Source of the DNA: Pseudomonas sp. FP453
GTDB taxonomy: Bacteria; Pseudomonadota; Gammaproteobacteria; Pseudomonadales; Pseudomonadaceae
DNA: 64,000 bases
Assembly (NCBI RefSeq): GCF_030687495.1
Contig: NZ_CP117435.1
Location: 4,716,501-4,780,500, forward strand
Direction of reading: 5' to 3'
Part shown: positions 1-64,000 of the stretch, piece by piece
Layout: each line of letters starts with the position of its first letter
Numbering within the stretch: position 1 is the stretch's first letter
The notes under the pieces: model-generated
The model's input: the letters and a program-made list of their open reading frames with translations, nothing else
Told to the model about the DNA's origin: nothing
Database searches by the model: none
Made by a program: the position numbers and the translations under genes

Positions 1-1359
1 ATCGGCTCGCACGCCGAACACCTGCATTTTTATGAAGCAGGGGCGCAGCTTCCACCAATCACCGAAGCAGGTTCTCTGGAGCAATGGCAGCAGCAAATCG
101 GCGCGCTGTGCGTTGGTAACCATCGCTTGGCGTTTGTCGTCTCTGTGGCCTTTGCAGGCCCGTTGCTAAACCTGCTCGGACATGAGTCGGGTGGCTTCCA
201 CCTATACGGCGACAGTTCCGGGGGCAAGACCACTCACTTGCAAGTCGCTGCCTCGGTCTATGGCGGGCCGCGTCTGGTGCGTTCGTGGCGTTCTACGGAT
301 AACGCCCTCGAGTCCATCGCTGCCGCACACTCAGACGGCCTCCTGGTGCTGGATGAAATTGGTATGTGTGACCCGCGCATCATTGGCGAAACGGTCTACA
401 TGCTCGGCAACGGCACCGGTAAGGCACGGGCGAATGATCGAGGGCAAGCGGGCCGACAGGTGCAGGAGTGGCGCTTGCTGTTTCTCTCGACGGGCGAAAA
501 GACGCTGGCTCAGCACATGGCGGATGCAAACAAGGAGCTGAAAGCCGGTATGGAGGTACGTATGCTCGCCGTGCCGGCGGATGCCAGCAAAGGCCTCGGC
601 ATGTTCGATGTGCTGAACGGTTTTGAGGACGCTGCCGCCCTCTCCGATGCGCTCAAGGCCCGTGTTGCCAAATACTACGGAACGCCCCTCACCGCCTTCC
701 TGAACGCACTGTGCGCGCCGGGAGAAATGCTGGGATGGTCGGTGATCGTTCGCCGCACGGTAGAACAGTTCATCACACAAAACCTGCCCACCACTGCCAG
801 TGGACAAGCCCAGCGTGCCGCCTTTCGCTTCGGCCTCGCGGCAGCGGCCGGAGAGTTGGCCACCGCCTTCGGCGTCACAGGCTGGCCTGATGGCGCGGCC
901 ACGACCGCCGCACGGGTGTGCCTGCATGCCTGGCTGGCCGAACGTGGTGGTGCCGGTAATTTCGAAGGCGATGCGATCATGGCGCGATTGAGCCAGATCA
1001 TCGAACGTTTTGGAGAAAGCCGCTTTACCCGTTGGGAATCTGCCGCCGCCAAGATCGATGAACATGGCCCACGCACGATTGATCGGTTGGGCTTTCGTAA
1101 GACGATGGAACACGGCATGGGCGACGCCCTGCACACCACTAATACCTACTACGTACTGCCGGAAGCCTGGAGAGCCGAAATTTTCAAGGGCATGAACATC
1201 AGTGCAGTGAACAAGGAGCTGCTGCAACGGGGCGCGCTCGAGCCGGGAAGCAATGGAAAGGCATACAGCCTAATTCGCTTACCTGGATTAGGCCCTCAGC
1301 GCTGCTATGTGGTGAAGACGGTTCCAGGAGCGGACGAAAGCGAGGCCAAGGCCGCCTGA
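1..1359 (+). CDS. DUF927-type P-loop ATPase, C-terminal part
   Basis: The frame is open from base 1, so the gene starts outside the window and 452 residues are visible. A Walker A motif GDSSGGKT lies at visible residues 70-77 and a Walker B-like LVLDE at about 115-119. Between and after them is the pattern of DUF927 proteins, including GETVYMLGNGTGKARA and an FLSTGE stretch. DUF927 proteins are helicase/ATPase-like and occur in phages, satellites and integrative elements, often downstream of or fused to primase/TOPRIM domains. A role in replication or maintenance of this element is inferred. The iteron-rich DNA at 9450-10540 would be a plausible target. A downstream TTG at 127 is not a credible start because similarity continues upstream of it. 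Confidence 0.8.
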   Translation: MGSHAEHLHFYEAGAQLPPITEAGSLEQWQQQIGALCVGNHRLAFVVSVAFAGPLLNLLGHESGGFHLYGDSSGGKTTHLQVAASVYGGPRLVRSWRSTDNALESIAAAHSDGLLVLDEIGMCDPRIIGETVYMLGNGTGKARANDRGQAGRQVQEWRLLFLSTGEKTLAQHMADANKELKAGMEVRMLAVPADASKGLGMFDVLNGFEDAAALSDALKARVAKYYGTPLTAFLNALCAPGEMLGWSVIVRRTVEQFITQNLPTTASGQAQRAAFRFGLAAAAGELATAFGVTGWPDGAATTAARVCLHAWLAERGGAGNFEGDAIMARLSQIIERFGESRFTRWESAAAKIDEHGPRTIDRLGFRKTMEHGMGDALHTTNTYYVLPEAWRAEIFKGMNISAVNKELLQRGALEPGSNGKAYSLIRLPGLGPQRCYVVKTVPGADESEAKAA

Positions 1360-1454
1360 CGACATACCTACTGATCGGGGTAGCGCCGGCTCATTCCCGG
1401 CCTCGCCAGCCGTTCAACCATCCTTATCAATCGTAATGCACAGAGACAATACAG

Positions 1455-2297
1455 ATGAACACTATCCTAGAACTGAAAGACCGCCGCGACACACTGACCC
1501 TCGAAATAGAGAGCATACAGGCTGACCTGGATCCCTTCGAAGCAGCGCTGGAAAGTCCCGAGGTTATCCAGCAAGGCCGTCAACGGGCTGTGCAGGATGA
1601 AATCAACGATCACAAAAGACGCATCGACTCGCGAAGCTTTGAGATCCACCGCCTGAATCAAAAGATCGATCGCCTCGAGGCACTGGCTAACCGTGAGAGC
1701 TTGGCTGCGGGCTACATCAGCGCGATGGCGACTTGGAAGGCCGACGAGATGGAGCTCAACGAAAAGCGCAACAGCATCGAGACCCGGTTGCAACAGGTCC
1801 GCCAGAGCGATCAGGAAGACATGGCAAAGGCGCGACAAGCCGAAACGGACGCCGCTACCGCTTATGCGCAGGCTGTGGCCTGGGGCGATGTGGAGGGCGA
1901 GAAAGCGGCAAACGCTGAAGCTCAAAAAGCAGCAAAAAACCTTACTGCTGCGGTAGAGCATCACCGCCGCCAACAGCTGCTCATCACGGCTCTGGAGCAG
2001 GAGTTGGTGACGATTGACCTGCACATCACGGAGGCACAAAAAGAACGCACCAAGATCGAGAACAAAGCGGCTCACCTGGCGAATACTGTTCTGGAAGAAC
2101 AATGGAATGAGGCCGCCAAAGCACTGTTAGAGACCGGCGGCAAGTTGTGGGCTGCTCGCAAACTGATTAATCGTGATCCGGTTGCGCTGCTGAAACTGGA
2201 AATCCCTGAGCAAGGTGAAAACTTCGGAAGCTGGACCTTCGGAGAACTTGCAGAACGATCACACCAACACAGCCTGCTTGACCTGTTAGCGGCCTAA
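1455..2297 (+). CDS. coiled-coil protein of unknown function
   Basis: This 280-residue protein is dominated by charged heptad-like helices rich in E, K, Q, A and R from about residue 5 to 215 (for example ELKDRRDTLTLEIESIQADL near the start). That suggests a long coiled coil. The last ~60 residues (ALLETGGKLWAARKLINRD onward) look more globular. There is no signal peptide or membrane segment. It lies 95 bp downstream of the DUF927 gene on the same strand and may be co-transcribed. Similar anonymous coiled-coil proteins accompany helicase genes in integrative elements. I do not recognise a named family. The ATG at 1455 is the only good start. Confidence 0.7.
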   Translation: MNTILELKDRRDTLTLEIESIQADLDPFEAALESPEVIQQGRQRAVQDEINDHKRRIDSRSFEIHRLNQKIDRLEALANRESLAAGYISAMATWKADEMELNEKRNSIETRLQQVRQSDQEDMAKARQAETDAATAYAQAVAWGDVEGEKAANAEAQKAAKNLTAAVEHHRRQQLLITALEQELVTIDLHITEAQKERTKIENKAAHLANTVLEEQWNEAAKALLETGGKLWAARKLINRDPVALLKLEIPEQGENFGSWTFGELAERSHQHSLLDLLAA

Positions 2298-2315
2298 CCC
2301 AAACCTTCCCCCGAA

Positions 2316-2337
2316 GCAACCGGCGAGGGCCGGTTGC
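2316..2337 (+). terminator. GC-rich hairpin after the coiled-coil gene
   Basis: A perfect 9-bp inverted repeat (GCAACCGGC, loop GAGG, GCCGGTTGC) lies 19 bp after the stop codon at 2297. It has no T-tract, so it could be a Rho-dependent or mRNA-stabilising hairpin. A second perfect repeat, GTGATAAT-TTTT-ATTATCAC, follows at 2431-2450. Confidence 0.4.
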
Positions 2338-2430
2338 GTCTGACCTACCATCGGCCTAACCATGAATAAACCACCAAAAAACAGCGGCCAGTGGACAGAA
2401 CACCTGAAGTTCCGAAAGCTCTATTTTAAC

Positions 2431-2450
2431 GTGATAATTTTTATTATCAC
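2431..2450. repeat. AT-rich inverted repeat
   Basis: Perfect 8-bp arms GTGATAAT and ATTATCAC flank a TTTT centre. It sits between the rightward coiled-coil gene and the leftward orphan gene. It could be a protein-binding palindrome or a weak terminator. Nothing else in 2338-2500 is convincing as a gene. Confidence 0.4.
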
Positions 2451-2490
2451 CGATATGTGCTGCGGGATTACGACCAAATAAATATGCAAT

Positions 2491-2520
2491 AAAATGCCAA
2501 GGGCGCGTGTTCACGCGTCC
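2491..2520 (-). terminator. Rho-independent terminator of the leftward orphan gene
   Basis: Read leftward, a 9-bp stem at 2501-2520 (GGACGCGTG/CACGCGCCC with one G-T pair) is followed by a T-rich stretch (TTGGCATTTTATTG). It lies 26 bp after the stop codon of the gene at 2547-3467. Confidence 0.6.
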
Positions 2521-2546
2521 TTCTCTCACCTGGAAAAACCAGCACC

Positions 2547-3467
2547 CTATATTTTAGAAAGCTCAAGCTCCAAATCTTCATTTTTAATAGTAGACATCTC
2601 TAGATCTGATGCCCACCCGGACTGAGCAATTGTACAGCTTCCACCTATGGTTCCTACGTTATTCAAGATAAGGGGCATCACATTCCTCTTGATAATTTGT
2701 ATGCGTTTCCTCTCAAAATGGTAAGAGTTTTCTGTCGGCTCTTTCACAAACAGTGTGCATGCACTATTCCTTACTGAGAGTGGAGCAAAATACTCAGAAT
2801 CTGCTTCAATCTCAGCTACGGTTTTAGGAATTACAGAACTATCACCAATGCAGACAAGGCTCCATGGAACAACCGAAAAACGCTCTATAGCTGGCAATCC
2901 ATCAATAAGGGTTTTGCATTTAATTACCTGCGCCCGCTTGGACCTCTGATAGTCAACCAATTGTTCGCCGAACATGATTAGCTCTACGTCAGGATTTTGC
3001 ATTGCGTTCCTTGAAAAATCCAGAGCGCAGGACTTAATAACAGATTCTAATATGTTCACCAAGAAGTTAATAGTGATAGGAACAAGCTCTTTATCAGAAA
3101 AATTGTAATCATCCGAATAGTAGCCTCCGCGAAGCCCATCACCCTCGTCATCTCGCGCATATACCGCTGGATCTCCATTGAACTTATTACGCACCAGCAC
3201 TAGCTTTCTTGAAACTATTGAGGTGAATTCATTAATGATGTTGGATATTAAGGTGTAGTTTCCTGCATAGGCTAAATAAAAACTTCCACCGAGGTACTCG
3301 GAAAACCCGTTAAACCTGCCTAGCGAGATCCTGGGGATTTTATAACTGGCTTTAAATGAAATAATTTTTTTGTTTTCTTCTGTAACACGGGCTGCGCCTT
3401 TACTAATCAAACCATCAGCGATCGCAAAGAAACTGTCCTTGGTATAATGAAAGGCGACTATTGTCAT
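2547..3467 (-). CDS. orphan protein, possibly Ntn-hydrolase/proteasome-like fold
   Basis: This 306-residue protein is AT-rich compared with the core genes, consistent with transfer. The N-terminus, MTIVAFHY followed by FFAIADGLIS and, after a linker, NKKIISF, resembles the start of proteasome beta-like Ntn proteins (short strand, A-D-G/S turn, then a K-I strand). FYLAYAGNY at about residue 85 could be the AxAG strand of that fold. This is a weak, pattern-based guess, and there is no N-terminal processing site that would expose a nucleophile. No membrane segment is seen. It is transcribed leftward and ends at a terminator. The neighbouring nuclease-like operon suggests a defence or accessory role, but no function is demonstrated. 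Confidence 0.6.
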   Translation of the reverse strand: MTIVAFHYTKDSFFAIADGLISKGAARVTEENKKIISFKASYKIPRISLGRFNGFSEYLGGSFYLAYAGNYTLISNIINEFTSIVSRKLVLVRNKFNGDPAVYARDDEGDGLRGGYYSDDYNFSDKELVPITINFLVNILESVIKSCALDFSRNAMQNPDVELIMFGEQLVDYQRSKRAQVIKCKTLIDGLPAIERFSVVPWSLVCIGDSSVIPKTVAEIEADSEYFAPLSVRNSACTLFVKEPTENSYHFERKRIQIIKRNVMPLILNNVGTIGGSCTIAQSGWASDLEMSTIKNEDLELELSKI

Positions 3468-3887
3468 GACCAGCCCTTAAACAAAAAAATGAATTAATTA
3501 TTGGCAATAGCACATCAACTAAAAACACTCAACAGCTTTTTATAATCGCCTAGCCAACTAAAGGCGATTGCGATCATAGCCAAACGAACAGACTGCGGAG
3601 GCGTGCACACTTTGTAAATTAACAAGCAAGGAAGCTAGAATCAGCAAAGTGGGATAGCGCTAGAGCTTCTAGATAACCCTATCTTCACTCCAGCGCGGTA
3701 AAACAATCAAGCTAAACATGCATTCAATAACGCTACAGCGAATAAAATCGGGCCGATCAAGCGGCATCGGCAATTCAGGCCCGTTCCGGCGCCTCAATGT
3801 GCAGAAGCGAGAGCTAGCTGTATTCGATATAGGTCGTTAACGGCAGGATAGTGGGCGTAATAACCTCAATCAAAAACCTCTGCGTGA
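3468..3887. other. intergenic AT-rich region, no gene seen
   Basis: These 420 bp between two leftward genes hold no plausible reading frame. An inverted repeat AATCGCC (3544-3550) / GGCGATT (3563-3569) with a 12-nt loop is the only clear structure. The promoter of the 306-residue gene should lie near 3480-3560, but I cannot fix its -35/-10. Confidence 0.4.
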
Positions 3888-4172
3888 CTAGTACGGGCTG
3901 TTTTCATACGGGTAGCGCTGCATAAACATTCTTAGCGCTAGTTCAATCCTATCAGAAGACTCGCTCGATGCGAGATGACTAAGCTGATCGGAGGTCAATT
4001 TTCTCATCAGCATACGTAGCTCCATGACAGAGAATTCATGAACAACATCGCCCGTCTTCATTTTGGCAACAACTGACTCTGGTACATGTGTATTGCTATT
4101 AGTATTTGAGAGCACAGCCGTTATCAAATTTTGCTCCAAGAAAAATTCAGTACCAGCATTCACTTCCAACAT
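3888..4172 (-). CDS. small orphan protein paired with nuclease-like gene
   Basis: This 94-residue acidic protein of unknown family has predicted helices in the C-terminal half (MELRMLMRKL, RIELALRMFMQRYPY). Its start is 4 nt after the stop of the PD-(D/E)XK-like gene, so the two form a tight leftward pair with likely translational coupling. Such a pairing would fit an accessory or immunity partner, but nothing in the sequence proves that. It lacks a signal peptide and membrane segments. Confidence 0.6.
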   Translation of the reverse strand: MLEVNAGTEFFLEQNLITAVLSNTNSNTHVPESVVAKMKTGDVVHEFSVMELRMLMRKLTSDQLSHLASSESSDRIELALRMFMQRYPYENSPY

Positions 4173-4176
4173 TTTT

Positions 4177-5151
4177 CTATACTTTCAACTTTTCGACAGG
4201 TGTTTCTCGCCCATCAACTATCTCCCCCGCCTTATAGATCAATTGAAGTTCCGCAATTGCCGACCTACTTTTTCTATCGAGCTTTTTATTGTATAACGAA
4301 CCTGAAGTAAAATGAGTGATAGTCATCGGTGGATAAACAACAACAGATGGTATGTGAATTTGAAATAAACACTCGATAATGTCAGGTCGCCCAGTAAAGA
4401 TCGGCATTGCGGACGCCGCATTCTTAATTTCCGTTAGTTTTCCCCGAATAATATCTCTCGCATGGTCAGGTGTCAGCCCCATGGTAAGGCCATTATGCAT
4501 AAAACCTAACTTTGTTACGTCTGCCGCTATAAATCCGAAGGCATGTTTATCTTCATATTTTTTGGGCATGCGGGAAACTAATTGATCTCTAGCCTTCACA
4601 AGATTATCTTTAAGATTGCGCGCCCCCGCTATTCTTTTACACTCTATAAAAAAGGCATGCTTATCCGTGACGGCAATGATATCAGTATTTGTGCTGATAT
4701 CCACTGCGCATCCAGCTTGACAAAAGTAACTTGCAATCCGCAGTTCAAATTGCGTATCTCTTGATTCAGTGTTCTTGTCGAGGGCCGCAAAATCGCTACC
4801 ACTAATTATTTTTTCTATTTTCTCTTCAATCCCCTTGGGTACATTTTTTTTCAAACCTCGCAATATCCACATTAGCTCATGGGTTTCTCTCAATAAGTAC
4901 AACTGCCAATCAAGAGAGCTTTGGAAACGTACATCATTAACATTTTTGAATATTTTACTTTCATCAATGCTTTTGCCTTCCGCCAACTGGATAAAATACT
5001 GCGTGTAACGAGCAATACGAGTGTTGTGAGTTTTGATTCCGAGATCATCTACAAATTCTTTAAACCGTAGCAAATCAGCAGCATGGTCATGAAAACTTAT
5101 TGCAGGCAAAGTTTCCTCAGGTAATTTATAAAAACGTCCTTCCTCAGTCAT
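4177..5151 (-). CDS. PD-(D/E)XK nuclease-like protein
   Basis: This is a 324-residue protein. Residues 1-125 are helical and unassigned. From about 134 there is a typical restriction-endonuclease core: a helix with E136 (TQFELRIASYF), D157 in a strand (TDIIAV), and the motif FIECKR with E170 and K172, followed by a long helix (DNLVKARDQL). The spacing E-21-D-13-ExK is normal for PD-(D/E)XK phosphodiesterases. It is the first gene of a leftward pair and is divergent from the large Avs-like gene. The target is unknown; DNA cleavage in defence is the most likely role by family. The ATG at 5151 is preceded by GGAGGGTAGA, a good ribosome binding site. Confidence 0.72.
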   Translation of the reverse strand: MTEEGRFYKLPEETLPAISFHDHAADLLRFKEFVDDLGIKTHNTRIARYTQYFIQLAEGKSIDESKIFKNVNDVRFQSSLDWQLYLLRETHELMWILRGLKKNVPKGIEEKIEKIISGSDFAALDKNTESRDTQFELRIASYFCQAGCAVDISTNTDIIAVTDKHAFFIECKRIAGARNLKDNLVKARDQLVSRMPKKYEDKHAFGFIAADVTKLGFMHNGLTMGLTPDHARDIIRGKLTEIKNAASAMPIFTGRPDIIECLFQIHIPSVVVYPPMTITHFTSGSLYNKKLDRKSRSAIAELQLIYKAGEIVDGRETPVEKLKV

Positions 5152-5545
5152 TCTACCCTCCTTGTTTAGCTGATTTTATTCAGTTTTTAATCTACAGGCT
5201 TAGTTTAAATCGAATCGGCGGTACTGAACGGCAGGTGCTGGCCGATATCTATCTGTAGGACTGGCGGAAGCCGGCCAAAAGCTGTCGACCAAGCATGTCC
5301 AAACGCTGTGGCGAAATGAGCACTGTGATTACACAAATTTCCTCACAGAATTTCATGTAAATCTGATCATGCCGTCCCTTAGACCGGCGCCTGGCTGATT
5401 CCAGCATGATCCTTGGCCTCCTGAGGATGTGCACAGGGAATGTAGTATTCAAGCAGGGCGCCCAGTTGCATACTTGACTCAGTTCCTAGCCACTTCGCAA
5501 TTGCGCAGCTTTCCGTTACTCCGCTGCTTTGCCAGAGTTCATCAC
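5152..5545. other. divergent intergenic region
   Basis: These 394 bp between the leftward nuclease-like pair and the rightward Avs-like gene should carry both promoters. I see no confident -35/-10 pair and no convincing small gene. In-frame GTG 5429 would extend the Avs-like protein by 39 residues, but that extension is low in domain-like character. Confidence 0.35.
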
Positions 5546-8500
5546 ATGCCAATCGCACCCATTTCTGTCTTCGGAGATCCCTCTCAAGTTTGGAGCGTTC
5601 CACCAGAGGATTTGATCCGGCAAGCGAATGCCTCACTGCGTGGATATGTCTATCAGCTCCACGCCTCAGCGGCCGCGTGGTTGGCGCTGAGTGTAGACGA
5701 CGAACTCTACCTAGAGGTCGCCGAGGACTTCGCCGAGCTTCTCCGCGAGCCCGGAAGGGTGGCTGACATTCTGAGGGCCACTCAGGTCAAGGATACACGC
5801 GAGTCCGGGGCCGTGACTCTGAACTCACCAGATGTGCTGGCCGCCATTGAGTCTCTTCACAGACTGCGGGCCTGCAATCCTGGACGCGAAGTTAGGTTCG
5901 TATTTCTGACTACATCGCGCATCGGACTGGAGCGGAAGAATGCGCTACCCTCCGGCGTGCCTGGATTGAAAGCTTGGGAAGCGGCTGCTTCCGGCGCGGA
6001 CGTTGAGGAGCTTCGCACAGCGCTCCTTCAGCTTAAGCTCTCTGAGGAGCTTCGAAAATTCATCAAAACTAGCCTTCCTGATCAGCTTAGAGTTGAACTT
6101 CTCAGTCCAATGCTCTTTGCATGCGGAGAACTGGATTGGCGCTCATTGGAGGAGAGTAATCGGCGAGCCATCATGAACCGTCGAGAACACCTTCGATCCA
6201 CCGCAGACATGGCACATCGTGCATACGATGCTGTATTCCGCGATGCCGTTGCGTGTGCGCTCGGACCGGATTCGCGCCGCTTAAACGGAGCACAACTTCA
6301 GGCCTGCCTAGAACGTGCGACCTCCATCGCAGTTCCCTCAGGTGTCGCCATAGACTTACTAGCTGAGCGCTGCGAGCGGCCAAGCAACACTCTGTCCATT
6401 AGCGAATTACGCAACCTGGCGGAGGTGTTAATTCAGACTGGGGCGCCTCCATCAATCGACCTGCTATTTCCTGGTGCCAGGCCTTCAGCTATAGAAGCCC
6501 TTGTAAACGCATTCTCAGTGGAGCCGCGTCTTACCGAAATCAAATTTAATGGAGTTCCCGCGAGCGCATTCATATCGGATCTCATTGGGCTCCCGGAAAA
6601 AAAGCACTTAGTCTTGGGCCAGCCCGGCTCAGGTAAGACTCACGCACTCTGGCAAGCAGCAAATAAGTTGCTCGCGGCCGGAACGATCATCCCGCTTTAT
6701 CTACCAGCAGGACAAGCGACAGGCTGGCACGACCTTGAGGAGATGGTCACGGAAGCGGCTCCGGGAGTCAGATTATCTACTTTGTTCCAAGACCCACGAA
6801 TCTGTGTTTTCGTCGACAGTTGGTCAGAGTTCGCGGGTGTTGCGCGTGTAGGTGAGAAGCGACGTGCGCTCCGCGCACTGCGAAGCGCACGCCTAGTGGC
6901 GACGGCCAAGTTCGCAGACATCGATGACGGTCCCCTTAAACAGTGGACTCTTGATCTGCTCCCGCCCGACCGGGTTGCTCGCGCAGTCGCAGCAGCAAAC
7001 CCGGGCGAAGCGCTTCAACCTAGTCCGGTGACTGACCTACTAAGGCTCCCTCTCCTTTTAGCCATTCATGTTCTTTCGGGCGCGCGCTCTGCGACGACCG
7101 GTGATCTCTTACGTCAATTCCATGAGCACCTTATGAGTGGGCTACCCGAGCGCTTCACAGAAGCACTCGCCGGAGCCGTATCCGATTTATCTCTGGCGGG
7201 AACACGATCTTTTGGTCGCCTCGTCGATGAGCTCCAAACTCGATCAGCTAAAGTGGAAATTGCTGATCCAGCAAGGCTATTAAGGAGTCTCGGCACGATT
7301 CTCGAACGTGGCGGTCAGGCGGTCCCATTTCACGACCTTTACTGGAGCTGGCTCACTGGGCGCGGACTGCTAGCCGACGCTGTCGCCGAGCGCGCTGTGA
7401 GCCCTCTCCGGACGCGAGAAAGCTATGCCCTGGCTATTCAGTCTGGTGGGCGCGCAGCAGAGAGCGACGTAAACGCAACCATGTTGGAAGATTTTGTGCT
7501 GGCCGCCGCACTCGACGTAAGCCGCGGTGCAGACCGCCCCATGCCAGCTCTAACAGCAGCGCTTACCGGCGCTCTGGAAGATCCTCGCTTGGCTGTGCGC
7601 AATCGCGCCGCACTTGCTGCAATGGAGGGAGCGCGCGCAGGACTTTTTCGCCCCGCCCTGGACGTGCTCGCTGAGCTAGGAAGATCCAGCATTTACCCAC
7701 CTGAGTGGACGCTAACCCTCCGCCAAGCAGCTCTTTATGCGCAGCGAGCTACACTCGCAGACTGGTTAGGTTCACCGAATAGCAGTCTCGTCCTCGATGC
7801 TATTGCCGAAAGTGGCGGGCCAGAGTGGGGTCTGTGGTTAGAACACGTTGCGGCTAACGGCCGCATCAGTTGGGCAGAAGCGGCCGCAACCGCGCTTGGC
7901 TGCTGTGGCGACATACCGACATGGGTACGACCGCATCTTGACTCTGTCATCGCCTCATGCGCCTGGCTACTTCGGCCCGCCGCAGCAAGATGTGGAAACA
8001 GAGCCCTCGCTCAATTCATTGCTATCGATTACGAGCTCTTGGTGGAATCAGTCGTAGAGCTGAACTCCAGCGGGTGGATCGAACTCAACCGTGTGCTAGC
8101 CGGCTGCGGCGATGAAGACATGTTCAGTCTTTTACTCTCTCATTTCCCATCCATGAGGCCACGTGCGCAAGAACTTCTCGGCTTTGCTGTCGTCGAGCGT
8201 GGCCCACCATGGGTAGCCCGCTTTCAGCGCGTGGCTTTAGCAACTGGTGCCGCTCATCATCACAAACTTGCAGGGGAGTTCTCGCCTGAAATTGATGATG
8301 AGACGGCGCGAGCCTGGATTACCGCAGGTCATGACGAGACTGGCTGGCGGGTCCTAATCGCGCGTCATGGCGAGGCAATACTGCCTGAGTTGATTCAACA
8401 ATTGCCTCCTTCCTTCGCAGATATCCACCACATCCCAGCACTCGCCCATATGCGTTGGCTTCCGGGCGCTCCGGTTACGCTCATCAACGAGGTCTGGCGC

Positions 8501-9319
8501 CGCCTGGGAAGCCCAATGCAACCGAAGGCGATGCGGGATGTACTCAACGCTATTGCGCGAGTATATCCAGCTGGAATTCCCCATATTGTAAGTTTTATCG
8601 CAGAACAACCCAACGCGCTTCCGGCGTATCACCTACACCAAGCCCTTTTGCTGTACTTGGATTGGCAAAAGAAATCTGGTGCGATACTCGTCGTAAAGAC
8701 GTCCGATGGTAACGAACATCCTTTTCCCAATTGGATCGCACTTCATTGTGCGATGAGCCAATGGGAAGACTATTTCACGCCGGAGTTGTTAGCCCTTACG
8801 CCCGAAATAGCTATCGAATATGTCGTGCGTCATCTCGATGACAAACGCGCTGAAGCGGTACTGGAGCGGTTAAAGGGAGTAACCACCTACAGCGCTCCGC
8901 TGCTGGATCGCATGCTTGCAGTGCCAACCCTTGCTGCTCTAATTCCTCAGGTATTCGCCGAAAGTTTCGAACAATTTCCCATCGATGCTCTCCGGAGGTG
9001 CATTGCATCGATCGATATCGACCAAGAAAGTTTGCTGTACCGACTCGCCGCAACAGCGAATCCCATGCATCGTGGAGTGCATGAGGAGCTTATCGAGCGC
9101 GTCCTCGCGTGCTCGCCCAAATGGCATGAGTTGCATTACGTGGCGGACATGCTGAGAGCTTATTCGAAGGAGGAGGTACTCCAAATTATTGATGCAGTAT
9201 CTGAATGCAGTGAGGACTGCTGGTTATGGTTTGTTCGCTTGGTAGAGGCGACGAGGGGGGAGCGCTTGATCAACGAGGACGGTGCCATAAGGTGTCAGGA
9301 GCCTAAAAACTTACTGTAG
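5546..9319 (+). CDS. Avs-like protein: nuclease + STAND NTPase + alpha-solenoid
   Basis: This is a 1257-residue protein. Residues ~30-130 match the pattern of Cap4/DUF4297-type dsDNA endonucleases: G33-YVYQ, acidic strand EVAEDF (E57, D61), TQVKD with Q80/K82 as the (D/E/Q)xK signature, then FVFLTT. A P-loop NTPase follows with Walker A GQPGSGKT (358-365) and Walker B-like VFVDSW (D424). From ~560 to the end come A- and L-rich helical repeats of HEAT/TPR style. This effector-NTPase-sensor order is that of Avs antiviral STAND proteins, which bind a phage protein, oligomerise and activate the effector. I cannot assign it to a numbered Avs family. I chose ATG 5546 (AGAG 9-12 nt upstream); GTG 5429 is an alternative. 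No partner gene is required in Avs systems. Confidence 0.75.
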   Translation: MPIAPISVFGDPSQVWSVPPEDLIRQANASLRGYVYQLHASAAAWLALSVDDELYLEVAEDFAELLREPGRVADILRATQVKDTRESGAVTLNSPDVLAAIESLHRLRACNPGREVRFVFLTTSRIGLERKNALPSGVPGLKAWEAAASGADVEELRTALLQLKLSEELRKFIKTSLPDQLRVELLSPMLFACGELDWRSLEESNRRAIMNRREHLRSTADMAHRAYDAVFRDAVACALGPDSRRLNGAQLQACLERATSIAVPSGVAIDLLAERCERPSNTLSISELRNLAEVLIQTGAPPSIDLLFPGARPSAIEALVNAFSVEPRLTEIKFNGVPASAFISDLIGLPEKKHLVLGQPGSGKTHALWQAANKLLAAGTIIPLYLPAGQATGWHDLEEMVTEAAPGVRLSTLFQDPRICVFVDSWSEFAGVARVGEKRRALRALRSARLVATAKFADIDDGPLKQWTLDLLPPDRVARAVAAANPGEALQPSPVTDLLRLPLLLAIHVLSGARSATTGDLLRQFHEHLMSGLPERFTEALAGAVSDLSLAGTRSFGRLVDELQTRSAKVEIADPARLLRSLGTILERGGQAVPFHDLYWSWLTGRGLLADAVAERAVSPLRTRESYALAIQSGGRAAESDVNATMLEDFVLAAALDVSRGADRPMPALTAALTGALEDPRLAVRNRAALAAMEGARAGLFRPALDVLAELGRSSIYPPEWTLTLRQAALYAQRATLADWLGSPNSSLVLDAIAESGGPEWGLWLEHVAANGRISWAEAAATALGCCGDIPTWVRPHLDSVIASCAWLLRPAAARCGNRALAQFIAIDYELLVESVVELNSSGWIELNRVLAGCGDEDMFSLLLSHFPSMRPRAQELLGFAVVERGPPWVARFQRVALATGAAHHHKLAGEFSPEIDDETARAWITAGHDETGWRVLIARHGEAILPELIQQLPPSFADIHHIPALAHMRWLPGAPVTLINEVWRRLGSPMQPKAMRDVLNAIARVYPAGIPHIVSFIAEQPNALPAYHLHQALLLYLDWQKKSGAILVVKTSDGNEHPFPNWIALHCAMSQWEDYFTPELLALTPEIAIEYVVRHLDDKRAEAVLERLKGVTTYSAPLLDRMLAVPTLAALIPQVFAESFEQFPIDALRRCIASIDIDQESLLYRLAATANPMHRGVHEELIERVLACSPKWHELHYVADMLRAYSKEEVLQIIDAVSECSEDCWLWFVRLVEATRGERLINEDGAIRCQEPKNLL

Positions 9320-9451
9320 TGAACCCTGCCTGAGTAGGCCACGACGTGCCAGTGACCGGCCTAGATAGAGGGCCTTGATGAAGAAAGACTTCGGTTCGAC
9401 GATGGTCTACCTTAGTCAGCATAAACCGCTGCTCACAAAGCACCCATTTAT

Positions 9452-9574
9452 GTAACACCTACTGGCCCTGTAACACGCCCATACGGCAATGAAACACACC
9501 GTGTGTAACGACACATATATCCTTTAAATTCAAATAGTTACGATAAATAGTAACACGTGTAACACCCGTAACAT
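9452..9574 (+). repeat. left iteron cluster GTAACAC with AT-rich DNA
   Basis: GTAACAC occurs at 9452, 9470, 9550 and 9559, with GTAACAT at 9568 and a GTGTAACG variant near 9503. The last three are spaced exactly 9 bp (9550, 9559, 9568). The stretch 9514-9549 before them is strongly AT-rich. Direct iterons next to an AT-rich segment are the usual layout of a plasmid or phage replication origin. Confidence 0.65.
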
Positions 9575-9659
9575 GGTTTTATAAAGAGGTATGCCCCCTA
9601 GCCCCGAAATGGCGCTTCCTCCAGCGAGAAAGCATGATCGCTTCGAATTCAAAACGTAA

Positions 9660-9767
9660 AGGGACCCTGGAAGACTACTCATTCACGGGGTCGGAAACCC
9701 GCGTGATCGTGTCAGCGAAAAGGTACCCAGCTTAGTGAACAGGTGAACCGGGTGAACTGCTGTTCAC
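9660..9767 (+). repeat. module A with GTGAAC iterons
   Basis: The module opens with GGGACCCTGG (9661), continues with GGAAACCCGCGTGATC (9693-9708), and ends in GTGAAC at 9735, 9743 and 9752 plus an inverted GTTCAC at 9762. The iteron sequence resembles the phage P4 type I iteron (GGTGAACA), which is bound by the P4 alpha helicase-primase. It is one of three related modules at this locus. Confidence 0.6.
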
Positions 9768-9791
9768 CAGTGCATTTGCCCTATGAATCGG

Positions 9792-9900
9792 AAAGTCGCT
9801 GGGGACCCTGGGCATTTAGGCTAGACAAGGGGCAAAGAACCCGCCGGATCTCGTTAGTGACTGGGCTCCAAAGTTAGTTGACTGGTTGACCAAATTGACC
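9792..9900 (+). repeat. module B with GTTGAC iterons
   Basis: This copy shares AAAGTCGC(T)GGGGACCCTG (9792 onward), the GAACCCGCCGGATC block (9838-9850) and GTTAGTGA with the other modules. It ends in GTTGAC at 9877 and 9885 and ATTGAC at 9894. The spacing of 8 then 9 bp is the same as in module A, although the repeated word differs. Confidence 0.6.
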
Positions 9901-9983
9901 GGGCCAATCGTTCACTATCCTGAACGAAACCCATGACCCTTACATATCCGGTAAGGATGGCCTTTTTTCTTCAAGATCCTTTC

Positions 9984-10092
9984 AATTTCAACGATTGAAA
10001 TTTCAGTAACTTCCAATGCCTCCCACTAACTAGATCCCGCGGGTTTCATGCCCCGTGTCGCTAGGATGTCGTCAGGGTCCCCGGCGACTTTT
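9984..10092 (-). repeat. module C, inverted copy with TTGAAA palindrome
   Basis: Read leftward from 10092, it shows AAAAGTCGCCGGGGACCCTG, which matches module B at 18 of 20 positions, then GAAACCCGCGGGATCTAG and GTTAGTGG. Where A and B have iterons, C has a perfect palindrome, AATTTCAA-CGA-TTGAAATT (9984-10002). It is the third member of the family in the opposite orientation. Confidence 0.6.
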
Positions 10093-10149
10093 CAATGCAC
10101 CATTTGAAACGTCGCACTACGGACCACGTGTAACATGGACTCAGCGCAT

Positions 10150-10320
10150 CACGCCTGCCCAATCCCTGAGGGCAGCACATCAAACATGCCCAGACGCTTA
10201 GCGACAAAGCGTCGTACAGGCCGATAGCAACATCGGTGCCTAATCGGATCCGGCCAACACAGCCAGGTATTCAATGCTGCATCACGAGGGAAGTCACTCT
10301 CGCTGCAGGAACCTCTGTAA
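10150..10320. other. hairpin-rich non-coding stretch
   Basis: Consecutive stems are visible: CTGCCC/GGGCAG (10155-10175), GACGCTT/AAGCGTC (10193-10213) and CCGAT/ATCGG (10221-10236). No open frame is convincing. It could be a structured RNA or part of the origin. I recognise no known RNA family. Confidence 0.35.
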
Positions 10321-10350
10321 GAGGGGCAAGGGGACGGGACTTACAAGTCG

Positions 10351-10539
10351 TGTTACTGATGTTACGCGCGCTACAAAAAACATAACCAATTGAATATAAA
10401 GGTTTTTTATTCGTTACACGTTCTCTGCCCTGATTTAGAAGTGGGTGTTACAGGACGTCAGGTGTTACACCCGAATATGCCTATCCAGATACAGGCTTAT
10501 TTTGCCTTTTTCGGGCTTTCTGCTTGATAAGTAACACCC
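10351..10539 (-). repeat. right iteron cluster, GTGTTAC orientation
   Basis: TGTTAC occurs at 10351 and 10360 (9 bp apart), GTTACAC at 10413, GGTGTTACAG at 10444 and GGTGTTACACCC at 10461. GTAACACCC at 10531 is in the opposite orientation, just before the recombinase gene. An AT-rich stretch (10375-10412) lies inside the cluster. It mirrors the left cluster at 9452-9574. Confidence 0.6.
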
Positions 10540-10588
10540 ATAGTGCAACAGTATTAGTAGAACGCCTTAACTGATACAGGCACCCATC

Positions 10589-11212
10589 ATGTTCATCCGC
10601 GCATACCTCCGAGCCTCCACCGAAGAACAAGACGCCGGCCGTGCCCGGGCCTCGCTCGAGCAATTCGCCAGCGACCATAACAAGGTCATTGCAAGCGTGT
10701 ACTTGGAGAACGCCAGCGGAGCCACCGCCGACCGGCCGGAGCTGCTGCGCCTGCTCAAGGATGCCCGTAAGGGTGACGTGTTGCTGGTGGAGTCGATAGA
10801 CCGCCTCTCCCGCCTCCCAGTGGAGGACTGGCAAAAGCTGAAGACTGCCATCGACTCAAAGGGGCTGCGCATCGTCGCGCTCGACCTGCCGACCAGCCAC
10901 CAGGGAATGCAGGACACCAAGGGCGACGAGTTCACAGGCCGGATGCTGGGGGCGATTAACTCCATGCTGGTGGAAATGATGGCCGCCATCGCGCGCAAGG
11001 ATTATGAGCAGCGCCGCGACCGGCAGGCCCAGGGCATCGAAAAGGCCAAAGCCGAGGGCAAGTACCTGGGGCGCCCGGTGGATGCTGATCTGCACAGACG
11101 TGTGGCCGAGTTATTGGGAGCAGGCCTCGGCATAAGAGCTACTGCAAGGCACGCTAACTGCTCAACAACAACCGTTCTGCGCATTAAGGGTAGTTCGAAA
11201 GTCGAGCTTTAG
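10589..11212 (+). CDS. small serine recombinase (resolvase/invertase family)
   Basis: This is a 207-residue protein of resolvase size. The catalytic N-terminus reads YLRASTEEQ (R8, nucleophile S10), followed by the conserved ESIDRLSR (arginines of the active site), a long E-helix (GAINSMLVEMMAAIARKDYEQ), and a C-terminal helix-turn-helix (AELLGAGLGIRATARHANCS...TTVLRIKG). Serine recombinases cut at 2-bp staggered crossover sites; those of this size usually resolve or invert. It probably acts on sites in the repeat-rich DNA directly upstream, where GTAACACCC at 10531 lies 58 bp before the start. It is not a typical tRNA-targeting integrase, so integration at the tRNA must involve another enzyme outside the window. 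Confidence 0.9.
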   Translation: MFIRAYLRASTEEQDAGRARASLEQFASDHNKVIASVYLENASGATADRPELLRLLKDARKGDVLLVESIDRLSRLPVEDWQKLKTAIDSKGLRIVALDLPTSHQGMQDTKGDEFTGRMLGAINSMLVEMMAAIARKDYEQRRDRQAQGIEKAKAEGKYLGRPVDADLHRRVAELLGAGLGIRATARHANCSTTTVLRIKGSSKVEL

Positions 11213-11289
11213 GGCTCGCAGAGGCAGGCTTTTAAAACAACTCCAAGTCGTGGGCGTGATTACACATAAAACGGCAATGGGTGCGAGAG

Positions 11290-11622
11290 CTATTCCTGAT
11301 GTTCTGAGGGTGACGCGCTGTCCGCGGGCCTAGTTCTCATCTGCCATATTTCTTGGAACGCCGAGCACACGTATCGAACTGCTAGACCGATAGCGACGAT
11401 ACCAGCAACTGTGACGTGCTCCCGCCACGACGATGGAAGGTTTGCGGCGCTCCCAACAAAACCAGCGGCGATAATTGCGACTCCACCTGGCACGCTAAAA
11501 GCTGATAGAAAAACTAGAACCGTATGATTGAGGTCAAAGGGTTGTTTGTTTATCGCTCTGAAACCTGCATAAAAGACGGACAATGACACACCAAGCGCTA
11601 TCCCGATCGTAGTGGTATCCAT
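11290..11622 (-). CDS. small membrane protein
   Basis: This 110-residue protein has three predicted membrane segments: residues ~5-20 (IGIALGVSLSVFYAGF), ~34-58 (VLVFLSAF...IIAAGFVG) and ~70-90 (VTVAGIVAIGLAVRYV). It has a short charged tail. Its ATG overlaps the stop of the upstream bactofilin-like gene by 1 nt (TGATG), so the two are translationally coupled. The family is not recognised. Confidence 0.6.
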   Translation of the reverse strand: MDTTTIGIALGVSLSVFYAGFRAINKQPFDLNHTVLVFLSAFSVPGGVAIIAAGFVGSAANLPSSWREHVTVAGIVAIGLAVRYVCSAFQEIWQMRTRPADSASPSEHQE

Positions 11623-12062
11623 CAGCCACGCTCTTTAGATTCGTTGCCTATAATTGCGCCTATCACCCCTCCGACTACAGCCCCAAAAGGACCACCTATA
11701 GCAGCCCCCAATGTCGCGCCGCCGATCAGGCCGATAGCTTGTGAGTTACCTCGAGAGGATTGCGTAGCGCCTCTTACAGACGCCGAGGGCGATATTACCG
11801 AGTTGCCACTCTCCGTTATTACCTGTCCATGCACTGTGCCATAAACCTCCAGGACCCCCCCCTGATTCACGACGTCGCCTTTCACCATCCCGTGGACTTT
11901 GGCTGCACCGCCAGGTTGAACGACAACATTTTTTATGCACGTCCCGTACAGGAGCAAAAGTCCTCCCGATTTTACGATGATGCTCCCACACGCCATCCCG
12001 TAAAGTGAAAGCGCCCTATTGAGCTCGATGTCGCCGTCAATTCGACCGTGTTCGGATTGCAT
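11622..12062 (-). CDS. bactofilin-like beta-repeat protein with glycine-zipper tail
   Basis: This 146-residue protein is built from short strand-turn repeats with regular glycines (LLLYGTCIKNVVVQPGG, VHGMVKGDVVNQGG, VYGTVHGQVITESG). This is the pattern of right-handed beta-helix bactofilins (polymer-forming cytoskeletal proteins). The C-terminus (GLIGGATLGAAIGGPFGAVV) is a glycine zipper, probably membrane-associated. It is the first gene of a two-gene leftward operon with the membrane protein. A role in scaffolding or envelope association is inferred. It lies between the island recombinase and the tRNA. Confidence 0.6.
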   Translation of the reverse strand: MQSEHGRIDGDIELNRALSLYGMACGSIIVKSGGLLLLYGTCIKNVVVQPGGAAKVHGMVKGDVVNQGGVLEVYGTVHGQVITESGNSVISPSASVRGATQSSRGNSQAIGLIGGATLGAAIGGPFGAVVGGVIGAIIGNESKERG

Positions 12063-12340
12063 AAAATTCTCTCGTTAACAGCAGTACGCATCTTTAAGAG
12101 ACTCGACGGTCCGTCTGCGTGAAGCGTAATCGTAGTCAAAATATGCAAAACGATTTGGGAAGGACCAGAGATAGATACAGCAGAATAGCCTTAAACCACG
12201 GCTCTGGAGAGGAGCCACGCCGAATGTATCGACGCTAAAAAGCGATTCGGGAACCCCAGGCACTGTATACGCTAGCTGCCACGCTGCTGTCACAGAGCGG
12301 AAATGCATTATAGAGTTAAGCCTGGAAGCCTTGAATTATA

Positions 12341-12417
12341 TGGTGTCCCAGGGCCGGTTCGAACGGCCAACCTTCCCCTTAGGAGGGGGATGCTCTATCC
12401 AATTGAGCTACTGGGAC
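12341..12417 (-). tRNA. tRNA-Arg (anticodon CCT)
   Basis: A full cloverleaf can be folded on the minus strand: acceptor GTCCCAG/CTGGGAC, D-arm GTAGCTCAATTGGATAGAGC, anticodon loop CTCCTAA between TCCCC and GGGGA, T-loop GTTCGAA, encoded CCA. The 3' end faces left, toward the accessory region, so the tRNA is the likely attachment site of the island at 1-12340. Confidence 0.95.
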
Positions 12418-12742
12418 AAATGACAGCCACTGCGCCAGGGGCAGTGCGACGGACGGCGTGCATGTTAACGGCCAAGGTGGGTTTTGTCATGTCGTCCGTA
12501 GGCTTTTTGAGTGTAGGCCGCCGCCTGCCTGGGTGACTACGGCCTGCCCCTGCAAATCCGGGCACTTGGCGCCATCGTGCAAAATGCACTCCGCCAAAAT
12601 GCCATCATTGCAAATTGCAAGGAAACAGCCCCTTAAACAACACCTAAGCCACTGATTTTATTGAAATAAAACATTGGCACGGGTTCTGCAATACTTCTCC
12701 TACAACAGTCAATTGGCCACACCAGCCACGGAGAACATGATC
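12418..12742. other. intergenic region with two TGCA-type palindromes
   Basis: These 325 bp separate the tRNA from the small membrane protein gene. GTGCA-AAA-TGCAC (12577-12589) and TTGCAA-A-TTGCAA (12608-12620) are two similar palindromes about 31 bp apart and could be operators of the downstream gene. No gene is seen. Confidence 0.35.
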
Positions 12743-12970
12743 ATGAACAGCGCGCTTCTGTTAGCTCTCAACGCCGTGGCCCTGGCCGCATTGGTGATGT
12801 TCCACTTCCAATCGAGCAACAACGAAGACACCGCGCAGCTTCGCCAACCGGTGCCACACCACTTGCAACAGCGCCCGCAACTGGCGGTGATGACCGCCAA
12901 GCCACAATCCGACATCCACCTGACACAGGGCACTCAAGCAGCGCCCTCCTCCGAACACTGGGTTTTCTGA
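12743..12970 (+). CDS. small single-pass membrane protein
   Basis: This is a 75-residue protein. Its N-terminus, MNSALLLALNAVALAALVMF, is a single hydrophobic helix, and a polar Q/P-rich tail follows. GGAG at 12730-12733 is 9 nt from ATG 12743; the in-frame ATG at 12737 is the alternative start, two codons longer. It is followed 10 bp later by a second small membrane protein gene on the same strand. Function is unknown; the arrangement suggests a conserved Pseudomonas envelope protein. Confidence 0.55.
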   Translation: MNSALLLALNAVALAALVMFHFQSSNNEDTAQLRQPVPHHLQQRPQLAVMTAKPQSDIHLTQGTQAAPSSEHWVF

Positions 12971-12980
12971 GGGCACCCCC

Positions 12981-13160
12981 ATGAGCAAGCCTGCCTGGCT
13001 GTTCCTTTGCATGACCTTGGCCACTGCCATTCTGGGACTTAACGTCAACACCCAGGATGAGCAAACCACATCCTTTATTGCCAGCGGTGTGTTTGCGAGC
13101 CTGCTCTTGCTGACCCTCATCGTCGGCCGGCGGATCAAATTCGACCCTGTATTGCGCTGA
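12981..13160 (+). CDS. small two-helix membrane protein (PA3371-like)
   Basis: This 59-residue protein begins MSKPAWLFLCMTLATAILGL (first helix) and has a second helix, FASLLLLTLIVG. It ends in RRIKFDPVLR, a tail I associate with the PA3371 family of small Pseudomonas proteins. It starts 10 bp after the stop of the preceding gene, so the two are probably co-transcribed. Function is unknown. Confidence 0.65.
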   Translation: MSKPAWLFLCMTLATAILGLNVNTQDEQTTSFIASGVFASLLLLTLIVGRRIKFDPVLR

Positions 13161-13552
13161 ACCGCCCCCTCCCCATCGCCTACCTTATGTCGCCTCGCGC
13201 TAGTAAATCGGCAGATTGCCACTAGTCTTAAAATCAAGGGCAAAAGGCCACATTGCTATACGATGTGCGCCCTCCAGCCCTTTTGTGGCCGGGGTGTGGG
13301 CGAAAATTGCTGGATGAAGTTTTTCGTCGAAAAGTTTTCCAACCAGTCCGCAAAAAAGCAAATCAGTGCTGGCATTAAGCCTTTAGGCAGTTCAATATTT
13401 GTCACAGAATTGACGCCAAGGAACTGGCAAATCTGAGGCATGATGCGGCCTCTTTGCAATTCAGGTTGAACTTTGGTCGTGAGCCTTGTCTTAACTCTCA
13501 TCGCTTGCGGCCAATTCCAAAAACCGCTCCCCTGAACTAACCGGTTAAATAT
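13161..13552. other. amrZ upstream region
   Basis: This 392-bp non-coding stretch is typical of the long regulated upstream region of amrZ, which is known to be AlgU-dependent and autoregulated in P. aeruginosa. Apart from the AlgU-like promoter listed separately I see no gene. Confidence 0.4.
13468..13494 (+). promoter_or_regulatory. candidate AlgU (sigma-22) promoter of amrZ
   Basis: GAACTT at 13468-13473 and TCTTAA at 13489-13494 resemble the AlgU consensus GAACTT-N16/17-TCTGA, with a 15-nt spacer that is one short. It sits about 60 bp upstream of the amrZ ATG. The short spacer lowers confidence. Confidence 0.4.
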
Positions 13553-13879
13553 ATGCGCCCATTGAAACAGGCAATTTATTCCAGCCGTACGGCTGACAAG
13601 TTCGTCGTACGTCTGCCAGACGGAATGCGGGAACGCATTGCCGAGGTGGCTCGCAATCATCACCGCAGCATGAACTCCGAAATCATCGCGCGCCTGGAGC
13701 AAAGCCTTATTCAGGAAGGTGCGTTGGGCGAAGAGTTGAGCATGCGCCTGGACAGCCCCGAGCTGTCGCTGCACGAACGCGAACTGCTGCAGCGTTTTCG
13801 TCAGCTCTCCCACCGCCAGCAAAATGCTCTCGTCTCGCTCATCGCGCACGACGTCGAGGCGGCCGCAGAAGCCAATTGA
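13553..13879 (+). CDS. amrZ: AmrZ, ribbon-helix-helix regulator of alginate and motility
   Basis: This 108-residue protein is almost collinear with P. aeruginosa AmrZ (AlgZ). It has an N-terminal tail [16 protein letters not shown], the Arc-type beta-strand [18 protein letters not shown], the RHH helices [15 protein letters not shown], and a C-terminal tetramerisation region ([20 protein letters not shown]). AmrZ binds DNA as a higher-order oligomer; it activates alginate genes and represses fleQ in P. aeruginosa and controls c-di-GMP genes in P. fluorescens. The gene is monocistronic, with its own terminator 18 bp downstream. No obvious Shine-Dalgarno precedes the ATG. Confidence 0.93.
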
Positions 13880-13896
13880 TAGACAACTGAAAGCCG

Positions 13897-13923
13897 AAGC
13901 CAGCTATGTGCTGGCTTTTTTTT
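13897..13923 (+). terminator. amrZ Rho-independent terminator
   Basis: AGCCAG/CTGGCT stem with a 7-nt loop at 13898-13916, followed by seven T residues. Confidence 0.9.
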
Positions 13924-13951
13924 GCTTGAAATTTGAGCAGGGAAGCGCAGC

Positions 13952-13973
13952 AAAGGGGGCAGAGTTGCCCCCC
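13952..13973 (-). terminator. mgtE Rho-independent terminator
   Basis: Read leftward: GGGGGCA-loop-TGCCCCC (13955-13972) and then TTTG. It is located 14 bp after the mgtE stop codon. Confidence 0.65.
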
Positions 13974-13985
13974 CTAAGGACAGGA

Positions 13986-15428
13986 TCAGAGCAGGAAGAT
14001 CGTCGCCAGACCCAGGAAGATGAAGAAGCCGCCACTGTCGGTCATGGCGGTAATCATCACGCTGGCACCCATGGCAGGATCGCGCCCAAGGCGCGCCAGG
14101 GTCATCGGGATCAACACCCCCATCAGCGCCGCCAGCAGCAGGTTGAGCGTCATGGCGGCCGTCATCACGACGCCAAGCGACCAACTGCCGTAAAGCAAGT
14201 AAGCCACCACACCGATCACCCCACCCCACACCAGGCCGTTGATCAAGCCCACCGCCAGCTCCTTGCGCAGCAGTCGCGATGAATTGGCGGTACTCACCTG
14301 GTCCAGTGCCATGGCGCGCACGATCATCGTGATCGTCTGGTTGCCCGAGTTGCCGCCGATCCCGGCCACAATCGGCATCAGTGCCGCGAGCGCCACCAGC
14401 TTCTCGATCGAGCCTTCGAACAAGCCAATCACCCGCGATGCGATAAAAGCAGTGATCAGGTTGACGGCCAACCAGGCCCAACGGTTTTGCAGCGAGCGCC
14501 AGACCGAGGCAAAAATATCTTCCTCTTCACGCAGACCCGCCATGTTGAGGACTTCAGTCTCACTTTCCTCACGAATCAAGTCGACCATTTCATCGATGGT
14601 CAAACGGCCAATCAGCTTGCCGTTCTTGTCGACCACCGGGGCCGAGATCAAGTCATAACGCTCGAACGCCTGCGCCGCTTCGTAGGCATCTTCGTCCGGG
14701 TGAAAACTTACCGTGTCACTGGCCATCAGATCCGCGACTTTCTTGTCCGGGTCATTGACCAGCAAACGCTTGATCGGCAGCACGCCCTTGAGGATGCCTT
14801 CGTAATCCACCACGAACAGTTTGTCGGTGTGGCCTGGCAGCTCCTTGAGGCGACGCAGGTAACGCAATACCACTTCCAGGCTGACGTCTTCGCGGATGGT
14901 GACCATCTCGAAGTCCATCAGGGCGCCGACCTGGTCCTCGTCATAGGACAGCGCGGAGCGTACTCGCTCACGCTGCTGGCCATCGAGGGCTTCCATCAGC
15001 TCATGTACGACGTCACGCGGCAGCTCAGGGGCCAAGTCAGCGAGTTCGTCGGCATCCATCTCCTTGGCAGCAGCCAGGAGCTCGTGATCGTCCATGTCGG
15101 CGATCAGGGTTTCACGCACCGAGTCGGATACTTCGAGAAGGATGTCGCCGTCGCGGTCAGCCTTGACCAACTGCCAGAGGGTCAGTCGATCATCGAGGGG
15201 CAAGGCTTCGAGAATGTAGGCGACGTCGGCGGAGTGCAGGTCATCGAGCTTGCGTTGCAGCTCGACGAGATTTTGTCGGTGAACCAGGTTTTCGACGCGG
15301 TCGTGGTTCGGACCTTCCTGGCGATGCGTAAGGTCTTCGACCACGCGCTGGCGCTGCAGCAGCTCGATGACTTGAGCCAGGCGATCCTGCAGGCTTTCTT
15401 GTGTTTTCTTTACTTCTACTTCGGTCAT
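13986..15428 (-). CDS. mgtE: MgtE magnesium transporter
   Basis: This is a 480-residue inner-membrane Mg2+ channel/transporter. In order: an N-terminal superhelical MgtE_N domain (residues ~35-135), two CBS domains (~140-260; HTDKLFVVDYEGILKGVLPI, DLISAPVVDKNGKLIGRLTI), and five membrane helices with the signature PIVAGIGGNSGNQ and a DPAMGASVMITAMTDSGGF pore segment. Mg2+ bound between the N and CBS domains gates the channel in characterised homologues. Start 15428 is preceded by GGAGTGGAG at a good distance; the extra upstream codons do not resemble the family. Transcribed alone, leftward. Confidence 0.95.
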   Translation of the reverse strand: MTEVEVKKTQESLQDRLAQVIELLQRQRVVEDLTHRQEGPNHDRVENLVHRQNLVELQRKLDDLHSADVAYILEALPLDDRLTLWQLVKADRDGDILLEVSDSVRETLIADMDDHELLAAAKEMDADELADLAPELPRDVVHELMEALDGQQRERVRSALSYDEDQVGALMDFEMVTIREDVSLEVVLRYLRRLKELPGHTDKLFVVDYEGILKGVLPIKRLLVNDPDKKVADLMASDTVSFHPDEDAYEAAQAFERYDLISAPVVDKNGKLIGRLTIDEMVDLIREESETEVLNMAGLREEEDIFASVWRSLQNRWAWLAVNLITAFIASRVIGLFEGSIEKLVALAALMPIVAGIGGNSGNQTITMIVRAMALDQVSTANSSRLLRKELAVGLINGLVWGGVIGVVAYLLYGSWSLGVVMTAAMTLNLLLAALMGVLIPMTLARLGRDPAMGASVMITAMTDSGGFFIFLGLATIFLL

Positions 15429-15743
15429 AGGCGAACTCCACTCCCAGCAGCGGGGCACGCCGGAAGGATCAATCAGTCAATTCATGATTGGTAAAACGGG
15501 GTACTGAGTCACTACTGGGTAAGTCCATGGAGGTATTCCACAAGCCCCGGCGGGGCTGACGGGCGCAATCATACACCGCCCGACCGCTTTAAACGTCAAA
15601 AAACTGGAAAGAACAAGCGCTTGCGAGCAAAAGCTGAGCAACGGCTGGATCTATGAACTGCGACGACGCAGCCCGAAAGGAAAACACATGACGCAGGAGA
15701 AAAGATAAGACCTGGGATAAATCCTACTCAAACCCCAGACGGC
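15429..15743. other. mgtE upstream region
   Basis: 315 bp with no gene. It should contain the mgtE promoter and 5' leader; I see no known Mg2+ riboswitch motif. Confidence 0.3.
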
Positions 15744-15770
15744 AAAAAGCCCGCACTAGGCGGGCTTTTT
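15744..15770 (-). terminator. bidirectional terminator after the tRNA cluster
   Basis: AAAAAGCCCGC-ACTAG-GCGGGCTTTTT: a 7-bp GC stem flanked by A5 and T5, usable in both directions. It ends the leftward rsmA-tRNA transcript. Confidence 0.9.
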
Positions 15771-15777
15771 GTTTGTA

Positions 15778-15854
15778 TGGTGCACTCGACAGGATTCGAA
15801 CCTGTGACCGCTCGGTTCGTAGCCGAGTACTCTATCCAGCTGAGCTACGAGTGC
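15778..15854 (-). tRNA. tRNA-Arg (anticodon ACG), copy 1
   Basis: Acceptor GCACTCG/CGAGTGC, anticodon loop CTACGAA between CTCGG and CCGAG, T-loop GTTCGAA, encoded CCA. The sequence is identical to the second copy 72 bp away. Confidence 0.96.
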
Positions 15855-15926
15855 AGATTGTGTTTTTAGACCAGATCACAACTGGTTGGAGCCAAGCCAC
15901 CTGCATTGCTGCAACTGACTCTTAAA

Positions 15927-16003
15927 TGGTGCACTCGACAGGATTCGAACCTGTGACCGCTCGGTTCGTAGCCGAGTACTCTATCCAGCTGAGCTACGAG
16001 TGC
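15927..16003 (-). tRNA. tRNA-Arg (anticodon ACG), copy 2
   Basis: Same sequence and orientation as the copy at 15778-15854: a tandem duplication in the rsmA-tRNA operon. A34 would be edited to inosine to read CGU, CGC and CGA. Confidence 0.96.
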
Positions 16004-16110
16004 ATTTGTTGCCGCGCATTATAGGCCGTTCAATCTCTATGTAAAGCTATTTTTTCGTTTATTTTCAACAACTTACGAAAAAACCAGATTGCAACGTACT
16101 AAGCAAATAA

Positions 16111-16201
16111 TGGCGGAGAACGGGGGATTCGAACCCCCGACACCCTTTTGAGGTGTACTCCCTTAGCAGGGGAGCGCCTTCGGCCACTCGGCCAGCTCTC
16201 C
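16111..16201 (-). tRNA. tRNA-Ser (anticodon GCT)
   Basis: This class II tRNA of 91 nt has a long variable arm (ACACC/GGTGT), acceptor GGAGAGC/GTTCTCC, anticodon loop CTGCTAA, T-loop GTTCGAA, discriminator G and encoded CCA. It lies 62 bp downstream of rsmA in the same direction, as in other Pseudomonas. Confidence 0.96.
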
Positions 16202-16263
16202 GCAACACGGGGCGTATATTAACCACGTTCTTCCCCGTTTGCAAACATAAAAAACGATAAAAA

Positions 16264-16452
16264 TTAAAGGCTTGGTTCTTCGTCCTTCTCTTTCTTGATC
16301 CGCAGGTAGATTTCCTCGCGGTGGACCGCTACCTCTTTCGGAGCGTTAACCCCAATACGCACTTGATTGCCTTTGACGCCGAGCACGGTCACGGTGATTT
16401 CGCCATCACCGATAATCAGGCTTTCTGCGCAACGACGAGTCAGAATCAGCAT
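16264..16452 (-). CDS. rsmA: RsmA/CsrA post-transcriptional regulator
   Basis: This is a 62-residue CsrA-family protein: [19 protein letters not shown] at the start, IRIGVNAP-type core ([19 protein letters not shown]) with the RNA-binding R44 in VHREE, and a short C-terminal [10 protein letters not shown] tail. As a dimer it binds GGA motifs in leader RNAs and represses secondary metabolism and biofilm genes; small RNAs RsmX/Y/Z sequester it. ATG 16452 has a strong GAGGAGAAAGG ribosome binding site; the six upstream codons overlap that site and are not translated. It lies between lysC and the tRNA-Ser gene. Confidence 0.96.
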
Positions 16453-16583
16453 ACCTTTCTCCTCACGCATTTCAGTTCAGGAACAACAGTCTGCAAAAAA
16501 AAGGCGTTCGACCTACAACCTGATGGCCATAGCCCTACCCGCCTAAGTATTGTCGAGCCCACGCAAAAGAACATGCGCCCTAC

Positions 16584-16617
16584 AAAAAAAGGAAAGGCGC
16601 GGTAAACCGCGCCTTCC
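16584..16617 (-). terminator. lysC Rho-independent terminator
   Basis: Read leftward: stem AAGGCGCGG/CCGCGCCTT with loop TTTA (16594-16615), then TCCTTTTTTTG. It is 14 bp after the lysC stop. Confidence 0.85.
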
Positions 16618-16630
16618 TGGCATTACTGCA

Positions 16631-17872
16631 TCACTCGCCCTGTCGGGCCGGAGCGTCCAGCTCGAACGCGGTATGCAGCGCGCGTACAGCCAACTCCAGG
16701 TACTTCTCTTCGATCACTACCGAGACCTTGATCTCCGACGTGGAGATCATCTGGATGTTGATGCTCTCCTTGGCCAGGGCCCCAAACATGCGGCTGGCAA
16801 CGCCGGCATGGGAACGCATGCCCACGCCCACGATCGACACCTTGGCGATCTTGGTATCGCCGACCACTTCACGCGCACCAATCTCGCGGGCAGTGTTCTC
16901 CAGGATCTTCAGCGCCGCATCGTACTCGTTGCGGTGCACGGTGAAGGTGAAATCGGTGGTGTTATCGTGGGAAACGTTCTGCACGATCATGTCGACTTCA
17001 ACATTCGCGTCGCTGATCGGGCCCAGAATCTTGAAAGCCACGCCCGGGGTGTCTGGCACGCCACGGATAGTCAGCTTGGCTTCATCACGGTTGAAAGCGA
17101 TACCGGAAATGATCGGCTGTTCCATGGATTCCTCTTCATCAATAGTAATGAGGGTGCCCGGACCCTCTTTGAAGCTGTGCAATACGCGCAGCGGAACGTT
17201 GTACTTGCCGGCGAACTCCACCGCGCGGATCTGCAACACCTTGGAACCGAGGCTGGCCATTTCCAGCATCTCTTCAAAGGTGATCTTGTCCAGGCGCTGG
17301 GCCACGGACACCACACGCGGGTCAGTGGTGTAAACGCCGTCCACATCGGTGTAGATCTGGCATTCATCGGCCTTGAGAGCCGCTGCCAGCGCCACGCCGG
17401 TAGTGTCCGAACCGCCACGCCCAAGGGTGGTGATGTTGCCGTGCTCATCCACACCCTGGAAGCCTGCTACAACTACCACACGCCCGGCTTTCAGATCAGT
17501 GCGTATTTTCTGATCGTCGATCTGCAGGATGCGCGCCTTGGTATGTGCGCTGTCCGTGAGGATGCGTACCTGGCTGCCAGTGTAGGACACCGCCGGCACA
17601 CCGCGCTTGTTCAGCGCCATGGCCAGCAAGGCGATGGTCACCTGCTCACCCGTGGACACAATCACATCCAGCTCACGCGGCAGCGGCGGTTGATCACCGC
17701 TGATAGCCTTGGCCAGGTCGATCAGGCGATTGGTCTCGCCGCTCATGGCCGACAGCACCACCACCAGGTCGTCGCCGGCATCGCGGAATTTCTTAACCTT
17801 GTCGGCCACCTGCTCGATTCGTTCGACGGAGCCGACCGAGGTGCCTCCAAATTTCTGTACGATCAAAGCCAT
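16631..17872 (-). CDS. lysC: aspartate kinase
   Basis: This 413-residue protein catalyses ATP-dependent phosphorylation of aspartate, the first step to lysine, threonine, methionine and diaminopimelate. The kinase domain (1-~245) starts with ALIVQKFGGTSVG and includes DLVVVLSAMSGETN and LGRGGSDTTGVALAA. Two ACT domains follow (~265-400; LTIRGVPDTPGVAFKIL, VSIVGVGMRSHAGVA), which bind the inhibitors lysine and threonine. Homologues of this class often have an internal start that gives a separate regulatory beta chain. Located between alaS and rsmA, the standard Pseudomonas order. Confidence 0.96.
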   Translation of the reverse strand: MALIVQKFGGTSVGSVERIEQVADKVKKFRDAGDDLVVVLSAMSGETNRLIDLAKAISGDQPPLPRELDVIVSTGEQVTIALLAMALNKRGVPAVSYTGSQVRILTDSAHTKARILQIDDQKIRTDLKAGRVVVVAGFQGVDEHGNITTLGRGGSDTTGVALAAALKADECQIYTDVDGVYTTDPRVVSVAQRLDKITFEEMLEMASLGSKVLQIRAVEFAGKYNVPLRVLHSFKEGPGTLITIDEEESMEQPIISGIAFNRDEAKLTIRGVPDTPGVAFKILGPISDANVEVDMIVQNVSHDNTTDFTFTVHRNEYDAALKILENTAREIGAREVVGDTKIAKVSIVGVGMRSHAGVASRMFGALAKESINIQMISTSEIKVSVVIEEKYLELAVRALHTAFELDAPARQGE

Positions 17873-17933
17873 TTCTAAGCCGCCTCAGCCCGTAAAGGGG
17901 CGCCCAATAAACCAATCTTCCAGCACCTGCGCG

Positions 17934-17954
17934 CGCCCATGACTAGACCATGGG
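17934..17954. repeat. inverted repeat between alaS and lysC
   Basis: GCCCATG-ACTAGAC-CATGGGC, a perfect 7-bp stem downstream of alaS. It has no T-tract. It may stabilise or attenuate alaS-lysC read-through. Confidence 0.4.
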
Positions 17955-17969
17955 CACGCCACCAGTGCC

Positions 17970-20588
17970 TTAAATACCCGCTTCGACAAACGGCACGGTC
18001 AGGGCCAGGGCCGCGTCCAGGGCACCGGCGTCTACACCACCGCCTTGTGCCATGTCTGGACGACCACCGCCCTTCCCGCCCACTGCCGCAGCGGCTTGCT
18101 TCATCAAATCACCGGCCTTGAGTTGGCCAGTCAGGTCCTTGGTTACACCGGCAACCAGAACGACCTTATCCTCATGGACACCGCCGAGCAGGATCACTGC
18201 GCGGCCGAGCTTGTTCTTCAACTGATCGACCAAGGCCAACAGCGCCTTGCCGTCCTGACCGTCCAGGCGCGTGGCCAGGACCTTCACACCCTTGACGTCC
18301 AGGGCCGTGGCCGACAGATCGTCGCCCGCCGCGCTGGCTGCCTTGGCCTGCAACTGCTCCAGCTGTTTCTCCAGGGCGCGATTGCGCTCCAGCACGGCGG
18401 ACAGTTTGTCGATCAGGTTGTCGCGGCTGCCCTTGACCAGGCTGGCCGCTTCCTTGAGTTGTTCTTCGGCCGCGTTGAGGTAGGCCAGGGCCGCAGCGCC
18501 AGTCACTGCCTCAATACGGCGCACACCGGATGCCACACCGCCTTCGCTGATGATTTTCATCAGGGCGATGTCGCCGGTACGGTTGGCGTGGATACCGCCA
18601 CACAGTTCCACCGAGAAATCGCCGCCCATGCTCAGCACGCGCACGCTGTCGCCGTACTTCTCGCCGAACAGCGCCATGGCGCCCTTGGCCTTGGCGGTCT
18701 CGATGTCGGTTTCTTCGGTTTGCACCGGGGTGTTCTTGCGGATCTCGGCGTTGACGATGTCTTCCAGCGCCTTGATCTGCTCAGGCTTGATCGCTTCGAA
18801 GTGGCTGAAGTCGAAACGCAGGCGCTGGCTATCCACCAACGAGCCTTTCTGCTGGACGTGATCGCCCAGCACCTGGCGCAGTGCGGCGTGCAGCAAGTGC
18901 GTGGCCGAGTGATTCAGTGCGGTGGCATGGCGAACATCGGCATCGACCTGGGTATCGACCGGCGCACCGATCGTCAGGTTGCCCAGCACCATCACACCGT
19001 GATGCAGGAACGCACCGCCGGTCTTGGTGGTGTCGCGCACGTCAAAACGGCCGGACGTCGAACTCAGGAAACCACAGTCACCGACCTGGCCACCGGATTC
19101 GGCGTAGAACGGCGTCTGGTCCAGGACCACGACGGCCTCTTCGCCTTCGTTCAGCACGTCGACCGACTTGCCGTCTTTATAGATGGCAACGATCTTGGCC
19201 GAACCCACGGTGGCGCTGTAGCCGGTGAACTCGGTCGGCACATCAACCTTGACCAGGGTGTTGTAGTCCAGGCCAAAAGAGCTGGCGGAACGCGCACGCA
19301 CACGCTGGGCTTCCATCTCACGCTCAAAACCGGCTTCGTCGATGGTCAGCTCGCGCTCACGAGCGATGTCGGCAGTCAGGTCCATCGGGAAGCCGTAGGT
19401 GTCGTACAGCTTGAACACCACGTCGCCCGGCACCACGGTACCTTTAAGCTCGGCCAGGTCCTGCTCGAGAATCTTCAGGCCGTGTTCCAGGGTCTTGGAG
19501 AATTGCTCCTCCTCGGCCTTGAGCACGCGCTCGATGTTGCCTTGCTGTTGCTTGAGTTCCGGGAAGGCTTCGCCCATCTCGGCAACCAACGCAGCAACGA
19601 TCTTGTAGAAAAAGCTACCGGTAGCGCCCAGCTTGTTACCGTGGCGGCAGGCGCGACGGATGATGCGGCGCAGCACATAACCACGGCCTTCGTTCGACGG
19701 CAGCACGCCATCGGCGATCAGGAAGCCGCAGGAGCGGATGTGGTCCGACACTACCTTGAGCGAAGACTGGCTTTCATTGGCGCAGCCAATGGCCGCCGCC
19801 GAGGCGCTCAGCAGGTTGGTGAACAGGTCGATTTCATAGTTGGAGTGCACGTGCTGCATCACCGCACTGATCCGCTCCAGGCCCATGCCGGTGTCTACCG
19901 ACGGCGCTGGCAACGGATGCAACACGCCATCGGCGGTGCGGTTGAACTGCATGAACACGTTGTTCCAGATCTCGATGTAACGGTCGCCGTCTTCTTCCGG
20001 CGAGCCCGGCGGGCCGCCCCAGATGTCGGCGCCGTGGTCGTAGAAGATCTCGGTGCAAGGGCCGCACGGGCCGGTGTCGCCCATGGTCCAGAAGTTGTCG
20101 GAAGCGTACGGCGCGCCTTTGTTGTCGCCGATACGGATCATGCGCTCTTCAGGCACGCCGATGTGTTGGGTCCAGATGTCATACGCTTCGTCGTCCGTCG
20201 CGTACACGGTGACCCAGAGTTTTTCCTTCGGCAGCTGCAGCACGCCGGTCAGGAAGGTCCAGGCGAAGGTGATCGCATCTTTCTTGAAATAGTCGCCAAA
20301 GCTGAAGTTGCCCAGCATTTCGAAGAACGTGTGGTGACGCGCGGTGTAACCGACGTTTTCCAGGTCACTGTTCTTGCCGCCGGCGCGTACGCACTTCTGG
20401 CTGCTGGTGGCGCGGGTATAGGCGCGCTTTTCCTGGCCCAGGAAGCAGTCCTTGAACTGGTTCATCCCCGCGTTGGTGAACAGCAGGGTTGGGTCATTGC
20501 CTGGTATCAAGGAGCTGGAGGCTACACGGGTGTGGCCTTGCTCTTCGAAGAAGCGAAGGAAGGCTTCACGGATTTCTGCGCTTTTCAT
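17970..20588 (-). CDS. alaS: alanyl-tRNA synthetase
   Basis: This 872-residue class II synthetase charges tRNA-Ala. The aminoacylation domain starts [19 protein letters not shown] and has motifs such as [17 protein letters not shown] and [18 protein letters not shown]. The editing domain carries the zinc-site residues HSATHLLH and CGGIH, which remove Ser/Gly. The C-Ala domain ends in [16 protein letters not shown] chose ATG 20588 because homologues begin there; 22 upstream codons are unlike the family. A TATAAT lies in the loop of the hairpin at 20649-20682. Confidence 0.97.
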
Positions 20589-20648
20589 TAGGTTCTTCCA
20601 CGGAGGCTGCGGCCAAAGGCCAGTGCGCAACATCATCAGACGGAGCGA

Positions 20649-20682
20649 CGGCAAAGGGCCGCATTATATCGGCCCTTTGCCG
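20649..20682 (-). promoter_or_regulatory. hairpin with embedded -10, ltaE/alaS junction
   Basis: Perfect 13-bp arms CGGCAAAGGGCCG and CGGCCCTTTGCCG flank an 8-nt loop whose minus strand contains TATAAT (20663-20668). It lies 52 bp after the ltaE stop and 61 bp before the alaS start. It could end ltaE transcription and also hold the alaS -10; no good -35 is seen. Confidence 0.5.
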
Positions 20683-20734
20683 GTGGTACAGCGTGTTTAT
20701 ACGATTGAAACGTTCAATTAGACGGTGTGCAGGC

Positions 20735-21739
20735 TCATTTGCGCGAAAATTCGACGAATGTCGCCAGCACCTGTTCGATCTGCGCGCGGCTCACATCCAA
20801 ATGGGTGACCATGCGCAGGCGCGGGGCGGCGCTCAACGTGATCCCACGCTCGGCGGCAAACGCCTTCAACGCCTGGGCCTGCTCGCCAATCTGCACGTAG
20901 ACCATGTTGGTCTGCACCGGCTCCACCGTGTAGCCGGCCTTGCGCAGCTCATCCCCCAGCCATTGCGCGTTGGCATGGTCGTCGGCCAGGCGCTGCACCT
21001 GGTGATCCAGCGCGTACAGCCCCGCCGCCGCCAGCGAGCCGGCCTGGCGCATACCGCCGCCGACCATCTTGCGCAAGCGCCGGGCCTTGGCGATCAGCAC
21101 CTGCGAGCCACACAGCACCGAACCAATCGGCGCGCCCAGGCCTTTGGACAAACACACCGAGACCGAATCGAAATACCCGGCGATCTCCCGCGCATCCACC
21201 CCCAGCTTGACCGCCGCGTTGTAGATCCGCGCGCCGTCCAGGTGCAGCGCCAGGCCATGCTCGCGGGTAAACGCGCGCGCCCTGGCCAGGTATTCCAGGG
21301 GCAGCACCTTGCCCTGCATGGTGTTTTCCAACGCCAGCAGGCGCGTGCGGGCGAAGTGGAAGTCGTCGGGCTTGATCGCCTCCAGCACCTGGTCCAGGTC
21401 CAGGGAGCCGTCCGCCTGCACCTCCAGCGGCTGCGGCTGAATCGAACCGAGCACCGCCGCGCCACCGCCTTCGTATTTGTAGGTGTGGGCTTGCTGGCCG
21501 ACGATGTATTCCTCGCCGCGCTCACAGTGCGCCATCAACGCCAGCAGGTTGCTCATGGTGCCGGTGGGCACGAACAACGCCGCGTCGAAGCCCAGGCGTT
21601 TGGCCATTTCGGCTTCCAGCAGGTTGACGCTGGGGTCTTCGCCATACACGTCGTCGCCGCTGGCGGCGTTGGCCATGGCGTCTCGCATGCCGGGGGTGGG
21701 TTGGGTCACGGTGTCGCTGCGCAGGTCGATCACAGACAT
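20735..21739 (-). CDS. ltaE: low-specificity L-threonine aldolase
   Basis: This 334-residue PLP enzyme splits L-threonine and L-allo-threonine to glycine and acetaldehyde. Visible family marks are the N-terminus [46 protein letters not shown], and the PLP lysine in [13 protein letters not shown]. The start at 21739 fits family length; the 36 upstream codons are not family-like. It is monocistronic between alaS and the FMN riboswitch. Confidence 0.93.
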
Positions 21740-21932
21740 GAAACAGGCCTCTAACGGATTGGATAAGTCCTTTTGCAGATCATTACTGCGGGCAACGCCA
21801 CGGAATATCAAGCCCCGGGCATATTCAATCGAATACCAACCAAACAAACCGATATAGCCTATCGATACGGCAGCCGTGCAGTTTTTGAAAAACCATGATA
21901 AAAACTCTCCGCCGCCAGGGTTCTGGTGGCAA

Positions 21933-22096
21933 CGTTCTCAGGGCGGGGTGCAATTCCCCACCGGCGGTAATTACACGCAATGTGTATAGCCCGCGAGCGC
22001 TTGGCGCCTCGAACTGCTCACGCGGGACGGCGCCAAGGTCAGCAGACCCGGTGTGATCCCGGGGCCGACGGTCATAGTCCGGATGAAGAGAGAACG
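21933..22096 (+). promoter_or_regulatory. FMN riboswitch (RFN element)
   Basis: All conserved blocks are present in order: GTTCTCAGGGCGGGGTGCAA, TTCCCCACCGGCGGTA, GCCCGCGAGCG, GTCAGCAGACCCGGTG, TCCGGGGCCGACGG-type segment, GTCATAGTCCGGATGAAGAG and AGAAC closing the P1 stem. FMN binding should switch off the downstream ribH gene, which begins about 90 nt later. Confidence 0.95.
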
Positions 22097-22187
22097 GGAT
22101 TGGCACCTAAGGGCCGCTCGTCTTGCGTACCCTTAAATCCCATTCGATTCATATCGCCCTGTTTTTTTCTTAAACAGGAGTCAGAAC

Positions 22188-22697
22188 ATGCAACCCACCG
22201 CAATCGACAGCAAAAGCAAAAACCATCACGGCGAGCGCGTCGCGTTTATCCAGGCCTGCTGGCACAAGGATATTGTCGACCAATCGCGCAAAGGCTTCCT
22301 CGCCGAAATGATCGCCCAGGGCTACCAGGAATCGGACATCGATTTCTTCGAAGTCGGCGGTGCCTTTGAAATGCCCCTGCACGCCAAGCTGCTGGCCAAG
22401 ACCGGCCGCTACGCCGGTATCGTTGCCGCCGCGCTGGTGGTGGACGGCGGCATCTACCGCCACGAGTTCGTGGCGCAGTCGGTGGTCAGCGGCCTGATGC
22501 AGGTGCAGCTGGAAACCGAAGTGCCGGTGTTCTCGGTGTCGCTGACGCCGCATCACTTCCATGCGGGCAGCGAGCACCACACGTTCTTCTACGAGCACTT
22601 CGTGCACAAGGGCCAGGAAGCGGCACGCACCTGCGCCGACACCCTGCACAAGGTCCGCGCGATCCGCCGCAGCGAGCCGCGTGCCGTAGCGGTCTAA
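22188..22697 (+). CDS. ribH: 6,7-dimethyl-8-ribityllumazine synthase, RibH2 type
   Basis: This 169-residue enzyme condenses 5-amino-6-ribitylamino-uracil with a C4 phosphate in riboflavin synthesis. Family marks are RVAFIQACWHKDIVDQ, FFEVGGAFEMPLHAKLL, ALVVDGGIYRHEFVA (catalytic H in RHEF) and VFSVSLTPHHF. The H-rich C-terminal part resembles the decameric RibH2 paralogues (as in Brucella) rather than the housekeeping RibH of the ribD-nusB cluster. It stands alone behind an FMN riboswitch, so it is probably a flavin-responsive second copy. AGGAGT precedes ATG 22188. Confidence 0.92.
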   Translation: MQPTAIDSKSKNHHGERVAFIQACWHKDIVDQSRKGFLAEMIAQGYQESDIDFFEVGGAFEMPLHAKLLAKTGRYAGIVAAALVVDGGIYRHEFVAQSVVSGLMQVQLETEVPVFSVSLTPHHFHAGSEHHTFFYEHFVHKGQEAARTCADTLHKVRAIRRSEPRAVAV

Positions 22698-22715
22698 GCC
22701 ACCCTGCAAAACCAA

Positions 22716-22806
22716 ATGTGGGAGCGGGCTTGCCCGCGATTACGGAGTGTCAGTCAACAACGCTGTGACTGAACCACCGCTATCGCGGGCAAGCCCGCTC
22801 CCACAT
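22716..22806. repeat. REPIN (GCGGG type)
   Basis: Two REP units, TGTGGGAGCGGGCTTGCCCG and its reverse complement, face each other across about 45 bp. It sits between the convergent ribH and aruE genes. Confidence 0.9.
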
Positions 22807-22829
22807 TGGGTAGTGCTAGACCTTGAGAT

Positions 22830-23834
22830 TTACGCCAGCCCGGCAGCCGTCGTCGGCACAATCAGGATCCCCGCCCGCAAGCCGTTCTTCACCTTCGGAT
22901 TCGGGAAGATAATGCGCGCCCCCTCCTCCTCGATCACCCAACGGGTCTTGGCCACGTCTTCGGCCAGCAGATAGCCCTTTTCCAACTCCGAAAAATTCTC
23001 CACATCCGCTGGCAAGTGCAGCAGGAACGCATCGCTGTGCTTGATCACTTCCCGCGCCACGGCGAACAGTTTCAGGCCGTCAAGGCTGTCGGTCGCAGGC
23101 TCGCTGCCTTCGATGATCTGCTGCAAGCGCGTCTCCAGGCGGGACACGTCCACGCCCTGGTTCTGCCCGAACGGCCGCGCCTTGCCCAGTTCCAGGGTGA
23201 AAGCCTCGGCGTCGAGTTGCTCGTAGGTAAACGCGGTGAAGGTGATGGAGGTTTTGTTCTGCAACAGCACCGCCTCCATACCGGCGGCACGCAGGCGCTC
23301 CAGTTCACGACGGGAATGCTGGCGCCCGGCCTTCCACGGGTACAAGGCGAACTGCTCGATCTTCGAACCGCGAATCGCAGTGTGCAGGTCGTAATGCAGG
23401 CGCGCTCGGTCGGGCAGGCTGAAAAAGCTGCGGGCCAGTTGCTCAAGCTCGGCGGCACGCATGGCCTCCGGGCCGATGTTTTGTTCGTGGCGGCCATTGA
23501 ACAGCCGGTTGACGTCCAGTTCGAGGTAACGCTCGCCGCGGCGCATGGCCTCGGGGTTGCCGAACAGGAACAGAATACGGTTGCGGGGCTTGATCTCCCC
23601 ACGGGCGATGCCTTGCAACAGGCGGTCGAGCAGTTCGATCGGCGCCGTTTCGTTGCCATGGATGCCGGACGACAGCAGCAGGTCGCCGCCGTCGTCTCGG
23701 CCCTGCGGTGGGCGCACTTCCAGCGCGCCCTCGCTGAGCCAGCGCATCTGCACGCCGTCGACAGTCAGTTGAATTTTTTGCGCCGGTTCGCGACCGGCGA
23801 GGGTCAGTTCAAGCAGTTTGCCGAGGGCGAGCAT
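22830..23834 (-). CDS. astE: succinylglutamate desuccinylase
   Basis: This 334-residue zinc carboxypeptidase-like enzyme makes the last step of the AST pathway, N2-succinylglutamate to glutamate and succinate. Zinc ligands and motif are visible in [16 protein letters not shown] (H and E) and [13 protein letters not shown] (second H); ELGKARPFG carries the catalytic-type E. It is the last gene of the aru/ast cluster; P. aeruginosa name aruE. Confidence 0.95.
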
Positions 23835-23846
23835 AAGCAGCTTCTC

Positions 23847-24137
23847 TTAGTGGTTGCAGCCTGGACCGTGGACGTGATCGTCGTCGTCACCTTCAACGTC
23901 AGCCGGTTCCATTTCCAGTTGCAGGCTCATCAGGTTGGTGGCCAATGGGCGCATCAGCAGGTTGGCGTATTCAGCATCGCCTTCTTCCACGTCCACGCCG
24001 ATCAGCAGTTGGCCACGGCCGTCGTGCTGGATCCAGATTTCCTTGCCCTGCCACACCACGGCGACGCGGGTGCAGGAGGTTTCCAGCTGGGTGCCGTCGG
24101 TGTCTTCAAGAATCAGTTTCAGGGTGTCGGTGGTCAT
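23847..24137 (-). CDS. conserved hypothetical protein of the aru cluster (PA0900-like)
   Basis: This is a 96-residue acidic protein with an N-terminal beta-rich segment (TLKLILEDTDGTQLETSCTR) and a tail DDDDHVHGPGCNH that could bind a metal. A small gene at this place is conserved between aruB and aruE in Pseudomonas (PA0900 in P. aeruginosa). Its function in arginine catabolism is not known. Spacing is 25 bp from astB and 12 bp to astE, within the operon. Confidence 0.8.
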   Translation of the reverse strand: MTTDTLKLILEDTDGTQLETSCTRVAVVWQGKEIWIQHDGRGQLLIGVDVEEGDAEYANLLMRPLATNLMSLQLEMEPADVEGDDDDHVHGPGCNH

Positions 24138-24162
24138 ATATATAACTCTCAGCCGTGCGGCG

Positions 24163-25509
24163 TTAATTGATCTGGAAAGGATAAACCGCGCCCAGTTTAA
24201 GGATTTGCGTCAGTTCATCCAGTGCCGTCCGGCATTCAAGCAACAACTGCGGGTCAGCCAGGTCGCTTTCGCGCAAGCTGTCGCGGTAGTGCTTGCCTAC
24301 CCACTGGGTCAGTGTTTCGTACAACGGCGCGGTCATGATAACCCCTGGATTCACCGCCGCCAGTTCCGTTTCGTTCAACGCCACACGCAAGCGCAGGCAC
24401 GCCGGGCCACCGCCGTTCTGCATGCTTTGCTTGAGGTCGAAGACTTTGACTTCACGGATCAGCCCGCCCGACGCAGTCAGGCCTTGCAGGTACTGCCACA
24501 CGCGTTCGTTGGCGCGGCATTCTTCCGGCACGATCAGCAGCATCGAGCCGTCGGCGCGGGTCAGCAACTGGCTGTTGAACAGGTAGGAACGCACCGCGTC
24601 CTCGACACTGACCAGGGCACGGGGCACGCAGACGGACTGGAAGTTGCCGCCCAGCTTGCCCAACTTGGCTTGCAGCTCAGCGAGCATCTGTTCGGTATTG
24701 AGGAACGCATCCTCGTGATAGAACAGCACTTCGCCATTGCCCACCGCGATCACGTCGTTGTGGAACACACCGGCATCGATCACCGCCGGGTTCTGCTGGG
24801 CGTAGACCACGCCGTGGTCCTTCAGGCCGTGCAAGCGCGCAACCGCCTGGGACGCTTCAAGCGTCTGGCGCGCCGGGTACTTTTGCGGCGCCGGGAAGCG
24901 GCTATCGAACGCACTGCGGCCGAACACAAAAAACTCCACGCCCGCGTCACCGTACTCACGGCAGAAACGCGTGTGGTTGGCCGCGCCTTCATCACCGAAC
25001 TGCGCCACCGCCGGCAACGCGGCGTGGTGGGCGAAGTGCTTGGCGTCGGCAAACATCGCCCCCAGCACGCGGCTGGTGGTCGGGTGTTCGATGCTGCGGT
25101 GGTATTTGCAGTTCAGGTTGGCGGCGGTGAAGTGCACGCGGCCGTCGGCGGTGTCGGCGCTTGGGCTGACCGTGGCGGCGTTGGCCACCCACATGCTCGA
25201 TGCCGAGCAGCTGGCGACCAGCAATGGCATGGCGTCCTTGGCGGCTTGCTGGATCACCTGGGCGTCGCTGCCGCTGAAGCCGAGGCTGCGCAAGGCGGCG
25301 ACGTCGGGACGTTCCTGTGGTGCGAGCACGCCCTGGACAAAGCCCATGTCCATCAGGGCCTTCATTTTTTGCAGGCCCTGCAACGCCGCTTCCTTGGGGT
25401 TGGAATGCTGCTGGCTGTTGCTCTGGGACGCGACGTTGCCAAAGGACAAACCGCCGTAGTTATGGGTCGGCCCCACTAGACCGTCAAAATTGACTTCATA
25501 GGATTTCAT
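24163..25509 (-). CDS. astB: N-succinylarginine dihydrolase
   Basis: This 448-residue enzyme of the guanidino-modifying superfamily converts N2-succinylarginine to succinylornithine, 2 NH3 and CO2. Family marks are [20 protein letters not shown] at the start, [12 protein letters not shown], and [14 protein letters not shown] near the C-terminus; the nucleophile Cys lies in the closing helix region. Start 25509 is chosen because homologues begin [10 protein letters not shown]; the 52 codons upstream run through a REPIN and are not coding. Second step of the AST pathway. Confidence 0.96.
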
Positions 25510-25579
25510 CGGCGAGGCTCCACGAACATCTGTTTTTATAGGCATTAATTGCAGGTCTATATCTGTAAACCCGATCAAC

Positions 25580-25665
25580 TGTGGGAGCTGGCTTGCCTGC
25601 GATGGCATCACCTCGGTGTACCTGAAAGACCGAGTCGCCTGTATCGCAGGCAAGCCAGCTCCCAC
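25580..25665. repeat. REPIN (GCTGG type) between astD and astB
   Basis: GTGGGAGCTGGCTTGCCTGC and its reverse complement are separated by about 40 bp. It lies inside the aru gene cluster, between astD and astB, where it may affect mRNA stability. Confidence 0.9.
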
Positions 25666-25683
25666 ACAAGCCTGCTTCCACCT

Positions 25684-28175
<2,492 letters not shown>

Positions 28176-28226
28176 GCTATCTCCTCAGACGGGCCGCCCG
28201 CTAAAGGCCACCCGCGAAACTCTGTG

Positions 28227-29250
28227 TTAAACCGCAACCAAACGCACGCTGGCGCCTTCGCCGACACCCAGCGCTTCCGCTGCGGCCAGATCCAGGGTCA
28301 CCGGTTTGCCGGGCGCGTAGTCCAGTTCCAGCAGCACCGCGCGGTAATCCTGCAACGACGCATTGCTCACCAGGTACTGGCGGCCGACACCCTTGACCAT
28401 CTCGCCGATCTTCACCGGCACCACGCGGCTCTGGGCAATCGAGCGAATGCCCGAGACCCGTGCATGCAGCGTCGGGCCACCGTCGAAGATGTCGATGTAA
28501 TGGTCGGTCTCGAAGCCTTCGCGCATCAGGATGTCGAAGGTGATCTGCGCACGCGGGTGCACCTGGCCCATCGCCTCTTGAGCTTCGTCGGGCAGCAGTG
28601 GCACGTAGATCGGGTAGTGCGGCATCAGTTCGGCGAGGAAGGTACGGCTTTTCAGCCCGCACAGGCGCTCGGCGGCGGCGTAGTTGAGGTCGAAGAAGTT
28701 GCGGCCGATGGCGTCCCAGAACGGCGAGTCACCGTTCTCGTCGCTGTAGCCGACGATCTCGGTCACCACCGAGTCGGCAAAGCGCTCGGGGTGGCTGGCG
28801 ACGAACAGCAGGCGGCCACGGGAATTGAGTTCCGACCACGGCGAACCGACCAGCTCGGGCACCACATAGAAGCTGGTGAGCAGGCTGTTGCCGGTGAGGT
28901 CGTGGCACTGGGAAAGCACGTGGATCTTGTTGTGGATCTTCAGCTCGCGGGAGGCGTGCACGAAGGTCTCGTTACGAAAACTGTAGAAGGGTTCCGAATA
29001 GCCGGCCGACGCGACAATGGCCGAGCACCCGGCGAGCTTGCCGGTCTCGGTGTCTTCGAGCACGAAGAAATAGCTTTCTTCACCGTTGAAACTCACCTCG
29101 GCCGCGAAGGACGCTTCGCTGGCGGCGATCTTGTCTGACGCTGAGGCGTTCGACATCATCCGGCAAGGAGGTGACACCAATCGGGCTGTCCGCAGCCAGA
29201 CGCTGTACCTCGCCCAGATCAGCCATTTGCGCGGGGCGCATCACCAGCAT
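28227..29250 (-). pseudogene. aruF: arginine N-succinyltransferase alpha subunit, frameshifted
   Basis: The N-terminal part (MLVMRPAQMADLGEVQRLAA... to DDVERLS) is read from ATG 29250, with GGAGTG upstream. The remainder (DKIAASEASFAAEVSFNGEE to the stop at 28227) is in another frame. Between the codons for S and D there are four extra bases (GTCA on the coding strand; about 29136-29139 on the plus strand, TGAC). Removing them restores a continuous AruF-like protein of about 339 residues with PFYSFRNETFVHASRELK and GDSPFWDAIGRNFFDL. An internal start could give a truncated protein from 29180, lacking the first ~37 residues. The insertion could be a true mutation or a sequencing error. Confidence 0.88.
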
Positions 29251-29324
29251 GGTGTCACTCCTTAACTCGAAAAACTCATAGAGGGAAAAATGCCGGACAC
29301 GGAATTTGGATTCACATAAATCCA

Positions 29325-29416
29325 ATGTGGGAGCGGGCTTGCCCGCGATAGCAGTCTGTCAGTTGATGAATCAGGTGACTGATCCACCGCTATCGCGGGC
29401 AAGCCCGCTCCCACAC
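29325..29416. repeat. REPIN (GCGGG type) between aruC and aruF
   Basis: Inverted pair of TGTGGGAGCGGGCTTGCCCG units with about 45 bp between, located in the aruC-aruF gap. Confidence 0.9.
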
Positions 29417-29434
29417 TTGATCCGGCCCGGTCAA

Positions 29435-30800
<1,366 letters not shown>

Positions 30801-30901
30801 AATACCGTCGCAATGGCGCAGTTTAAACTAACTATCTAGAGCGGGTCGGCTCAAACGCGCTGATCTACTGATGCGCTTTATAGCCCTTCAGAGATCCGCT
30901 C

Positions 30902-33900
30902 ATGGCCACCCCCACCTCCGACCAACCCGATAGCCATTACCGGCCGCTGCATACCGGTATTCCCGCCTGGCTGGGCCAGGCGTCAACCACCAAGCGCCAA
31001 GCCCTGTCCCGCAGCAAACCGCAGCCGTTCCAGGCAAACGCCACGCAACACGCCGAACTCAAGCGCCTCAACGGCGTGCACTGGAACGCCCAGAATGCCG
31101 TGGACGACGCCCTGCGACACGTGCAAGGCCCCCAGGCCTTTGCGCGCACGGTGCTTGAAGACGCACTGCTGACCCAATTCAGCCTGGACCTGGACAGCGC
31201 CGCCGTTTACCTGCGCCTGTATATCCCGCTGAACGTGCCCTGGCTGTCGATCCCCTCCGGCGCGGCGCGCACCTGGACCGTGTCGCTGCTGGACGCCGCC
31301 CTGCACAACTTCGAACACGACGAAACCCTGGCGACGGCGTTCGAGCCCGACTCGACCTTCATCACCCGCCCGTCCGCCAGCGGCCAATTCGAGCCCCTGC
31401 CGGCGGTGCGCGAAAAACTCTCGATAGCCGCGTTCACGCGCCTGTGCCGCGAACTGGATATCGGCGCGCGCTACCAAGAATACTTACGCGAGCAACTGGG
31501 TCTGCGCGAGCCGGTGACCGGTGCGGTGTTGCAGCACAAGGTAGTGGCCAGCCAGAAAGCCGCTTTGCGTGCCGCGCTGCACCTGGCACGGATCCGCGGT
31601 GAAATTCAGGACGACTTCGCGCAACAGGTCGAAGGGTTGCTAGAGGGACGCGCCAGCCTGAAGCTCGGCGACTTCGCACTGCAATGCCATGACCTGCAAT
31701 TGATGGATGCACCACTCAGCGGCATCCTGCTGTTGGCGCCCGACCTGGAACGGAGCCGCTCGGTACAGCGCCTGGTGGCCTACGTGCCAGACGATCCCGT
31801 GCACCCGCTCAAGGAATACGCCTCGCCGCTGGCATTCAAGCAAGAACTGACCCGGCAACTGCGCGCGGAGGACTACCAGGCGTTTTTCAGCCGGTTTGTC
31901 AGCCACGAACACCGTGGCGCATTTTTCGCCAACCTGAGCCAACGCCTGGCGCGTATCACCTGGCACCCGCCCGAGCGTGGCAGCACCCTGGCACCCTGGC
32001 GCACGCAACCGACCGACGACCCCAAACTGCAATTTGTCGCCACGCCGGTCCCGGGCGATATCTGGACGCACCTCTACCAGCAAAAGCTCAACCGGATTCT
32101 CAACGATGCACGCACTCAGGCGGTCTCTACCGCCGAGGTTGACCGCAAGGCCCGCTGGGCGCGCTGGGATTCGTTCGTCAATGTAGCGTCTTCGGTTCTC
32201 AACGCGGCGCTGCTGATCGTCGCGCCGTTTATTCCAGGCCTGGGGGAGTTGATGCTCGGCTACATGGCCTATCAACTCCTCGATGAGATCTTCGAAGGTA
32301 TTGTCGATTGGACCGAAGGCCTGTCCCAGGAAGCCTTCGGGCATGTGATGAGTGTGCTGCAATCGTTGGTGCAACTCGGCGCATTTGCCGCCGGCAGCAC
32401 CATCGGCGCCGCCGAACTGCGCAAGGTGTTGCCGCAGGCAGTGCTGGCGTTTATCGACCGCTTCAAGCCTGTCACCCTCGCCAATGGCGCCAAGCGTTAC
32501 TGGAAACCGGACCTTGCCCCCTACCGGCACGACATGCCCCTGCCACCGCGCCTGGGCGTCGATTCCCTGGGCCTGCACCGGGTTCGCGGCGAACCGGTTC
32601 TACCTCTGGAGGGCCAGGTGTACACGGTGCGATCCGTGGCCGATGGCGAGCGCCATGTGATCACCCATCCGGCTCGCCCCGAAGCCTATACTCCGCGCCT
32701 GCAACACAACGGCGCCGGTGCCTGGCATACCGAATTGGACAACCCGCTGCAGTGGGACCGCCCAACCCTGTTGCGCCGCCTGGGCCATGAGGTCAGCGAG
32801 TTGAGCGCAGCCGATCGCGAGTTGGCGCTAGACATCAGCGGCGTCGATGACAACGCCCTGCGCAAGATGCATGTACGGGGCGAACCGGTGCCGCCGCTGC
32901 TGGACGACACCCTCAAACGCCTGCGCATCGACCGCAGCCTGCACACCCTGATCCAGCGCCTCAACAGCGACGATACGGCGGCCCATCAACAGATCGACCC
33001 CCAAGACCTGCTGCAACTGCTCACCACCTACGGCGACTGGCCCCGGACCCGACGCCTGCGCATACTCGACGCCGCGGGCAACACGGCCTGGGAGTTCGGC
33101 GATACCGACAGCCCCGTGGTGCAGATCCACGAAGCGCAACTGAATAACGGCGAGCTGCTCAAGACCTTGCTGCAAACCCTGAGCCCGGAAGAGATCCGCA
33201 CCCAATTCGGCGAACGCGCGGCCGACCCGCAGTTGAGCCTGGACAACCGCGTCAAGCAACTGCGCAAAAAGCTCGCGCGCCTGGCCGAGGCCCATCGCGG
33301 CGAACTGTTCGACTCGCGCTACGCCCAACTGCAAGTGACGGCGGACGCCGCCGCGCAACAGCTGGGCAAGAGCGCCACGGGGCTGCCGGGCAACATCGTC
33401 GCACACCTGCTGGACCACGCCAGCGCCAACGAATGGGATGAACTTGACCACCAACGCACACCGCCGCGTCTGGCAGATCTGGCCCGCGGCGCCCTGGCCG
33501 AGTTGCGCATCAACCGCGCCTACGAAGGCCTGGCACTGGCGGCGACGCCCAACCTCGACAGCGAGCGGCTGGCGCTGAACTCGCTGAAGATCCAGCCAGG
33601 CTGGTCGCCCGACTTGCGCCTCGAGGCCAGGCACCTCACCGCACAGGGGCAACTGTGGCTGAGCGTCGGCCCTGACGACACGCCGCTGCTACGCAGCCTG
33701 GTGCGCACTGCCGACGGCCGCTATGTACCCCACGATGAACAAGGCCCGCTGTCCGGCGAAACCGACCTGTACACCGCCATTCTCAATGCCCTGCCCGACA
33801 CCCAACGCGATGCCCTCGGCTTTGGCGTCAACCAGGGCCCCGCCCTGCACCAACGGCTGCGGCAACGCCCGCTGCCACGGGAGGAATTGCGCCAAGTGCT

Positions 33901-36769
33901 GGACACCCACGTGATCCACCCACCCACCCAGGAAACCTTGCGCCTGCTGGGAAGCGACGCCGGCTATCCGGTACAGGCCGCCCCCGCGCACACCCTGGAA
34001 CAACGCGCGCAGGCGCTGTACCCGGCGCTCAACACCCTCCAGATCAACGATTTGCTTACCCACCTGCACACCCAGCCTGGCGGCGCCGCCAATGGGCTGG
34101 CGGCATTGGCCGAGGAGTACCAGCAACTGGAGAACGACCTGGCGGCCTGGCGGCGCCAAGCACCCGCCCTGCACCCCGAAACCGGTGAGCGGCTGACGGC
34201 GGACGAACGGCGGGACGAGCGTCAGAACCGCCGCATGATCGCCAGAGAGTTGCGACGTTGCTGGCTCCGCGAAATAGACCTCGACGACTACTTTGACGAC
34301 CCCAGCGTCGATGGCTACAGCCTGCGCCTGGATTACCCCACCCTCGGCGCACTACCGCAATTGAGTGCAAATTTCGACCACGTGTCGCTGCTGACGCTGA
34401 GCACCCATGCACACACCCCTGGTGTGCTTGCGTTTCTGGAGCGCTTCCAGCAACTGCGGCACCTGACAGTCAAAGGCGCCAACCTTGGTGGCGTGCCGGA
34501 CTTCGTGTTCAACCTGCCGCGCTTGAACTCCCTGAGCCTGAGCAGTTGCAACATCCGCCTGAGCCCCATCAGCGTGGCACGGATTGCCGCGTTACGGCGT
34601 CTTCAGTCTCTGGTCCTGCATGACAACCCCCTGGGCCTGACCCCCAGCGTCGCGGCCATACCCAACCTGATTCACCTCGACTTGTCGCATACCTTGATCG
34701 AGCACTTGCCAGATGGCTTGTTAAGTTGTCTGGAACTGCAAGTGGCGTTGTTCAACAACAACCGCATCCGCACGCTGCCGGCCGAGTTGTTTGAATTGCC
34801 CCCACGCCGGAGCGACTGTTTTTACTTCAGCCACAACCCGCTGTCGCAAGCGACGGTGGCGCAGATCAAGGCCTACTACCAGCGCCATGGCCTCACCTTC
34901 GGCGCCGACGCCTTCCACAGCGATTTACGCGATGCGCGCCGGTTGTACCCAAGCCTGACGATCGTGGAACTCAATCAACTGATCTACGACCTGCCCGGCA
35001 CGCTTGAAGCCGGCCAGGTCGAGTTGGCGCGCAGGGCTGCGGAGCTGACAACCTTGCAACAACAGCTCATGGAATGGGAGCAGGCCCCCGGTACCAGCCC
35101 GCAAGAGTTTGCACGGCGAATCGCGCTGCGCCTGTTGCTGGAACGCAGCTGGCGCCAAGAGATGGCGGCAGGCACCCGGCAACGCCACTCGCTGGTGATC
35201 CCCGCAAGCCTGGCTGGCGAACTGCCGTTGTTGAGCGCGTCGTTCAAGCACATCAACGGGCTGACGATTCAGGGCAAAAACGCGCCCATCGACGTCGATG
35301 GGTTTCTTGGCTGCTTCCCCGAGTTGCTGGGCCTGAGCCTCAATCACGTGGTACTCGGCGACATCCCCAGCGCCGTCTTCTCCCTGCCCAGGCTGGCGCT
35401 ACTGGACCTGGAGGGCTGCGCTCTGCGCCTTTCGACACGCAGTCGCACGAGCCTGGCGCACCTGGCCCTGCTCAAACACCTGGACTTGAGCGACAACCCG
35501 CTTGGCGAACCCGTGGACTTCAGCCAACTGAGCCACCTGTCCACCCTGAACTTGAGGGCCACAGGGCTCGGTGCAATCCCCCCTGGCCTGCTGGCTCAGG
35601 TCCCCCGCGAGCACGTAAACCTCAGCCAGAACCACATCGCGCATTTGCCTGCCGAGCTGTTTGCACTGCCTGCTCATGTCGGACGTGGGTTCTACCTGTC
35701 GGCCAACCCGCTGTCGCGTGAAGCGCTGGAACAGGTCAAGCGCTACTGCCAGCGCACCGAGGAGTGTTTCAACATCCAGGCGCCCACCGAGCAGCGCGAC
35801 TGGGCCCGGCGGCTCTACCCAAAAATGCACGAAGACGAGATAAACCGCCTGATCTTCGGGCTTCCCGGCGGGCTGGACAACACTGATAACGCGCTCAGTA
35901 CCCTGGAAGCCGACTACCAGCAACTGGTCGCCGACCTGCAACGCTGGGCAGACGATATCCCCACGGAACACCCGTTGGTGGGCGGTCCACTGGAGGACTT
36001 TCTGCGCGTCGAAGAGGAACTCAGGCGTCGCCACGTCAAGCGCAGGTTCGAGGAAGCCTGGCGCCGGGAAAGCCCGATCGATGACGAAAGCCTGGATGAG
36101 CGAACCACCCACCGAGTGGTACTCAACACGCCCATCATCGGCGCACTGCCGACGCTGAGCACGCGCATGAATCATGTAACCGCGTTCGACCTGCGAGGCG
36201 CCTTCACCCTCACCGAAATCGACGGCACGCTCAAAGCCTTCCCGGCCCTGCAAACCCTGATCGTCAGCCATTGCACACTCGACGCGATACCGCCGGCGGT
36301 ATTCTCGCTGCACAACCTGACCAGCCTTGATCTGTCCCACTGCGAGATACGACTGACCCCCGCCACAGCCCTCGCGGTAGGTGACCTCAGCACCCTTGAA
36401 TACCTGGACTTGAGCAACAACCCGCTGGGTAACGCGCCGGACGTGAGCCGCCTGCACCAATTGAGCTCACTGCACCTGCCCAACACGCAGATCAATGCCC
36501 TGCCCGCCGGGGTGTTCCAACTGAGTGATTTGCAGACGCTGGACTTGAGCAATAACCAGCTGCACGACCTTCCTGACGATTTTCTGGCAATGCATCAGGT
36601 ATTCGACGACGACAGTGATTTCAGGGGCAACCCCTGGTCACAGGAAAGCCTCAGGCGTATGCGCGAGTACTACCTGCACACCGGGGTTTTCTTCCAGATT
36701 CCGCAGGTCACCGTGAACGGCACCGGCGTCACGCTGGCGCCACTGCCGGAGGAAGCGCTGGAGGAATAA
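30902..36769 (+). CDS. giant toxin-like protein: dermonecrotic-type N-terminus and three LRR blocks
   Basis: This is a 1955-residue protein without an N-terminal signal peptide. Residues 1-~1130 resemble the large N-terminal region of Pseudomonas dermonecrotic-toxin-like (DUF6543-type) proteins and contain hydrophobic helices at ~424-510 (VLNAALLIVAPFIPGLGELM, LVQLGAFAAGSTIGAAEL). Then follow three cassettes, each made of a helical linker (LYPxLxxxxIN/NQL...YQQL...) and a block of leucine-rich repeats (~1145-1320, ~1433-1620, ~1740-1930; LDLSNNPLG pattern). Related proteins usually end in a NEL ubiquitin-ligase domain with a catalytic CxD; here the protein stops right after the third block. 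An effector or contact toxin role is inferred. It lies convergent to argR with a 3-bp gap. Confidence 0.75.
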   Translation: MATPTSDQPDSHYRPLHTGIPAWLGQASTTKRQALSRSKPQPFQANATQHAELKRLNGVHWNAQNAVDDALRHVQGPQAFARTVLEDALLTQFSLDLDSAAVYLRLYIPLNVPWLSIPSGAARTWTVSLLDAALHNFEHDETLATAFEPDSTFITRPSASGQFEPLPAVREKLSIAAFTRLCRELDIGARYQEYLREQLGLREPVTGAVLQHKVVASQKAALRAALHLARIRGEIQDDFAQQVEGLLEGRASLKLGDFALQCHDLQLMDAPLSGILLLAPDLERSRSVQRLVAYVPDDPVHPLKEYASPLAFKQELTRQLRAEDYQAFFSRFVSHEHRGAFFANLSQRLARITWHPPERGSTLAPWRTQPTDDPKLQFVATPVPGDIWTHLYQQKLNRILNDARTQAVSTAEVDRKARWARWDSFVNVASSVLNAALLIVAPFIPGLGELMLGYMAYQLLDEIFEGIVDWTEGLSQEAFGHVMSVLQSLVQLGAFAAGSTIGAAELRKVLPQAVLAFIDRFKPVTLANGAKRYWKPDLAPYRHDMPLPPRLGVDSLGLHRVRGEPVLPLEGQVYTVRSVADGERHVITHPARPEAYTPRLQHNGAGAWHTELDNPLQWDRPTLLRRLGHEVSELSAADRELALDISGVDDNALRKMHVRGEPVPPLLDDTLKRLRIDRSLHTLIQRLNSDDTAAHQQIDPQDLLQLLTTYGDWPRTRRLRILDAAGNTAWEFGDTDSPVVQIHEAQLNNGELLKTLLQTLSPEEIRTQFGERAADPQLSLDNRVKQLRKKLARLAEAHRGELFDSRYAQLQVTADAAAQQLGKSATGLPGNIVAHLLDHASANEWDELDHQRTPPRLADLARGALAELRINRAYEGLALAATPNLDSERLALNSLKIQPGWSPDLRLEARHLTAQGQLWLSVGPDDTPLLRSLVRTADGRYVPHDEQGPLSGETDLYTAILNALPDTQRDALGFGVNQGPALHQRLRQRPLPREELRQVLDTHVIHPPTQETLRLLGSDAGYPVQAAPAHTLEQRAQALYPALNTLQINDLLTHLHTQPGGAANGLAALAEEYQQLENDLAAWRRQAPALHPETGERLTADERRDERQNRRMIARELRRCWLREIDLDDYFDDPSVDGYSLRLDYPTLGALPQLSANFDHVSLLTLSTHAHTPGVLAFLERFQQLRHLTVKGANLGGVPDFVFNLPRLNSLSLSSCNIRLSPISVARIAALRRLQSLVLHDNPLGLTPSVAAIPNLIHLDLSHTLIEHLPDGLLSCLELQVALFNNNRIRTLPAELFELPPRRSDCFYFSHNPLSQATVAQIKAYYQRHGLTFGADAFHSDLRDARRLYPSLTIVELNQLIYDLPGTLEAGQVELARRAAELTTLQQQLMEWEQAPGTSPQEFARRIALRLLLERSWRQEMAAGTRQRHSLVIPASLAGELPLLSASFKHINGLTIQGKNAPIDVDGFLGCFPELLGLSLNHVVLGDIPSAVFSLPRLALLDLEGCALRLSTRSRTSLAHLALLKHLDLSDNPLGEPVDFSQLSHLSTLNLRATGLGAIPPGLLAQVPREHVNLSQNHIAHLPAELFALPAHVGRGFYLSANPLSREALEQVKRYCQRTEECFNIQAPTEQRDWARRLYPKMHEDEINRLIFGLPGGLDNTDNALSTLEADYQQLVADLQRWADDIPTEHPLVGGPLEDFLRVEEELRRRHVKRRFEEAWRRESPIDDESLDERTTHRVVLNTPIIGALPTLSTRMNHVTAFDLRGAFTLTEIDGTLKAFPALQTLIVSHCTLDAIPPAVFSLHNLTSLDLSHCEIRLTPATALAVGDLSTLEYLDLSNNPLGNAPDVSRLHQLSSLHLPNTQINALPAGVFQLSDLQTLDLSNNQLHDLPDDFLAMHQVFDDDSDFRGNPWSQESLRRMREYYLHTGVFFQIPQVTVNGTGVTLAPLPEEALEE

Positions 36770-36772
36770 CGC

Positions 36773-37753
36773 CTAGCCTCGCTCAGCCGGCACCGATGAC
36801 AATTCGAACGGGCTGCTGCTGCGTCGCTGGTTGCGGTCTTCACGGGGGGTGGCGCCGAAGAAATTGCGGTAGGCGCTGGAGAAGTGCGGCCCCGAAGAGA
36901 AGCCGCACGACAGGCCGATCTGGATAATCGACTTGCTGGTTTGCATCAGCATCTGGCGCGCCTTGTTCAGGCGCAGTTCCAGGTAGTACTGGCTGGGGAC
37001 GCGATTGAGATACTGCTTGAAGATGCGTTCGAGTTGTCGTCGCGACACACAGACGTGCTGGGCGATTTCGTCGGTGGTCAGCGGCTCTTCGATATTCGCT
37101 TCCATCAACAGAACGGCCTGGGTCAGCTTCGGATGGCTGGAGCCCAGGCGGTTTTGCAGGGGAATGCGCTGGCGCTCGCCGCCTTCGCGGATGCGTTCCA
37201 CCACCAGCTCCTCGGAGACCGCACCGGCCAGCTCGGCGCCGTGGTCACGGGCCAGCACGGCCAGCAGCAGGTCGAGTACCGACATGCCACCGCAGGCGGT
37301 GAGGCGGTCGCGGTCCCAATCGAACAGATGGCTGGTGGCGATGACCTTGGGGAAGCGCTCGGCAAAATCGTCCTGCCAGCGCCAGTGCACGGCGGCGCGG
37401 TAGCCGTCCAGCAGGCCGAGCTGGGCCAGCGGGTAGACACCGGCCGACAAACCGCCGATCACACAGCCCGCCCGCACCAGTTGCTTGAGGGCAGCGCTGA
37501 GCTGGGAAGCGATGGCAGCCGGGGGCTCGTCCGCCAGCAGGAACAGTTTCTGGAAGCCTTCCAGCTTGCCGGCCCACGGCTCGCCCGGCAGTTGCCATGC
37601 GCCCTCGATGGACGGCTCGGCGAGCAGGAACGACAGCTCGTAGACCACATCCGGATGCACCCGCTGAGCAACGCGCAAGGCCTCCTCAGCCAGCGCAAGC
37701 GTGAGTGCTTTTGTGCTGGGCCAAATCAGGAAACCAATTTTATGGGCGGTCAT
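36773..37753 (-). CDS. argR: ArgR, AraC-family arginine regulator
   Basis: This 326-residue protein has a GATase1-like (GlxA type) sensor domain (1-~195; IGGLSAGVYPLAQLGLLDGY, TACGGMSVLDLLLAVLA) and a C-terminal AraC HTH pair (~215-315; SRRQLERIFKQYLNRVPSQY, IQIGLSCGFSSGPHFSSAYR). In P. aeruginosa the arginine-responsive ArgR of this type activates aot and aru and represses biosynthetic genes. It is the last gene of the aot operon by synteny, so its amount rises with arginine. Confidence 0.95.
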   Translation of the reverse strand: MTAHKIGFLIWPSTKALTLALAEEALRVAQRVHPDVVYELSFLLAEPSIEGAWQLPGEPWAGKLEGFQKLFLLADEPPAAIASQLSAALKQLVRAGCVIGGLSAGVYPLAQLGLLDGYRAAVHWRWQDDFAERFPKVIATSHLFDWDRDRLTACGGMSVLDLLLAVLARDHGAELAGAVSEELVVERIREGGERQRIPLQNRLGSSHPKLTQAVLLMEANIEEPLTTDEIAQHVCVSRRQLERIFKQYLNRVPSQYYLELRLNKARQMLMQTSKSIIQIGLSCGFSSGPHFSSAYRNFFGATPREDRNQRRSSSPFELSSVPAERG

Positions 37754-37847
37754 GGAGTGCTATCCGAAGCCAGTAACGGTAATGAAGACAGGGGCTAATG
37801 CTAGCCCGTAAACCAACACAAATCTTAAAAGCTGATGAGTTTCCAAA

Positions 37848-37937
37848 TGTGGGAGCTGGCTTGCCTGCGATAGCGGTGGGTCAGTTGGCACATGTGTTTC
37901 TGACACACCGCCATCGCAGGCAAGCCAGCTCCCACAG
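37848..37937. repeat. REPIN (GCTGG type) between aotP and argR
   Basis: TGTGGGAGCTGGCTTGCCTG and its reverse complement, about 42 bp apart, in the 247-bp gap upstream of argR. No other gene is seen in the gap. Confidence 0.9.
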
Positions 37938-38000
37938 GGATCGAGGCCAGCTTTCAGGCTACAAAGCATGCACTAATTCAGTGCACAAAAGCAGCCTTGA

Positions 38001-38765
38001 TTATTTCAAGCTACCGGACAAGAACTGCTGCAAACGCTCGGACTGCGGGTTCACCAGCACTTCACGCGGGTTGCCGCGCTCTTCGACGATGCCTTTGTGC
38101 AAGAACACCAACTGGTTCGACACTTCGCGGGCAAAGCCCATTTCGTGGGTCACCACCACCATGGTGCGGCCTTCCTGGGCCAGGTCCTGCATCACCTTGA
38201 GCACTTCGCCGACCAGTTCGGGGTCGAGGGCCGAGGTGGGTTCGTCAAACAGCATCACTTCCGGTTCCATCGCCAGGGCACGGGCAATCGCCACGCGTTG
38301 CTGCTCGCCACCGGACATATGCCCGGGGAACGCATCCTTGCGATGGCCCACGCCGACTTTGGCCAGGTAGTGCTCGGCCTTTTCACGGGCGTCTTTTTTC
38401 GACATGCCCAGCACGTGCACCGGCGCTTCCATCACGTTTTCCAACGCGGTCATATGCGACCACAGGTTGAAATGCTGGAACACCATGGACAGGCGCGAAC
38501 GCATGCGCTGCAGCTGTTTAGGGTCGGCGGCCTTCATGGCGCCGTCCTTGTTGGCCACCAGTTTCAGCTCTTCGTTGTTCAGCAGGATCTTGCCGGCGTG
38601 GGGTTGCTCCAGCAGGTTGATGCAGCGCAAAAAGGTACTTTTGCCCGAACCGCTGGAGCCGATGATGCTGATCACATCACCGGCTGCGGCGGCCAGGGAC
38701 ACGCCTTTGAGCACTTCATGACTGCCATAGCGTTTATGCAGGTCTTGGACTTCAAGTTTGTACAT
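38001..38765 (-). CDS. aotP: arginine/ornithine ABC transporter ATP-binding protein
   Basis: This 254-residue ABC ATPase of the polar amino acid type has Walker [11 protein letters not shown], signature [15 protein letters not shown], Walker [14 protein letters not shown] and the switch H in [10 protein letters not shown]. It powers import through AotQ/AotM of arginine and ornithine bound by AotJ. Start 38765 ([14 protein letters not shown]) fits the family. Confidence 0.95.
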
Positions 38766-38792
38766 GCGGTCGGTTCTCACAAAAACAGTGGG

Positions 38793-39905
38793 TCAGTCAT
38801 TCAGCAAATTGCCATGGCGCAGGACTTCACGCCCCGCCACCTTGGCCAGCCAAAAACCTGCTTGGGCATAGCGCAGCCGTTCGACGGCAAACAACACCCC
38901 GGCCGTGCTGGCGCAGACAATGCTGACCTGATCGGACAAGGGATCAATCACTTCAAAAATCGGTTCGCCCGCTTCAACCCAACAGCCCGGCGAGCGCAGG
39001 AAACTGATAACACCGGCATGGGGCGCATACAGCATTTCCGTGCCCTCGAATGGCATGCCCTCGCACGGCTCGTGCTGCGGCGCGGGCCAATCGCCCTTGA
39101 TCAAGCCTTGTTCGGCGAGAAAGGCCAGGATGCCTTCGGCGTGGAAGATCGCGGCATCCCGCCCCGTGTCAGATTGCCCGCCCAATTCCAGGGTAGTGGC
39201 CATGCACGCCAACGGGATCTGTGCGTCCGGGAACAAGCCGGACAAACGCAACCAAGGCGTCGAGCACGCTTCATCAAACGAACTGCCGCCGGAGTCCTCC
39301 GCCAGCAGGCCGACTTTCACATTCAAATGCGCCGCGAGTGAGCGCCACTGCGGCCAGTGCTGCGGCAGCGCGTACATATGCAGCGCGGCTTCGCAGTCAC
39401 AATGCAGGTCGAGCACCACATCGGCAGTGCAGGCATGGCTCAGCAAGAGGCGCTGCATGCCTTGCAGTTGGCTGCTTGGCGCAGGCAACGCGTGCAGTGC
39501 ATCCTGCATCGCCTGACGGATCAATCGCACATTGGCGCGGGGATCATCGCCGAGCTTGCCGTCGAGCAGCGCCGCAACCGGTTCGCTCAACTCCGCAAAA
39601 TCGCGGTTGAAATTCTTGCCGCTACCCACCTCGAAACGCCCCTGATGGCTGCCTTGCAGCAACTGGCCAAGGCCCATTGGGTTGGCCACTGGCACCAGCT
39701 CGATCACGCCGTTGAGGGCGCCTTGCTGTTCCAGTTCGGTGAGGCGTTTTTTCAGCTCCCAGGCGGCACGCATGCCGGGCAATTCATCGGCGTGCAGGCT
39801 GGCCTGGATATAGGCCTTGCGCTCGCCCTTGCCGAAGCGGAACACGCTCAGCTGGCGCTCGCAGCCCAGGTGGCCCCAGGGCAACAGATGATCGATACGT
39901 TCCAT
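38793..39905 (-). CDS. aotO: succinylglutamate desuccinylase/aspartoacylase-family protein AotO
   Basis: This 370-residue protein of the M14-like AstE/AspA family has zinc-site motifs QASLHADELPGMRAAWEL (H and E) and VLDLHCDCEAALHMY (H). In P. aeruginosa the homologous aotO lies inside the aot operon and is not needed for uptake; its substrate is unknown. It sits between the permease aotM (1 bp apart) and aotP. Confidence 0.85.
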   Translation of the reverse strand: MERIDHLLPWGHLGCERQLSVFRFGKGERKAYIQASLHADELPGMRAAWELKKRLTELEQQGALNGVIELVPVANPMGLGQLLQGSHQGRFEVGSGKNFNRDFAELSEPVAALLDGKLGDDPRANVRLIRQAMQDALHALPAPSSQLQGMQRLLLSHACTADVVLDLHCDCEAALHMYALPQHWPQWRSLAAHLNVKVGLLAEDSGGSSFDEACSTPWLRLSGLFPDAQIPLACMATTLELGGQSDTGRDAAIFHAEGILAFLAEQGLIKGDWPAPQHEPCEGMPFEGTEMLYAPHAGVISFLRSPGCWVEAGEPIFEVIDPLSDQVSIVCASTAGVLFAVERLRYAQAGFWLAKVAGREVLRHGNLLND

Positions 39906-39906
39906 C

Positions 39907-40605
39907 TCAATGCTTCCGTGGAGCCAGGTAGCTCAGCCAGCGGCGCTCGGCCAACTTGAACAGGCGCACCAGGATAAAGGTCAGGCACAGGTAGAACACG
40001 CCGGCGGTGATGTAGGCTTCGAACGGCAGGTAGAACTGGGCGTTCACCGTGCGTGCGGCACCGGTGATATCGATCAGGGTGACGATGGAGGCCAGGCTGG
40101 TGGTCTGCAACATCATGATCACTTCGTTGCTGTACTGCGGCAGTGCGCGGCGCAGGGCCGACGGCAGCAGGATGCGGCGGTACAGCTTGTAGCGCGACAT
40201 GCCCATGGCCTTGGCCGCTTCGATTTCGCCATTGGGCGTGGCCTTGAGGCTACCGGCGATGATTTCGGCGGTGTAGGCGCTGGTGTTGATCGCAAACGCC
40301 AGGCACGCGCAGAAGGTGGCACTGGACAGCAGCGGCCACAGGAAGCTTTCGCGTACCGCTTCGAACTGGGCCAGGCCGTAGTAGATCAGGAACAGCTGCA
40401 CCAGCATCGGCGTACCGCGGATCACGTAGGTAAACAGCCAGGCTGCGCCGTTGACCACCGGCTGCTTGGACACCCGCATCAAGCCCAGGGGCAAGGCGGC
40501 GAGCAGGCCGAAGAACAGCGAGATGGCGAGCAGTTTCAGGGTGGTCAGCAGGCCGCCAAGGTACAGCGGCATGGCCTCCCAGATGACGTTGTAGTCGAAG
40601 ATCAT
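39907..40605 (-). CDS. aotM: arginine/ornithine ABC transporter permease AotM
   Basis: This 232-residue inner-membrane permease starts MIFDYNVIWEAMPLYLGGLL. It has about five membrane helices and the BPD EAA loop GEIEAAKAMGMSRYKLYRRI. It overlaps aotQ by 4 nt. It is the partner of AotQ and AotP. Confidence 0.93.
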   Translation of the reverse strand: MIFDYNVIWEAMPLYLGGLLTTLKLLAISLFFGLLAALPLGLMRVSKQPVVNGAAWLFTYVIRGTPMLVQLFLIYYGLAQFEAVRESFLWPLLSSATFCACLAFAINTSAYTAEIIAGSLKATPNGEIEAAKAMGMSRYKLYRRILLPSALRRALPQYSNEVIMMLQTTSLASIVTLIDITGAARTVNAQFYLPFEAYITAGVFYLCLTFILVRLFKLAERRWLSYLAPRKH

Positions 40606-41291
40606 AGATCAGCCGCCCTTACGCCTACCGAGTAGCGCTTCTCAAGGTGACGCAAGGCCAGCAACGACACACTGGTGATCACCAGGTACATCGCCGCCAC
40701 TGCGAGGAAGAAGGTAAAAGGCTCGCGGGTGGCGTCTGCCGCCTGCTTGGCCTTGAACATCATGTCTTGCAAACCCACCACCGAGATCAGCGCGGTGGCC
40801 TTGGTCAGTACCAGCCAGTTGTTGGTGAAACCAGGGATCGCCAGGCGGATCATCTGCGGCACCATCACCCGGAAAAACACCTGGAAACTGCTCATGCCAT
40901 ACGCAAGGCCGGCCTCGGCCTGGCCCTTGGGAATGGCCATGAAGGCGCCACGGAAGGTTTCCGAGAGGTAGGCGCCAAAGATGAAACCCAGGGTGCCGAT
41001 ACCGGCGGCCAAGGGGTTCAAGTCAATATAGTCGTCGTAGCCCAGCATCGGCGCGACGCGGTTGAGCAGGTCCTGGCCGCCGTAGAAAATCAGCAGGATC
41101 AGCACCAGGTCAGGGATCCCGCGGATCACCGTGGAGTACAAGTCACCCAGCCAGGCCAACCAGCGCACCGGCGACAGGCGTAACGCGACCCCGATCAGAC
41201 CCAGAACAATGGCCAAGGCCATGGACGACAAGGCGAGCTGAAGCGTCAACCATGCGCCATCGAGGATGACGGCCCCGTAGCCTTTCAACAT
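40602..41291 (-). CDS. aotQ: arginine/ornithine ABC transporter permease AotQ
   Basis: This 229-residue permease starts MLKGYGAVILDGAWLTLQLA. It has five predicted membrane helices and an EAA-type loop (QAEAGLAYGMSSFQVFFRVM). It is coupled to aotM by a 4-nt overlap and lies 91 bp downstream of the binding-protein gene. Confidence 0.93.
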   Translation of the reverse strand: MLKGYGAVILDGAWLTLQLALSSMALAIVLGLIGVALRLSPVRWLAWLGDLYSTVIRGIPDLVLILLIFYGGQDLLNRVAPMLGYDDYIDLNPLAAGIGTLGFIFGAYLSETFRGAFMAIPKGQAEAGLAYGMSSFQVFFRVMVPQMIRLAIPGFTNNWLVLTKATALISVVGLQDMMFKAKQAADATREPFTFFLAVAAMYLVITSVSLLALRHLEKRYSVGVRAADL

Positions 41292-41382
41292 GATTCAGGT
41301 CCTCGAAAAGGGGGATGAAAAAATGGCGCAAACCGCAGGAATTCTGTTGCTTGCGCCATTTCGGACAGACAGCTAGGACGAT

Positions 41383-42168
41383 TTACTGGGCGTCAGGCCC
41401 GTAAATGTCGAAGTTGAAGTACTTTTTCTCGATTTCTTTGTATTTGCCATTGGCACGGATCGCGGCGATGGCAGCGTTGATGCGGTCCAGGTTTTCCTTG
41501 TCGCCTTTGCGTACCGCGATGCCAATGCCTTCGCCGAAGTATTTGACGTCAGTGAAGGACGGGCCCACGAATGCATAGCCTTTACCGGCGTCAGTCTTCA
41601 GGAAACCGTCTTCCAGCAGGGTGGCGTCGGCCACGGTACCGTCAAGACGACCGGCAGCCACGTCCAGGTAGATTTCGTTCTGGGTGCTGTAAGGAACGAT
41701 GGTGGCGCCTTTTGGAGCCAGCACTTCCTTGGCAAAACGATCGTGGATCGAACCGCGCTGCACGCCGATTTTCTTGTCTTTGAGCTCAACCAGGCTGTCG
41801 CTGACCGCAACGCCTTCCTTCATCACTAGGCGCGCCGGGCTCAGGTAGTAGCGGTTGGTGAAGTCCACGGACTTCTTGCGGTCGTCAGTAATGGACATGG
41901 ACGACAGGATCGCGTCGATCTTGCGCACTTTGAGTGCCGGGATCAGGCCGTCGAATTCTTGCTCGACCCAGGTGCACTTGACCTTCATCTCTTCGCACAG
42001 GGCGTTGCCGATGTCGTAGTCAAAACCCACGATGCTGCCATCCGGCGCCTTCGAGGCAAACGGAGGGTAAGCCGCTTCGATACCAATTTTCAGAGGCTTG
42101 CCTTCAGCGAAAGCCTGCATGGACAGCACGGACAGCGCCAGGGCGCCCAACAGCACGAGTTTCTTCAT
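41383..42168 (-). CDS. aotJ: arginine/ornithine periplasmic binding protein AotJ
   Basis: This 261-residue solute-binding protein has a signal peptide ([21 protein letters not shown], cleavage after AFA) and the SBP family 3 fold: [54 protein letters not shown]. It delivers arginine and ornithine to AotQMP. Start 42168 places the signal peptide correctly; the 17 upstream codons are not needed. Confidence 0.94.
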
Positions 42169-42689
42169 CTTGGGACTCCATCGGTATGGGGCAAAACAGC
42201 AGTATGAGCCATGGCCCACGATGCGACATAAGGGAAACCGAATTGCGGTGCTGCGTCCTACACCGATTCAACACCGGAGACGACGAGCGAGTGATCGGCA
42301 TTCTAACGACAGGCCGGAAGCCGATATTTCCTCAATGCGACAACAATTTACAGAAGCACTGAGAAAGCGGTTTCAGCACATTGACAACCCCTGGATTTTA
42401 TGCAGAGGCAAAAGACATTAAACCTATAGACGCTGCAAATTGCGGGCCTATTATTCGCAAACCCTTCTAGCACGGCAAGTCTGGCGTTTAATCTTATTTG
42501 CGGGGGTGTCTAAAACGCGGCTTTTCGGGGCACAGGTGTAGCACATTGCCTCATGTTTGGGCGTTGGGTTACACATTTAGGGTGGGCGGTAACATTCAGA
42601 AATGTCCTACGAGAGAAACCGATATTTATTGGGTTGGGGTTATAGGGATCTGTCAGAGCACCGTCAGCATTGATGGGCAATGCATCCCC
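42169..42689. other. aot upstream region
   Basis: 521 bp without a gene; it holds the aot promoter and the ArgR-type sites listed separately. From 42390 onward no structure is recognisable until the REPIN. Confidence 0.35.
42327..42386 (-). promoter_or_regulatory. candidate ArgR sites upstream of aotJ
   Basis: TGTCGCATTGAGGAAA (42342-42327, minus strand) fits TGTCGC-N8-AA. A weaker TGTCAATGTGCTGAAA lies 44 bp further upstream (42386-42371). Both point toward aotJ. Confidence 0.55.
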
Positions 42690-42781
42690 ATGTGGGAGCT
42701 GGCTTGCCTGCGATGGCGGTCATTCAGCTGGCAGATGTGTAGCTGACCCACCGCTATCGCAGGCAAGCCAGCTCCCACAGT
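42690..42781. repeat. REPIN (GCTGG type)
   Basis: TGTGGGAGCTGGCTTGCCTG paired with its reverse complement, between the acsA terminator and the aot upstream region. Confidence 0.9.
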
Positions 42782-42807
42782 TGATCTCCATTGGTGTTGA
42801 GATCCCA

Positions 42808-42850
42808 CAAAAAAGCCCCACCCGGCTTACACCGGATGGGGCTATTTTTG
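42808..42850 (-). terminator. bidirectional terminator of acsA
   Basis: AAAAAAGCCCCACCCGG-CTTACA-CCGGATGGGGCTATTTTT: a 12-bp stem with one mismatch, A6 on the left for leftward transcripts and T5 on the right. Confidence 0.88.
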
Positions 42851-42861
42851 ACTATCGCGCC

Positions 42862-44817
42862 TTACGCGACGTTCATGGTCTTGTGCGTTTCAATCAGATG
42901 CGCCACCACGCCCGGGTCCGCCAGGGTGGAAATATCTCCCAGCCCGTCATATTCAGCCGTGGCAATCTTGCGCAGGATCCGCCGCATGATTTTCCCCGAC
43001 CGCGTCTTCGGCAAGCCCGGCGCCCACTGGATCACGTCCGGCGAAGCAATCGGCCCGATCTCCTTGCGCACCCAGTTTTTCAACTCCAGGCGCAGCGCTT
43101 CGTTCGGCTCTTCACCATTCTTGAGGGTGACATACACATAGATGCCCTGGCCCTTGATGTCATGCGGCACACCGACCACCGCCGCTTCGGCGACTTTCGG
43201 GTGAGCCACCATGGCACTTTCGATCTCGGCGGTGCCCATGCGGTGGCCGGACACGTTCAACACGTCATCCACACGCCCGGTGATCCACCAGTAGCCGTCT
43301 TCGTCGCGACGGGCGCCGTCACCCGTGAAGTACATGCCACGGAAGGTCTTGAAGTAGGTATCGACAAACCGGTCATGGTCGCCGTACAGGGTGCGCGCCT
43401 GGCCCGGCCACGAGTCGAGAATCACCAGGTTGCCTTCGGCGGCGCCTTCGATGATGTTGCCCAGGTTGTCCACCAGTGCTGGCACCACGCCAAAGAACGG
43501 CCGCGCCGCCGAACCCGGCTTGAGCGCATGGGCGCCCGGTAGCGGGCTCATCAGGGTGGCGCCGGTCTCGGTCTGCCACCAGGTGTCAACGATCGGGCAA
43601 CGGGATTGGCCGACGTTCTTGTAGTACCAGTCCCACGCTTCCGGGTTGATCGGCTCACCCACCGAACCCAGCAGGCGCAAGCTGCTGCCGTCCACGCCTT
43701 CGCAGGCGGCGGTGCCGGAAGCCATCATTGCGCGAATCGCGGTCGGTGCGGTGTAGAGGATATTGACCTTGTGCTTGTCGACGATCTTGCCTACGCGGGT
43801 GATGTCCGGGTAGTTCGGCACGCCTTCGAACAGCAGCGTGGTCGCGCCATTGGCCAGCGGGCCGTAGACGATATAGGTGTGGCCGGTGACCCAGCCGACG
43901 TCGGCGGTGCACCAGTAGATCTCGCCCGGGCGGTAGTCGAATACGCGCTCGTGGGTCAGGGCCGCGTAAAGCAGGTAGCCGCCGGTGGTGTGCTGCACGC
44001 CCTTCGGCTTGCCGGTGGAGCCGGAGGTATACAGGATGAACAGGGCTTCTTCGGCGCCCATCTCTTTAGGCGCGCAAACGGTGCCGGCCACTTTCATCAG
44101 GTCTTCGTACCAGATGTCGCGATGCTGGTTCCACTTGATCGCGCCATTGGTGCGCTTGCACACGATGACTTTCTGGATGCTGTTGGTTTCCGGGTTGGTC
44201 AGGGCGTCGTCGACGTTGGCCTTCAACGGAATCTTCTTACCGGCGCGGATGCCTTCGTCAGCGGTGATCACTACCTTCGACTTACAGTCGATGATGCGAC
44301 CGGCCAGGGCTTCCGGCGAGAAACCGCCAAATACCACGGAGTGAATCGCACCGATGCGGGTACACGCCAACATGGCGACCACGGCTTCGGGGATCATCGG
44401 CATATAGATAGTCACCACGTCGCCGCGATGCACATCCTGGCCGCGCAAGGCGTTGGCGAACTTGCAGACTTCTTCATGCAGCTCGCGGTAGGTGATGGTG
44501 CGGCTTTCGGAAGGGTCATCGCCTTCCCAGATGATGGCTGCCTGGTCGCCACGTTCGGCGAGGTGACGGTCCAGGCAGTTGTAGGAAACGTTCAGGGTGC
44601 CATCGGCAAACCACTTGATATCGACATGGTGATCGTCGAACGAGGTCTGCTTCACCGCGGTGAAAGGCTTGACCCAGTCAAGGCGCTTGGCTTGCTCACG
44701 CCAGAAGCCATCGGGGTTGACCACCGACTGCTGGTACATGGCCTTGTAGGTCGCCTCGTCGGTCAGCGTGTTGGCTGCTACTTCGGGGCGAACGGGGTAC
44801 AGGGAAGCCGCACTCAT
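42862..44817 (-). CDS. acsA: acetyl-CoA synthetase
   Basis: This 651-residue AMP-forming enzyme activates acetate to acetyl-CoA. Motifs: [20 protein letters not shown] (P-loop-like A3), [29 protein letters not shown], and [11 protein letters not shown] near the C-terminus, whose lysine is the acetylation target in studied homologues. GAGGTAAGAAAG precedes ATG 44817. It lies next to aotJ as in P. aeruginosa (PA0887/PA0888). Confidence 0.97.
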
Positions 44818-45214
44818 CTTTCTTACCTCGGTGACAATAGTTGTTTTTGTATGCCCTGTTGTAGCCGGGGCTGCCCCATAGAACCATTCGACGATGGTAG
44901 TAACAAGCCCCTACATTTTGCCCTGCTATCTGCTTGGGCGGCTCTGGCCCGCGGCCCGTGGCGCTTTGCGCGCAGATGAAAAAAGCTTTACCACGGGATT
45001 GTTACAAAAACCGCCAACAGTGTTTATCAAAAGCACGGGTATATGAATATAACCCGCAGGCCTAGAATCACTTCCGCCAACACAGGCACTGTGATTAACA
45101 CCGTAACAGCCCCCACGAAGGCAACGTTAATCCGAAACAACCAACCCTAAGTTACACACGCGGCCTCACAAAGGCCCCGTGACCCCTTTCGCCCTGAATA
45201 AGGTAAATAAAGAA
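44818..45214. other. acsA / DUF2790 divergent intergenic region
   Basis: 397 bp without a gene. A palindrome ACCAT-TCGACG-ATGGT at 44883-44898 lies about 70 bp upstream of acsA and could be an operator. A small hairpin GGCCT-CACAA-AGGCC lies near 45160. No confident promoter hexamers. Confidence 0.35.
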
Positions 45215-45484
45215 ATGAAAGCTCTAGTAGTTATGGCCCTCAGCAGCTTGTGCGCCACCGCCGCCCTGGCCGACGAAGCCCCGACTGACGTAGCTAGCCG
45301 CAACGCGCCGATTGTTGAAGACTACACTTACAGCACCCACCTGGACGTGGCGAAAGTATTGTCCATGAGCAGCATTCCCGAAGTCTGCGAAGTTGTACCG
45401 GTGAAAATGGAATATGAAGATTCGCAAGGTCAGCGTCATATTCTTAATTACCATGTAATGGGTAATGGTTGCTCTAACGGATAA
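45215..45484 (+). CDS. DUF2790 small secreted protein
   Basis: This 89-residue protein has a signal peptide (MKALVVMALSSLCATAALA, cleaved before DEAP). The mature part has the DUF2790 pattern DYTYSTHLDVAKVLSMSS, CEVVPVKMEYEDSQG and GNGC, with two cysteines that could form a disulfide. These are small periplasmic proteins found mainly in Pseudomonas, function unknown, some responsive to copper. Start 45215 is chosen to begin at the signal peptide. Confidence 0.85.
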   Translation: MKALVVMALSSLCATAALADEAPTDVASRNAPIVEDYTYSTHLDVAKVLSMSSIPEVCEVVPVKMEYEDSQGQRHILNYHVMGNGCSNG

Positions 45485-45520
45485 CAACTTAGTTAGTGTG
45501 AACTGAACCTGATCCTACTC

Positions 45521-45544
45521 GCCGCAAGAAATCGTTCTTGCGGC
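45521..45544. repeat. perfect hairpin downstream of DUF2790 gene
   Basis: GCCGCAAGAA-ATCG-TTCTTGCGGC, 10-bp arms with a tetraloop, 37 bp after the stop. It has no T-tract, so its role as a terminator is uncertain. Confidence 0.5.
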
Positions 45545-45578
45545 AAAGAACCCGCCACAGAAACACCGCGATCCCCCT

Positions 45579-45606
45579 GTGGGAGCTGGCTTGCCTGCGA
45601 TGGCAA
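45579..45606 (+). repeat. solitary REP sequence
   Basis: A single GTGGGAGCTGGCTTGCCTGCGATGGC unit without an inverted partner, in contrast to the paired REPINs elsewhere. Confidence 0.8.
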
Positions 45607-45784
45607 TTTCAGCCATGCACCCCCTATAAAGCCCTCCCCCGCCAGCCCTACAGAATCCCTCCCGCCGTCCGTCAAAAAAATCCAACCCCAGCAAAGCCTT
45701 ATAAACCCGCACTCTGGCTCAAATAGCAGGCTTTTTGTCTGCGATCCGAGACCATCCGCCGCAACACAAACCCAATTTTTTCCC

Positions 45785-46050
45785 TATAATGCGCGGGTAA
45801 ATCGGGCCTGCAATATCCCTTTACACTGGGATGAAGAGCCAGACCTGAGGCCCCGCTGGAGCAAACACCTACCGCTCCGCCCCTCTAGCCTCAAGCAGAG
45901 CACCCGTAACGCAATTTCCGTTTAATGCCTGCGCGAGCTGTTGCAAGAAACGATTCCTTAAGATCCACCGCGGCCTCTGGGCCGTGTGAACACCCAACCA
46001 TCCGGTTTCACACGGGCACCTTTGAGCCCTCACGCAGGAGACGACACGTC
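45785..46050 (+). promoter_or_regulatory. nrdB promoter and long 5' leader
   Basis: TATAAT at 45785-45790 is a perfect -10, but the region 17 bp upstream has no good -35. If used, it gives a leader of about 250 nt before nrdB, containing several GC-rich complementary segments (GGCCTGCAATATCCC / GGGAT, GCCAGACCTGAGGCC). No long frame exists in it. No known riboswitch is recognised. Confidence 0.5.
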
Positions 46051-47301
46051 ATGCTGAGCTGGGACGAATTCGACAAAGAAGAAGACGGCGAAGTAGCCAC
46101 CAAAGGCGCCAACGCCGGCCACGCCACCGAAGCCAACATGGACCGCCTCGACGGTGCCGGCGCTGCTGCCGCCGTGGAAGCGCGCGCAGTCACCGCCAAC
46201 GACTCCGCCGCGATCGTGCGCGCCAAGGCTGCCCTCGACAAACTCGACATCGCCGAAGGCCTCGCCGAACTCGAAGGCGCCTCCGCCCGTGTCGCCGTTG
46301 ACGAAAAGCGCATGATCAACTGCCGCGCCGACCTCAACCAACTCGTGCCGTTCAAGTACGACTGGGCCTGGCAGAAGTACCTCGACGGCTGCGCCAACCA
46401 CTGGATGCCGCAAGAGGTCAACATGACCGCCGACATCGCCCTGTGGAAAAACCCCGAAGGCCTGACCGACGACGAGCGTCGCATCGTCATGCGCAACCTG
46501 GGCTTCTTCTCCACCGCCGACTCCCTGGTCGCGAACAACCTGGTGCTGGCCGTATACCGCCTGATCACCAACCCGGAGTGCCGCCAGTACATCCTGCGCC
46601 AGGCCTTCGAAGAGGCCATCCACACCCACGCCTACCAGTACTGCATCGAATCCCTGGCCATGGATGAAGGCGAGATCTTCAACATGTACCACGAGATTCC
46701 ATCGGTGGCGAAAAAAGCCGCCTGGGGCCTGAAGTACACCCGTTCGATCTCCGATCCGAAGTTCGAAACCGGCACCGTCGACACCGACAAAGAGCTGCTG
46801 CGCAACCTGGTCGCCTACTACTGCGTCCTCGAAGGCATCTTCTTCTACTGCGGCTTCACCCAGATCCTGTCCATGGGCCGCCGCAACAAGATGACCGGCG
46901 TGGCCGAGCAGTTCCAGTACATCCTGCGCGACGAGTCGATGCACCTGAACTTCGGTATCGACGTGATCAACCAGATCAAAATCGAAAACCCACACCTGTG
47001 GGATGCCGAGATGAAGGAAGAAGCGACCCAGATGATCCTGCAAGGGACCCAGCTGGAAATCGAATACGCCCGCGACACCATGCCGCGCGGCGTACTGGGC
47101 ATGAACGCCGCGATGATGGAGGACTACCTCAAGTTCATCGCCAACCGTCGCCTGTCGCAGATTGGCTTGAAGGAAGAATACCCAGGGACGACCAACCCGT
47201 TCCCGTGGATGAGCGAGATCATGGACTTGAAGAAAGAGAAAAACTTCTTCGAAACCCGTGTGATCGAGTATCAAACTGGTGGTGCGCTGAGCTGGGATTG
47301 A
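46051..47301 (+). CDS. nrdB: ribonucleotide reductase beta subunit (class Ia)
   Basis: This 416-residue subunit holds the diiron-tyrosyl radical cofactor that drives dNTP synthesis with NrdA. Metal-ligand segments are visible: [25 protein letters not shown] (EExxH) and [11 protein letters not shown] (ExxH). An N-terminal A-rich extension of ~85 residues precedes the conserved core. Start 46051 has GCAGGAG upstream; the 42 upstream codons are in the leader. nrdA is not adjacent on this side: upstream lie the leader and a DUF2790 gene. Confidence 0.96.
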
Positions 47302-47324
47302 TTCCTGAGCCAAGCAGCATCCAG

Positions 47325-47352
47325 AAGCCCTGACTTGTTCAGGGCTTTTTTA
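47325..47352 (+). terminator. nrdB Rho-independent terminator
   Basis: AGCCCTGA-CTTGT-TCAGGGCT stem followed by T6, 24 bp after the nrdB stop. Confidence 0.92.
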
Positions 47353-47540
47353 TGCCCCGTGTTTGGCCATTTCTTGAAGCACATCGCACCAGGCACTTGG
47401 TTCAGAAGGGTTCGGATCGCACCAGCAATGCTGTAGCCTTGTGCCCCAATTGCCATCAGCGATTGATACGTGAGCAAACGCTTGCTGTCACAGCTGATGT
47501 ACTCAAAAAAATACTAGATAGGACCGAGGCCAACCCGTGA
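47352..47540 (+). pseudogene. HNH endonuclease C-terminal remnant
   Basis: A 62-residue frame begins at the end of the nrdB terminator. It reads LEAHRTRHLVQKG, SNAVALCPNCHQRLI: the second half of an HNH domain, normally EAHHI...N...LCPNCH. The catalytic His of the HH pair is replaced by Arg and the N-terminal part is missing, so it is almost certainly inactive. Its stop overlaps the GTG start of the HAD gene (GTGA), so translation could still feed that gene. It may be annotated as a small CDS. Confidence 0.55.
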
Positions 47541-48193
47541 ACCCAGACATGCTCGAAGCCGGCCCCGCTGACGCCAAAGTACTTTCCGTCTTTGACTTCG
47601 ACGGCACCCTGACCCACCACGACAGTTTTGTGCCGTTCCTCAAGTTTGCCTTTGGCAAGGCTGAATTCTGCCGGCGCATGGTGAAGCTCGCGGTGCCAGG
47701 GCTGCGGTTTTTGTTGCGGCTGACCAGCCGGGATGAGTTGAAGGCGCAGTTGATCCGCACCTTTATGACTGGCGTCGAGAAGGCTTGGGTGCAGCAGCAG
47801 GCGCAGGCCTATTGCCAGGCGTATTGGAACAAGTTGATGCGCCCGAGCGGCTTGCAGTCGGTGGCGGATGAGTTGAAGTCTGGAGCGGTGGTGACACTGT
47901 GCTCGGCATCCCCGGCGCTGGTGTTGCAGCCGTTTGCCGATCGCCTGGGGATCAAGTTGATTGGCACCGAGCTTGAGGTGGTCGACGGGGTGTTGACCGG
48001 CAAGCTCACCGGGAATAATTGCCGGTGTGAAAACAAGGTGCTGCGCCTTGAAGCGGTGTATGGGGACCTGGGGGAATATCGGCTCAGGGCCTGGGGTGAT
48101 ACGCGCGGGGATCGGGAGTTGCTGGCGGCGGCGCAGGATGCGCATTTTCGACATTTTCATACAAAGAAGAAGCGGGTTCGGCTGCAGCGGTGA
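47537..48193 (+). CDS. HAD-IB family phosphatase
   Basis: This is a 218-residue SerB-like HAD hydrolase. Motif I is VFDFDGTLTHHD (nucleophile and acid Asp), motif II is TLCSASP, and motif III/IV is AWGDTRGDRELL, which carries the Mg2+-binding Asp. The cap is the helical type between motifs I and II. The substrate is unknown. GTG 47537 has GAGG 8 nt upstream; ATG 47549 is the alternative. Family members act on phosphoserine, phosphoglycerol or similar small phosphates. Confidence 0.85.
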   Translation: MNPDMLEAGPADAKVLSVFDFDGTLTHHDSFVPFLKFAFGKAEFCRRMVKLAVPGLRFLLRLTSRDELKAQLIRTFMTGVEKAWVQQQAQAYCQAYWNKLMRPSGLQSVADELKSGAVVTLCSASPALVLQPFADRLGIKLIGTELEVVDGVLTGKLTGNNCRCENKVLRLEAVYGDLGEYRLRAWGDTRGDRELLAAAQDAHFRHFHTKKKRVRLQR

Positions 48194-48235
48194 TGCCAGT
48201 GGATAGGGTGGGCAAGAAGATTGAGTCGATCCCTT

Positions 48236-48267
48236 CGCAGCCTCGCTAGGGCTCGACAGCTCCCACA
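48236..48267. repeat. degenerate REP-like sequence
   Basis: CGCAGCCTCGCTAGGGCTCG followed by ACAGCTCCCACATTTG resembles another Pseudomonas REP class. It has no partner unit. Confidence 0.5.
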
Positions 48268-48342
48268 TTTGATAGCTTCTGTTGCTGATATTTGGGTGAA
48301 ATCCCGCTATTAATAGCGAAACCTCCCACGGACCCGAGCCCC

Positions 48343-49290
48343 ATGAAATTCGACACGGCCTATAGCCTGAGTCTCGATGAAAAGCTGTCGATCTACGACG
48401 TACGAGACCTGAATTTCGACGAAACCGCGGATTTCGACTCCGACAAGGACCGCTTCCTCTGCCCCAACGATGAATGCCGTGCAGCCTTCGATTCGGGCAA
48501 TGCGTTGAGCACCTTCAACGCAAAAAACGTCAACTACCAGCGCACGCCGCACTTCAAGAACAAGACCGGCACCCGGCATATCGACGGCTGCCGTTATGCC
48601 AGCACGCACAAGTCCGCATCCGGTGAAAGTGACGACGAGCGCGAGGATAATTTCCCATCGGAATTTGTGCTCGTTCGCCGTCAGTACGAGCGCAAAGCCC
48701 TCGTCGCTGGCGCTGAAGGAAACACCCCGCAAGATCCAACGAAAGTTCCTTCAAGCCGCAGCACTGTCGCCCACACAGGCATTGAGACCACCCCGGACAA
48801 AACCAGCGTGTTCGCCCACCCGGTGGAATGCTACGTGTCGAATATCGACGACAAGGACAAGCTTAAAAGCATGCCCTTGAAGATCGGCGACCATACCGCG
48901 ACCTACTGGGCATTTTTCAAGAAGATCGAATACCTGCAAGACAACAAGGGCCTGATCTACTGGGGCAGGATCAAGGCGATCAAGGACTACACCAGCAGCT
49001 TTCGCATCGACTTCGAAAAGAAGGTGTGGCTCGACAAGAAGCCTTACTCGGTGAACGTCTACCTGAGTAAAAAACTGATCGAGAACTACCGCAAACGCAA
49101 AGCCTTCCTGGAGCAGATCAAGGCCGCAGCGGACAGTGAACAGCCGTTGTATTGCTTCTTTTACGGCGTGACACCGGAGCTGAAACAGGTGCCCAGCAAG
49201 AAGAATCCCGAACAGACGTTCGGGGTGTTCAGCGTCAACATCGAAAACCTCGACCACCTGATTATTCGGGAAGCGCCAGGGGTGGAATAA
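48343..49290 (+). CDS. protein with CoiA-like zinc ribbon, function unknown
   Basis: This is a 315-residue protein. Residues 38-85 read FLCPNDECRAAF, TPHFKNKTGTRHIDGCRY, with C40, C45, H70, H79 and C83. This resembles the N-terminal zinc-binding segment of CoiA-type proteins (C-x-C ... HF), whose C-terminal nuclease domain is not seen here. The C-terminal part (~160-315) is mixed alpha/beta with many K residues (IRKRKAFLEQIKAA type) and may bind nucleic acid. ATG 48343 is the family-like start but lacks a clear ribosome binding site. Neighbouring HNH remnant and SOS-controlled regulator hint at an accessory insertion. Confidence 0.6.
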   Translation: MKFDTAYSLSLDEKLSIYDVRDLNFDETADFDSDKDRFLCPNDECRAAFDSGNALSTFNAKNVNYQRTPHFKNKTGTRHIDGCRYASTHKSASGESDDEREDNFPSEFVLVRRQYERKALVAGAEGNTPQDPTKVPSSRSTVAHTGIETTPDKTSVFAHPVECYVSNIDDKDKLKSMPLKIGDHTATYWAFFKKIEYLQDNKGLIYWGRIKAIKDYTSSFRIDFEKKVWLDKKPYSVNVYLSKKLIENYRKRKAFLEQIKAAADSEQPLYCFFYGVTPELKQVPSKKNPEQTFGVFSVNIENLDHLIIREAPGVE

Positions 49291-49340
49291 CGACTCGCCG
49301 AGCCCATGAAAAAAATCCAGTTGATAGACGGTCAAAACAA

Positions 49341-49356
49341 CTGTACAAAAACACAG
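49341..49356 (+). promoter_or_regulatory. LexA (SOS) box
   Basis: CTGTACAAAAACACAG fits the LexA consensus CTGT-N8-ACAG exactly. It overlaps the region just upstream of a TATAGT -10-like hexamer (49357-49362) and lies 40 bp before the XRE gene. Confidence 0.8.
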
Positions 49357-49395
49357 TATAGTTTGCCCTCCCCCGTCAAACCCTGGAGAAACCCC

Positions 49396-49776
49396 ATGTC
49401 CTCCCTGGCAATGAGCTCTTCTGTAGAACAGCAGATCGTCCTGCACCAATTCACCGCCAAGCACAGCGCACAGGCCCGCGCGATGCTGGGCTGGAGCCGC
49501 GAAGACCTGGCCCGCCAGGCAGGTGTGGCGCTGGAAGCAGTGCAACGCTTTGAAAGCCACGCCGACGTGGAGGATGAAACCCGCTTGATCCTGGCGTTTC
49601 GGTTGGAAGCGGAAGGGCTGGTGTTCTTCCCGGGGTTTGCACCGGGGTGGGGGATGAATGTGCGCAAGCCTTGCGCCCCTCCTACACAACCCGCCGAGCC
49701 AGGCATCATCTCGCGGCTGATGGGTTCCACAGCGACATCCGTTGACTCCTCAGCCCCTCAGCCCAATGGGGCATAG
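49396..49776 (+). CDS. XRE-family regulator under SOS control
   Basis: This 126-residue protein has a Cro/C1-type HTH at ~20-75: ARAMLGWSREDLARQAGVAL then EAVQRFESHADVEDE. This is the usual XRE pattern. The C-terminal ~40 residues are P/S-rich and disordered. ATG 49396 follows GGAGAAACCCC. The LexA box upstream suggests induction by DNA damage. Targets are unknown. Confidence 0.85.
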   Translation: MSSLAMSSSVEQQIVLHQFTAKHSAQARAMLGWSREDLARQAGVALEAVQRFESHADVEDETRLILAFRLEAEGLVFFPGFAPGWGMNVRKPCAPPTQPAEPGIISRLMGSTATSVDSSAPQPNGA

Positions 49777-49901
49777 GATCCATCCGGATCAACCTGCAAA
49801 CCTCATCGCACGAGTGTAAGCCGTGGCGACGGAGAGTCTGTCGTTGCAGCGGCAGCAGCCAACACATTGTTTTTGGCACCTACCGTACATCTGCCTAACA
49901 C

Positions 49902-51392
49902 TCAAAGCACCGGTTTAAGCGCCACTTGAGCCGCCTGCTCATACCCATGTGCCACTGCGAGCAATGTGGCTTCGGACCTGTCGGTACCGAAAAAATATGC
50001 GCCAGTCGGCAGATTGTCATCATTCACTCCAGACGGGACAGTGATCCCTGCATACCCTGCTACTGCTACACCAAAGTAGATGTTGGTATCGAAGTCCGAC
50101 ACTATGGCGTCGAGATTTTCCTGTTTGATGGGGTCATCCACAGTGCGGCGAAAGTCCTCGATCAGTACGTCCCAATGCTCTTTGCGCTCTTGTGGGGTCA
50201 GGGTGGAGGCAACGATCTGCTTGAGCACCGGTTGGTGGTCCGTGCCAGAACCCTCCTCTTTGTCATTAAAGTCGATGAGTTTGGACAACGAGTTGTTCTT
50301 CAACCCCTGGCGACTGGCCAGGTAGGCATTCAGTTCTTCCTTCACGTCCGAGAGTAGCAACTCTTCATAGCGTGAAGCGTCTGCCAGGCGCAGGTTGAGC
50401 GGTATCAATACAGCGCCTTGCTCGCGAAGCACTTCCAGGGTTTTGCTGAATTGCGGGCTGTTCTCCACCGGCAGGTTTTCGCCATCCCTGGTAAACGTCG
50501 CGGGATAGCCGATACGTTTTCCCTTTAATGCGCCAGGCACCAGAAGTTTGGTGTAATCGATCCCAGGCGTTGTGCCCTGGCTTTCCGGGTCACCCGACAT
50601 AGCGTTGAGCATCAACGCAACATCATGGACTGAACGAGCCATTGGGCCGGGCGTATCCTGGCGCTGGCTGGCCGGGATGATTCCATTGCGATCCAGCAAG
50701 CCAACACTGGGTTTAAGCCCCACGATGCCATTAAACGCCGCCGGCACGATGATTGATCCATTGGTTTCGGCGCCAACGGCCAAGGGCGCCAACCCCGCAG
50801 CAACCGCCGCGGCGGAGCCGGAACTGGAGCCGCCGACGTCGGCGTCCGGGTGATGTGGGTTGCGGGTTTGCCCACCGCGACTGCTCCAGCCATCGGGGCC
50901 ACCGCGAAAACCGGCCAGTTCCGTCATATTGGTTTTGCCCAGGATCACCGCGCCCTGCTTGATCAAATACTCCACGAGTGTGGCATTCCTCCCGGCAGGT
51001 GCGCCCACCAGACCATTGGCGCCTGCACTGGTTTGCATGCCTGCGGTTTCAATAGTGTCCTTGAGTAAAACGGGAATGCCATGCAATGGCCCGCGCACCT
51101 TGCCACTGGCGCGCTCGCGATCCAACTCCCGCGCGCTCTCCAGTGCCTCGGGATTAAGCTCAATGACGGAACGTAGTTGCGGATCAAGCCGACGAATACG
51201 CTCTTGCAGAAAACCGACCAGATCGACCGAGGTCAACCCACCCGGCCGGGCCATCTGCTCACCCAGTTCGCGGACACTCAAGAATGCCGTACCGGGGGGA
51301 AGCGCTTTTGAGCCCGCGGGGGACGAACCTGTCACCGGCTGCTGAAAAGCCTGCTGGACAAACGAATACACGCCGTACGCAATACCAATCAT
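49902..51392 (-). CDS. amidase-signature enzyme
   Basis: This is a 496-residue amidase. The Ser-cisSer-Lys triad is visible: K in IPVLLKDTIETAG, the signature DVGGSSSGSAAAVAAGLAPL, and ETNGSIIVPAAFNGIVGLKP. It begins with a hydrophobic segment (MIGIAYGVYSFVQQAF), perhaps a membrane anchor or degenerate signal. Substrate unknown; relatives hydrolyse aliphatic or aromatic amides. It lies next to a shorter, non-catalytic relative on the same strand. Confidence 0.85.
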   Translation of the reverse strand: MIGIAYGVYSFVQQAFQQPVTGSSPAGSKALPPGTAFLSVRELGEQMARPGGLTSVDLVGFLQERIRRLDPQLRSVIELNPEALESARELDRERASGKVRGPLHGIPVLLKDTIETAGMQTSAGANGLVGAPAGRNATLVEYLIKQGAVILGKTNMTELAGFRGGPDGWSSRGGQTRNPHHPDADVGGSSSGSAAAVAAGLAPLAVGAETNGSIIVPAAFNGIVGLKPSVGLLDRNGIIPASQRQDTPGPMARSVHDVALMLNAMSGDPESQGTTPGIDYTKLLVPGALKGKRIGYPATFTRDGENLPVENSPQFSKTLEVLREQGAVLIPLNLRLADASRYEELLLSDVKEELNAYLASRQGLKNNSLSKLIDFNDKEEGSGTDHQPVLKQIVASTLTPQERKEHWDVLIEDFRRTVDDPIKQENLDAIVSDFDTNIYFGVAVAGYAGITVPSGVNDDNLPTGAYFFGTDRSEATLLAVAHGYEQAAQVALKPVL

Positions 51393-51522
51393 ACGTGCCT
51401 CCTGAGGGCAGACTTGACGAAGGATCAGTGTCGATCCGTGCGTCAGTCTAAGTACCCCAGCGTCTCCCTGGCGTTAAGCCCCCTGCCACTTCAGCGGTGA
51501 GAAGAATCAACGCAACCTGTAG

Positions 51523-52263
51523 TTACCCTTGGCGCTCCGATAAGCCAGAAGCATGCTGTCGATACACCTGCACCAGGGTGTCCAGTGAGTCCCGCGACCA
51601 CCTCGCGCCATAAAACCAGAGTTTCACTCCCCCCTCCACCGGTACGCAGATACTGCTGTATCCACTTGCGCACGCCCCCCGAAACGCCCCGTCCCCCTCA
51701 ACGGATACCAGGGCGTCAAGCCGATACCGGGTCACGAGATCATCGATGTCATTGCAGGCCTGCAAGGTGAACTCAAGAGACTCATCCGCGCGTTTCGCGT
51801 CCACCGCGACCCATTGCACACTGGCCTGGCGAAGGACTTCAAACACTTGACGCAAGGCGCTGCCCTGTTCGACGGGTTCAGCATGACCTGCGCGCACGTA
51901 CCGACCGACATAACCGATGCGCCAACCCGCCAGTGCCCTCGAAGAAGTAAAGACGGTGTTGTTGAGCACCAGGGGAACTTCCACCATCACCGGTCCCGTC
52001 GGCTCGATGCCACTCAAGGCGATCAGTGACAACGAAGGATCCCGCACCGTTTTCACATGTGGGGCCAGCGCGTTGTATCCCGGGATACGCACTGCCCCCT
52101 CAGGGTGCGCGGCGCCGAAGACAATACCGGAGGGGTTGGTATTCTGGGTATTCACTAGGGGCAACACGGACTCATGCCCCCCGATTTCTGCGGGGGCCGA
52201 AGGCGCCAAGCCAAGCTGGCACGACATGCCTAAATGCCAGTTCTTCTCACAATCGCGTTCCAT
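51523..52263 (-). CDS. amidase-related protein lacking the catalytic residues
   Basis: This 246-residue protein is weakly similar to the C-terminal two-thirds of the adjacent amidase: AVRIPGYNALAPHVKTV (cf. SIIVPAAFNGIVGLKPSV), SGIEPTGPVMVEVPLVLNN, RALAGWRIGYVGRYV, RLDALVSVEGDGAFRGACAS (cf. LDAIVSDFDTNIYFGVAVAG) and GYSSICVPVEGG. The Lys and both catalytic Ser are missing, so it should not be an active amidase. It may be a decayed duplicate or a pseudoenzyme partner. ATG 52263 is the start. Confidence 0.6.
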   Translation of the reverse strand: MERDCEKNWHLGMSCQLGLAPSAPAEIGGHESVLPLVNTQNTNPSGIVFGAAHPEGAVRIPGYNALAPHVKTVRDPSLSLIALSGIEPTGPVMVEVPLVLNNTVFTSSRALAGWRIGYVGRYVRAGHAEPVEQGSALRQVFEVLRQASVQWVAVDAKRADESLEFTLQACNDIDDLVTRYRLDALVSVEGDGAFRGACASGYSSICVPVEGGVKLWFYGARWSRDSLDTLVQVYRQHASGLSERQG

Positions 52264-52370
52264 CAATACCTACCCCGGACAATGACGTTGCCGGGATCAT
52301 CGCACTCTCAACTGACACTTGTCGCAGGACTGAAACACTCTGAAAACTCCTTTTTTCCTGCACGCAGCCC

Positions 52371-53429
52371 TCAGCCAGCTGCCGCTTCGTATGCGCCCTG
52401 AGCCTCCACTTCCAGCCACCATGCATGCCCGCGTTCTGGCTGGTTCAAGCTGAACGCCTGGCCCATCGCCGGCGTGGTGATCGACACATTGCGCTCCCAC
52501 GCCAGGGCCATGATGCGGTCGAAGGGTTCGTGCCAGGCATGGAACGCCAGGTCGAACGTGCCATTGTGGATCGGCAGCAACCAGCGGCCCTTGAGGTCGA
52601 TATGCGCTTGCAGGGTTTGCTCCGGCTGCATGTGCACGTGGGGCCAATCGACGTTGTAAGCGCCTGTTTCCATCAGCGTCAGGTCAAACGGGCCGTATTG
52701 CGCGCCGATGCTTTTGAAGCCATCGAAGTAGCCGGTATCACCACTGAAGAAGATCCGCCGCGCACCGTCGATCATCACCCAGGAGCACCACAGGGTCTGG
52801 TTGCCGTCAAACAAACCACGCCCGGAAAAATGTTGGGCAGGCGTAGCGACAAAACGAATGCCGTCCACCTCAGTGCCCTGCCACCAATCCAGTTGCCGCA
52901 CCTTGCCGGGATCGACGCCCCACTTGACCAGAATGTCGCCCACACCGAGCGGTGCCAGAAACCAGCGGGTCTTCTCCGCCAATTGGACGACAGCCTTGTG
53001 ATCAAGATGGTCGTAATGATTGTGGGAAAGGATCACGGCCTCCAGCGGTGGCAGCTCGTCAAGGCTGATCGGCGGCTGATGGAAACGCTTGGGGCCCGCC
53101 CAACTGAACGGTGAGGCACGCTCGGCGAACACCGGGTCGGTGATCCAGAACTTGCCGCGCATTTTCAGCAGTACGGTGGAATGCCCTAGGCGAAACACGC
53201 TGTGATCAGGGGCGGCCAGCAGTTGCTCACGGGTCAGCGGTTGCACCGGGATCCTGCCCACCGGTCGCGTACTGCGCGGCTTGTTGAACAACATATTCCA
53301 GAAAATACGCAAGGTCTTGCCCAAGCCGCCGTGCTGCACGGGAGCGTCGTTGCTGAAGTGGCTCTGTTCCTGCTCGGCAGGTTTACGCGCCTTGGGCGAA
53401 GGGGCGACACGGGATGAGATCGTGGCCAT
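52371..53429 (-). CDS. MBL-fold hydrolase, UlaG/NAPE-PLD-like
   Basis: This is a 352-residue protein. The metallo-beta-lactamase motif AVILSHNHYDHLD (HxHxDH) is present, with the second-site ligand segments FVATPAQHFSGRGLF, IFFSGDTGYFDGF and WLLPIHNGTFDLAFH. This matches the UlaG/NAPE-PLD-type hydrolases, which act on phosphodiesters or lactones. The substrate is unknown. ATG 53429 starts MATISSRVAPS. It is divergent from a TetR gene, which probably controls it. Confidence 0.88.
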   Translation of the reverse strand: MATISSRVAPSPKARKPAEQEQSHFSNDAPVQHGGLGKTLRIFWNMLFNKPRSTRPVGRIPVQPLTREQLLAAPDHSVFRLGHSTVLLKMRGKFWITDPVFAERASPFSWAGPKRFHQPPISLDELPPLEAVILSHNHYDHLDHKAVVQLAEKTRWFLAPLGVGDILVKWGVDPGKVRQLDWWQGTEVDGIRFVATPAQHFSGRGLFDGNQTLWCSWVMIDGARRIFFSGDTGYFDGFKSIGAQYGPFDLTLMETGAYNVDWPHVHMQPEQTLQAHIDLKGRWLLPIHNGTFDLAFHAWHEPFDRIMALAWERNVSITTPAMGQAFSLNQPERGHAWWLEVEAQGAYEAAAG

Positions 53430-53461
53430 TACCAGGTGACTCCTACGGGCCGCTGAAAAGT

Positions 53462-53477
53462 TACACTGCACAGTGTA
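53462..53477. promoter_or_regulatory. TetR operator candidate
   Basis: TACACTG-CA-CAGTGTA is a 7+7-bp palindrome between the divergent MBL and tetR genes. A half-site AGTGTAATTTTC near 53519-53530 resembles its right half (AGTGTAGTTTC) and may be a second site. Confidence 0.6.
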
Positions 53478-53552
53478 GTTTCAAGATTGCAACAAAAGCC
53501 GGAACAAGTAAACTACCGAGTGTAATTTTCCCCAAAGAGCCGAACACCCGCC

Positions 53553-54179
53553 ATGACTGCTCCTCAACGCCTCACCGACCGCAAACGCGAAGCCATCGTG
53601 GCCGCCGCCATCGCCGAGTTTCGCGCCAACGGTTTCGAGGTCACCAGCATGGACAAGATCGCCGCCACCGCCGGCGTTTCCAAGCGCACCGTGTACAACC
53701 ACTTCCCGAGCAAGGAAGAACTGTTCGCCGAAATCCTTCACCAACTCTGGGCGAGCAGCGTTGCTCAACTGGACGTGGGTTATGCGAGCGACCGCCCGCT
53801 GCGCGAGCAATTGCGCGGGTTGCTGGAGGCGAAGATGAAGATGATGGCGGATGCCAACTTCCTCGACCTGGCCAGGGTCGCCATCGCCGCCACCATCCAC
53901 TCGCCGGAACGTGCGCAAGACATGGTCACCCGCCTGAGCCAACGCGAAGAAGGGTTTACCCAGTGGGTCCGCGCCGCCCAGGAAGACGGCCGGCTCAGTT
54001 GCACCGACCCGGCCTTCGCCGCCCACCAGATTCAGAGCCTGCTCAAGGCGTTTGCGTTCTGGCCCCAGATCACCCTCGGCCAACCCACCCTCGACGCCGC
54101 CAGCCAGGCCAGCGTGATCGAGTCGGCCATCGACCTGTTCCTGGCCGGCTACGAAGCGCGCCCCGCCAAGCCGTTGTAA
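53553..54179 (+). CDS. TetR-family regulator
   Basis: This is a 208-residue protein. The HTH lies at ~20-60: AAAIAEFRANGFEVTSMDKI, ATAGVSKRTVYNHFPSKEEL. The C-terminal ligand domain is helical (FAFWPQITLGQP). It is divergently transcribed from the MBL hydrolase, with a shared palindrome between them, so it probably represses both. Ligand unknown. Confidence 0.92.
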   Translation: MTAPQRLTDRKREAIVAAAIAEFRANGFEVTSMDKIAATAGVSKRTVYNHFPSKEELFAEILHQLWASSVAQLDVGYASDRPLREQLRGLLEAKMKMMADANFLDLARVAIAATIHSPERAQDMVTRLSQREEGFTQWVRAAQEDGRLSCTDPAFAAHQIQSLLKAFAFWPQITLGQPTLDAASQASVIESAIDLFLAGYEARPAKPL

Positions 54180-54366
54180 AACCTATCGTCGAAACGACAT
54201 CGCGGGTCGTTTTTGACGCATTCGCCCTCTGTTTTGCGCAAATGGCCTGTAAGGCCACTGATTATTGCGTTGCAAATAACTGACAATAATCAACGAATTA
54301 TCCGATCAACGGTGAAGCCGGGATCGCGCGCTGTTGCATCTGCAGAATTGAGCTGACTCAGAACTT

Positions 54367-55426
54367 ATGGAAAACAGACAAGGCAAAGGGCTTTCGTTTG
54401 CCAAGCGTATCTACAAGCCAAGGATTATTGGCCTGGGCATCGGCAGCATCAGCGTCGCCGCCGCCCTTTACCCACTGGCCATGCCCGGCTGGGTCTGGGC
54501 GTTCCTGCTGTTCAACGGCTTTGCCTGGGCGCATGTGGCGTATCAGCTTTCAACCCGCGCCCAATTCCCCTACCAGGCCGAACAACGCAACCTGATCTAC
54601 GACTCGCTTTTCGGCGGGTTCTGGGCGGCGGCCACCCAGTTCACACCCCTGACCGCCGTGACGATCCTGTCGATGATGGCCATGAACAACGTCGCCGCCG
54701 GTGGCAAGCGCCTGTTTCTGCGCGGCCTGCTGGCACAGGCCGTTGGCGTCGGTGTCGCATGGCTACTGTTCGGCGCCCGGTTCAACGCGGATGTCAGCCT
54801 GCTCCAGGTCTATGCCTGCCTGCCGATGTTGACCCTCTACCCCATGGCCATTGGCACCGTCTGCTATCAATTGGCGATAAAACTGTCAGAGCACAAGCGC
54901 GCCCTCAGCGCGCTGAGTCGCACCGACAGCCTCACCGGGCTGCTCAACCACGGCTCCTGGAAGGACCTGCTGCACATCAAGTTCCACAAAGTGCCAGCAA
55001 CAACAAAGCCACGCCAGCATCGCGCTGATCGACATCGACCACTTCAAACAGATCAATGACACCCACGGCCATATCGTCGGTGACGCTGTCCTGCGCCAGC
55101 TCAGCCTGGAACTGCGGCGCAACCTGCGGGAAAACGACTTGGCCGGACGTTACGGTGGCGATGAGTTCTGTGTGATTCTTCCGCAAATGCCCTTGGAAGA
55201 AGCCGCGCAAGTGATGGAGCGCATGCGCGAAACATTCGGCAACTATCGCAACCCGCAGATCCCTGAATTGCGCGTGAGCCTGAGCATCGGCCTGGCCGAC
55301 TTCCAGCCCGGCTTCAGCGACGCCGCCATGTGGCTCAACGCCGCGGATCGCGCGCTGTACGCCGCCAAAGCCACCGGGCGCAACCGGGTCAATATCAGCG
55401 CCTATCCCGTGGCCCATTCCGCCTAA
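54367..55426 (+). pseudogene. MASE2-GGDEF diguanylate cyclase with frameshift
   Basis: The N-terminal frame (54367 on) gives an AdrA/YaiC-like MASE2 domain with several membrane helices (ISVAAALYPLAMPGWVWAFL, AVTILSMMAMNNVAAGG). It then enters the GGDEF domain (LSRTDSLTGLLNHGSWKD...). After FHK the frame is lost at an AAA at 54988-54990. A -1 correction (one A fewer) restores CQQQQSHASIALIDIDHFKQ and continues to the active-site AGRYGGDEFCVILP and the stop at 55426. The c-di-GMP-making site is otherwise intact. The homopolymer makes either a mutation or a sequencing error possible. Confidence 0.85.
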
Positions 55427-55650
55427 GTTGTCCGACGACACCTCGTCTGAATTTTCTAGCCAGCGCCCGCGGCGATAGCATAATGCCTCCATTGGTCGCC
55501 TCCGGTGAAAAGTGCCAGCCCATGGCCGAACTTCTGACGCATCGCGCGACTCTGAAGCCCGTTGTTTAACCCCTGCTGTCAGCACCCGGAAGCTGACAAT
55601 GAGCACGTCAACCGTAGCGTCAGGCACTCTACGGGGGCAGGCGACTTTGC

Positions 55651-57009
55651 ATGGATAACCCCGAAGCTTGCTTGCCCGAGCACCCGAATATGCTATTCAA
55701 CGCCCATAAAAAAACCATCAGCACCCTGCAACACACCGTCGCCCAACAGGCCAGCCTGCTCGACGCCATCGAACGCTCCATGGCAGTCATCGAGTTCGAC
55801 CTGCAAGGCAACGTACTGCGGGCCAACGACAACTTCCTCAAGACCATGGGCTACCGCGCCGAACAGATCCTGGGCCAGTCCCACCGGCTGTTCTGCACGC
55901 CCGCCTTCGCCCGCAGCACCGAGTACAGCCAGCTGTGGACGAACCTGCGCAATGGTCAATTCCAATCAGGCACATTCGAACGCGTGGCAGGCACCGGCCA
56001 GTCAGTGTGGCTCGAAGCCAGCTACAACCCGGTACGTGACGAGGCCGGCCGCGTGCTCAAAGTGGTGAAATACGCCATGGACGTCACCCCGCGCATGCAG
56101 GCCGAAAGTGAAGCCAACGCCAAGCTGGACGCCATCGGCCGCGCCATGGCGGTGATCGAGTTCAACCTCGACGGCACCATCCTCACCGCCAATGCAAACT
56201 TCCTGCAGCGCATGGGTTACAGCCTCACCCAGATCCAGGGCCAGCATCACCGTCTGTTCTGCACACCGGAATTGGCCAACAGTTCAACCTACAGCGACTT
56301 CTGGCGACGCCTGAACCAGGGCGAGATGTTCAGCGGCCAGTTCGAGCGCGTGGACAAACAGGGCCACACCGTGTGGCTGGAAGCCAATTACAACCCGGTG
56401 CACGACGCCAGCGGGCGCCTGTGCAAAGTGGTCAAGTTTGCCTCCGACGTCACCGCCATGGTGCAACAACACAGCGCCGACGCAGCCAGCGCGGCCCAGG
56501 CGTATCACATCTCCCTGAATACCCGTGACATCGCGGAAAAAGGCGCCGAGGTGATTCAGCAAACCGCCAGCGGCATGCGGGAAATTGCCGCCGACATTGA
56601 CGGATCTTCCCAATTGATCGCCAAGCTCGGCGAGCGCTCGCAGCAGATCACTGCCATCGTCAATACCATCCGTGGCATTGCCGACCAGACCAACCTGCTG
56701 GCACTGAACGCCGCCATCGAAGCCGCGCGTGCCGGCGAACAGGGCCGAGGCTTTGCCGTAGTAGCCGATGAAGTGCGGCAACTGGCGGCACGCACCAGCG
56801 GTTCCACCGCGGAAATATCCAGCATGATCGCGATGATCCAGGACGAAACCCGCCAGGCCATCCACAGCATGGACGGCACCCGCGACCGCGCCGCGCAAGG
56901 CGTCGACCTGGCCAACCGTGCCGGCACGGTGATCCTGCAGATTCGTGAAGGCACCAGCGAGGCGGTACAGGCGGTGAGTGCGTTTGCTAATGAACGCGGC
57001 GGAAGCTGA
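55651..57009 (+). CDS. BdlA-like chemotaxis transducer, two PAS domains
   Basis: This is a 452-residue protein without membrane segments. Two PAS domains in tandem (~40-150 and ~160-270) share motifs such as [15 protein letters not shown] / [15 protein letters not shown] and [10 protein letters not shown] / [10 protein letters not shown]. The MCP signalling hairpin is [20 protein letters not shown]. This is the architecture of P. aeruginosa BdlA, a biofilm-dispersion sensor linked to c-di-GMP. It follows the broken diguanylate cyclase by 224 bp. ATG 55690 is an alternative start. Confidence 0.88.
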
Positions 57010-57086
57010 CCCGATCTTCATGCGTAGGGGCCGAGGGCTCGGTCTATAGTGATTGCCTGTCTCTATGTTGATGATCCGAGCCCGCC

Positions 57087-57599
57087 ATGACCCCAGACAA
57101 ACCCGAAGTCGACCACCTGCGTTTTCACCGCCCCCACGCCCACTTGGCGCCGACCTTTGGCAACGACACCTTTGCCCTCAAGGCCGAAGCCTTCGCGCGC
57201 TTCTTCGGCACGCCGACCTTCCTTGGCGCACAGACCGCCATCGTGGTGTTGTGGGTGGTGCTGAACATGACCGGCGTCACCCACTTTGACGTGTACCCGT
57301 TCATCCTGCTCAACCTGGCCTTCAGCCTGCAGTCGGCCTACGCCGCGCCGTTGATCCTGCTGGCCCAGACGCGCCAGGCCGCGCGCGATAAAGCCCAGTC
57401 CGACGCCGACGCGCAACACCGCGAAGCCTTGGCCGTGGCCAACACCGAACGCCAGGCCCAGGCCGCACAGACCACCAGGCAGTTGCTGGAACTGCTGGAG
57501 CAAAACACCCGCCTGACGGAAATGACCAAGCAACTGACCGAGCGCATCGAAACCCTGACGTGCGAGATGCACGAGCAGTTCGTACGCAAACCCCAATAA
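57087..57599 (+). CDS. DUF1003 membrane protein
   Basis: This 170-residue protein has two predicted membrane helices (TAIVVLWVVLNMTG, FILLNLAFSLQSAYAAPLIL) and the DUF1003 pattern FFGTPTFLGAQT. A coiled-coil tail follows (ARDKAQSDADAQHREALAVA...TEMTKQLTERIE). Function unknown. The start at 57087 is ATG, with no strong ribosome binding site. Confidence 0.88.
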   Translation: MTPDKPEVDHLRFHRPHAHLAPTFGNDTFALKAEAFARFFGTPTFLGAQTAIVVLWVVLNMTGVTHFDVYPFILLNLAFSLQSAYAAPLILLAQTRQAARDKAQSDADAQHREALAVANTERQAQAAQTTRQLLELLEQNTRLTEMTKQLTERIETLTCEMHEQFVRKPQ

Positions 57600-57612
57600 C
57601 ACCGATGCTCCC

Positions 57613-57717
57613 CTGTGGGAGCGGGCTTGCGCGCGATAGCGGTGTGTCAGCCGCTGAATCACCCACCTGACAGTCCGCTATCGCAGGCAAGCCAGCTCCC
57701 ACACAAGCCAGCTCCCC
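57613..57717. repeat. hybrid REPIN with mixed arms
   Basis: The left arm is GCGGG-type (TGTGGGAGCGGGCTTGCGCG), the right arm GCTGG-type (GCAGGCAAGCCAGCTCCCAC). A short extra AAGCCAGCTCCC copy follows at 57705-57717. Confidence 0.85.
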
Positions 57718-57725
57718 CATTAGAT

Positions 57726-58604
57726 TCATGTTGTGCGTAAGGCCTTGCCCAACTCATCAAACAACGTCACCACCGAGCGCAACGCCCGGCAATCGGGGCG
57801 GGTGAGCAGCCACAGCGCAGTATCATGCCCGGCCAGCGCCGGTCCCAACGGCTGCAACCCTTCATCCAGCAAGAAATCCGGCAACGCCGCCACACCCAGC
57901 CCTGCACGCACCAACTCGGTGACCGACAACATGCTGTTGCAGCGGTAACCGAGGCGTACACCCGGCAAATGCTCGCGCCGCCAGACGACCGTCGGGTGAT
58001 CCGGCAGGAAGTCGTCCGGCGCGATCCACGCCAATTCGGCCAGCTCACGCCCCGCGTGCTGGCGGGCATACGCCGGACTGGCGCAGACCTGATAGGCGAC
58101 TTCACCCAGGCAGCGTCCTACAAGGTGCTCCGGCGGTGTCTTGGTCAGGCGCAGGGCAATATCCGCATCACGGCGGCTGAGGTTGGCGAAGTCATTCGAG
58201 GTACTCAGCTCCAGGGTCAGCGCCGGGTAACCCGGCATGAACTGCGCCAGCGCCGGCAGCAACAAACCTTGCAACACCGAGTCGGTACAGGTCAGGCGCA
58301 CGGTGCCGCTGATCACTTCACCGCCCTGCTCCACACCAATGCGCGCCGCCTCCAGGGCTTGTTCGGCGCGCTCGGCCTGCTGCGCCAGGTCCCGGGCCAG
58401 GCTGTTGGGCAGGTAGCCCGTGCGGCTTTTTTCAAACAGCGTCTGGCCCAACGCTGCCTCCAGGCGCCGCACCGCGCGGAACACCGTGGACACATCCACA
58501 CGCAATAACCCCGCCGCTCGCGCCAGGGTGCCACCGCGCACCAGGGCGAGGATCAGCGACAAGTCGGCGTGTTCGATTTGATAGTGCGTCGATGCATTGA
58601 ACAT
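57726..58604 (-). CDS. LysR-family regulator
   Basis: This is a 292-residue protein. The LysR HTH is in the first 60 residues (DLSLILALVRGGTLARAAGL, VDVSTVFRAVRRLEAALGQT); the effector domain is from ~90 (VRLTCTDSVLQGLLLPALAQ). Start 58604 fits family length. It is divergent from the GATase-monooxygenase pair, with a T-N11-A box between, so it should regulate them. Inducer unknown. Confidence 0.93.
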   Translation of the reverse strand: MFNASTHYQIEHADLSLILALVRGGTLARAAGLLRVDVSTVFRAVRRLEAALGQTLFEKSRTGYLPNSLARDLAQQAERAEQALEAARIGVEQGGEVISGTVRLTCTDSVLQGLLLPALAQFMPGYPALTLELSTSNDFANLSRRDADIALRLTKTPPEHLVGRCLGEVAYQVCASPAYARQHAGRELAELAWIAPDDFLPDHPTVVWRREHLPGVRLGYRCNSMLSVTELVRAGLGVAALPDFLLDEGLQPLGPALAGHDTALWLLTRPDCRALRSVVTLFDELGKALRTT

Positions 58605-58623
58605 ATGGGTAAATGCCAATATT

Positions 58624-58642
58624 GATTGCGCGAACGCCAATC
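58624..58642. promoter_or_regulatory. LysR box (T-N11-A)
   Basis: GATTG-CGCGAACGC-CAATC is an inverted repeat with the T-N11-A core of LysR-type sites, in the 80-bp divergent gap. Confidence 0.7.
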
Positions 58643-58684
58643 TATAGTGCGCTCCAGGACACCACAAGCCATGGGACGCACACG

Positions 58685-59383
58685 ATGAAAAGTACGACGT
58701 TGAACCTCGCCCTGATCGGCGATTACAACCCTGAGGTGACCGCGCACCAGGCCATTCCCGTGGCGCTGCAACAGGCCGCCGACGCGCTCGGCCTGACGGT
58801 TCACCTGCACTGGCTCGATACCGATACGCGCCCGTCACTGCATGGTTTCGACGGTTTCTGGTGCGTGCCCGCCAGCCCATACCGCGACATCGACGGCGCA
58901 CTGCGGGCGATCCGTTTTGCCCGCGAGCAGCAGCGACCTTTCCTCGGCACCTGTGCCGGTTTTCAACACGCGCTGCTGGAATATGCGCGCAACGTATTGG
59001 GTTGGGCGGATGCCGAACATGGCGAGTTGGCGCCCGACGCCAAACGCGCCGTGATCGCACCTTTGAGCTGCGCGTTGGTGGAAGCGACCGATAGCGTGCG
59101 TTTGGTGCCCTACACCCGCATCGCCGAGGCTTACGGCTCGTTGGATCTGCACGAGGGCTACCGCTGCCGCTATGGCGCAAACCCCGAGTTTCTGCAGGCC
59201 CTGCTGGACGCAGACCTGATTCCCAGCGGCCACGACGCCTCCGGCGACCTGCGCGCGGTGGAATTGCTCGACCACCCGTTCTTCGTCGCCACCCTGTTCC
59301 AACCCGAACGCGCCGCGCTCAAGGGCAACACCCCGCCGCTGGCCGTGGCCTTGCTCAAGGCTTGCCAGGCGGTGTCGGCATGA
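58685..59383 (+). CDS. class I glutamine amidotransferase-like, CTP synthase C-terminal related
   Basis: This 232-residue protein is like the GATase half of CTP synthase: LALIGDYNPEVTAHQAIPVA at the start, FDGFWCVPASPYRDIDGALR, and the nucleophile elbow FLGTCAGFQHALLEYARNV with Cys. Proteins of this group lack the synthase half and sometimes carry selenocysteine at the nucleophile, which here is Cys. A late FFVATLFQPE segment is at the catalytic His/Glu position, but the His is replaced (FQPE rather than HPE). Substrate unknown. Confidence 0.88.
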   Translation: MKSTTLNLALIGDYNPEVTAHQAIPVALQQAADALGLTVHLHWLDTDTRPSLHGFDGFWCVPASPYRDIDGALRAIRFAREQQRPFLGTCAGFQHALLEYARNVLGWADAEHGELAPDAKRAVIAPLSCALVEATDSVRLVPYTRIAEAYGSLDLHEGYRCRYGANPEFLQALLDADLIPSGHDASGDLRAVELLDHPFFVATLFQPERAALKGNTPPLAVALLKACQAVSA

Positions 59384-59700
59384 TCGCCCACACACCCGCC
59401 CCGCCCTACTACGCAGTGATTTTCAGCTCGCAGCGCACCGCGGGTGACCACGGCTACGGCGAGGCCGCCACGCGCATGCTGGAACTGGCGCGTGAGCAGC
59501 CGGGGTTTCTCGGGGTGGAATCGGCGCGGGAGGATGGGTTGGGGATTACCGTGTCGTATTGGGAAAGCGAAGCGGCGATCCTGGCGTGGAAGCGGCAGGC
59601 CGAGCACCAGGCGGTGCGCGAGCAAGGGCGGGCCCGTTGGTATTCGGCGTTCCAGACCCGGGTATGCAAAGTCGAACGGGCCTACACATTCCAGAGCTGA
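59380..59700 (+). CDS. antibiotic biosynthesis monooxygenase-domain protein
   Basis: This 106-residue ABM-fold protein has the pattern YYAVIFSSQRTAGDHGYGEA, FLGVESAREDGLGITVSYWE and AILAWKRQAEHQAVREQGRA. Its ATG overlaps the preceding stop by 4 nt (ATGA), so it is coupled to the GATase-like gene. ABM proteins include heme-degrading and quinone-forming oxygenases as well as non-enzymatic members. Confidence 0.9.
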   Translation: MIAHTPAPPYYAVIFSSQRTAGDHGYGEAATRMLELAREQPGFLGVESAREDGLGITVSYWESEAAILAWKRQAEHQAVREQGRARWYSAFQTRVCKVERAYTFQS

Positions 59701-59711
59701 AATGCTGACCC

Positions 59712-59802
59712 CTGTGGGAGCTGGCTTGCCTGCGATAGCGGTGGGTCAGCACCTTATGGGGGACTGATACACAGCTATCGCAGGCAAGCCAGCTCCCACA
59801 CT
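59712..59802. repeat. REPIN (GCTGG type)
   Basis: TGTGGGAGCTGGCTTGCCTG with its inverse about 42 bp away, in the gap between the convergent ABM and DUF2025 genes. Confidence 0.9.
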
Positions 59803-59808
59803 CAATCG

Positions 59809-60132
59809 TTAGCTGACCAAACTGCGCAACGCACTGATCTGCGGAATCTCCACCCGGCGCATGTACACCCGCAGCGGCTCGCTGATGTTGATGCGGTCGT
59901 CGATATTCTGGTCCAGCAGCAACTGGATACGCTCGCGCGACAAGGTCATGGTGTCATCCGTGGCCGGCAGCCAGACAAATTCGGCGGTGGGGATGATGCC
60001 GTCGTCGGCCACGTCCATGCCGAAGGAGTCCTCGCTGAAACGCACGATGTATTGGCCGGTCTTGCGGTTCAGGCCAACAAAGCCGTGGAGTTGGTCGGCG
60101 GCCTGGCAGATAAGCTCGGAAGTGATGCGCAT
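59809..60132 (-). CDS. DUF2025 family protein
   Basis: This 107-residue protein starts MRITSELICQAADQLHGFVG and shows the DUF2025 pattern with YIVRFSEDSFGMDVADDGII and ending ISALRSLVS. Function unknown. Start 60132 has GAGG upstream (GTGAGGTTTACC); the 38 upstream codons are not conserved-like. Confidence 0.85.
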   Translation of the reverse strand: MRITSELICQAADQLHGFVGLNRKTGQYIVRFSEDSFGMDVADDGIIPTAEFVWLPATDDTMTLSRERIQLLLDQNIDDRINISEPLRVYMRRVEIPQISALRSLVS

Positions 60133-60322
60133 GGTAAACCTCACTGAAAAGTCCCACAGGGACTGGAAAGATGGTTTACACGCGTGGCAGAAATTGCAGC
60201 CCTCTAATGGGGCAGCTTCGCGCAAGATTACTGCAATGCTCCACAAAAAAACCGAGAAAATTGACGCCCACGCACGTTAATGTCGGTTTGGTGATAGCGC
60301 CATTCGCAATCAATTGTTAAAA

Positions 60323-60348
60323 AGGAGGCCTTCTAAAAGCTACCTCCT
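60323..60348 (+). promoter_or_regulatory. SD-like hairpin in the glpQ leader
   Basis: AGGAGG (60323-60328) and CCTCCT (60343-60348) can pair. The real Shine-Dalgarno AAAGGA (60350-60355) lies just after. The hairpin hides an SD-like decoy. Confidence 0.3.
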
Positions 60349-60364
60349 CGAAAGGACTTCGCAT

Positions 60365-61492
60365 ATGCCTGTCACGTTTACCAAGAGCGCCCTGCTGCTC
60401 GCACTCATGCTGGGCCTTGGCCAGGCACAGGCTGCGGGCCCCATCAGCCCGGCTGAATTGGCAACCAACGAAGGCATTCCCTACCCGGCGGTCATCGCCC
60501 ACCGTGGCGCGTCCTACGACGCCCCCGAATCCACTGCTGCCGCCTACAAAGTCGCCCGCGACCTGGGTGCCGACTACCTGGAAATGGACCTGCAGCGTAG
60601 CAAGGACGGCGTGCTGTTCGCCCTGCACGACAACAACCTGCAGCGCACCACCGACGTGGCCACCAAGTTCCCCGAGCGCAAAGACGCGCCGGCCAACGAA
60701 TTCACCTGGAAAGAACTGCAAACCCTCGACGCCGGCAGCTGGTTCAACGCCGCCTACCCCGAGCGTGCGCGCCCGGGTTTTGTCGGCCTGAAAATCCTCA
60801 GCCTGGACGACATCATCAAGATCGCCGAGGGCAACCCGCAGCACAAACCCGGCCTGTACATCGAGACCAAGGAGCCCAAGCAATTCCCGGGCATCGAAGC
60901 CGACCTGAAAAACAAGCTGCTGGATAAGGGCTGGTTGAGCTCCGCCGGTTCCAAGCTGGGCAAGAGCAACACCGGCGTCGGCCAGGGCAAGGGCCGCGTG
61001 GTGCTGCAAACCTTCGAAAAATCCAGCCTGGTCGAGCTGCAGAAAGAAATGCCGAACACCCCGAAGATCCTGCTGTTGTGGGTCGGTGAAGGCAGCATCG
61101 AGCCAAAATCCACGCAGACCTTCGCCGAGTCCGGCGAAACCACCAAGGCCGCCTACTACGCCAAGCAAGAGCCGAAAGACGCCGCCGAGTTCGAGAAGTG
61201 GGTAGACGAAGCCAAGAGCCTGGGCGCCATCGGCACCGGTCCTTCGGCGGAGCTGACCGCTCACGGCGATCAAAGCTATTCGGACCTGGTCAAGCCTGAG
61301 ATGAACGCGCTGACCCACGACAAAGGCCTGCTGGTGCACGTCTACACCGTCGATGAGCCGGTGGACTTCGACAAAGTGATGAAGGCCGGCGTCGATGGCA
61401 TCTTCACCAACCGCGCCGCCGAACTGTTGAAGTTCTACAAGCGCTGGCCGTCGTCCAGCGTGCAAGACCTGCTGAACGACTATAAGTACTGA
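60365..61492 (+). CDS. glpQ: glycerophosphodiester phosphodiesterase
   Basis: This 375-residue periplasmic enzyme hydrolyses glycerophosphodiesters to glycerol-3-phosphate and alcohol. Signal peptide: KSALLLALMLGLGQAQA, cleaved before AGP. Catalytic motifs: AVIAHRGASYDAPEST (first His and Glu region), YLEMDLQRSKDGV (metal Glu/Asp) and FALHDNNLQRTT (second His). Start 60365 has AAAGGA 9 nt upstream. It is followed directly by an AraC gene. Confidence 0.95.
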   Translation: MPVTFTKSALLLALMLGLGQAQAAGPISPAELATNEGIPYPAVIAHRGASYDAPESTAAAYKVARDLGADYLEMDLQRSKDGVLFALHDNNLQRTTDVATKFPERKDAPANEFTWKELQTLDAGSWFNAAYPERARPGFVGLKILSLDDIIKIAEGNPQHKPGLYIETKEPKQFPGIEADLKNKLLDKGWLSSAGSKLGKSNTGVGQGKGRVVLQTFEKSSLVELQKEMPNTPKILLLWVGEGSIEPKSTQTFAESGETTKAAYYAKQEPKDAAEFEKWVDEAKSLGAIGTGPSAELTAHGDQSYSDLVKPEMNALTHDKGLLVHVYTVDEPVDFDKVMKAGVDGIFTNRAAELLKFYKRWPSSSVQDLLNDYKY

Positions 61493-62146
61493 GTGAAGGC
61501 CGAATGGTCGGGCCGCTTGTGGTTGGGCCGTGACTACGGCCTGATCCTCGGCGAGCTGGGGCGCACCGCGCCCCATGCGCACTACGCGCATCAGTTGATG
61601 TGCAGCAAGGGCTCACCGATCACGGTCAGTCTGGAGGGCCAGGTCCTCACGGCCCATCGCCTGTTCATTCCTTCGCGACACACCCACGCCATTCTTGAAA
61701 CACAGGGCGAGGTCACGGTGTTGTATGCCGAACCTGCCGTGTTTGATCTCGCCCCGTTGCTGCACGCGGACTTGTCCCTGGACGCCTTGCGCCAACTGCC
61801 CCGGCGCAGCCTGGATGACCCGCGCCTGGAACGCGCCCTCAGCGCCCTGGATCAACAGCTGGGCGGCAAGGTGTCGGCCCAGGTGTTGGCCGAGGCGGCG
61901 CACCTGTCGCTCAGCCAGTTGGAGCGCCTGTTCAGCCATCGCCTCGGTGTGCCCGTGCGCCGCCTGGTGCTGTGGCGACGCTTGCGTGTCGCCCTGCAAC
62001 TGGCCCTCGCCGGCAACACGCTGACCCAAGCCGCACACGGCGCGGGGTTTGCCGATTCGGCGCATTTCTCGCGGACCATGAAGCAGTTGTTCGGCGTCAC
62101 GGCGGCGGCGTCATTGCGCCAGTTGGACGTGCGACTGCTACCGTAG
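61493..62146 (+). CDS. AraC-family regulator
   Basis: This is a 217-residue protein. The N-terminal cupin-like segment (GELGRTAPHAHYAHQLMCSK with H residues) is followed by the AraC HTH domain (~115-210: AEAAHLSLSQLERLFSHRLG, ALAGNTLTQAAHGAGFADSA HFSRTMKQ). GTG 61493 begins directly after the glpQ stop, suggesting coupling; no other in-frame start is closer to the cupin. It overlaps the end of the convergent desaturase-like gene by 9 nt. Target unknown. Confidence 0.85.
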   Translation: MKAEWSGRLWLGRDYGLILGELGRTAPHAHYAHQLMCSKGSPITVSLEGQVLTAHRLFIPSRHTHAILETQGEVTVLYAEPAVFDLAPLLHADLSLDALRQLPRRSLDDPRLERALSALDQQLGGKVSAQVLAEAAHLSLSQLERLFSHRLGVPVRRLVLWRRLRVALQLALAGNTLTQAAHGAGFADSAHFSRTMKQLFGVTAAASLRQLDVRLLP

Positions 62147-63001
62147 CGCGTCGGGCAACGGCGGCTCCTTGCCGGTACGTACCGGCATGAACGGGTCACG
62201 CAATTGCGCGCCATAGTCCACCGGAAAATCCGGCCGGCTGCCAATGCCCAAATCCCCCGGGCCCATGCGGTAGTCATCGCGGTAAAACGCCGTGCCCAGC
62301 AGCCAGTCCCACAGGTTGAAAAACAAGCCGAAATTCACATCCCCGGCGCGCCCGTATTTCATATGGTGAAAGCGATGCACCGGCGCCCAGGCGAACACCC
62401 AGCGCAACGGCCCCAGGCGCATGTCGACGTTGGAATGCTGCAACAGCAACTGCACGGCAATCGCCAGCGCCAGCAACAGGGCCACGTCCAGGGGAATGCC
62501 CAGCAGGACCAGCGGCAGCAAGCCTGCGGTGGCTTCAAGCATTTGATGCAAGGGATGCTTCATCAGGCCGTTGAAACCATAGAGGCGCTGCACGCTGTGG
62601 TGCACCGCATGCAAACGCCACAACGGCGCGATGCGATGGCTGGCGTAGTGCATCAGGGTGATGCCCGCATCGGCCAGCACGATGGCCATCAGCAGCTGCT
62701 GCCACAACGGCCAGCCACGCGGCCAGATGCCGTCGAACGCCAACAACGCCGTAAGCCCCGGCAGGATCAACAGGCCCAGGGCGTTGAGGCTTTCGTTGAC
62801 CAGCGCATGCAAGGTGTCGCGGCGGCGATCGCCCAGGCTGCGATTCCACTGCGGTTCGTAGGGCAACCACTGCTCCGCGAGGAACGACACCGCCACCGCC
62901 GTGGCAAATATCAACAGCAGCCACTGCGGCTGGCAGAGCGCCCAGCCGATAAAGCCCAGCAGAAATGCCGGCGCATAGATCCAACTGACTAACCGTTTCA
63001 T
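62138..63001 (-). CDS. sterol desaturase/fatty acid hydroxylase family protein
   Basis: This is a 287-residue integral membrane diiron protein. Three His boxes: LMHYASHRIAPLWRLHAVHH (HxxxH and HxxHH) and VHRFHHMKYG (HxxHH). About five membrane helices lie around them (FLLGFIGWALCQPQWLLLIF). Substrate unknown; members hydroxylate or desaturate lipids. ATG 63001 is the start. Confidence 0.9.
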   Translation of the reverse strand: MKRLVSWIYAPAFLLGFIGWALCQPQWLLLIFATAVAVSFLAEQWLPYEPQWNRSLGDRRRDTLHALVNESLNALGLLILPGLTALLAFDGIWPRGWPLWQQLLMAIVLADAGITLMHYASHRIAPLWRLHAVHHSVQRLYGFNGLMKHPLHQMLEATAGLLPLVLLGIPLDVALLLALAIAVQLLLQHSNVDMRLGPLRWVFAWAPVHRFHHMKYGRAGDVNFGLFFNLWDWLLGTAFYRDDYRMGPGDLGIGSRPDFPVDYGAQLRDPFMPVRTGKEPPLPDALR

Positions 63002-63157
63002 CCGAGTCTCCCTTCAAGTGAGGACCCAGCATGAAATCCCGCGCGCCCGGCGGCTTGAACAAACTGCGCAACCGCTTGAATTAATTAAGGGTGAATTAAG
63101 TTGCGCTGGCTAACCTGAGGCCACTTAAACAGCTCACCCGAAAAGGACACACACACG

Positions 63158-63463
63158 ATGAAAACCCTGACCGCTTTGTTCGCCGCCACCGCCTTGACCC
63201 TGACCGCCGGCCTGGCCCAGGCCGATGTGCGCCCAGACCAGATTCCAAGCCTGTTGCAGTCCGGCGCGGTGAAGCCTTTCGAGCAGCTCAACAAAGACGC
63301 CCTGGCCAAACACCCCGGCGCCACCATCAATGACACCGAGCTGGACGACGAAGCCGGTCGCCTGGTCTACGAAGTGGACATGACCGACACCAGCGGCAAA
63401 AAGTGGGACGTGAAGCTCGACGCCAAGACCAGCGAAGTGCTGGAAAACAAACTCGATACCTGA
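63158..63463 (+). CDS. PepSY domain protein
   Basis: This 101-residue secreted protein has a signal peptide (KTLTALFAATALTLTAGLAQ, cleaved before ADVRP) and a PepSY-like fold (VYEVDMTDTSGKKWDVKLDA, EVLENKLDT). Such proteins are small periplasmic and often accompany two-component systems or proteases. ATG 63158 has AAAAGGAC upstream. Confidence 0.9.
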   Translation: MKTLTALFAATALTLTAGLAQADVRPDQIPSLLQSGAVKPFEQLNKDALAKHPGATINDTELDDEAGRLVYEVDMTDTSGKKWDVKLDAKTSEVLENKLDT

Positions 63464-63480
63464 TCAAAACCCAGAACCCA

Positions 63481-63572
63481 ATGTGGGAGCGGGCTTGCCC
63501 GCGATGGCGGACTGTCAGACACCGAATCGGCCACCTGACAGTCCGCCATCGCAGGCAAGCCAGCTCCCACAT
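63481..63572. repeat. hybrid REPIN with mixed arms
   Basis: Left arm TGTGGGAGCGGGCTTGCCCG, right arm GCAGGCAAGCCAGCTCCCAC. It is the second mixed-type REPIN, between the convergent PepSY and MCP genes. Confidence 0.9.
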
Positions 63573-63586
63573 TTTTTTGTACTCGA

Positions 63587-64000
63587 TCAAGCACCCAACC
63601 GCGCCGTCACCTCATTCAACTCCCCCGACAAGCCCCGCAAGTTCAAACTCGCCGCTTCCGTACGCTGCACGTTATCCATATTGGCCGTAGCCACCGTGGT
63701 GATCTGCGTAATGTTGCGCGAAATATCTTCTGCCACCGACGTCTGCTCCTCCGCCGCCGTGGCAATCTGACGGTTCATGTCACGAATCGCCTCCACCGCC
63801 TCGGTGATATGCGCGAGCATGGCACCAGCCTGCGTCACCTTCTCGACACTCTCATCACTGCACGACTGGCCGCTGACAATCGCCTCGGCCGCATCCACCG
63901 CGCCGGTTTGCACCGCGTGGATAATCTGGTTGATCTCGATGATCGACGCCGCCGTGCGTTGCGCCAGCGAGCGCACTTCATCGGCCACCACCGCAAAACC
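63587..64000 (-). CDS. methyl-accepting chemotaxis protein, C-terminal part
   Basis: The frame is open at the right edge, so only the C-terminal ~137 residues are visible. It begins in [16 protein letters not shown], the MCP signalling hairpin, and continues with a helical methylation-type segment (AAEEQTSVAEDISRNITQIT) to the end. The ligand domain lies outside the window. Its role is in the chemosensory array at the membrane. Confidence 0.92.
   Translation of the reverse strand, partial: GFAVVADEVRSLAQRTAASIIEINQIIHAVQTGAVDAAEAIVSGQSCSDESVEKVTQAGAMLAHITEAVEAIRDMNRQIATAAEEQTSVAEDISRNITQITTVATANMDNVQRTEAASLNLRGLSGELNEVTARLGA

What the first reader, a model, noticed from the sequence alone, without database searches (positions are those of the whole stretch)
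9452..10539. Undescribed origin-like locus with related modules and several iteron words
Seen: GTAACAC motifs at both ends in opposite orientation (9550/9559/9568 and 10351/10360 at 9-bp period), AT-rich stretches beside them, and three diverged copies of one module (A 9660, B 9792, C inverted at 10092) with the shared blocks GGGACCCTG, GAACCCGC..GATC and GTTAG. A ends in GTGAAC x3, B in GTTGAC x2 plus ATTGAC, both at 8/9-bp spacing; C has a TTGAAA palindrome instead. Known: P4 alpha protein binds GGTGAACA iterons. Inference: a multi-specific replication or control region for the DUF927 helicase or the serine recombinase.
Basis: partly seen in the sequence, partly recalled or inferred. Interest (0 to 1): 0.85.

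Follow-up and report, generated by a model that had tools for sequence, protein, structure and literature searches.

The report
Satellite carrying three phage packaging sites
This stretch of a Pseudomonas mobile island carries what look like three complete phage-style DNA packaging sites, each with a different address word that matches a different class of phage packaging enzyme, so the island may be able to ride in the particles of several kinds of helper phage.

Summary
The repeats are real and conserved, but they are not a replication origin. Modules A, B and C each have the plan of a lambda-like cos site: cosQ (GGGGNCCCTG), cosN (ACGGGG-N6-AACCCGC) and cosB (three or more short words). The same module occurs singly in Pseudomonas prophages directly upstream of TerS (29 of 35 single modules). 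There the cosB word follows the N-terminal class of TerS: GTGAAC, GTTGAC or TTGAAA/ATTGAA in 174 of 174 viral loci with a word call and in 28 of 29 prophages from whole genomes. These are the words of A, B and C. No terminase of this type was found in the window's element, a 17.1-kb satellite-like island (integrase, AlpA-like protein, DUF927 primase-helicase, cargo). Of 53 arrays read, none repeats a word (31 ABC, 10 AC, 8 BC, 3 AB, 1 ABCD) and in all 53 the cosB sides face inward. Best reading: a multi-helper packaging adapter. The GTAACAC clusters are a separate feature, perhaps the satellite's own replication sites; the serine recombinase is an unlinked neighbour. A satellite with two cos sites is in print; an array of distinct, terminase-matched specificities was not found in the papers searched. 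All evidence is computational.

The parts
9655..9774 (+). Module A = cos-like site of word class A: cosQ GGGACCCTG 9661-9669, cosN ACGGGGTCGGAAACCCGCGTGATC 9685-9708, cosB words GTGAAC at 9735, 9743, 9752 and inverted at 9762
   Evidence: same words upstream of class-A TerS in phages
9791..9910 (+). Module B = cos-like site of word class B: cosQ 9801-9810, cosN AAGGGGCAAAGAACCCGCCGGATC 9827-9850, cosB words GTTGAC 9877 and 9885, ATTGAC 9894
   Evidence: same words upstream of class-B TerS
9960..10094 (-). Module C = inverted cos-like site of word class C: cosQ CAGGGTCCCC 10073-10082, cosN 10033-10056, cosB words TTTCAATTTCAACGATTGAAATTTCAG 9980-10006
   Evidence: same words upstream of class-C TerS
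9940..9965 (.). Conserved TTAC...GGTAA dyad followed by a T-run, beside the inverted cos slot; role unknown (terminator-like)
9445..9579 (+). GTAACAC cluster (CLU+): direct repeats at 9-bp period beside an AT-rich stretch; candidate replication or control site of the satellite
10346..10480 (-). Second GTAACAC cluster (CLU-), inverted; in 7 of the other 10 element regions an inverted cluster lies at the left (integrase) end instead
1..1359 (+). C-terminal part of the satellite's DUF927 primase-helicase (962 aa; begins left of the window at L036:14471; an N-terminal Toprim-like part is my reading of the sequence)
1455..2297 (+). 280-aa backbone protein (coiled-coil-like by reading), found beside DUF927 in 9 of 11 element regions; function unknown
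12341..12387 (-). attR: 47-bp end of tRNA-Arg(CCT), repeated directly at the left end of the element (L036:11304-11350)
10589..11212 (+). Serine recombinase (resolvase-type): neighbour, not part of the cos array

Best explanation
The locus is the packaging region of a phage satellite. Each of modules A, B and C is a full lambda-like cos site (cosQ-cosN-cosB). Shown by sequence: the module plan is that of single sites upstream of TerS-TerL in Pseudomonas prophages, and the cosB word follows the N-terminal (presumed DNA-binding) class of TerS. Inferred: when a helper phage is active the satellite excises, replicates with its own DUF927 primase-helicase into concatemers, and whichever helper terminase is present binds only the module that carries its word, cuts its cosN and packages the satellite into helper particles. 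Three words in one array would make one satellite packageable by three classes of helper. The GTAACAC clusters are a different feature, more likely used by the satellite's own replication or control proteins.
For: Single modules in L054-L058 lie upstream of TerS and TerL; for L054 and L057 these are phrog_57 and phrog_15 with GpA_ATPase and GpA_nuclease domains, and L054 has a lambda-family portal. Word equals N-terminal TerS class in 174 of 174 viral loci with a word call (of 177; 31 non-redundant TerS at 90%, all concordant), also in the 34 loci whose C-terminal half is nearer another class. Second set, chosen by DNA: 29 of 35 single modules have TerS within 330 bp, 28 of 29 concordant; 26 of 35 have a TerL hit. 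No TerS/TerL hit beside any of 27 arrays or in 11 element regions. None of 53 arrays repeats a word; label shuffles give a mean of 31.5 arrays with a repeat, minimum 19 in 10,000 shuffles. cosN lines up with the lambda cos junction of NC_001416. A fourth word, GTTAAC, found in 7 P. aeruginosa phages read, occurs in one four-module array, L030.
Against: No packaging, cutting or binding was tested. The window's genome has no hit to TerL of this family (0 of 1), so no helper is seen there. Arrays are related by descent, so the no-repeat count is not a set of independent trials; 26 of the 53 arrays came from loci picked by similarity to the window. The 177 viral loci were found with TerS queries, so the TerS side is partly fixed by the query; only 159 are distinct in site plus TerS. 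One prophage (L302) has B words while its TerS N-terminus is slightly nearer A (45% against 40%), and two of the 28 concordant ones (L304, L311) show only two exact words. Six of 35 single modules have no TerS downstream. The P. aeruginosa phages with the fourth word have a different cosN sequence. Window module A has a shorter cosQ (GGGACCCTG preceded by A, not G). Why one side of the array is always inverted is unexplained.
Confidence: 0.85

Rival explanations
1. Decoy: the array titrates helper terminases or draws them into unproductive cutting, so it protects the host or the satellite from helper phages rather than getting the satellite packaged.
For: The element carries an accessory cargo region (one PADLOC candidate-defence hit, PDC-S46, among three proteins tested of the second copy; none among the window's six tested), and words match three terminase classes.
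Against: Modules keep cosQ and cosN as well as cosB; a binding decoy would need only the words. The element has integrase, AlpA-like protein and a primase-helicase and no terminase of this type, the make-up of a satellite that must be packaged. Decoy and packaging do not exclude each other.
Confidence: 0.08
2. Replication origin: the modules are origin sites of the DUF927 helicase, as ori and crr of P4 are for the alpha protein.
For: Iteron-like words with 8/9-bp spacing, AT-rich neighbourhood, linkage to DUF927 in 9 of 11 element regions, GTGAAC core shared with the recalled P4 iteron.
Against: The same modules occur singly upstream of terminase genes in prophages, with no DUF927 hit in the ~20 kb read of L054-L058, and the word follows TerS.
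Confidence: 0.03
3. Relic: the modules are leftovers of ancient prophages and have no present use.
For: One of the three classes is missing in 21 of 53 arrays and some modules are degenerate (L327, L341, L026).
Against: 53 arrays keep two or more modules with distinct words and inward orientation; no TerS/TerL hit beside the 27 checked.
Confidence: 0.04

Closest known systems
EcCICFT073, an E. coli PICI with two cos sites (Fillol-Salom 2018, PMC6092414; passages read)
   Same: Satellite without TerS that carries more than one cos site; both sites were shown there to be functional, and the island was transferred by phages lambda and phi80 besides its own inducing phage, so packaging by several helpers is a known fact.
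   Different: There both cosN are reported as identical to those of the inducing phage and no phage cosB was recognised; here each module has its own cosB word, and three or four words match different TerS classes.
Lambda cos (cosQ-cosN-cosB) with TerS gpNu1
   Same: Same order of parts upstream of the terS gene; cosN similar over ~20 bp (ACGGGG...CGCGGG); GpA-type TerL.
   Different: cosB words are 6-bp repeats at 8-9 bp spacing with no clear likeness to lambda in the alignment; the site is multiplied and mixed in the satellite.
P4 satellite and the P4-like family
   Same: tRNA-targeting tyrosine integrase, AlpA-like regulator, primase-helicase, cargo, no structural genes seen (general P4 features partly recalled; cos-adjacent hotspot in P4-like elements from PMC9122126, passages read).
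   Different: P4 is reported to share a core cos signal with P2 (passage); here there are 2-4 cos-like sites of distinct specificity, GpA/lambda-type candidate helpers, and a DUF927 domain (the P4 domains are recalled, not compared).
Pseudomonas satellite phiAH14b with helper phiAH14a (PMC4936722, abstract and passages read)
   Same: 16.8-kb Pseudomonas satellite; annotated order integrase - 318 aa - AlpA resembles the standard elements here.
   Different: Reported as headful-packaged without cohesive ends, primase and helicase split, and no module or GTAACAC cluster found in KU708005.
Pseudomonas island I55 carried by a jumbo phage (PMC12595487, passages read)
   Same: Pseudomonas island that behaves as a phage satellite.
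   Different: Helper is a jumbo phage; the term 'cos site' does not occur in that main text (term search); sequences not compared.

Membership tests
Lambda-type cos site (each module) | cosQ, cosN and cosB in that order | tested here: met
   window module A has a shortened cosQ
Lambda-type cos site (each module) | Lies just upstream of terS-terL in a phage | tested here: met
   For the module family: 29 of 35 single modules with TerS within 330 bp, 26 of 35 with a TerL hit, 5 of 5 prophage loci L054-L058; not for the satellite copies, as expected of a satellite
Lambda-type cos site (each module) | cosB is bound by the cognate TerS N-terminal domain | not testable with these tools
   Only covariation: 174 of 174 viral loci with a call, 28 of 29 genome prophages
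Lambda-type cos site (each module) | Terminase cuts cosN with staggered nicks, giving cohesive ends | tested here: inconclusive
   The linear record of phage Haddon ends 103 bp upstream of terS, near the expected place, but record ends may be assembly artefacts
Phage satellite | Integrates at a tRNA gene with direct att repeats | tested here: met
   47-bp repeat for the window's element. Weaker for others: 63-bp repeat in G198, where no tRNA was found; 11-15-bp tRNA-end repeats 0.5-1.5 kb right of C in 8 of 9 elements tested, none for own2; an 11-base match alone can be chance
Phage satellite | Own replication gene but no terminase or structural genes | tested here: met
   DUF927 protein, phrog DNA primase; no TerS/TerL hit in 11 element regions; other structural genes were not searched for
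Phage satellite | Mobilised in helper particles | not testable with these tools
   No hit to this TerL family in the own genome
P4 ori/crr type origin (modules) | Sites belong to the element's own helicase, not to the helper's packaging genes | tested here: not met
   Modules stand alone upstream of TerS-TerL in prophages
P4 ori/crr type origin (GTAACAC clusters) | Two iteron regions in cis, both bound by the replication protein | tested here: inconclusive
   Two clusters in inverted orientation found in 7 of 11 element regions, one only in 4 (G062, G198, G268, G297); binding not testable

The most novel reading that the evidence does not exclude
Satellites keep a combinatorial packaging adapter: cos cassettes taken from different helper classes are collected in one array, selected never to repeat a specificity and exchanged between slots (ABC, AC, BC, AB, and a four-word ABCD array in L030), so that the range of usable helpers is written as a readable list of words in DNA.
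Probability: 0.6. Interest if true: 0.85.

Novelty: new variant of a known kind. Interest (0 to 1): 0.76.

Why it matters
Satellites are often studied with one helper or a narrow group (general view, recalled; EcCICFT073 is a known exception). An array of packaging sites with separate terminase addresses would be a simple DNA-only route to many helpers, and helper use could be predicted from sequence. The word-TerS covariation also gives a natural data set for the recognition code of GpA-type terminases: four words (GTGAAC, GTTGAC, TTGAAA/ATTGAA, GTTAAC) against four TerS N-termini.

Tried and rejected
Considered and dropped: (1) replication origin for the modules (see rivals). (2) Attachment site or arm sites of an integrase: the window's element uses another integrase and another tRNA than the other element regions yet keeps the array. 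(3) res site of the serine recombinase: recombinase and modules are not linked in other loci. (4) Structured RNA: no Rfam match other than tRNAs in window 1-16500 at the gathering threshold; covariation of RNA pairs was not tested. (5) Membership in phiAH14b: no module or cluster there. (6) blastn of the region against named phages and plasmids gave nothing. (7) PDB sequence search with one class-A TerS gave nothing. (8) Other genera: DNA query 7 of 148 family genomes, all of the own genus; model R1 3 of 244 order genomes, one outside the family with weak hits (G653, E 3.6e-5 to 7.3e-4). (9) NCBIfam scan failed, so there is no NCBIfam result. No structure was predicted. Pfam gave no family for six of the nine window proteins tested.

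Full report
WHAT IS THERE. A, B and the inverted C align along their whole length: GGGGACCCTG, ~20 bp, ACGGGG-N6-AACCCGCG-GATC, GTTAG, then short repeated words. A has GTGAAC, B GTTGAC, C TTGAAA/ATTGAA. To the left is a ~135-bp cluster of GTAACAC words beside AT-rich DNA; an inverted homologue lies to the right at 10346-10480.

THE ELEMENT. The window is G000:C1:4716501-4780500 of a 6.28-Mb genome. The element runs from a 47-bp repeat left of the window (L036:11304) to the tRNA-Arg(CCT) end at 12341-12387, 17,084 bp. It holds a tyrosine integrase, a small HTH_17 protein (phrog_66, excisionase and regulator; called AlpA-like here), a 962-aa protein with a DUF927 domain that PHROGs calls DNA primase (its Toprim-like part is my reading), a 280-aa protein, cargo genes, the array, and a serine recombinase. 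None of the six window proteins tested against PADLOC gave a hit; one protein of the second copy matches PDC-S46. Eleven element regions were put together from adjacent stretches: DUF927 and the 280-aa protein are in 9 of 11. In the standard order, read in full for G296 and at the left end for own2, G205 and G198, a tRNA gene or repeat is followed by an integrase-like gene, an inverted GTAACAC cluster, a ~300-aa gene (103 aa in own2), an AlpA-like gene (by reading), DUF927, cargo, the second cluster, the array, a gene, and the right repeat. tRNA-end repeats of 11-15 bp lie 0.5-1.5 kb right of C in 8 of 9 elements tested; the 11-base ones alone could be chance. The window's element differs: another integrase at another tRNA, and both clusters beside the array. 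The 27 stretches with the exact C core in named genome contigs are all Pseudomonas (records near the window may be left out, and the window's own C core has one base more and would not match).

WHAT THE MODULES ARE. Five loci with a match to C and its right side only (L054-L058) proved to be prophages in which the module stands directly upstream of TerS and TerL genes (families checked for L054 and L057). The words are C-type in L054, L055 and L058, B-type in L056 and A-type in L057. The parts match lambda: cosQ, cosN (ACGGGG...CGCGGG, record NC_001416), cosB, then terS. The roles of cosQ, cosN and cosB are as stated in PMC6092414 (passages read); the 12-base stagger is recalled. Eight P. aeruginosa phage records have TerL 66-70% identical to that of L054. 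In the seven read (all but Presto) three or more GTTAAC words precede terS, a fourth class; six show a cosQ-like GGGGGCCCCTG upstream (in Haddon the stretch read ends before it), but their cosN sequence is different.

COVARIATION. Three TerS queries gave 177 loci from IMG/VR (80, 80 and 17; the first two are the best 80 of 242 and of 126); 159 are distinct in upstream sequence plus TerS. The word was read in the 125 bp upstream of TerS. Of 174 loci with a word call (83 C, 75 A, 16 B) the nearest N-terminus (residues 1-62) agreed in 174, although in 34 the C-terminal half was nearer another class; 3 loci (L113, L135, L255) had no call. After clustering TerS at 90% there are 31 (14 C, 12 A, 5 B), all concordant. 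Because the loci were found by TerS class, the TerS side is partly fixed by the query; the word side is not. Five loci found with the A query (L243-L247) carry C-type N-termini and C words. The second set was chosen by DNA alone: 119 genus genomes searched with a model of the module (R1, sequence only) gave 102 matches in 44 genomes, which form 28 arrays (in 22 genomes) and 35 single modules. Of the 35, 29 have a TerS frame within 330 bp; the word agrees with the nearest N-terminus in 28, two of them (L304, L311) with only two exact words. The exception, L302, has B words and an N-terminus 45% like A and 40% like B, with the helix WSRQYVGKL that the B-word loci L305 and L306 also have. The six without TerS are L289 (near a contig end, with a second weak module), L299, L300, L310, L313 (TerS fragment) and L315.

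THE ARRAYS. 27 of the 28 arrays were read (G101:C30 was not fetched); none has a TerS or TerL hit in the stretch read. With 26 further loci there are 53 different arrays (six duplicates removed): 31 ABC, 10 AC, 8 BC, 3 AB, 1 ABCD. The 27 alone are 11 ABC, 8 AC, 5 BC, 3 AB. Modules of L327, L341 and L026 that the script left uncalled were assigned by eye, a partial repeat in L029 was left out, and the GTTAAC module of L030 (match E 1.5e-6, weak cosQ) was assigned by eye. No array repeats a word; in 10,000 label shuffles the mean number of arrays with a repeat was 31.5 and the minimum 19. Arrays share ancestry, so this is not a probability. In all 53 the cosB sides point inward, one side having a single module.

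HOW IT MOST LIKELY WORKS. Inferred: each helper's TerS binds only its own word, so each helper uses one module and ignores the rest. Distinct words would avoid double cutting within one unit. In lambda the end cut needs cosQ and cosN (cosQ from PMC6092414, the rest recalled), so opposite orientation may keep the lone module from being read by a passing packaging complex; this is a guess. A ~17-kb unit would have to be packaged as multimers or in small heads; PMC6092414 discusses skipping of cos sites for EcCICFT073, and phiAH14b was proposed to travel as trimers (PMC4936722).

THE GTAACAC CLUSTERS. They go with the satellite, not with the candidate helpers: no cluster was found in the ~20 kb read of prophage loci L054-L058. 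Both copies were found in 7 of 11 element regions, one only in 4 (the search model was built from the window's two copies, so diverged ones can be missed). Their first word is GTAACACC in loci whose 280-aa protein is at least 83% like the window's (L034, L038, L039, L040, L044, L048, L051; L037 has GTGACACC) and GTTACACC in those at 66% or less (L043, L046, L050, L052, L053); L041, L042, L045, L047 and L049 could not be compared. This fits a site read by a protein of the satellite itself, but linkage alone would also give it. A role like the ori/crr pair of P4 (recalled) is my preferred guess (about 0.5).

WHAT IS KNOWN. Two cos sites in one satellite, and transfer by several helpers, are in print (EcCICFT073; SaPIbov4 is named there as having two putative sites; PMC6092414, passages). 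Searches in an open-licence library listed no paper whose title or shown abstract describes cos arrays of distinct specificity; passages of five listed papers were read. Subscription papers and preprints were not covered.

Noticed in passing
L030:1472-2025 (G132:C1): Four-module array with four words A, B, C and GTTAAC; the fourth word is that of named P. aeruginosa phages (Haddon, Turba, Lodos and others).
   Followed up: partly
window 9445-9579 and 10346-10480; left ends of related elements: Two inverted GTAACAC clusters in 7 of 11 element regions; word variant GTAACAC/GTTACAC goes with the subtype of the satellite backbone.
   Followed up: partly
window 10476-10590 upstream of the serine recombinase: The leader of this recombinase matches at about 77-97% in other genomes (query 1037-1151); in the seven such loci fetched it lies before the recombinase without the array, so the gene seems to move as its own unit.
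   Followed up: partly
L324, L325 (G653, another family of the order): Weak module matches with GTTGAC words; L324 has a faint TerS hit (28%), so the cos type may reach beyond the genus.
   Followed up: no
L080 (phage Haddon, PQ571161) 1-30: The linear record ends in a 30-base fold-back repeat inside the cos region, possibly a sequencing or assembly artefact at a cohesive end.
   Followed up: no
window 5429-9319: 1296-aa protein with a Walker A-like motif (GQPGSGKT) and no Pfam or PADLOC match; possible new defence gene.
   Followed up: no
L347 (phiAH14b): Annotated order integrase - 318 aa - AlpA resembles the standard elements here, although no cos module was found in it.
   Followed up: partly
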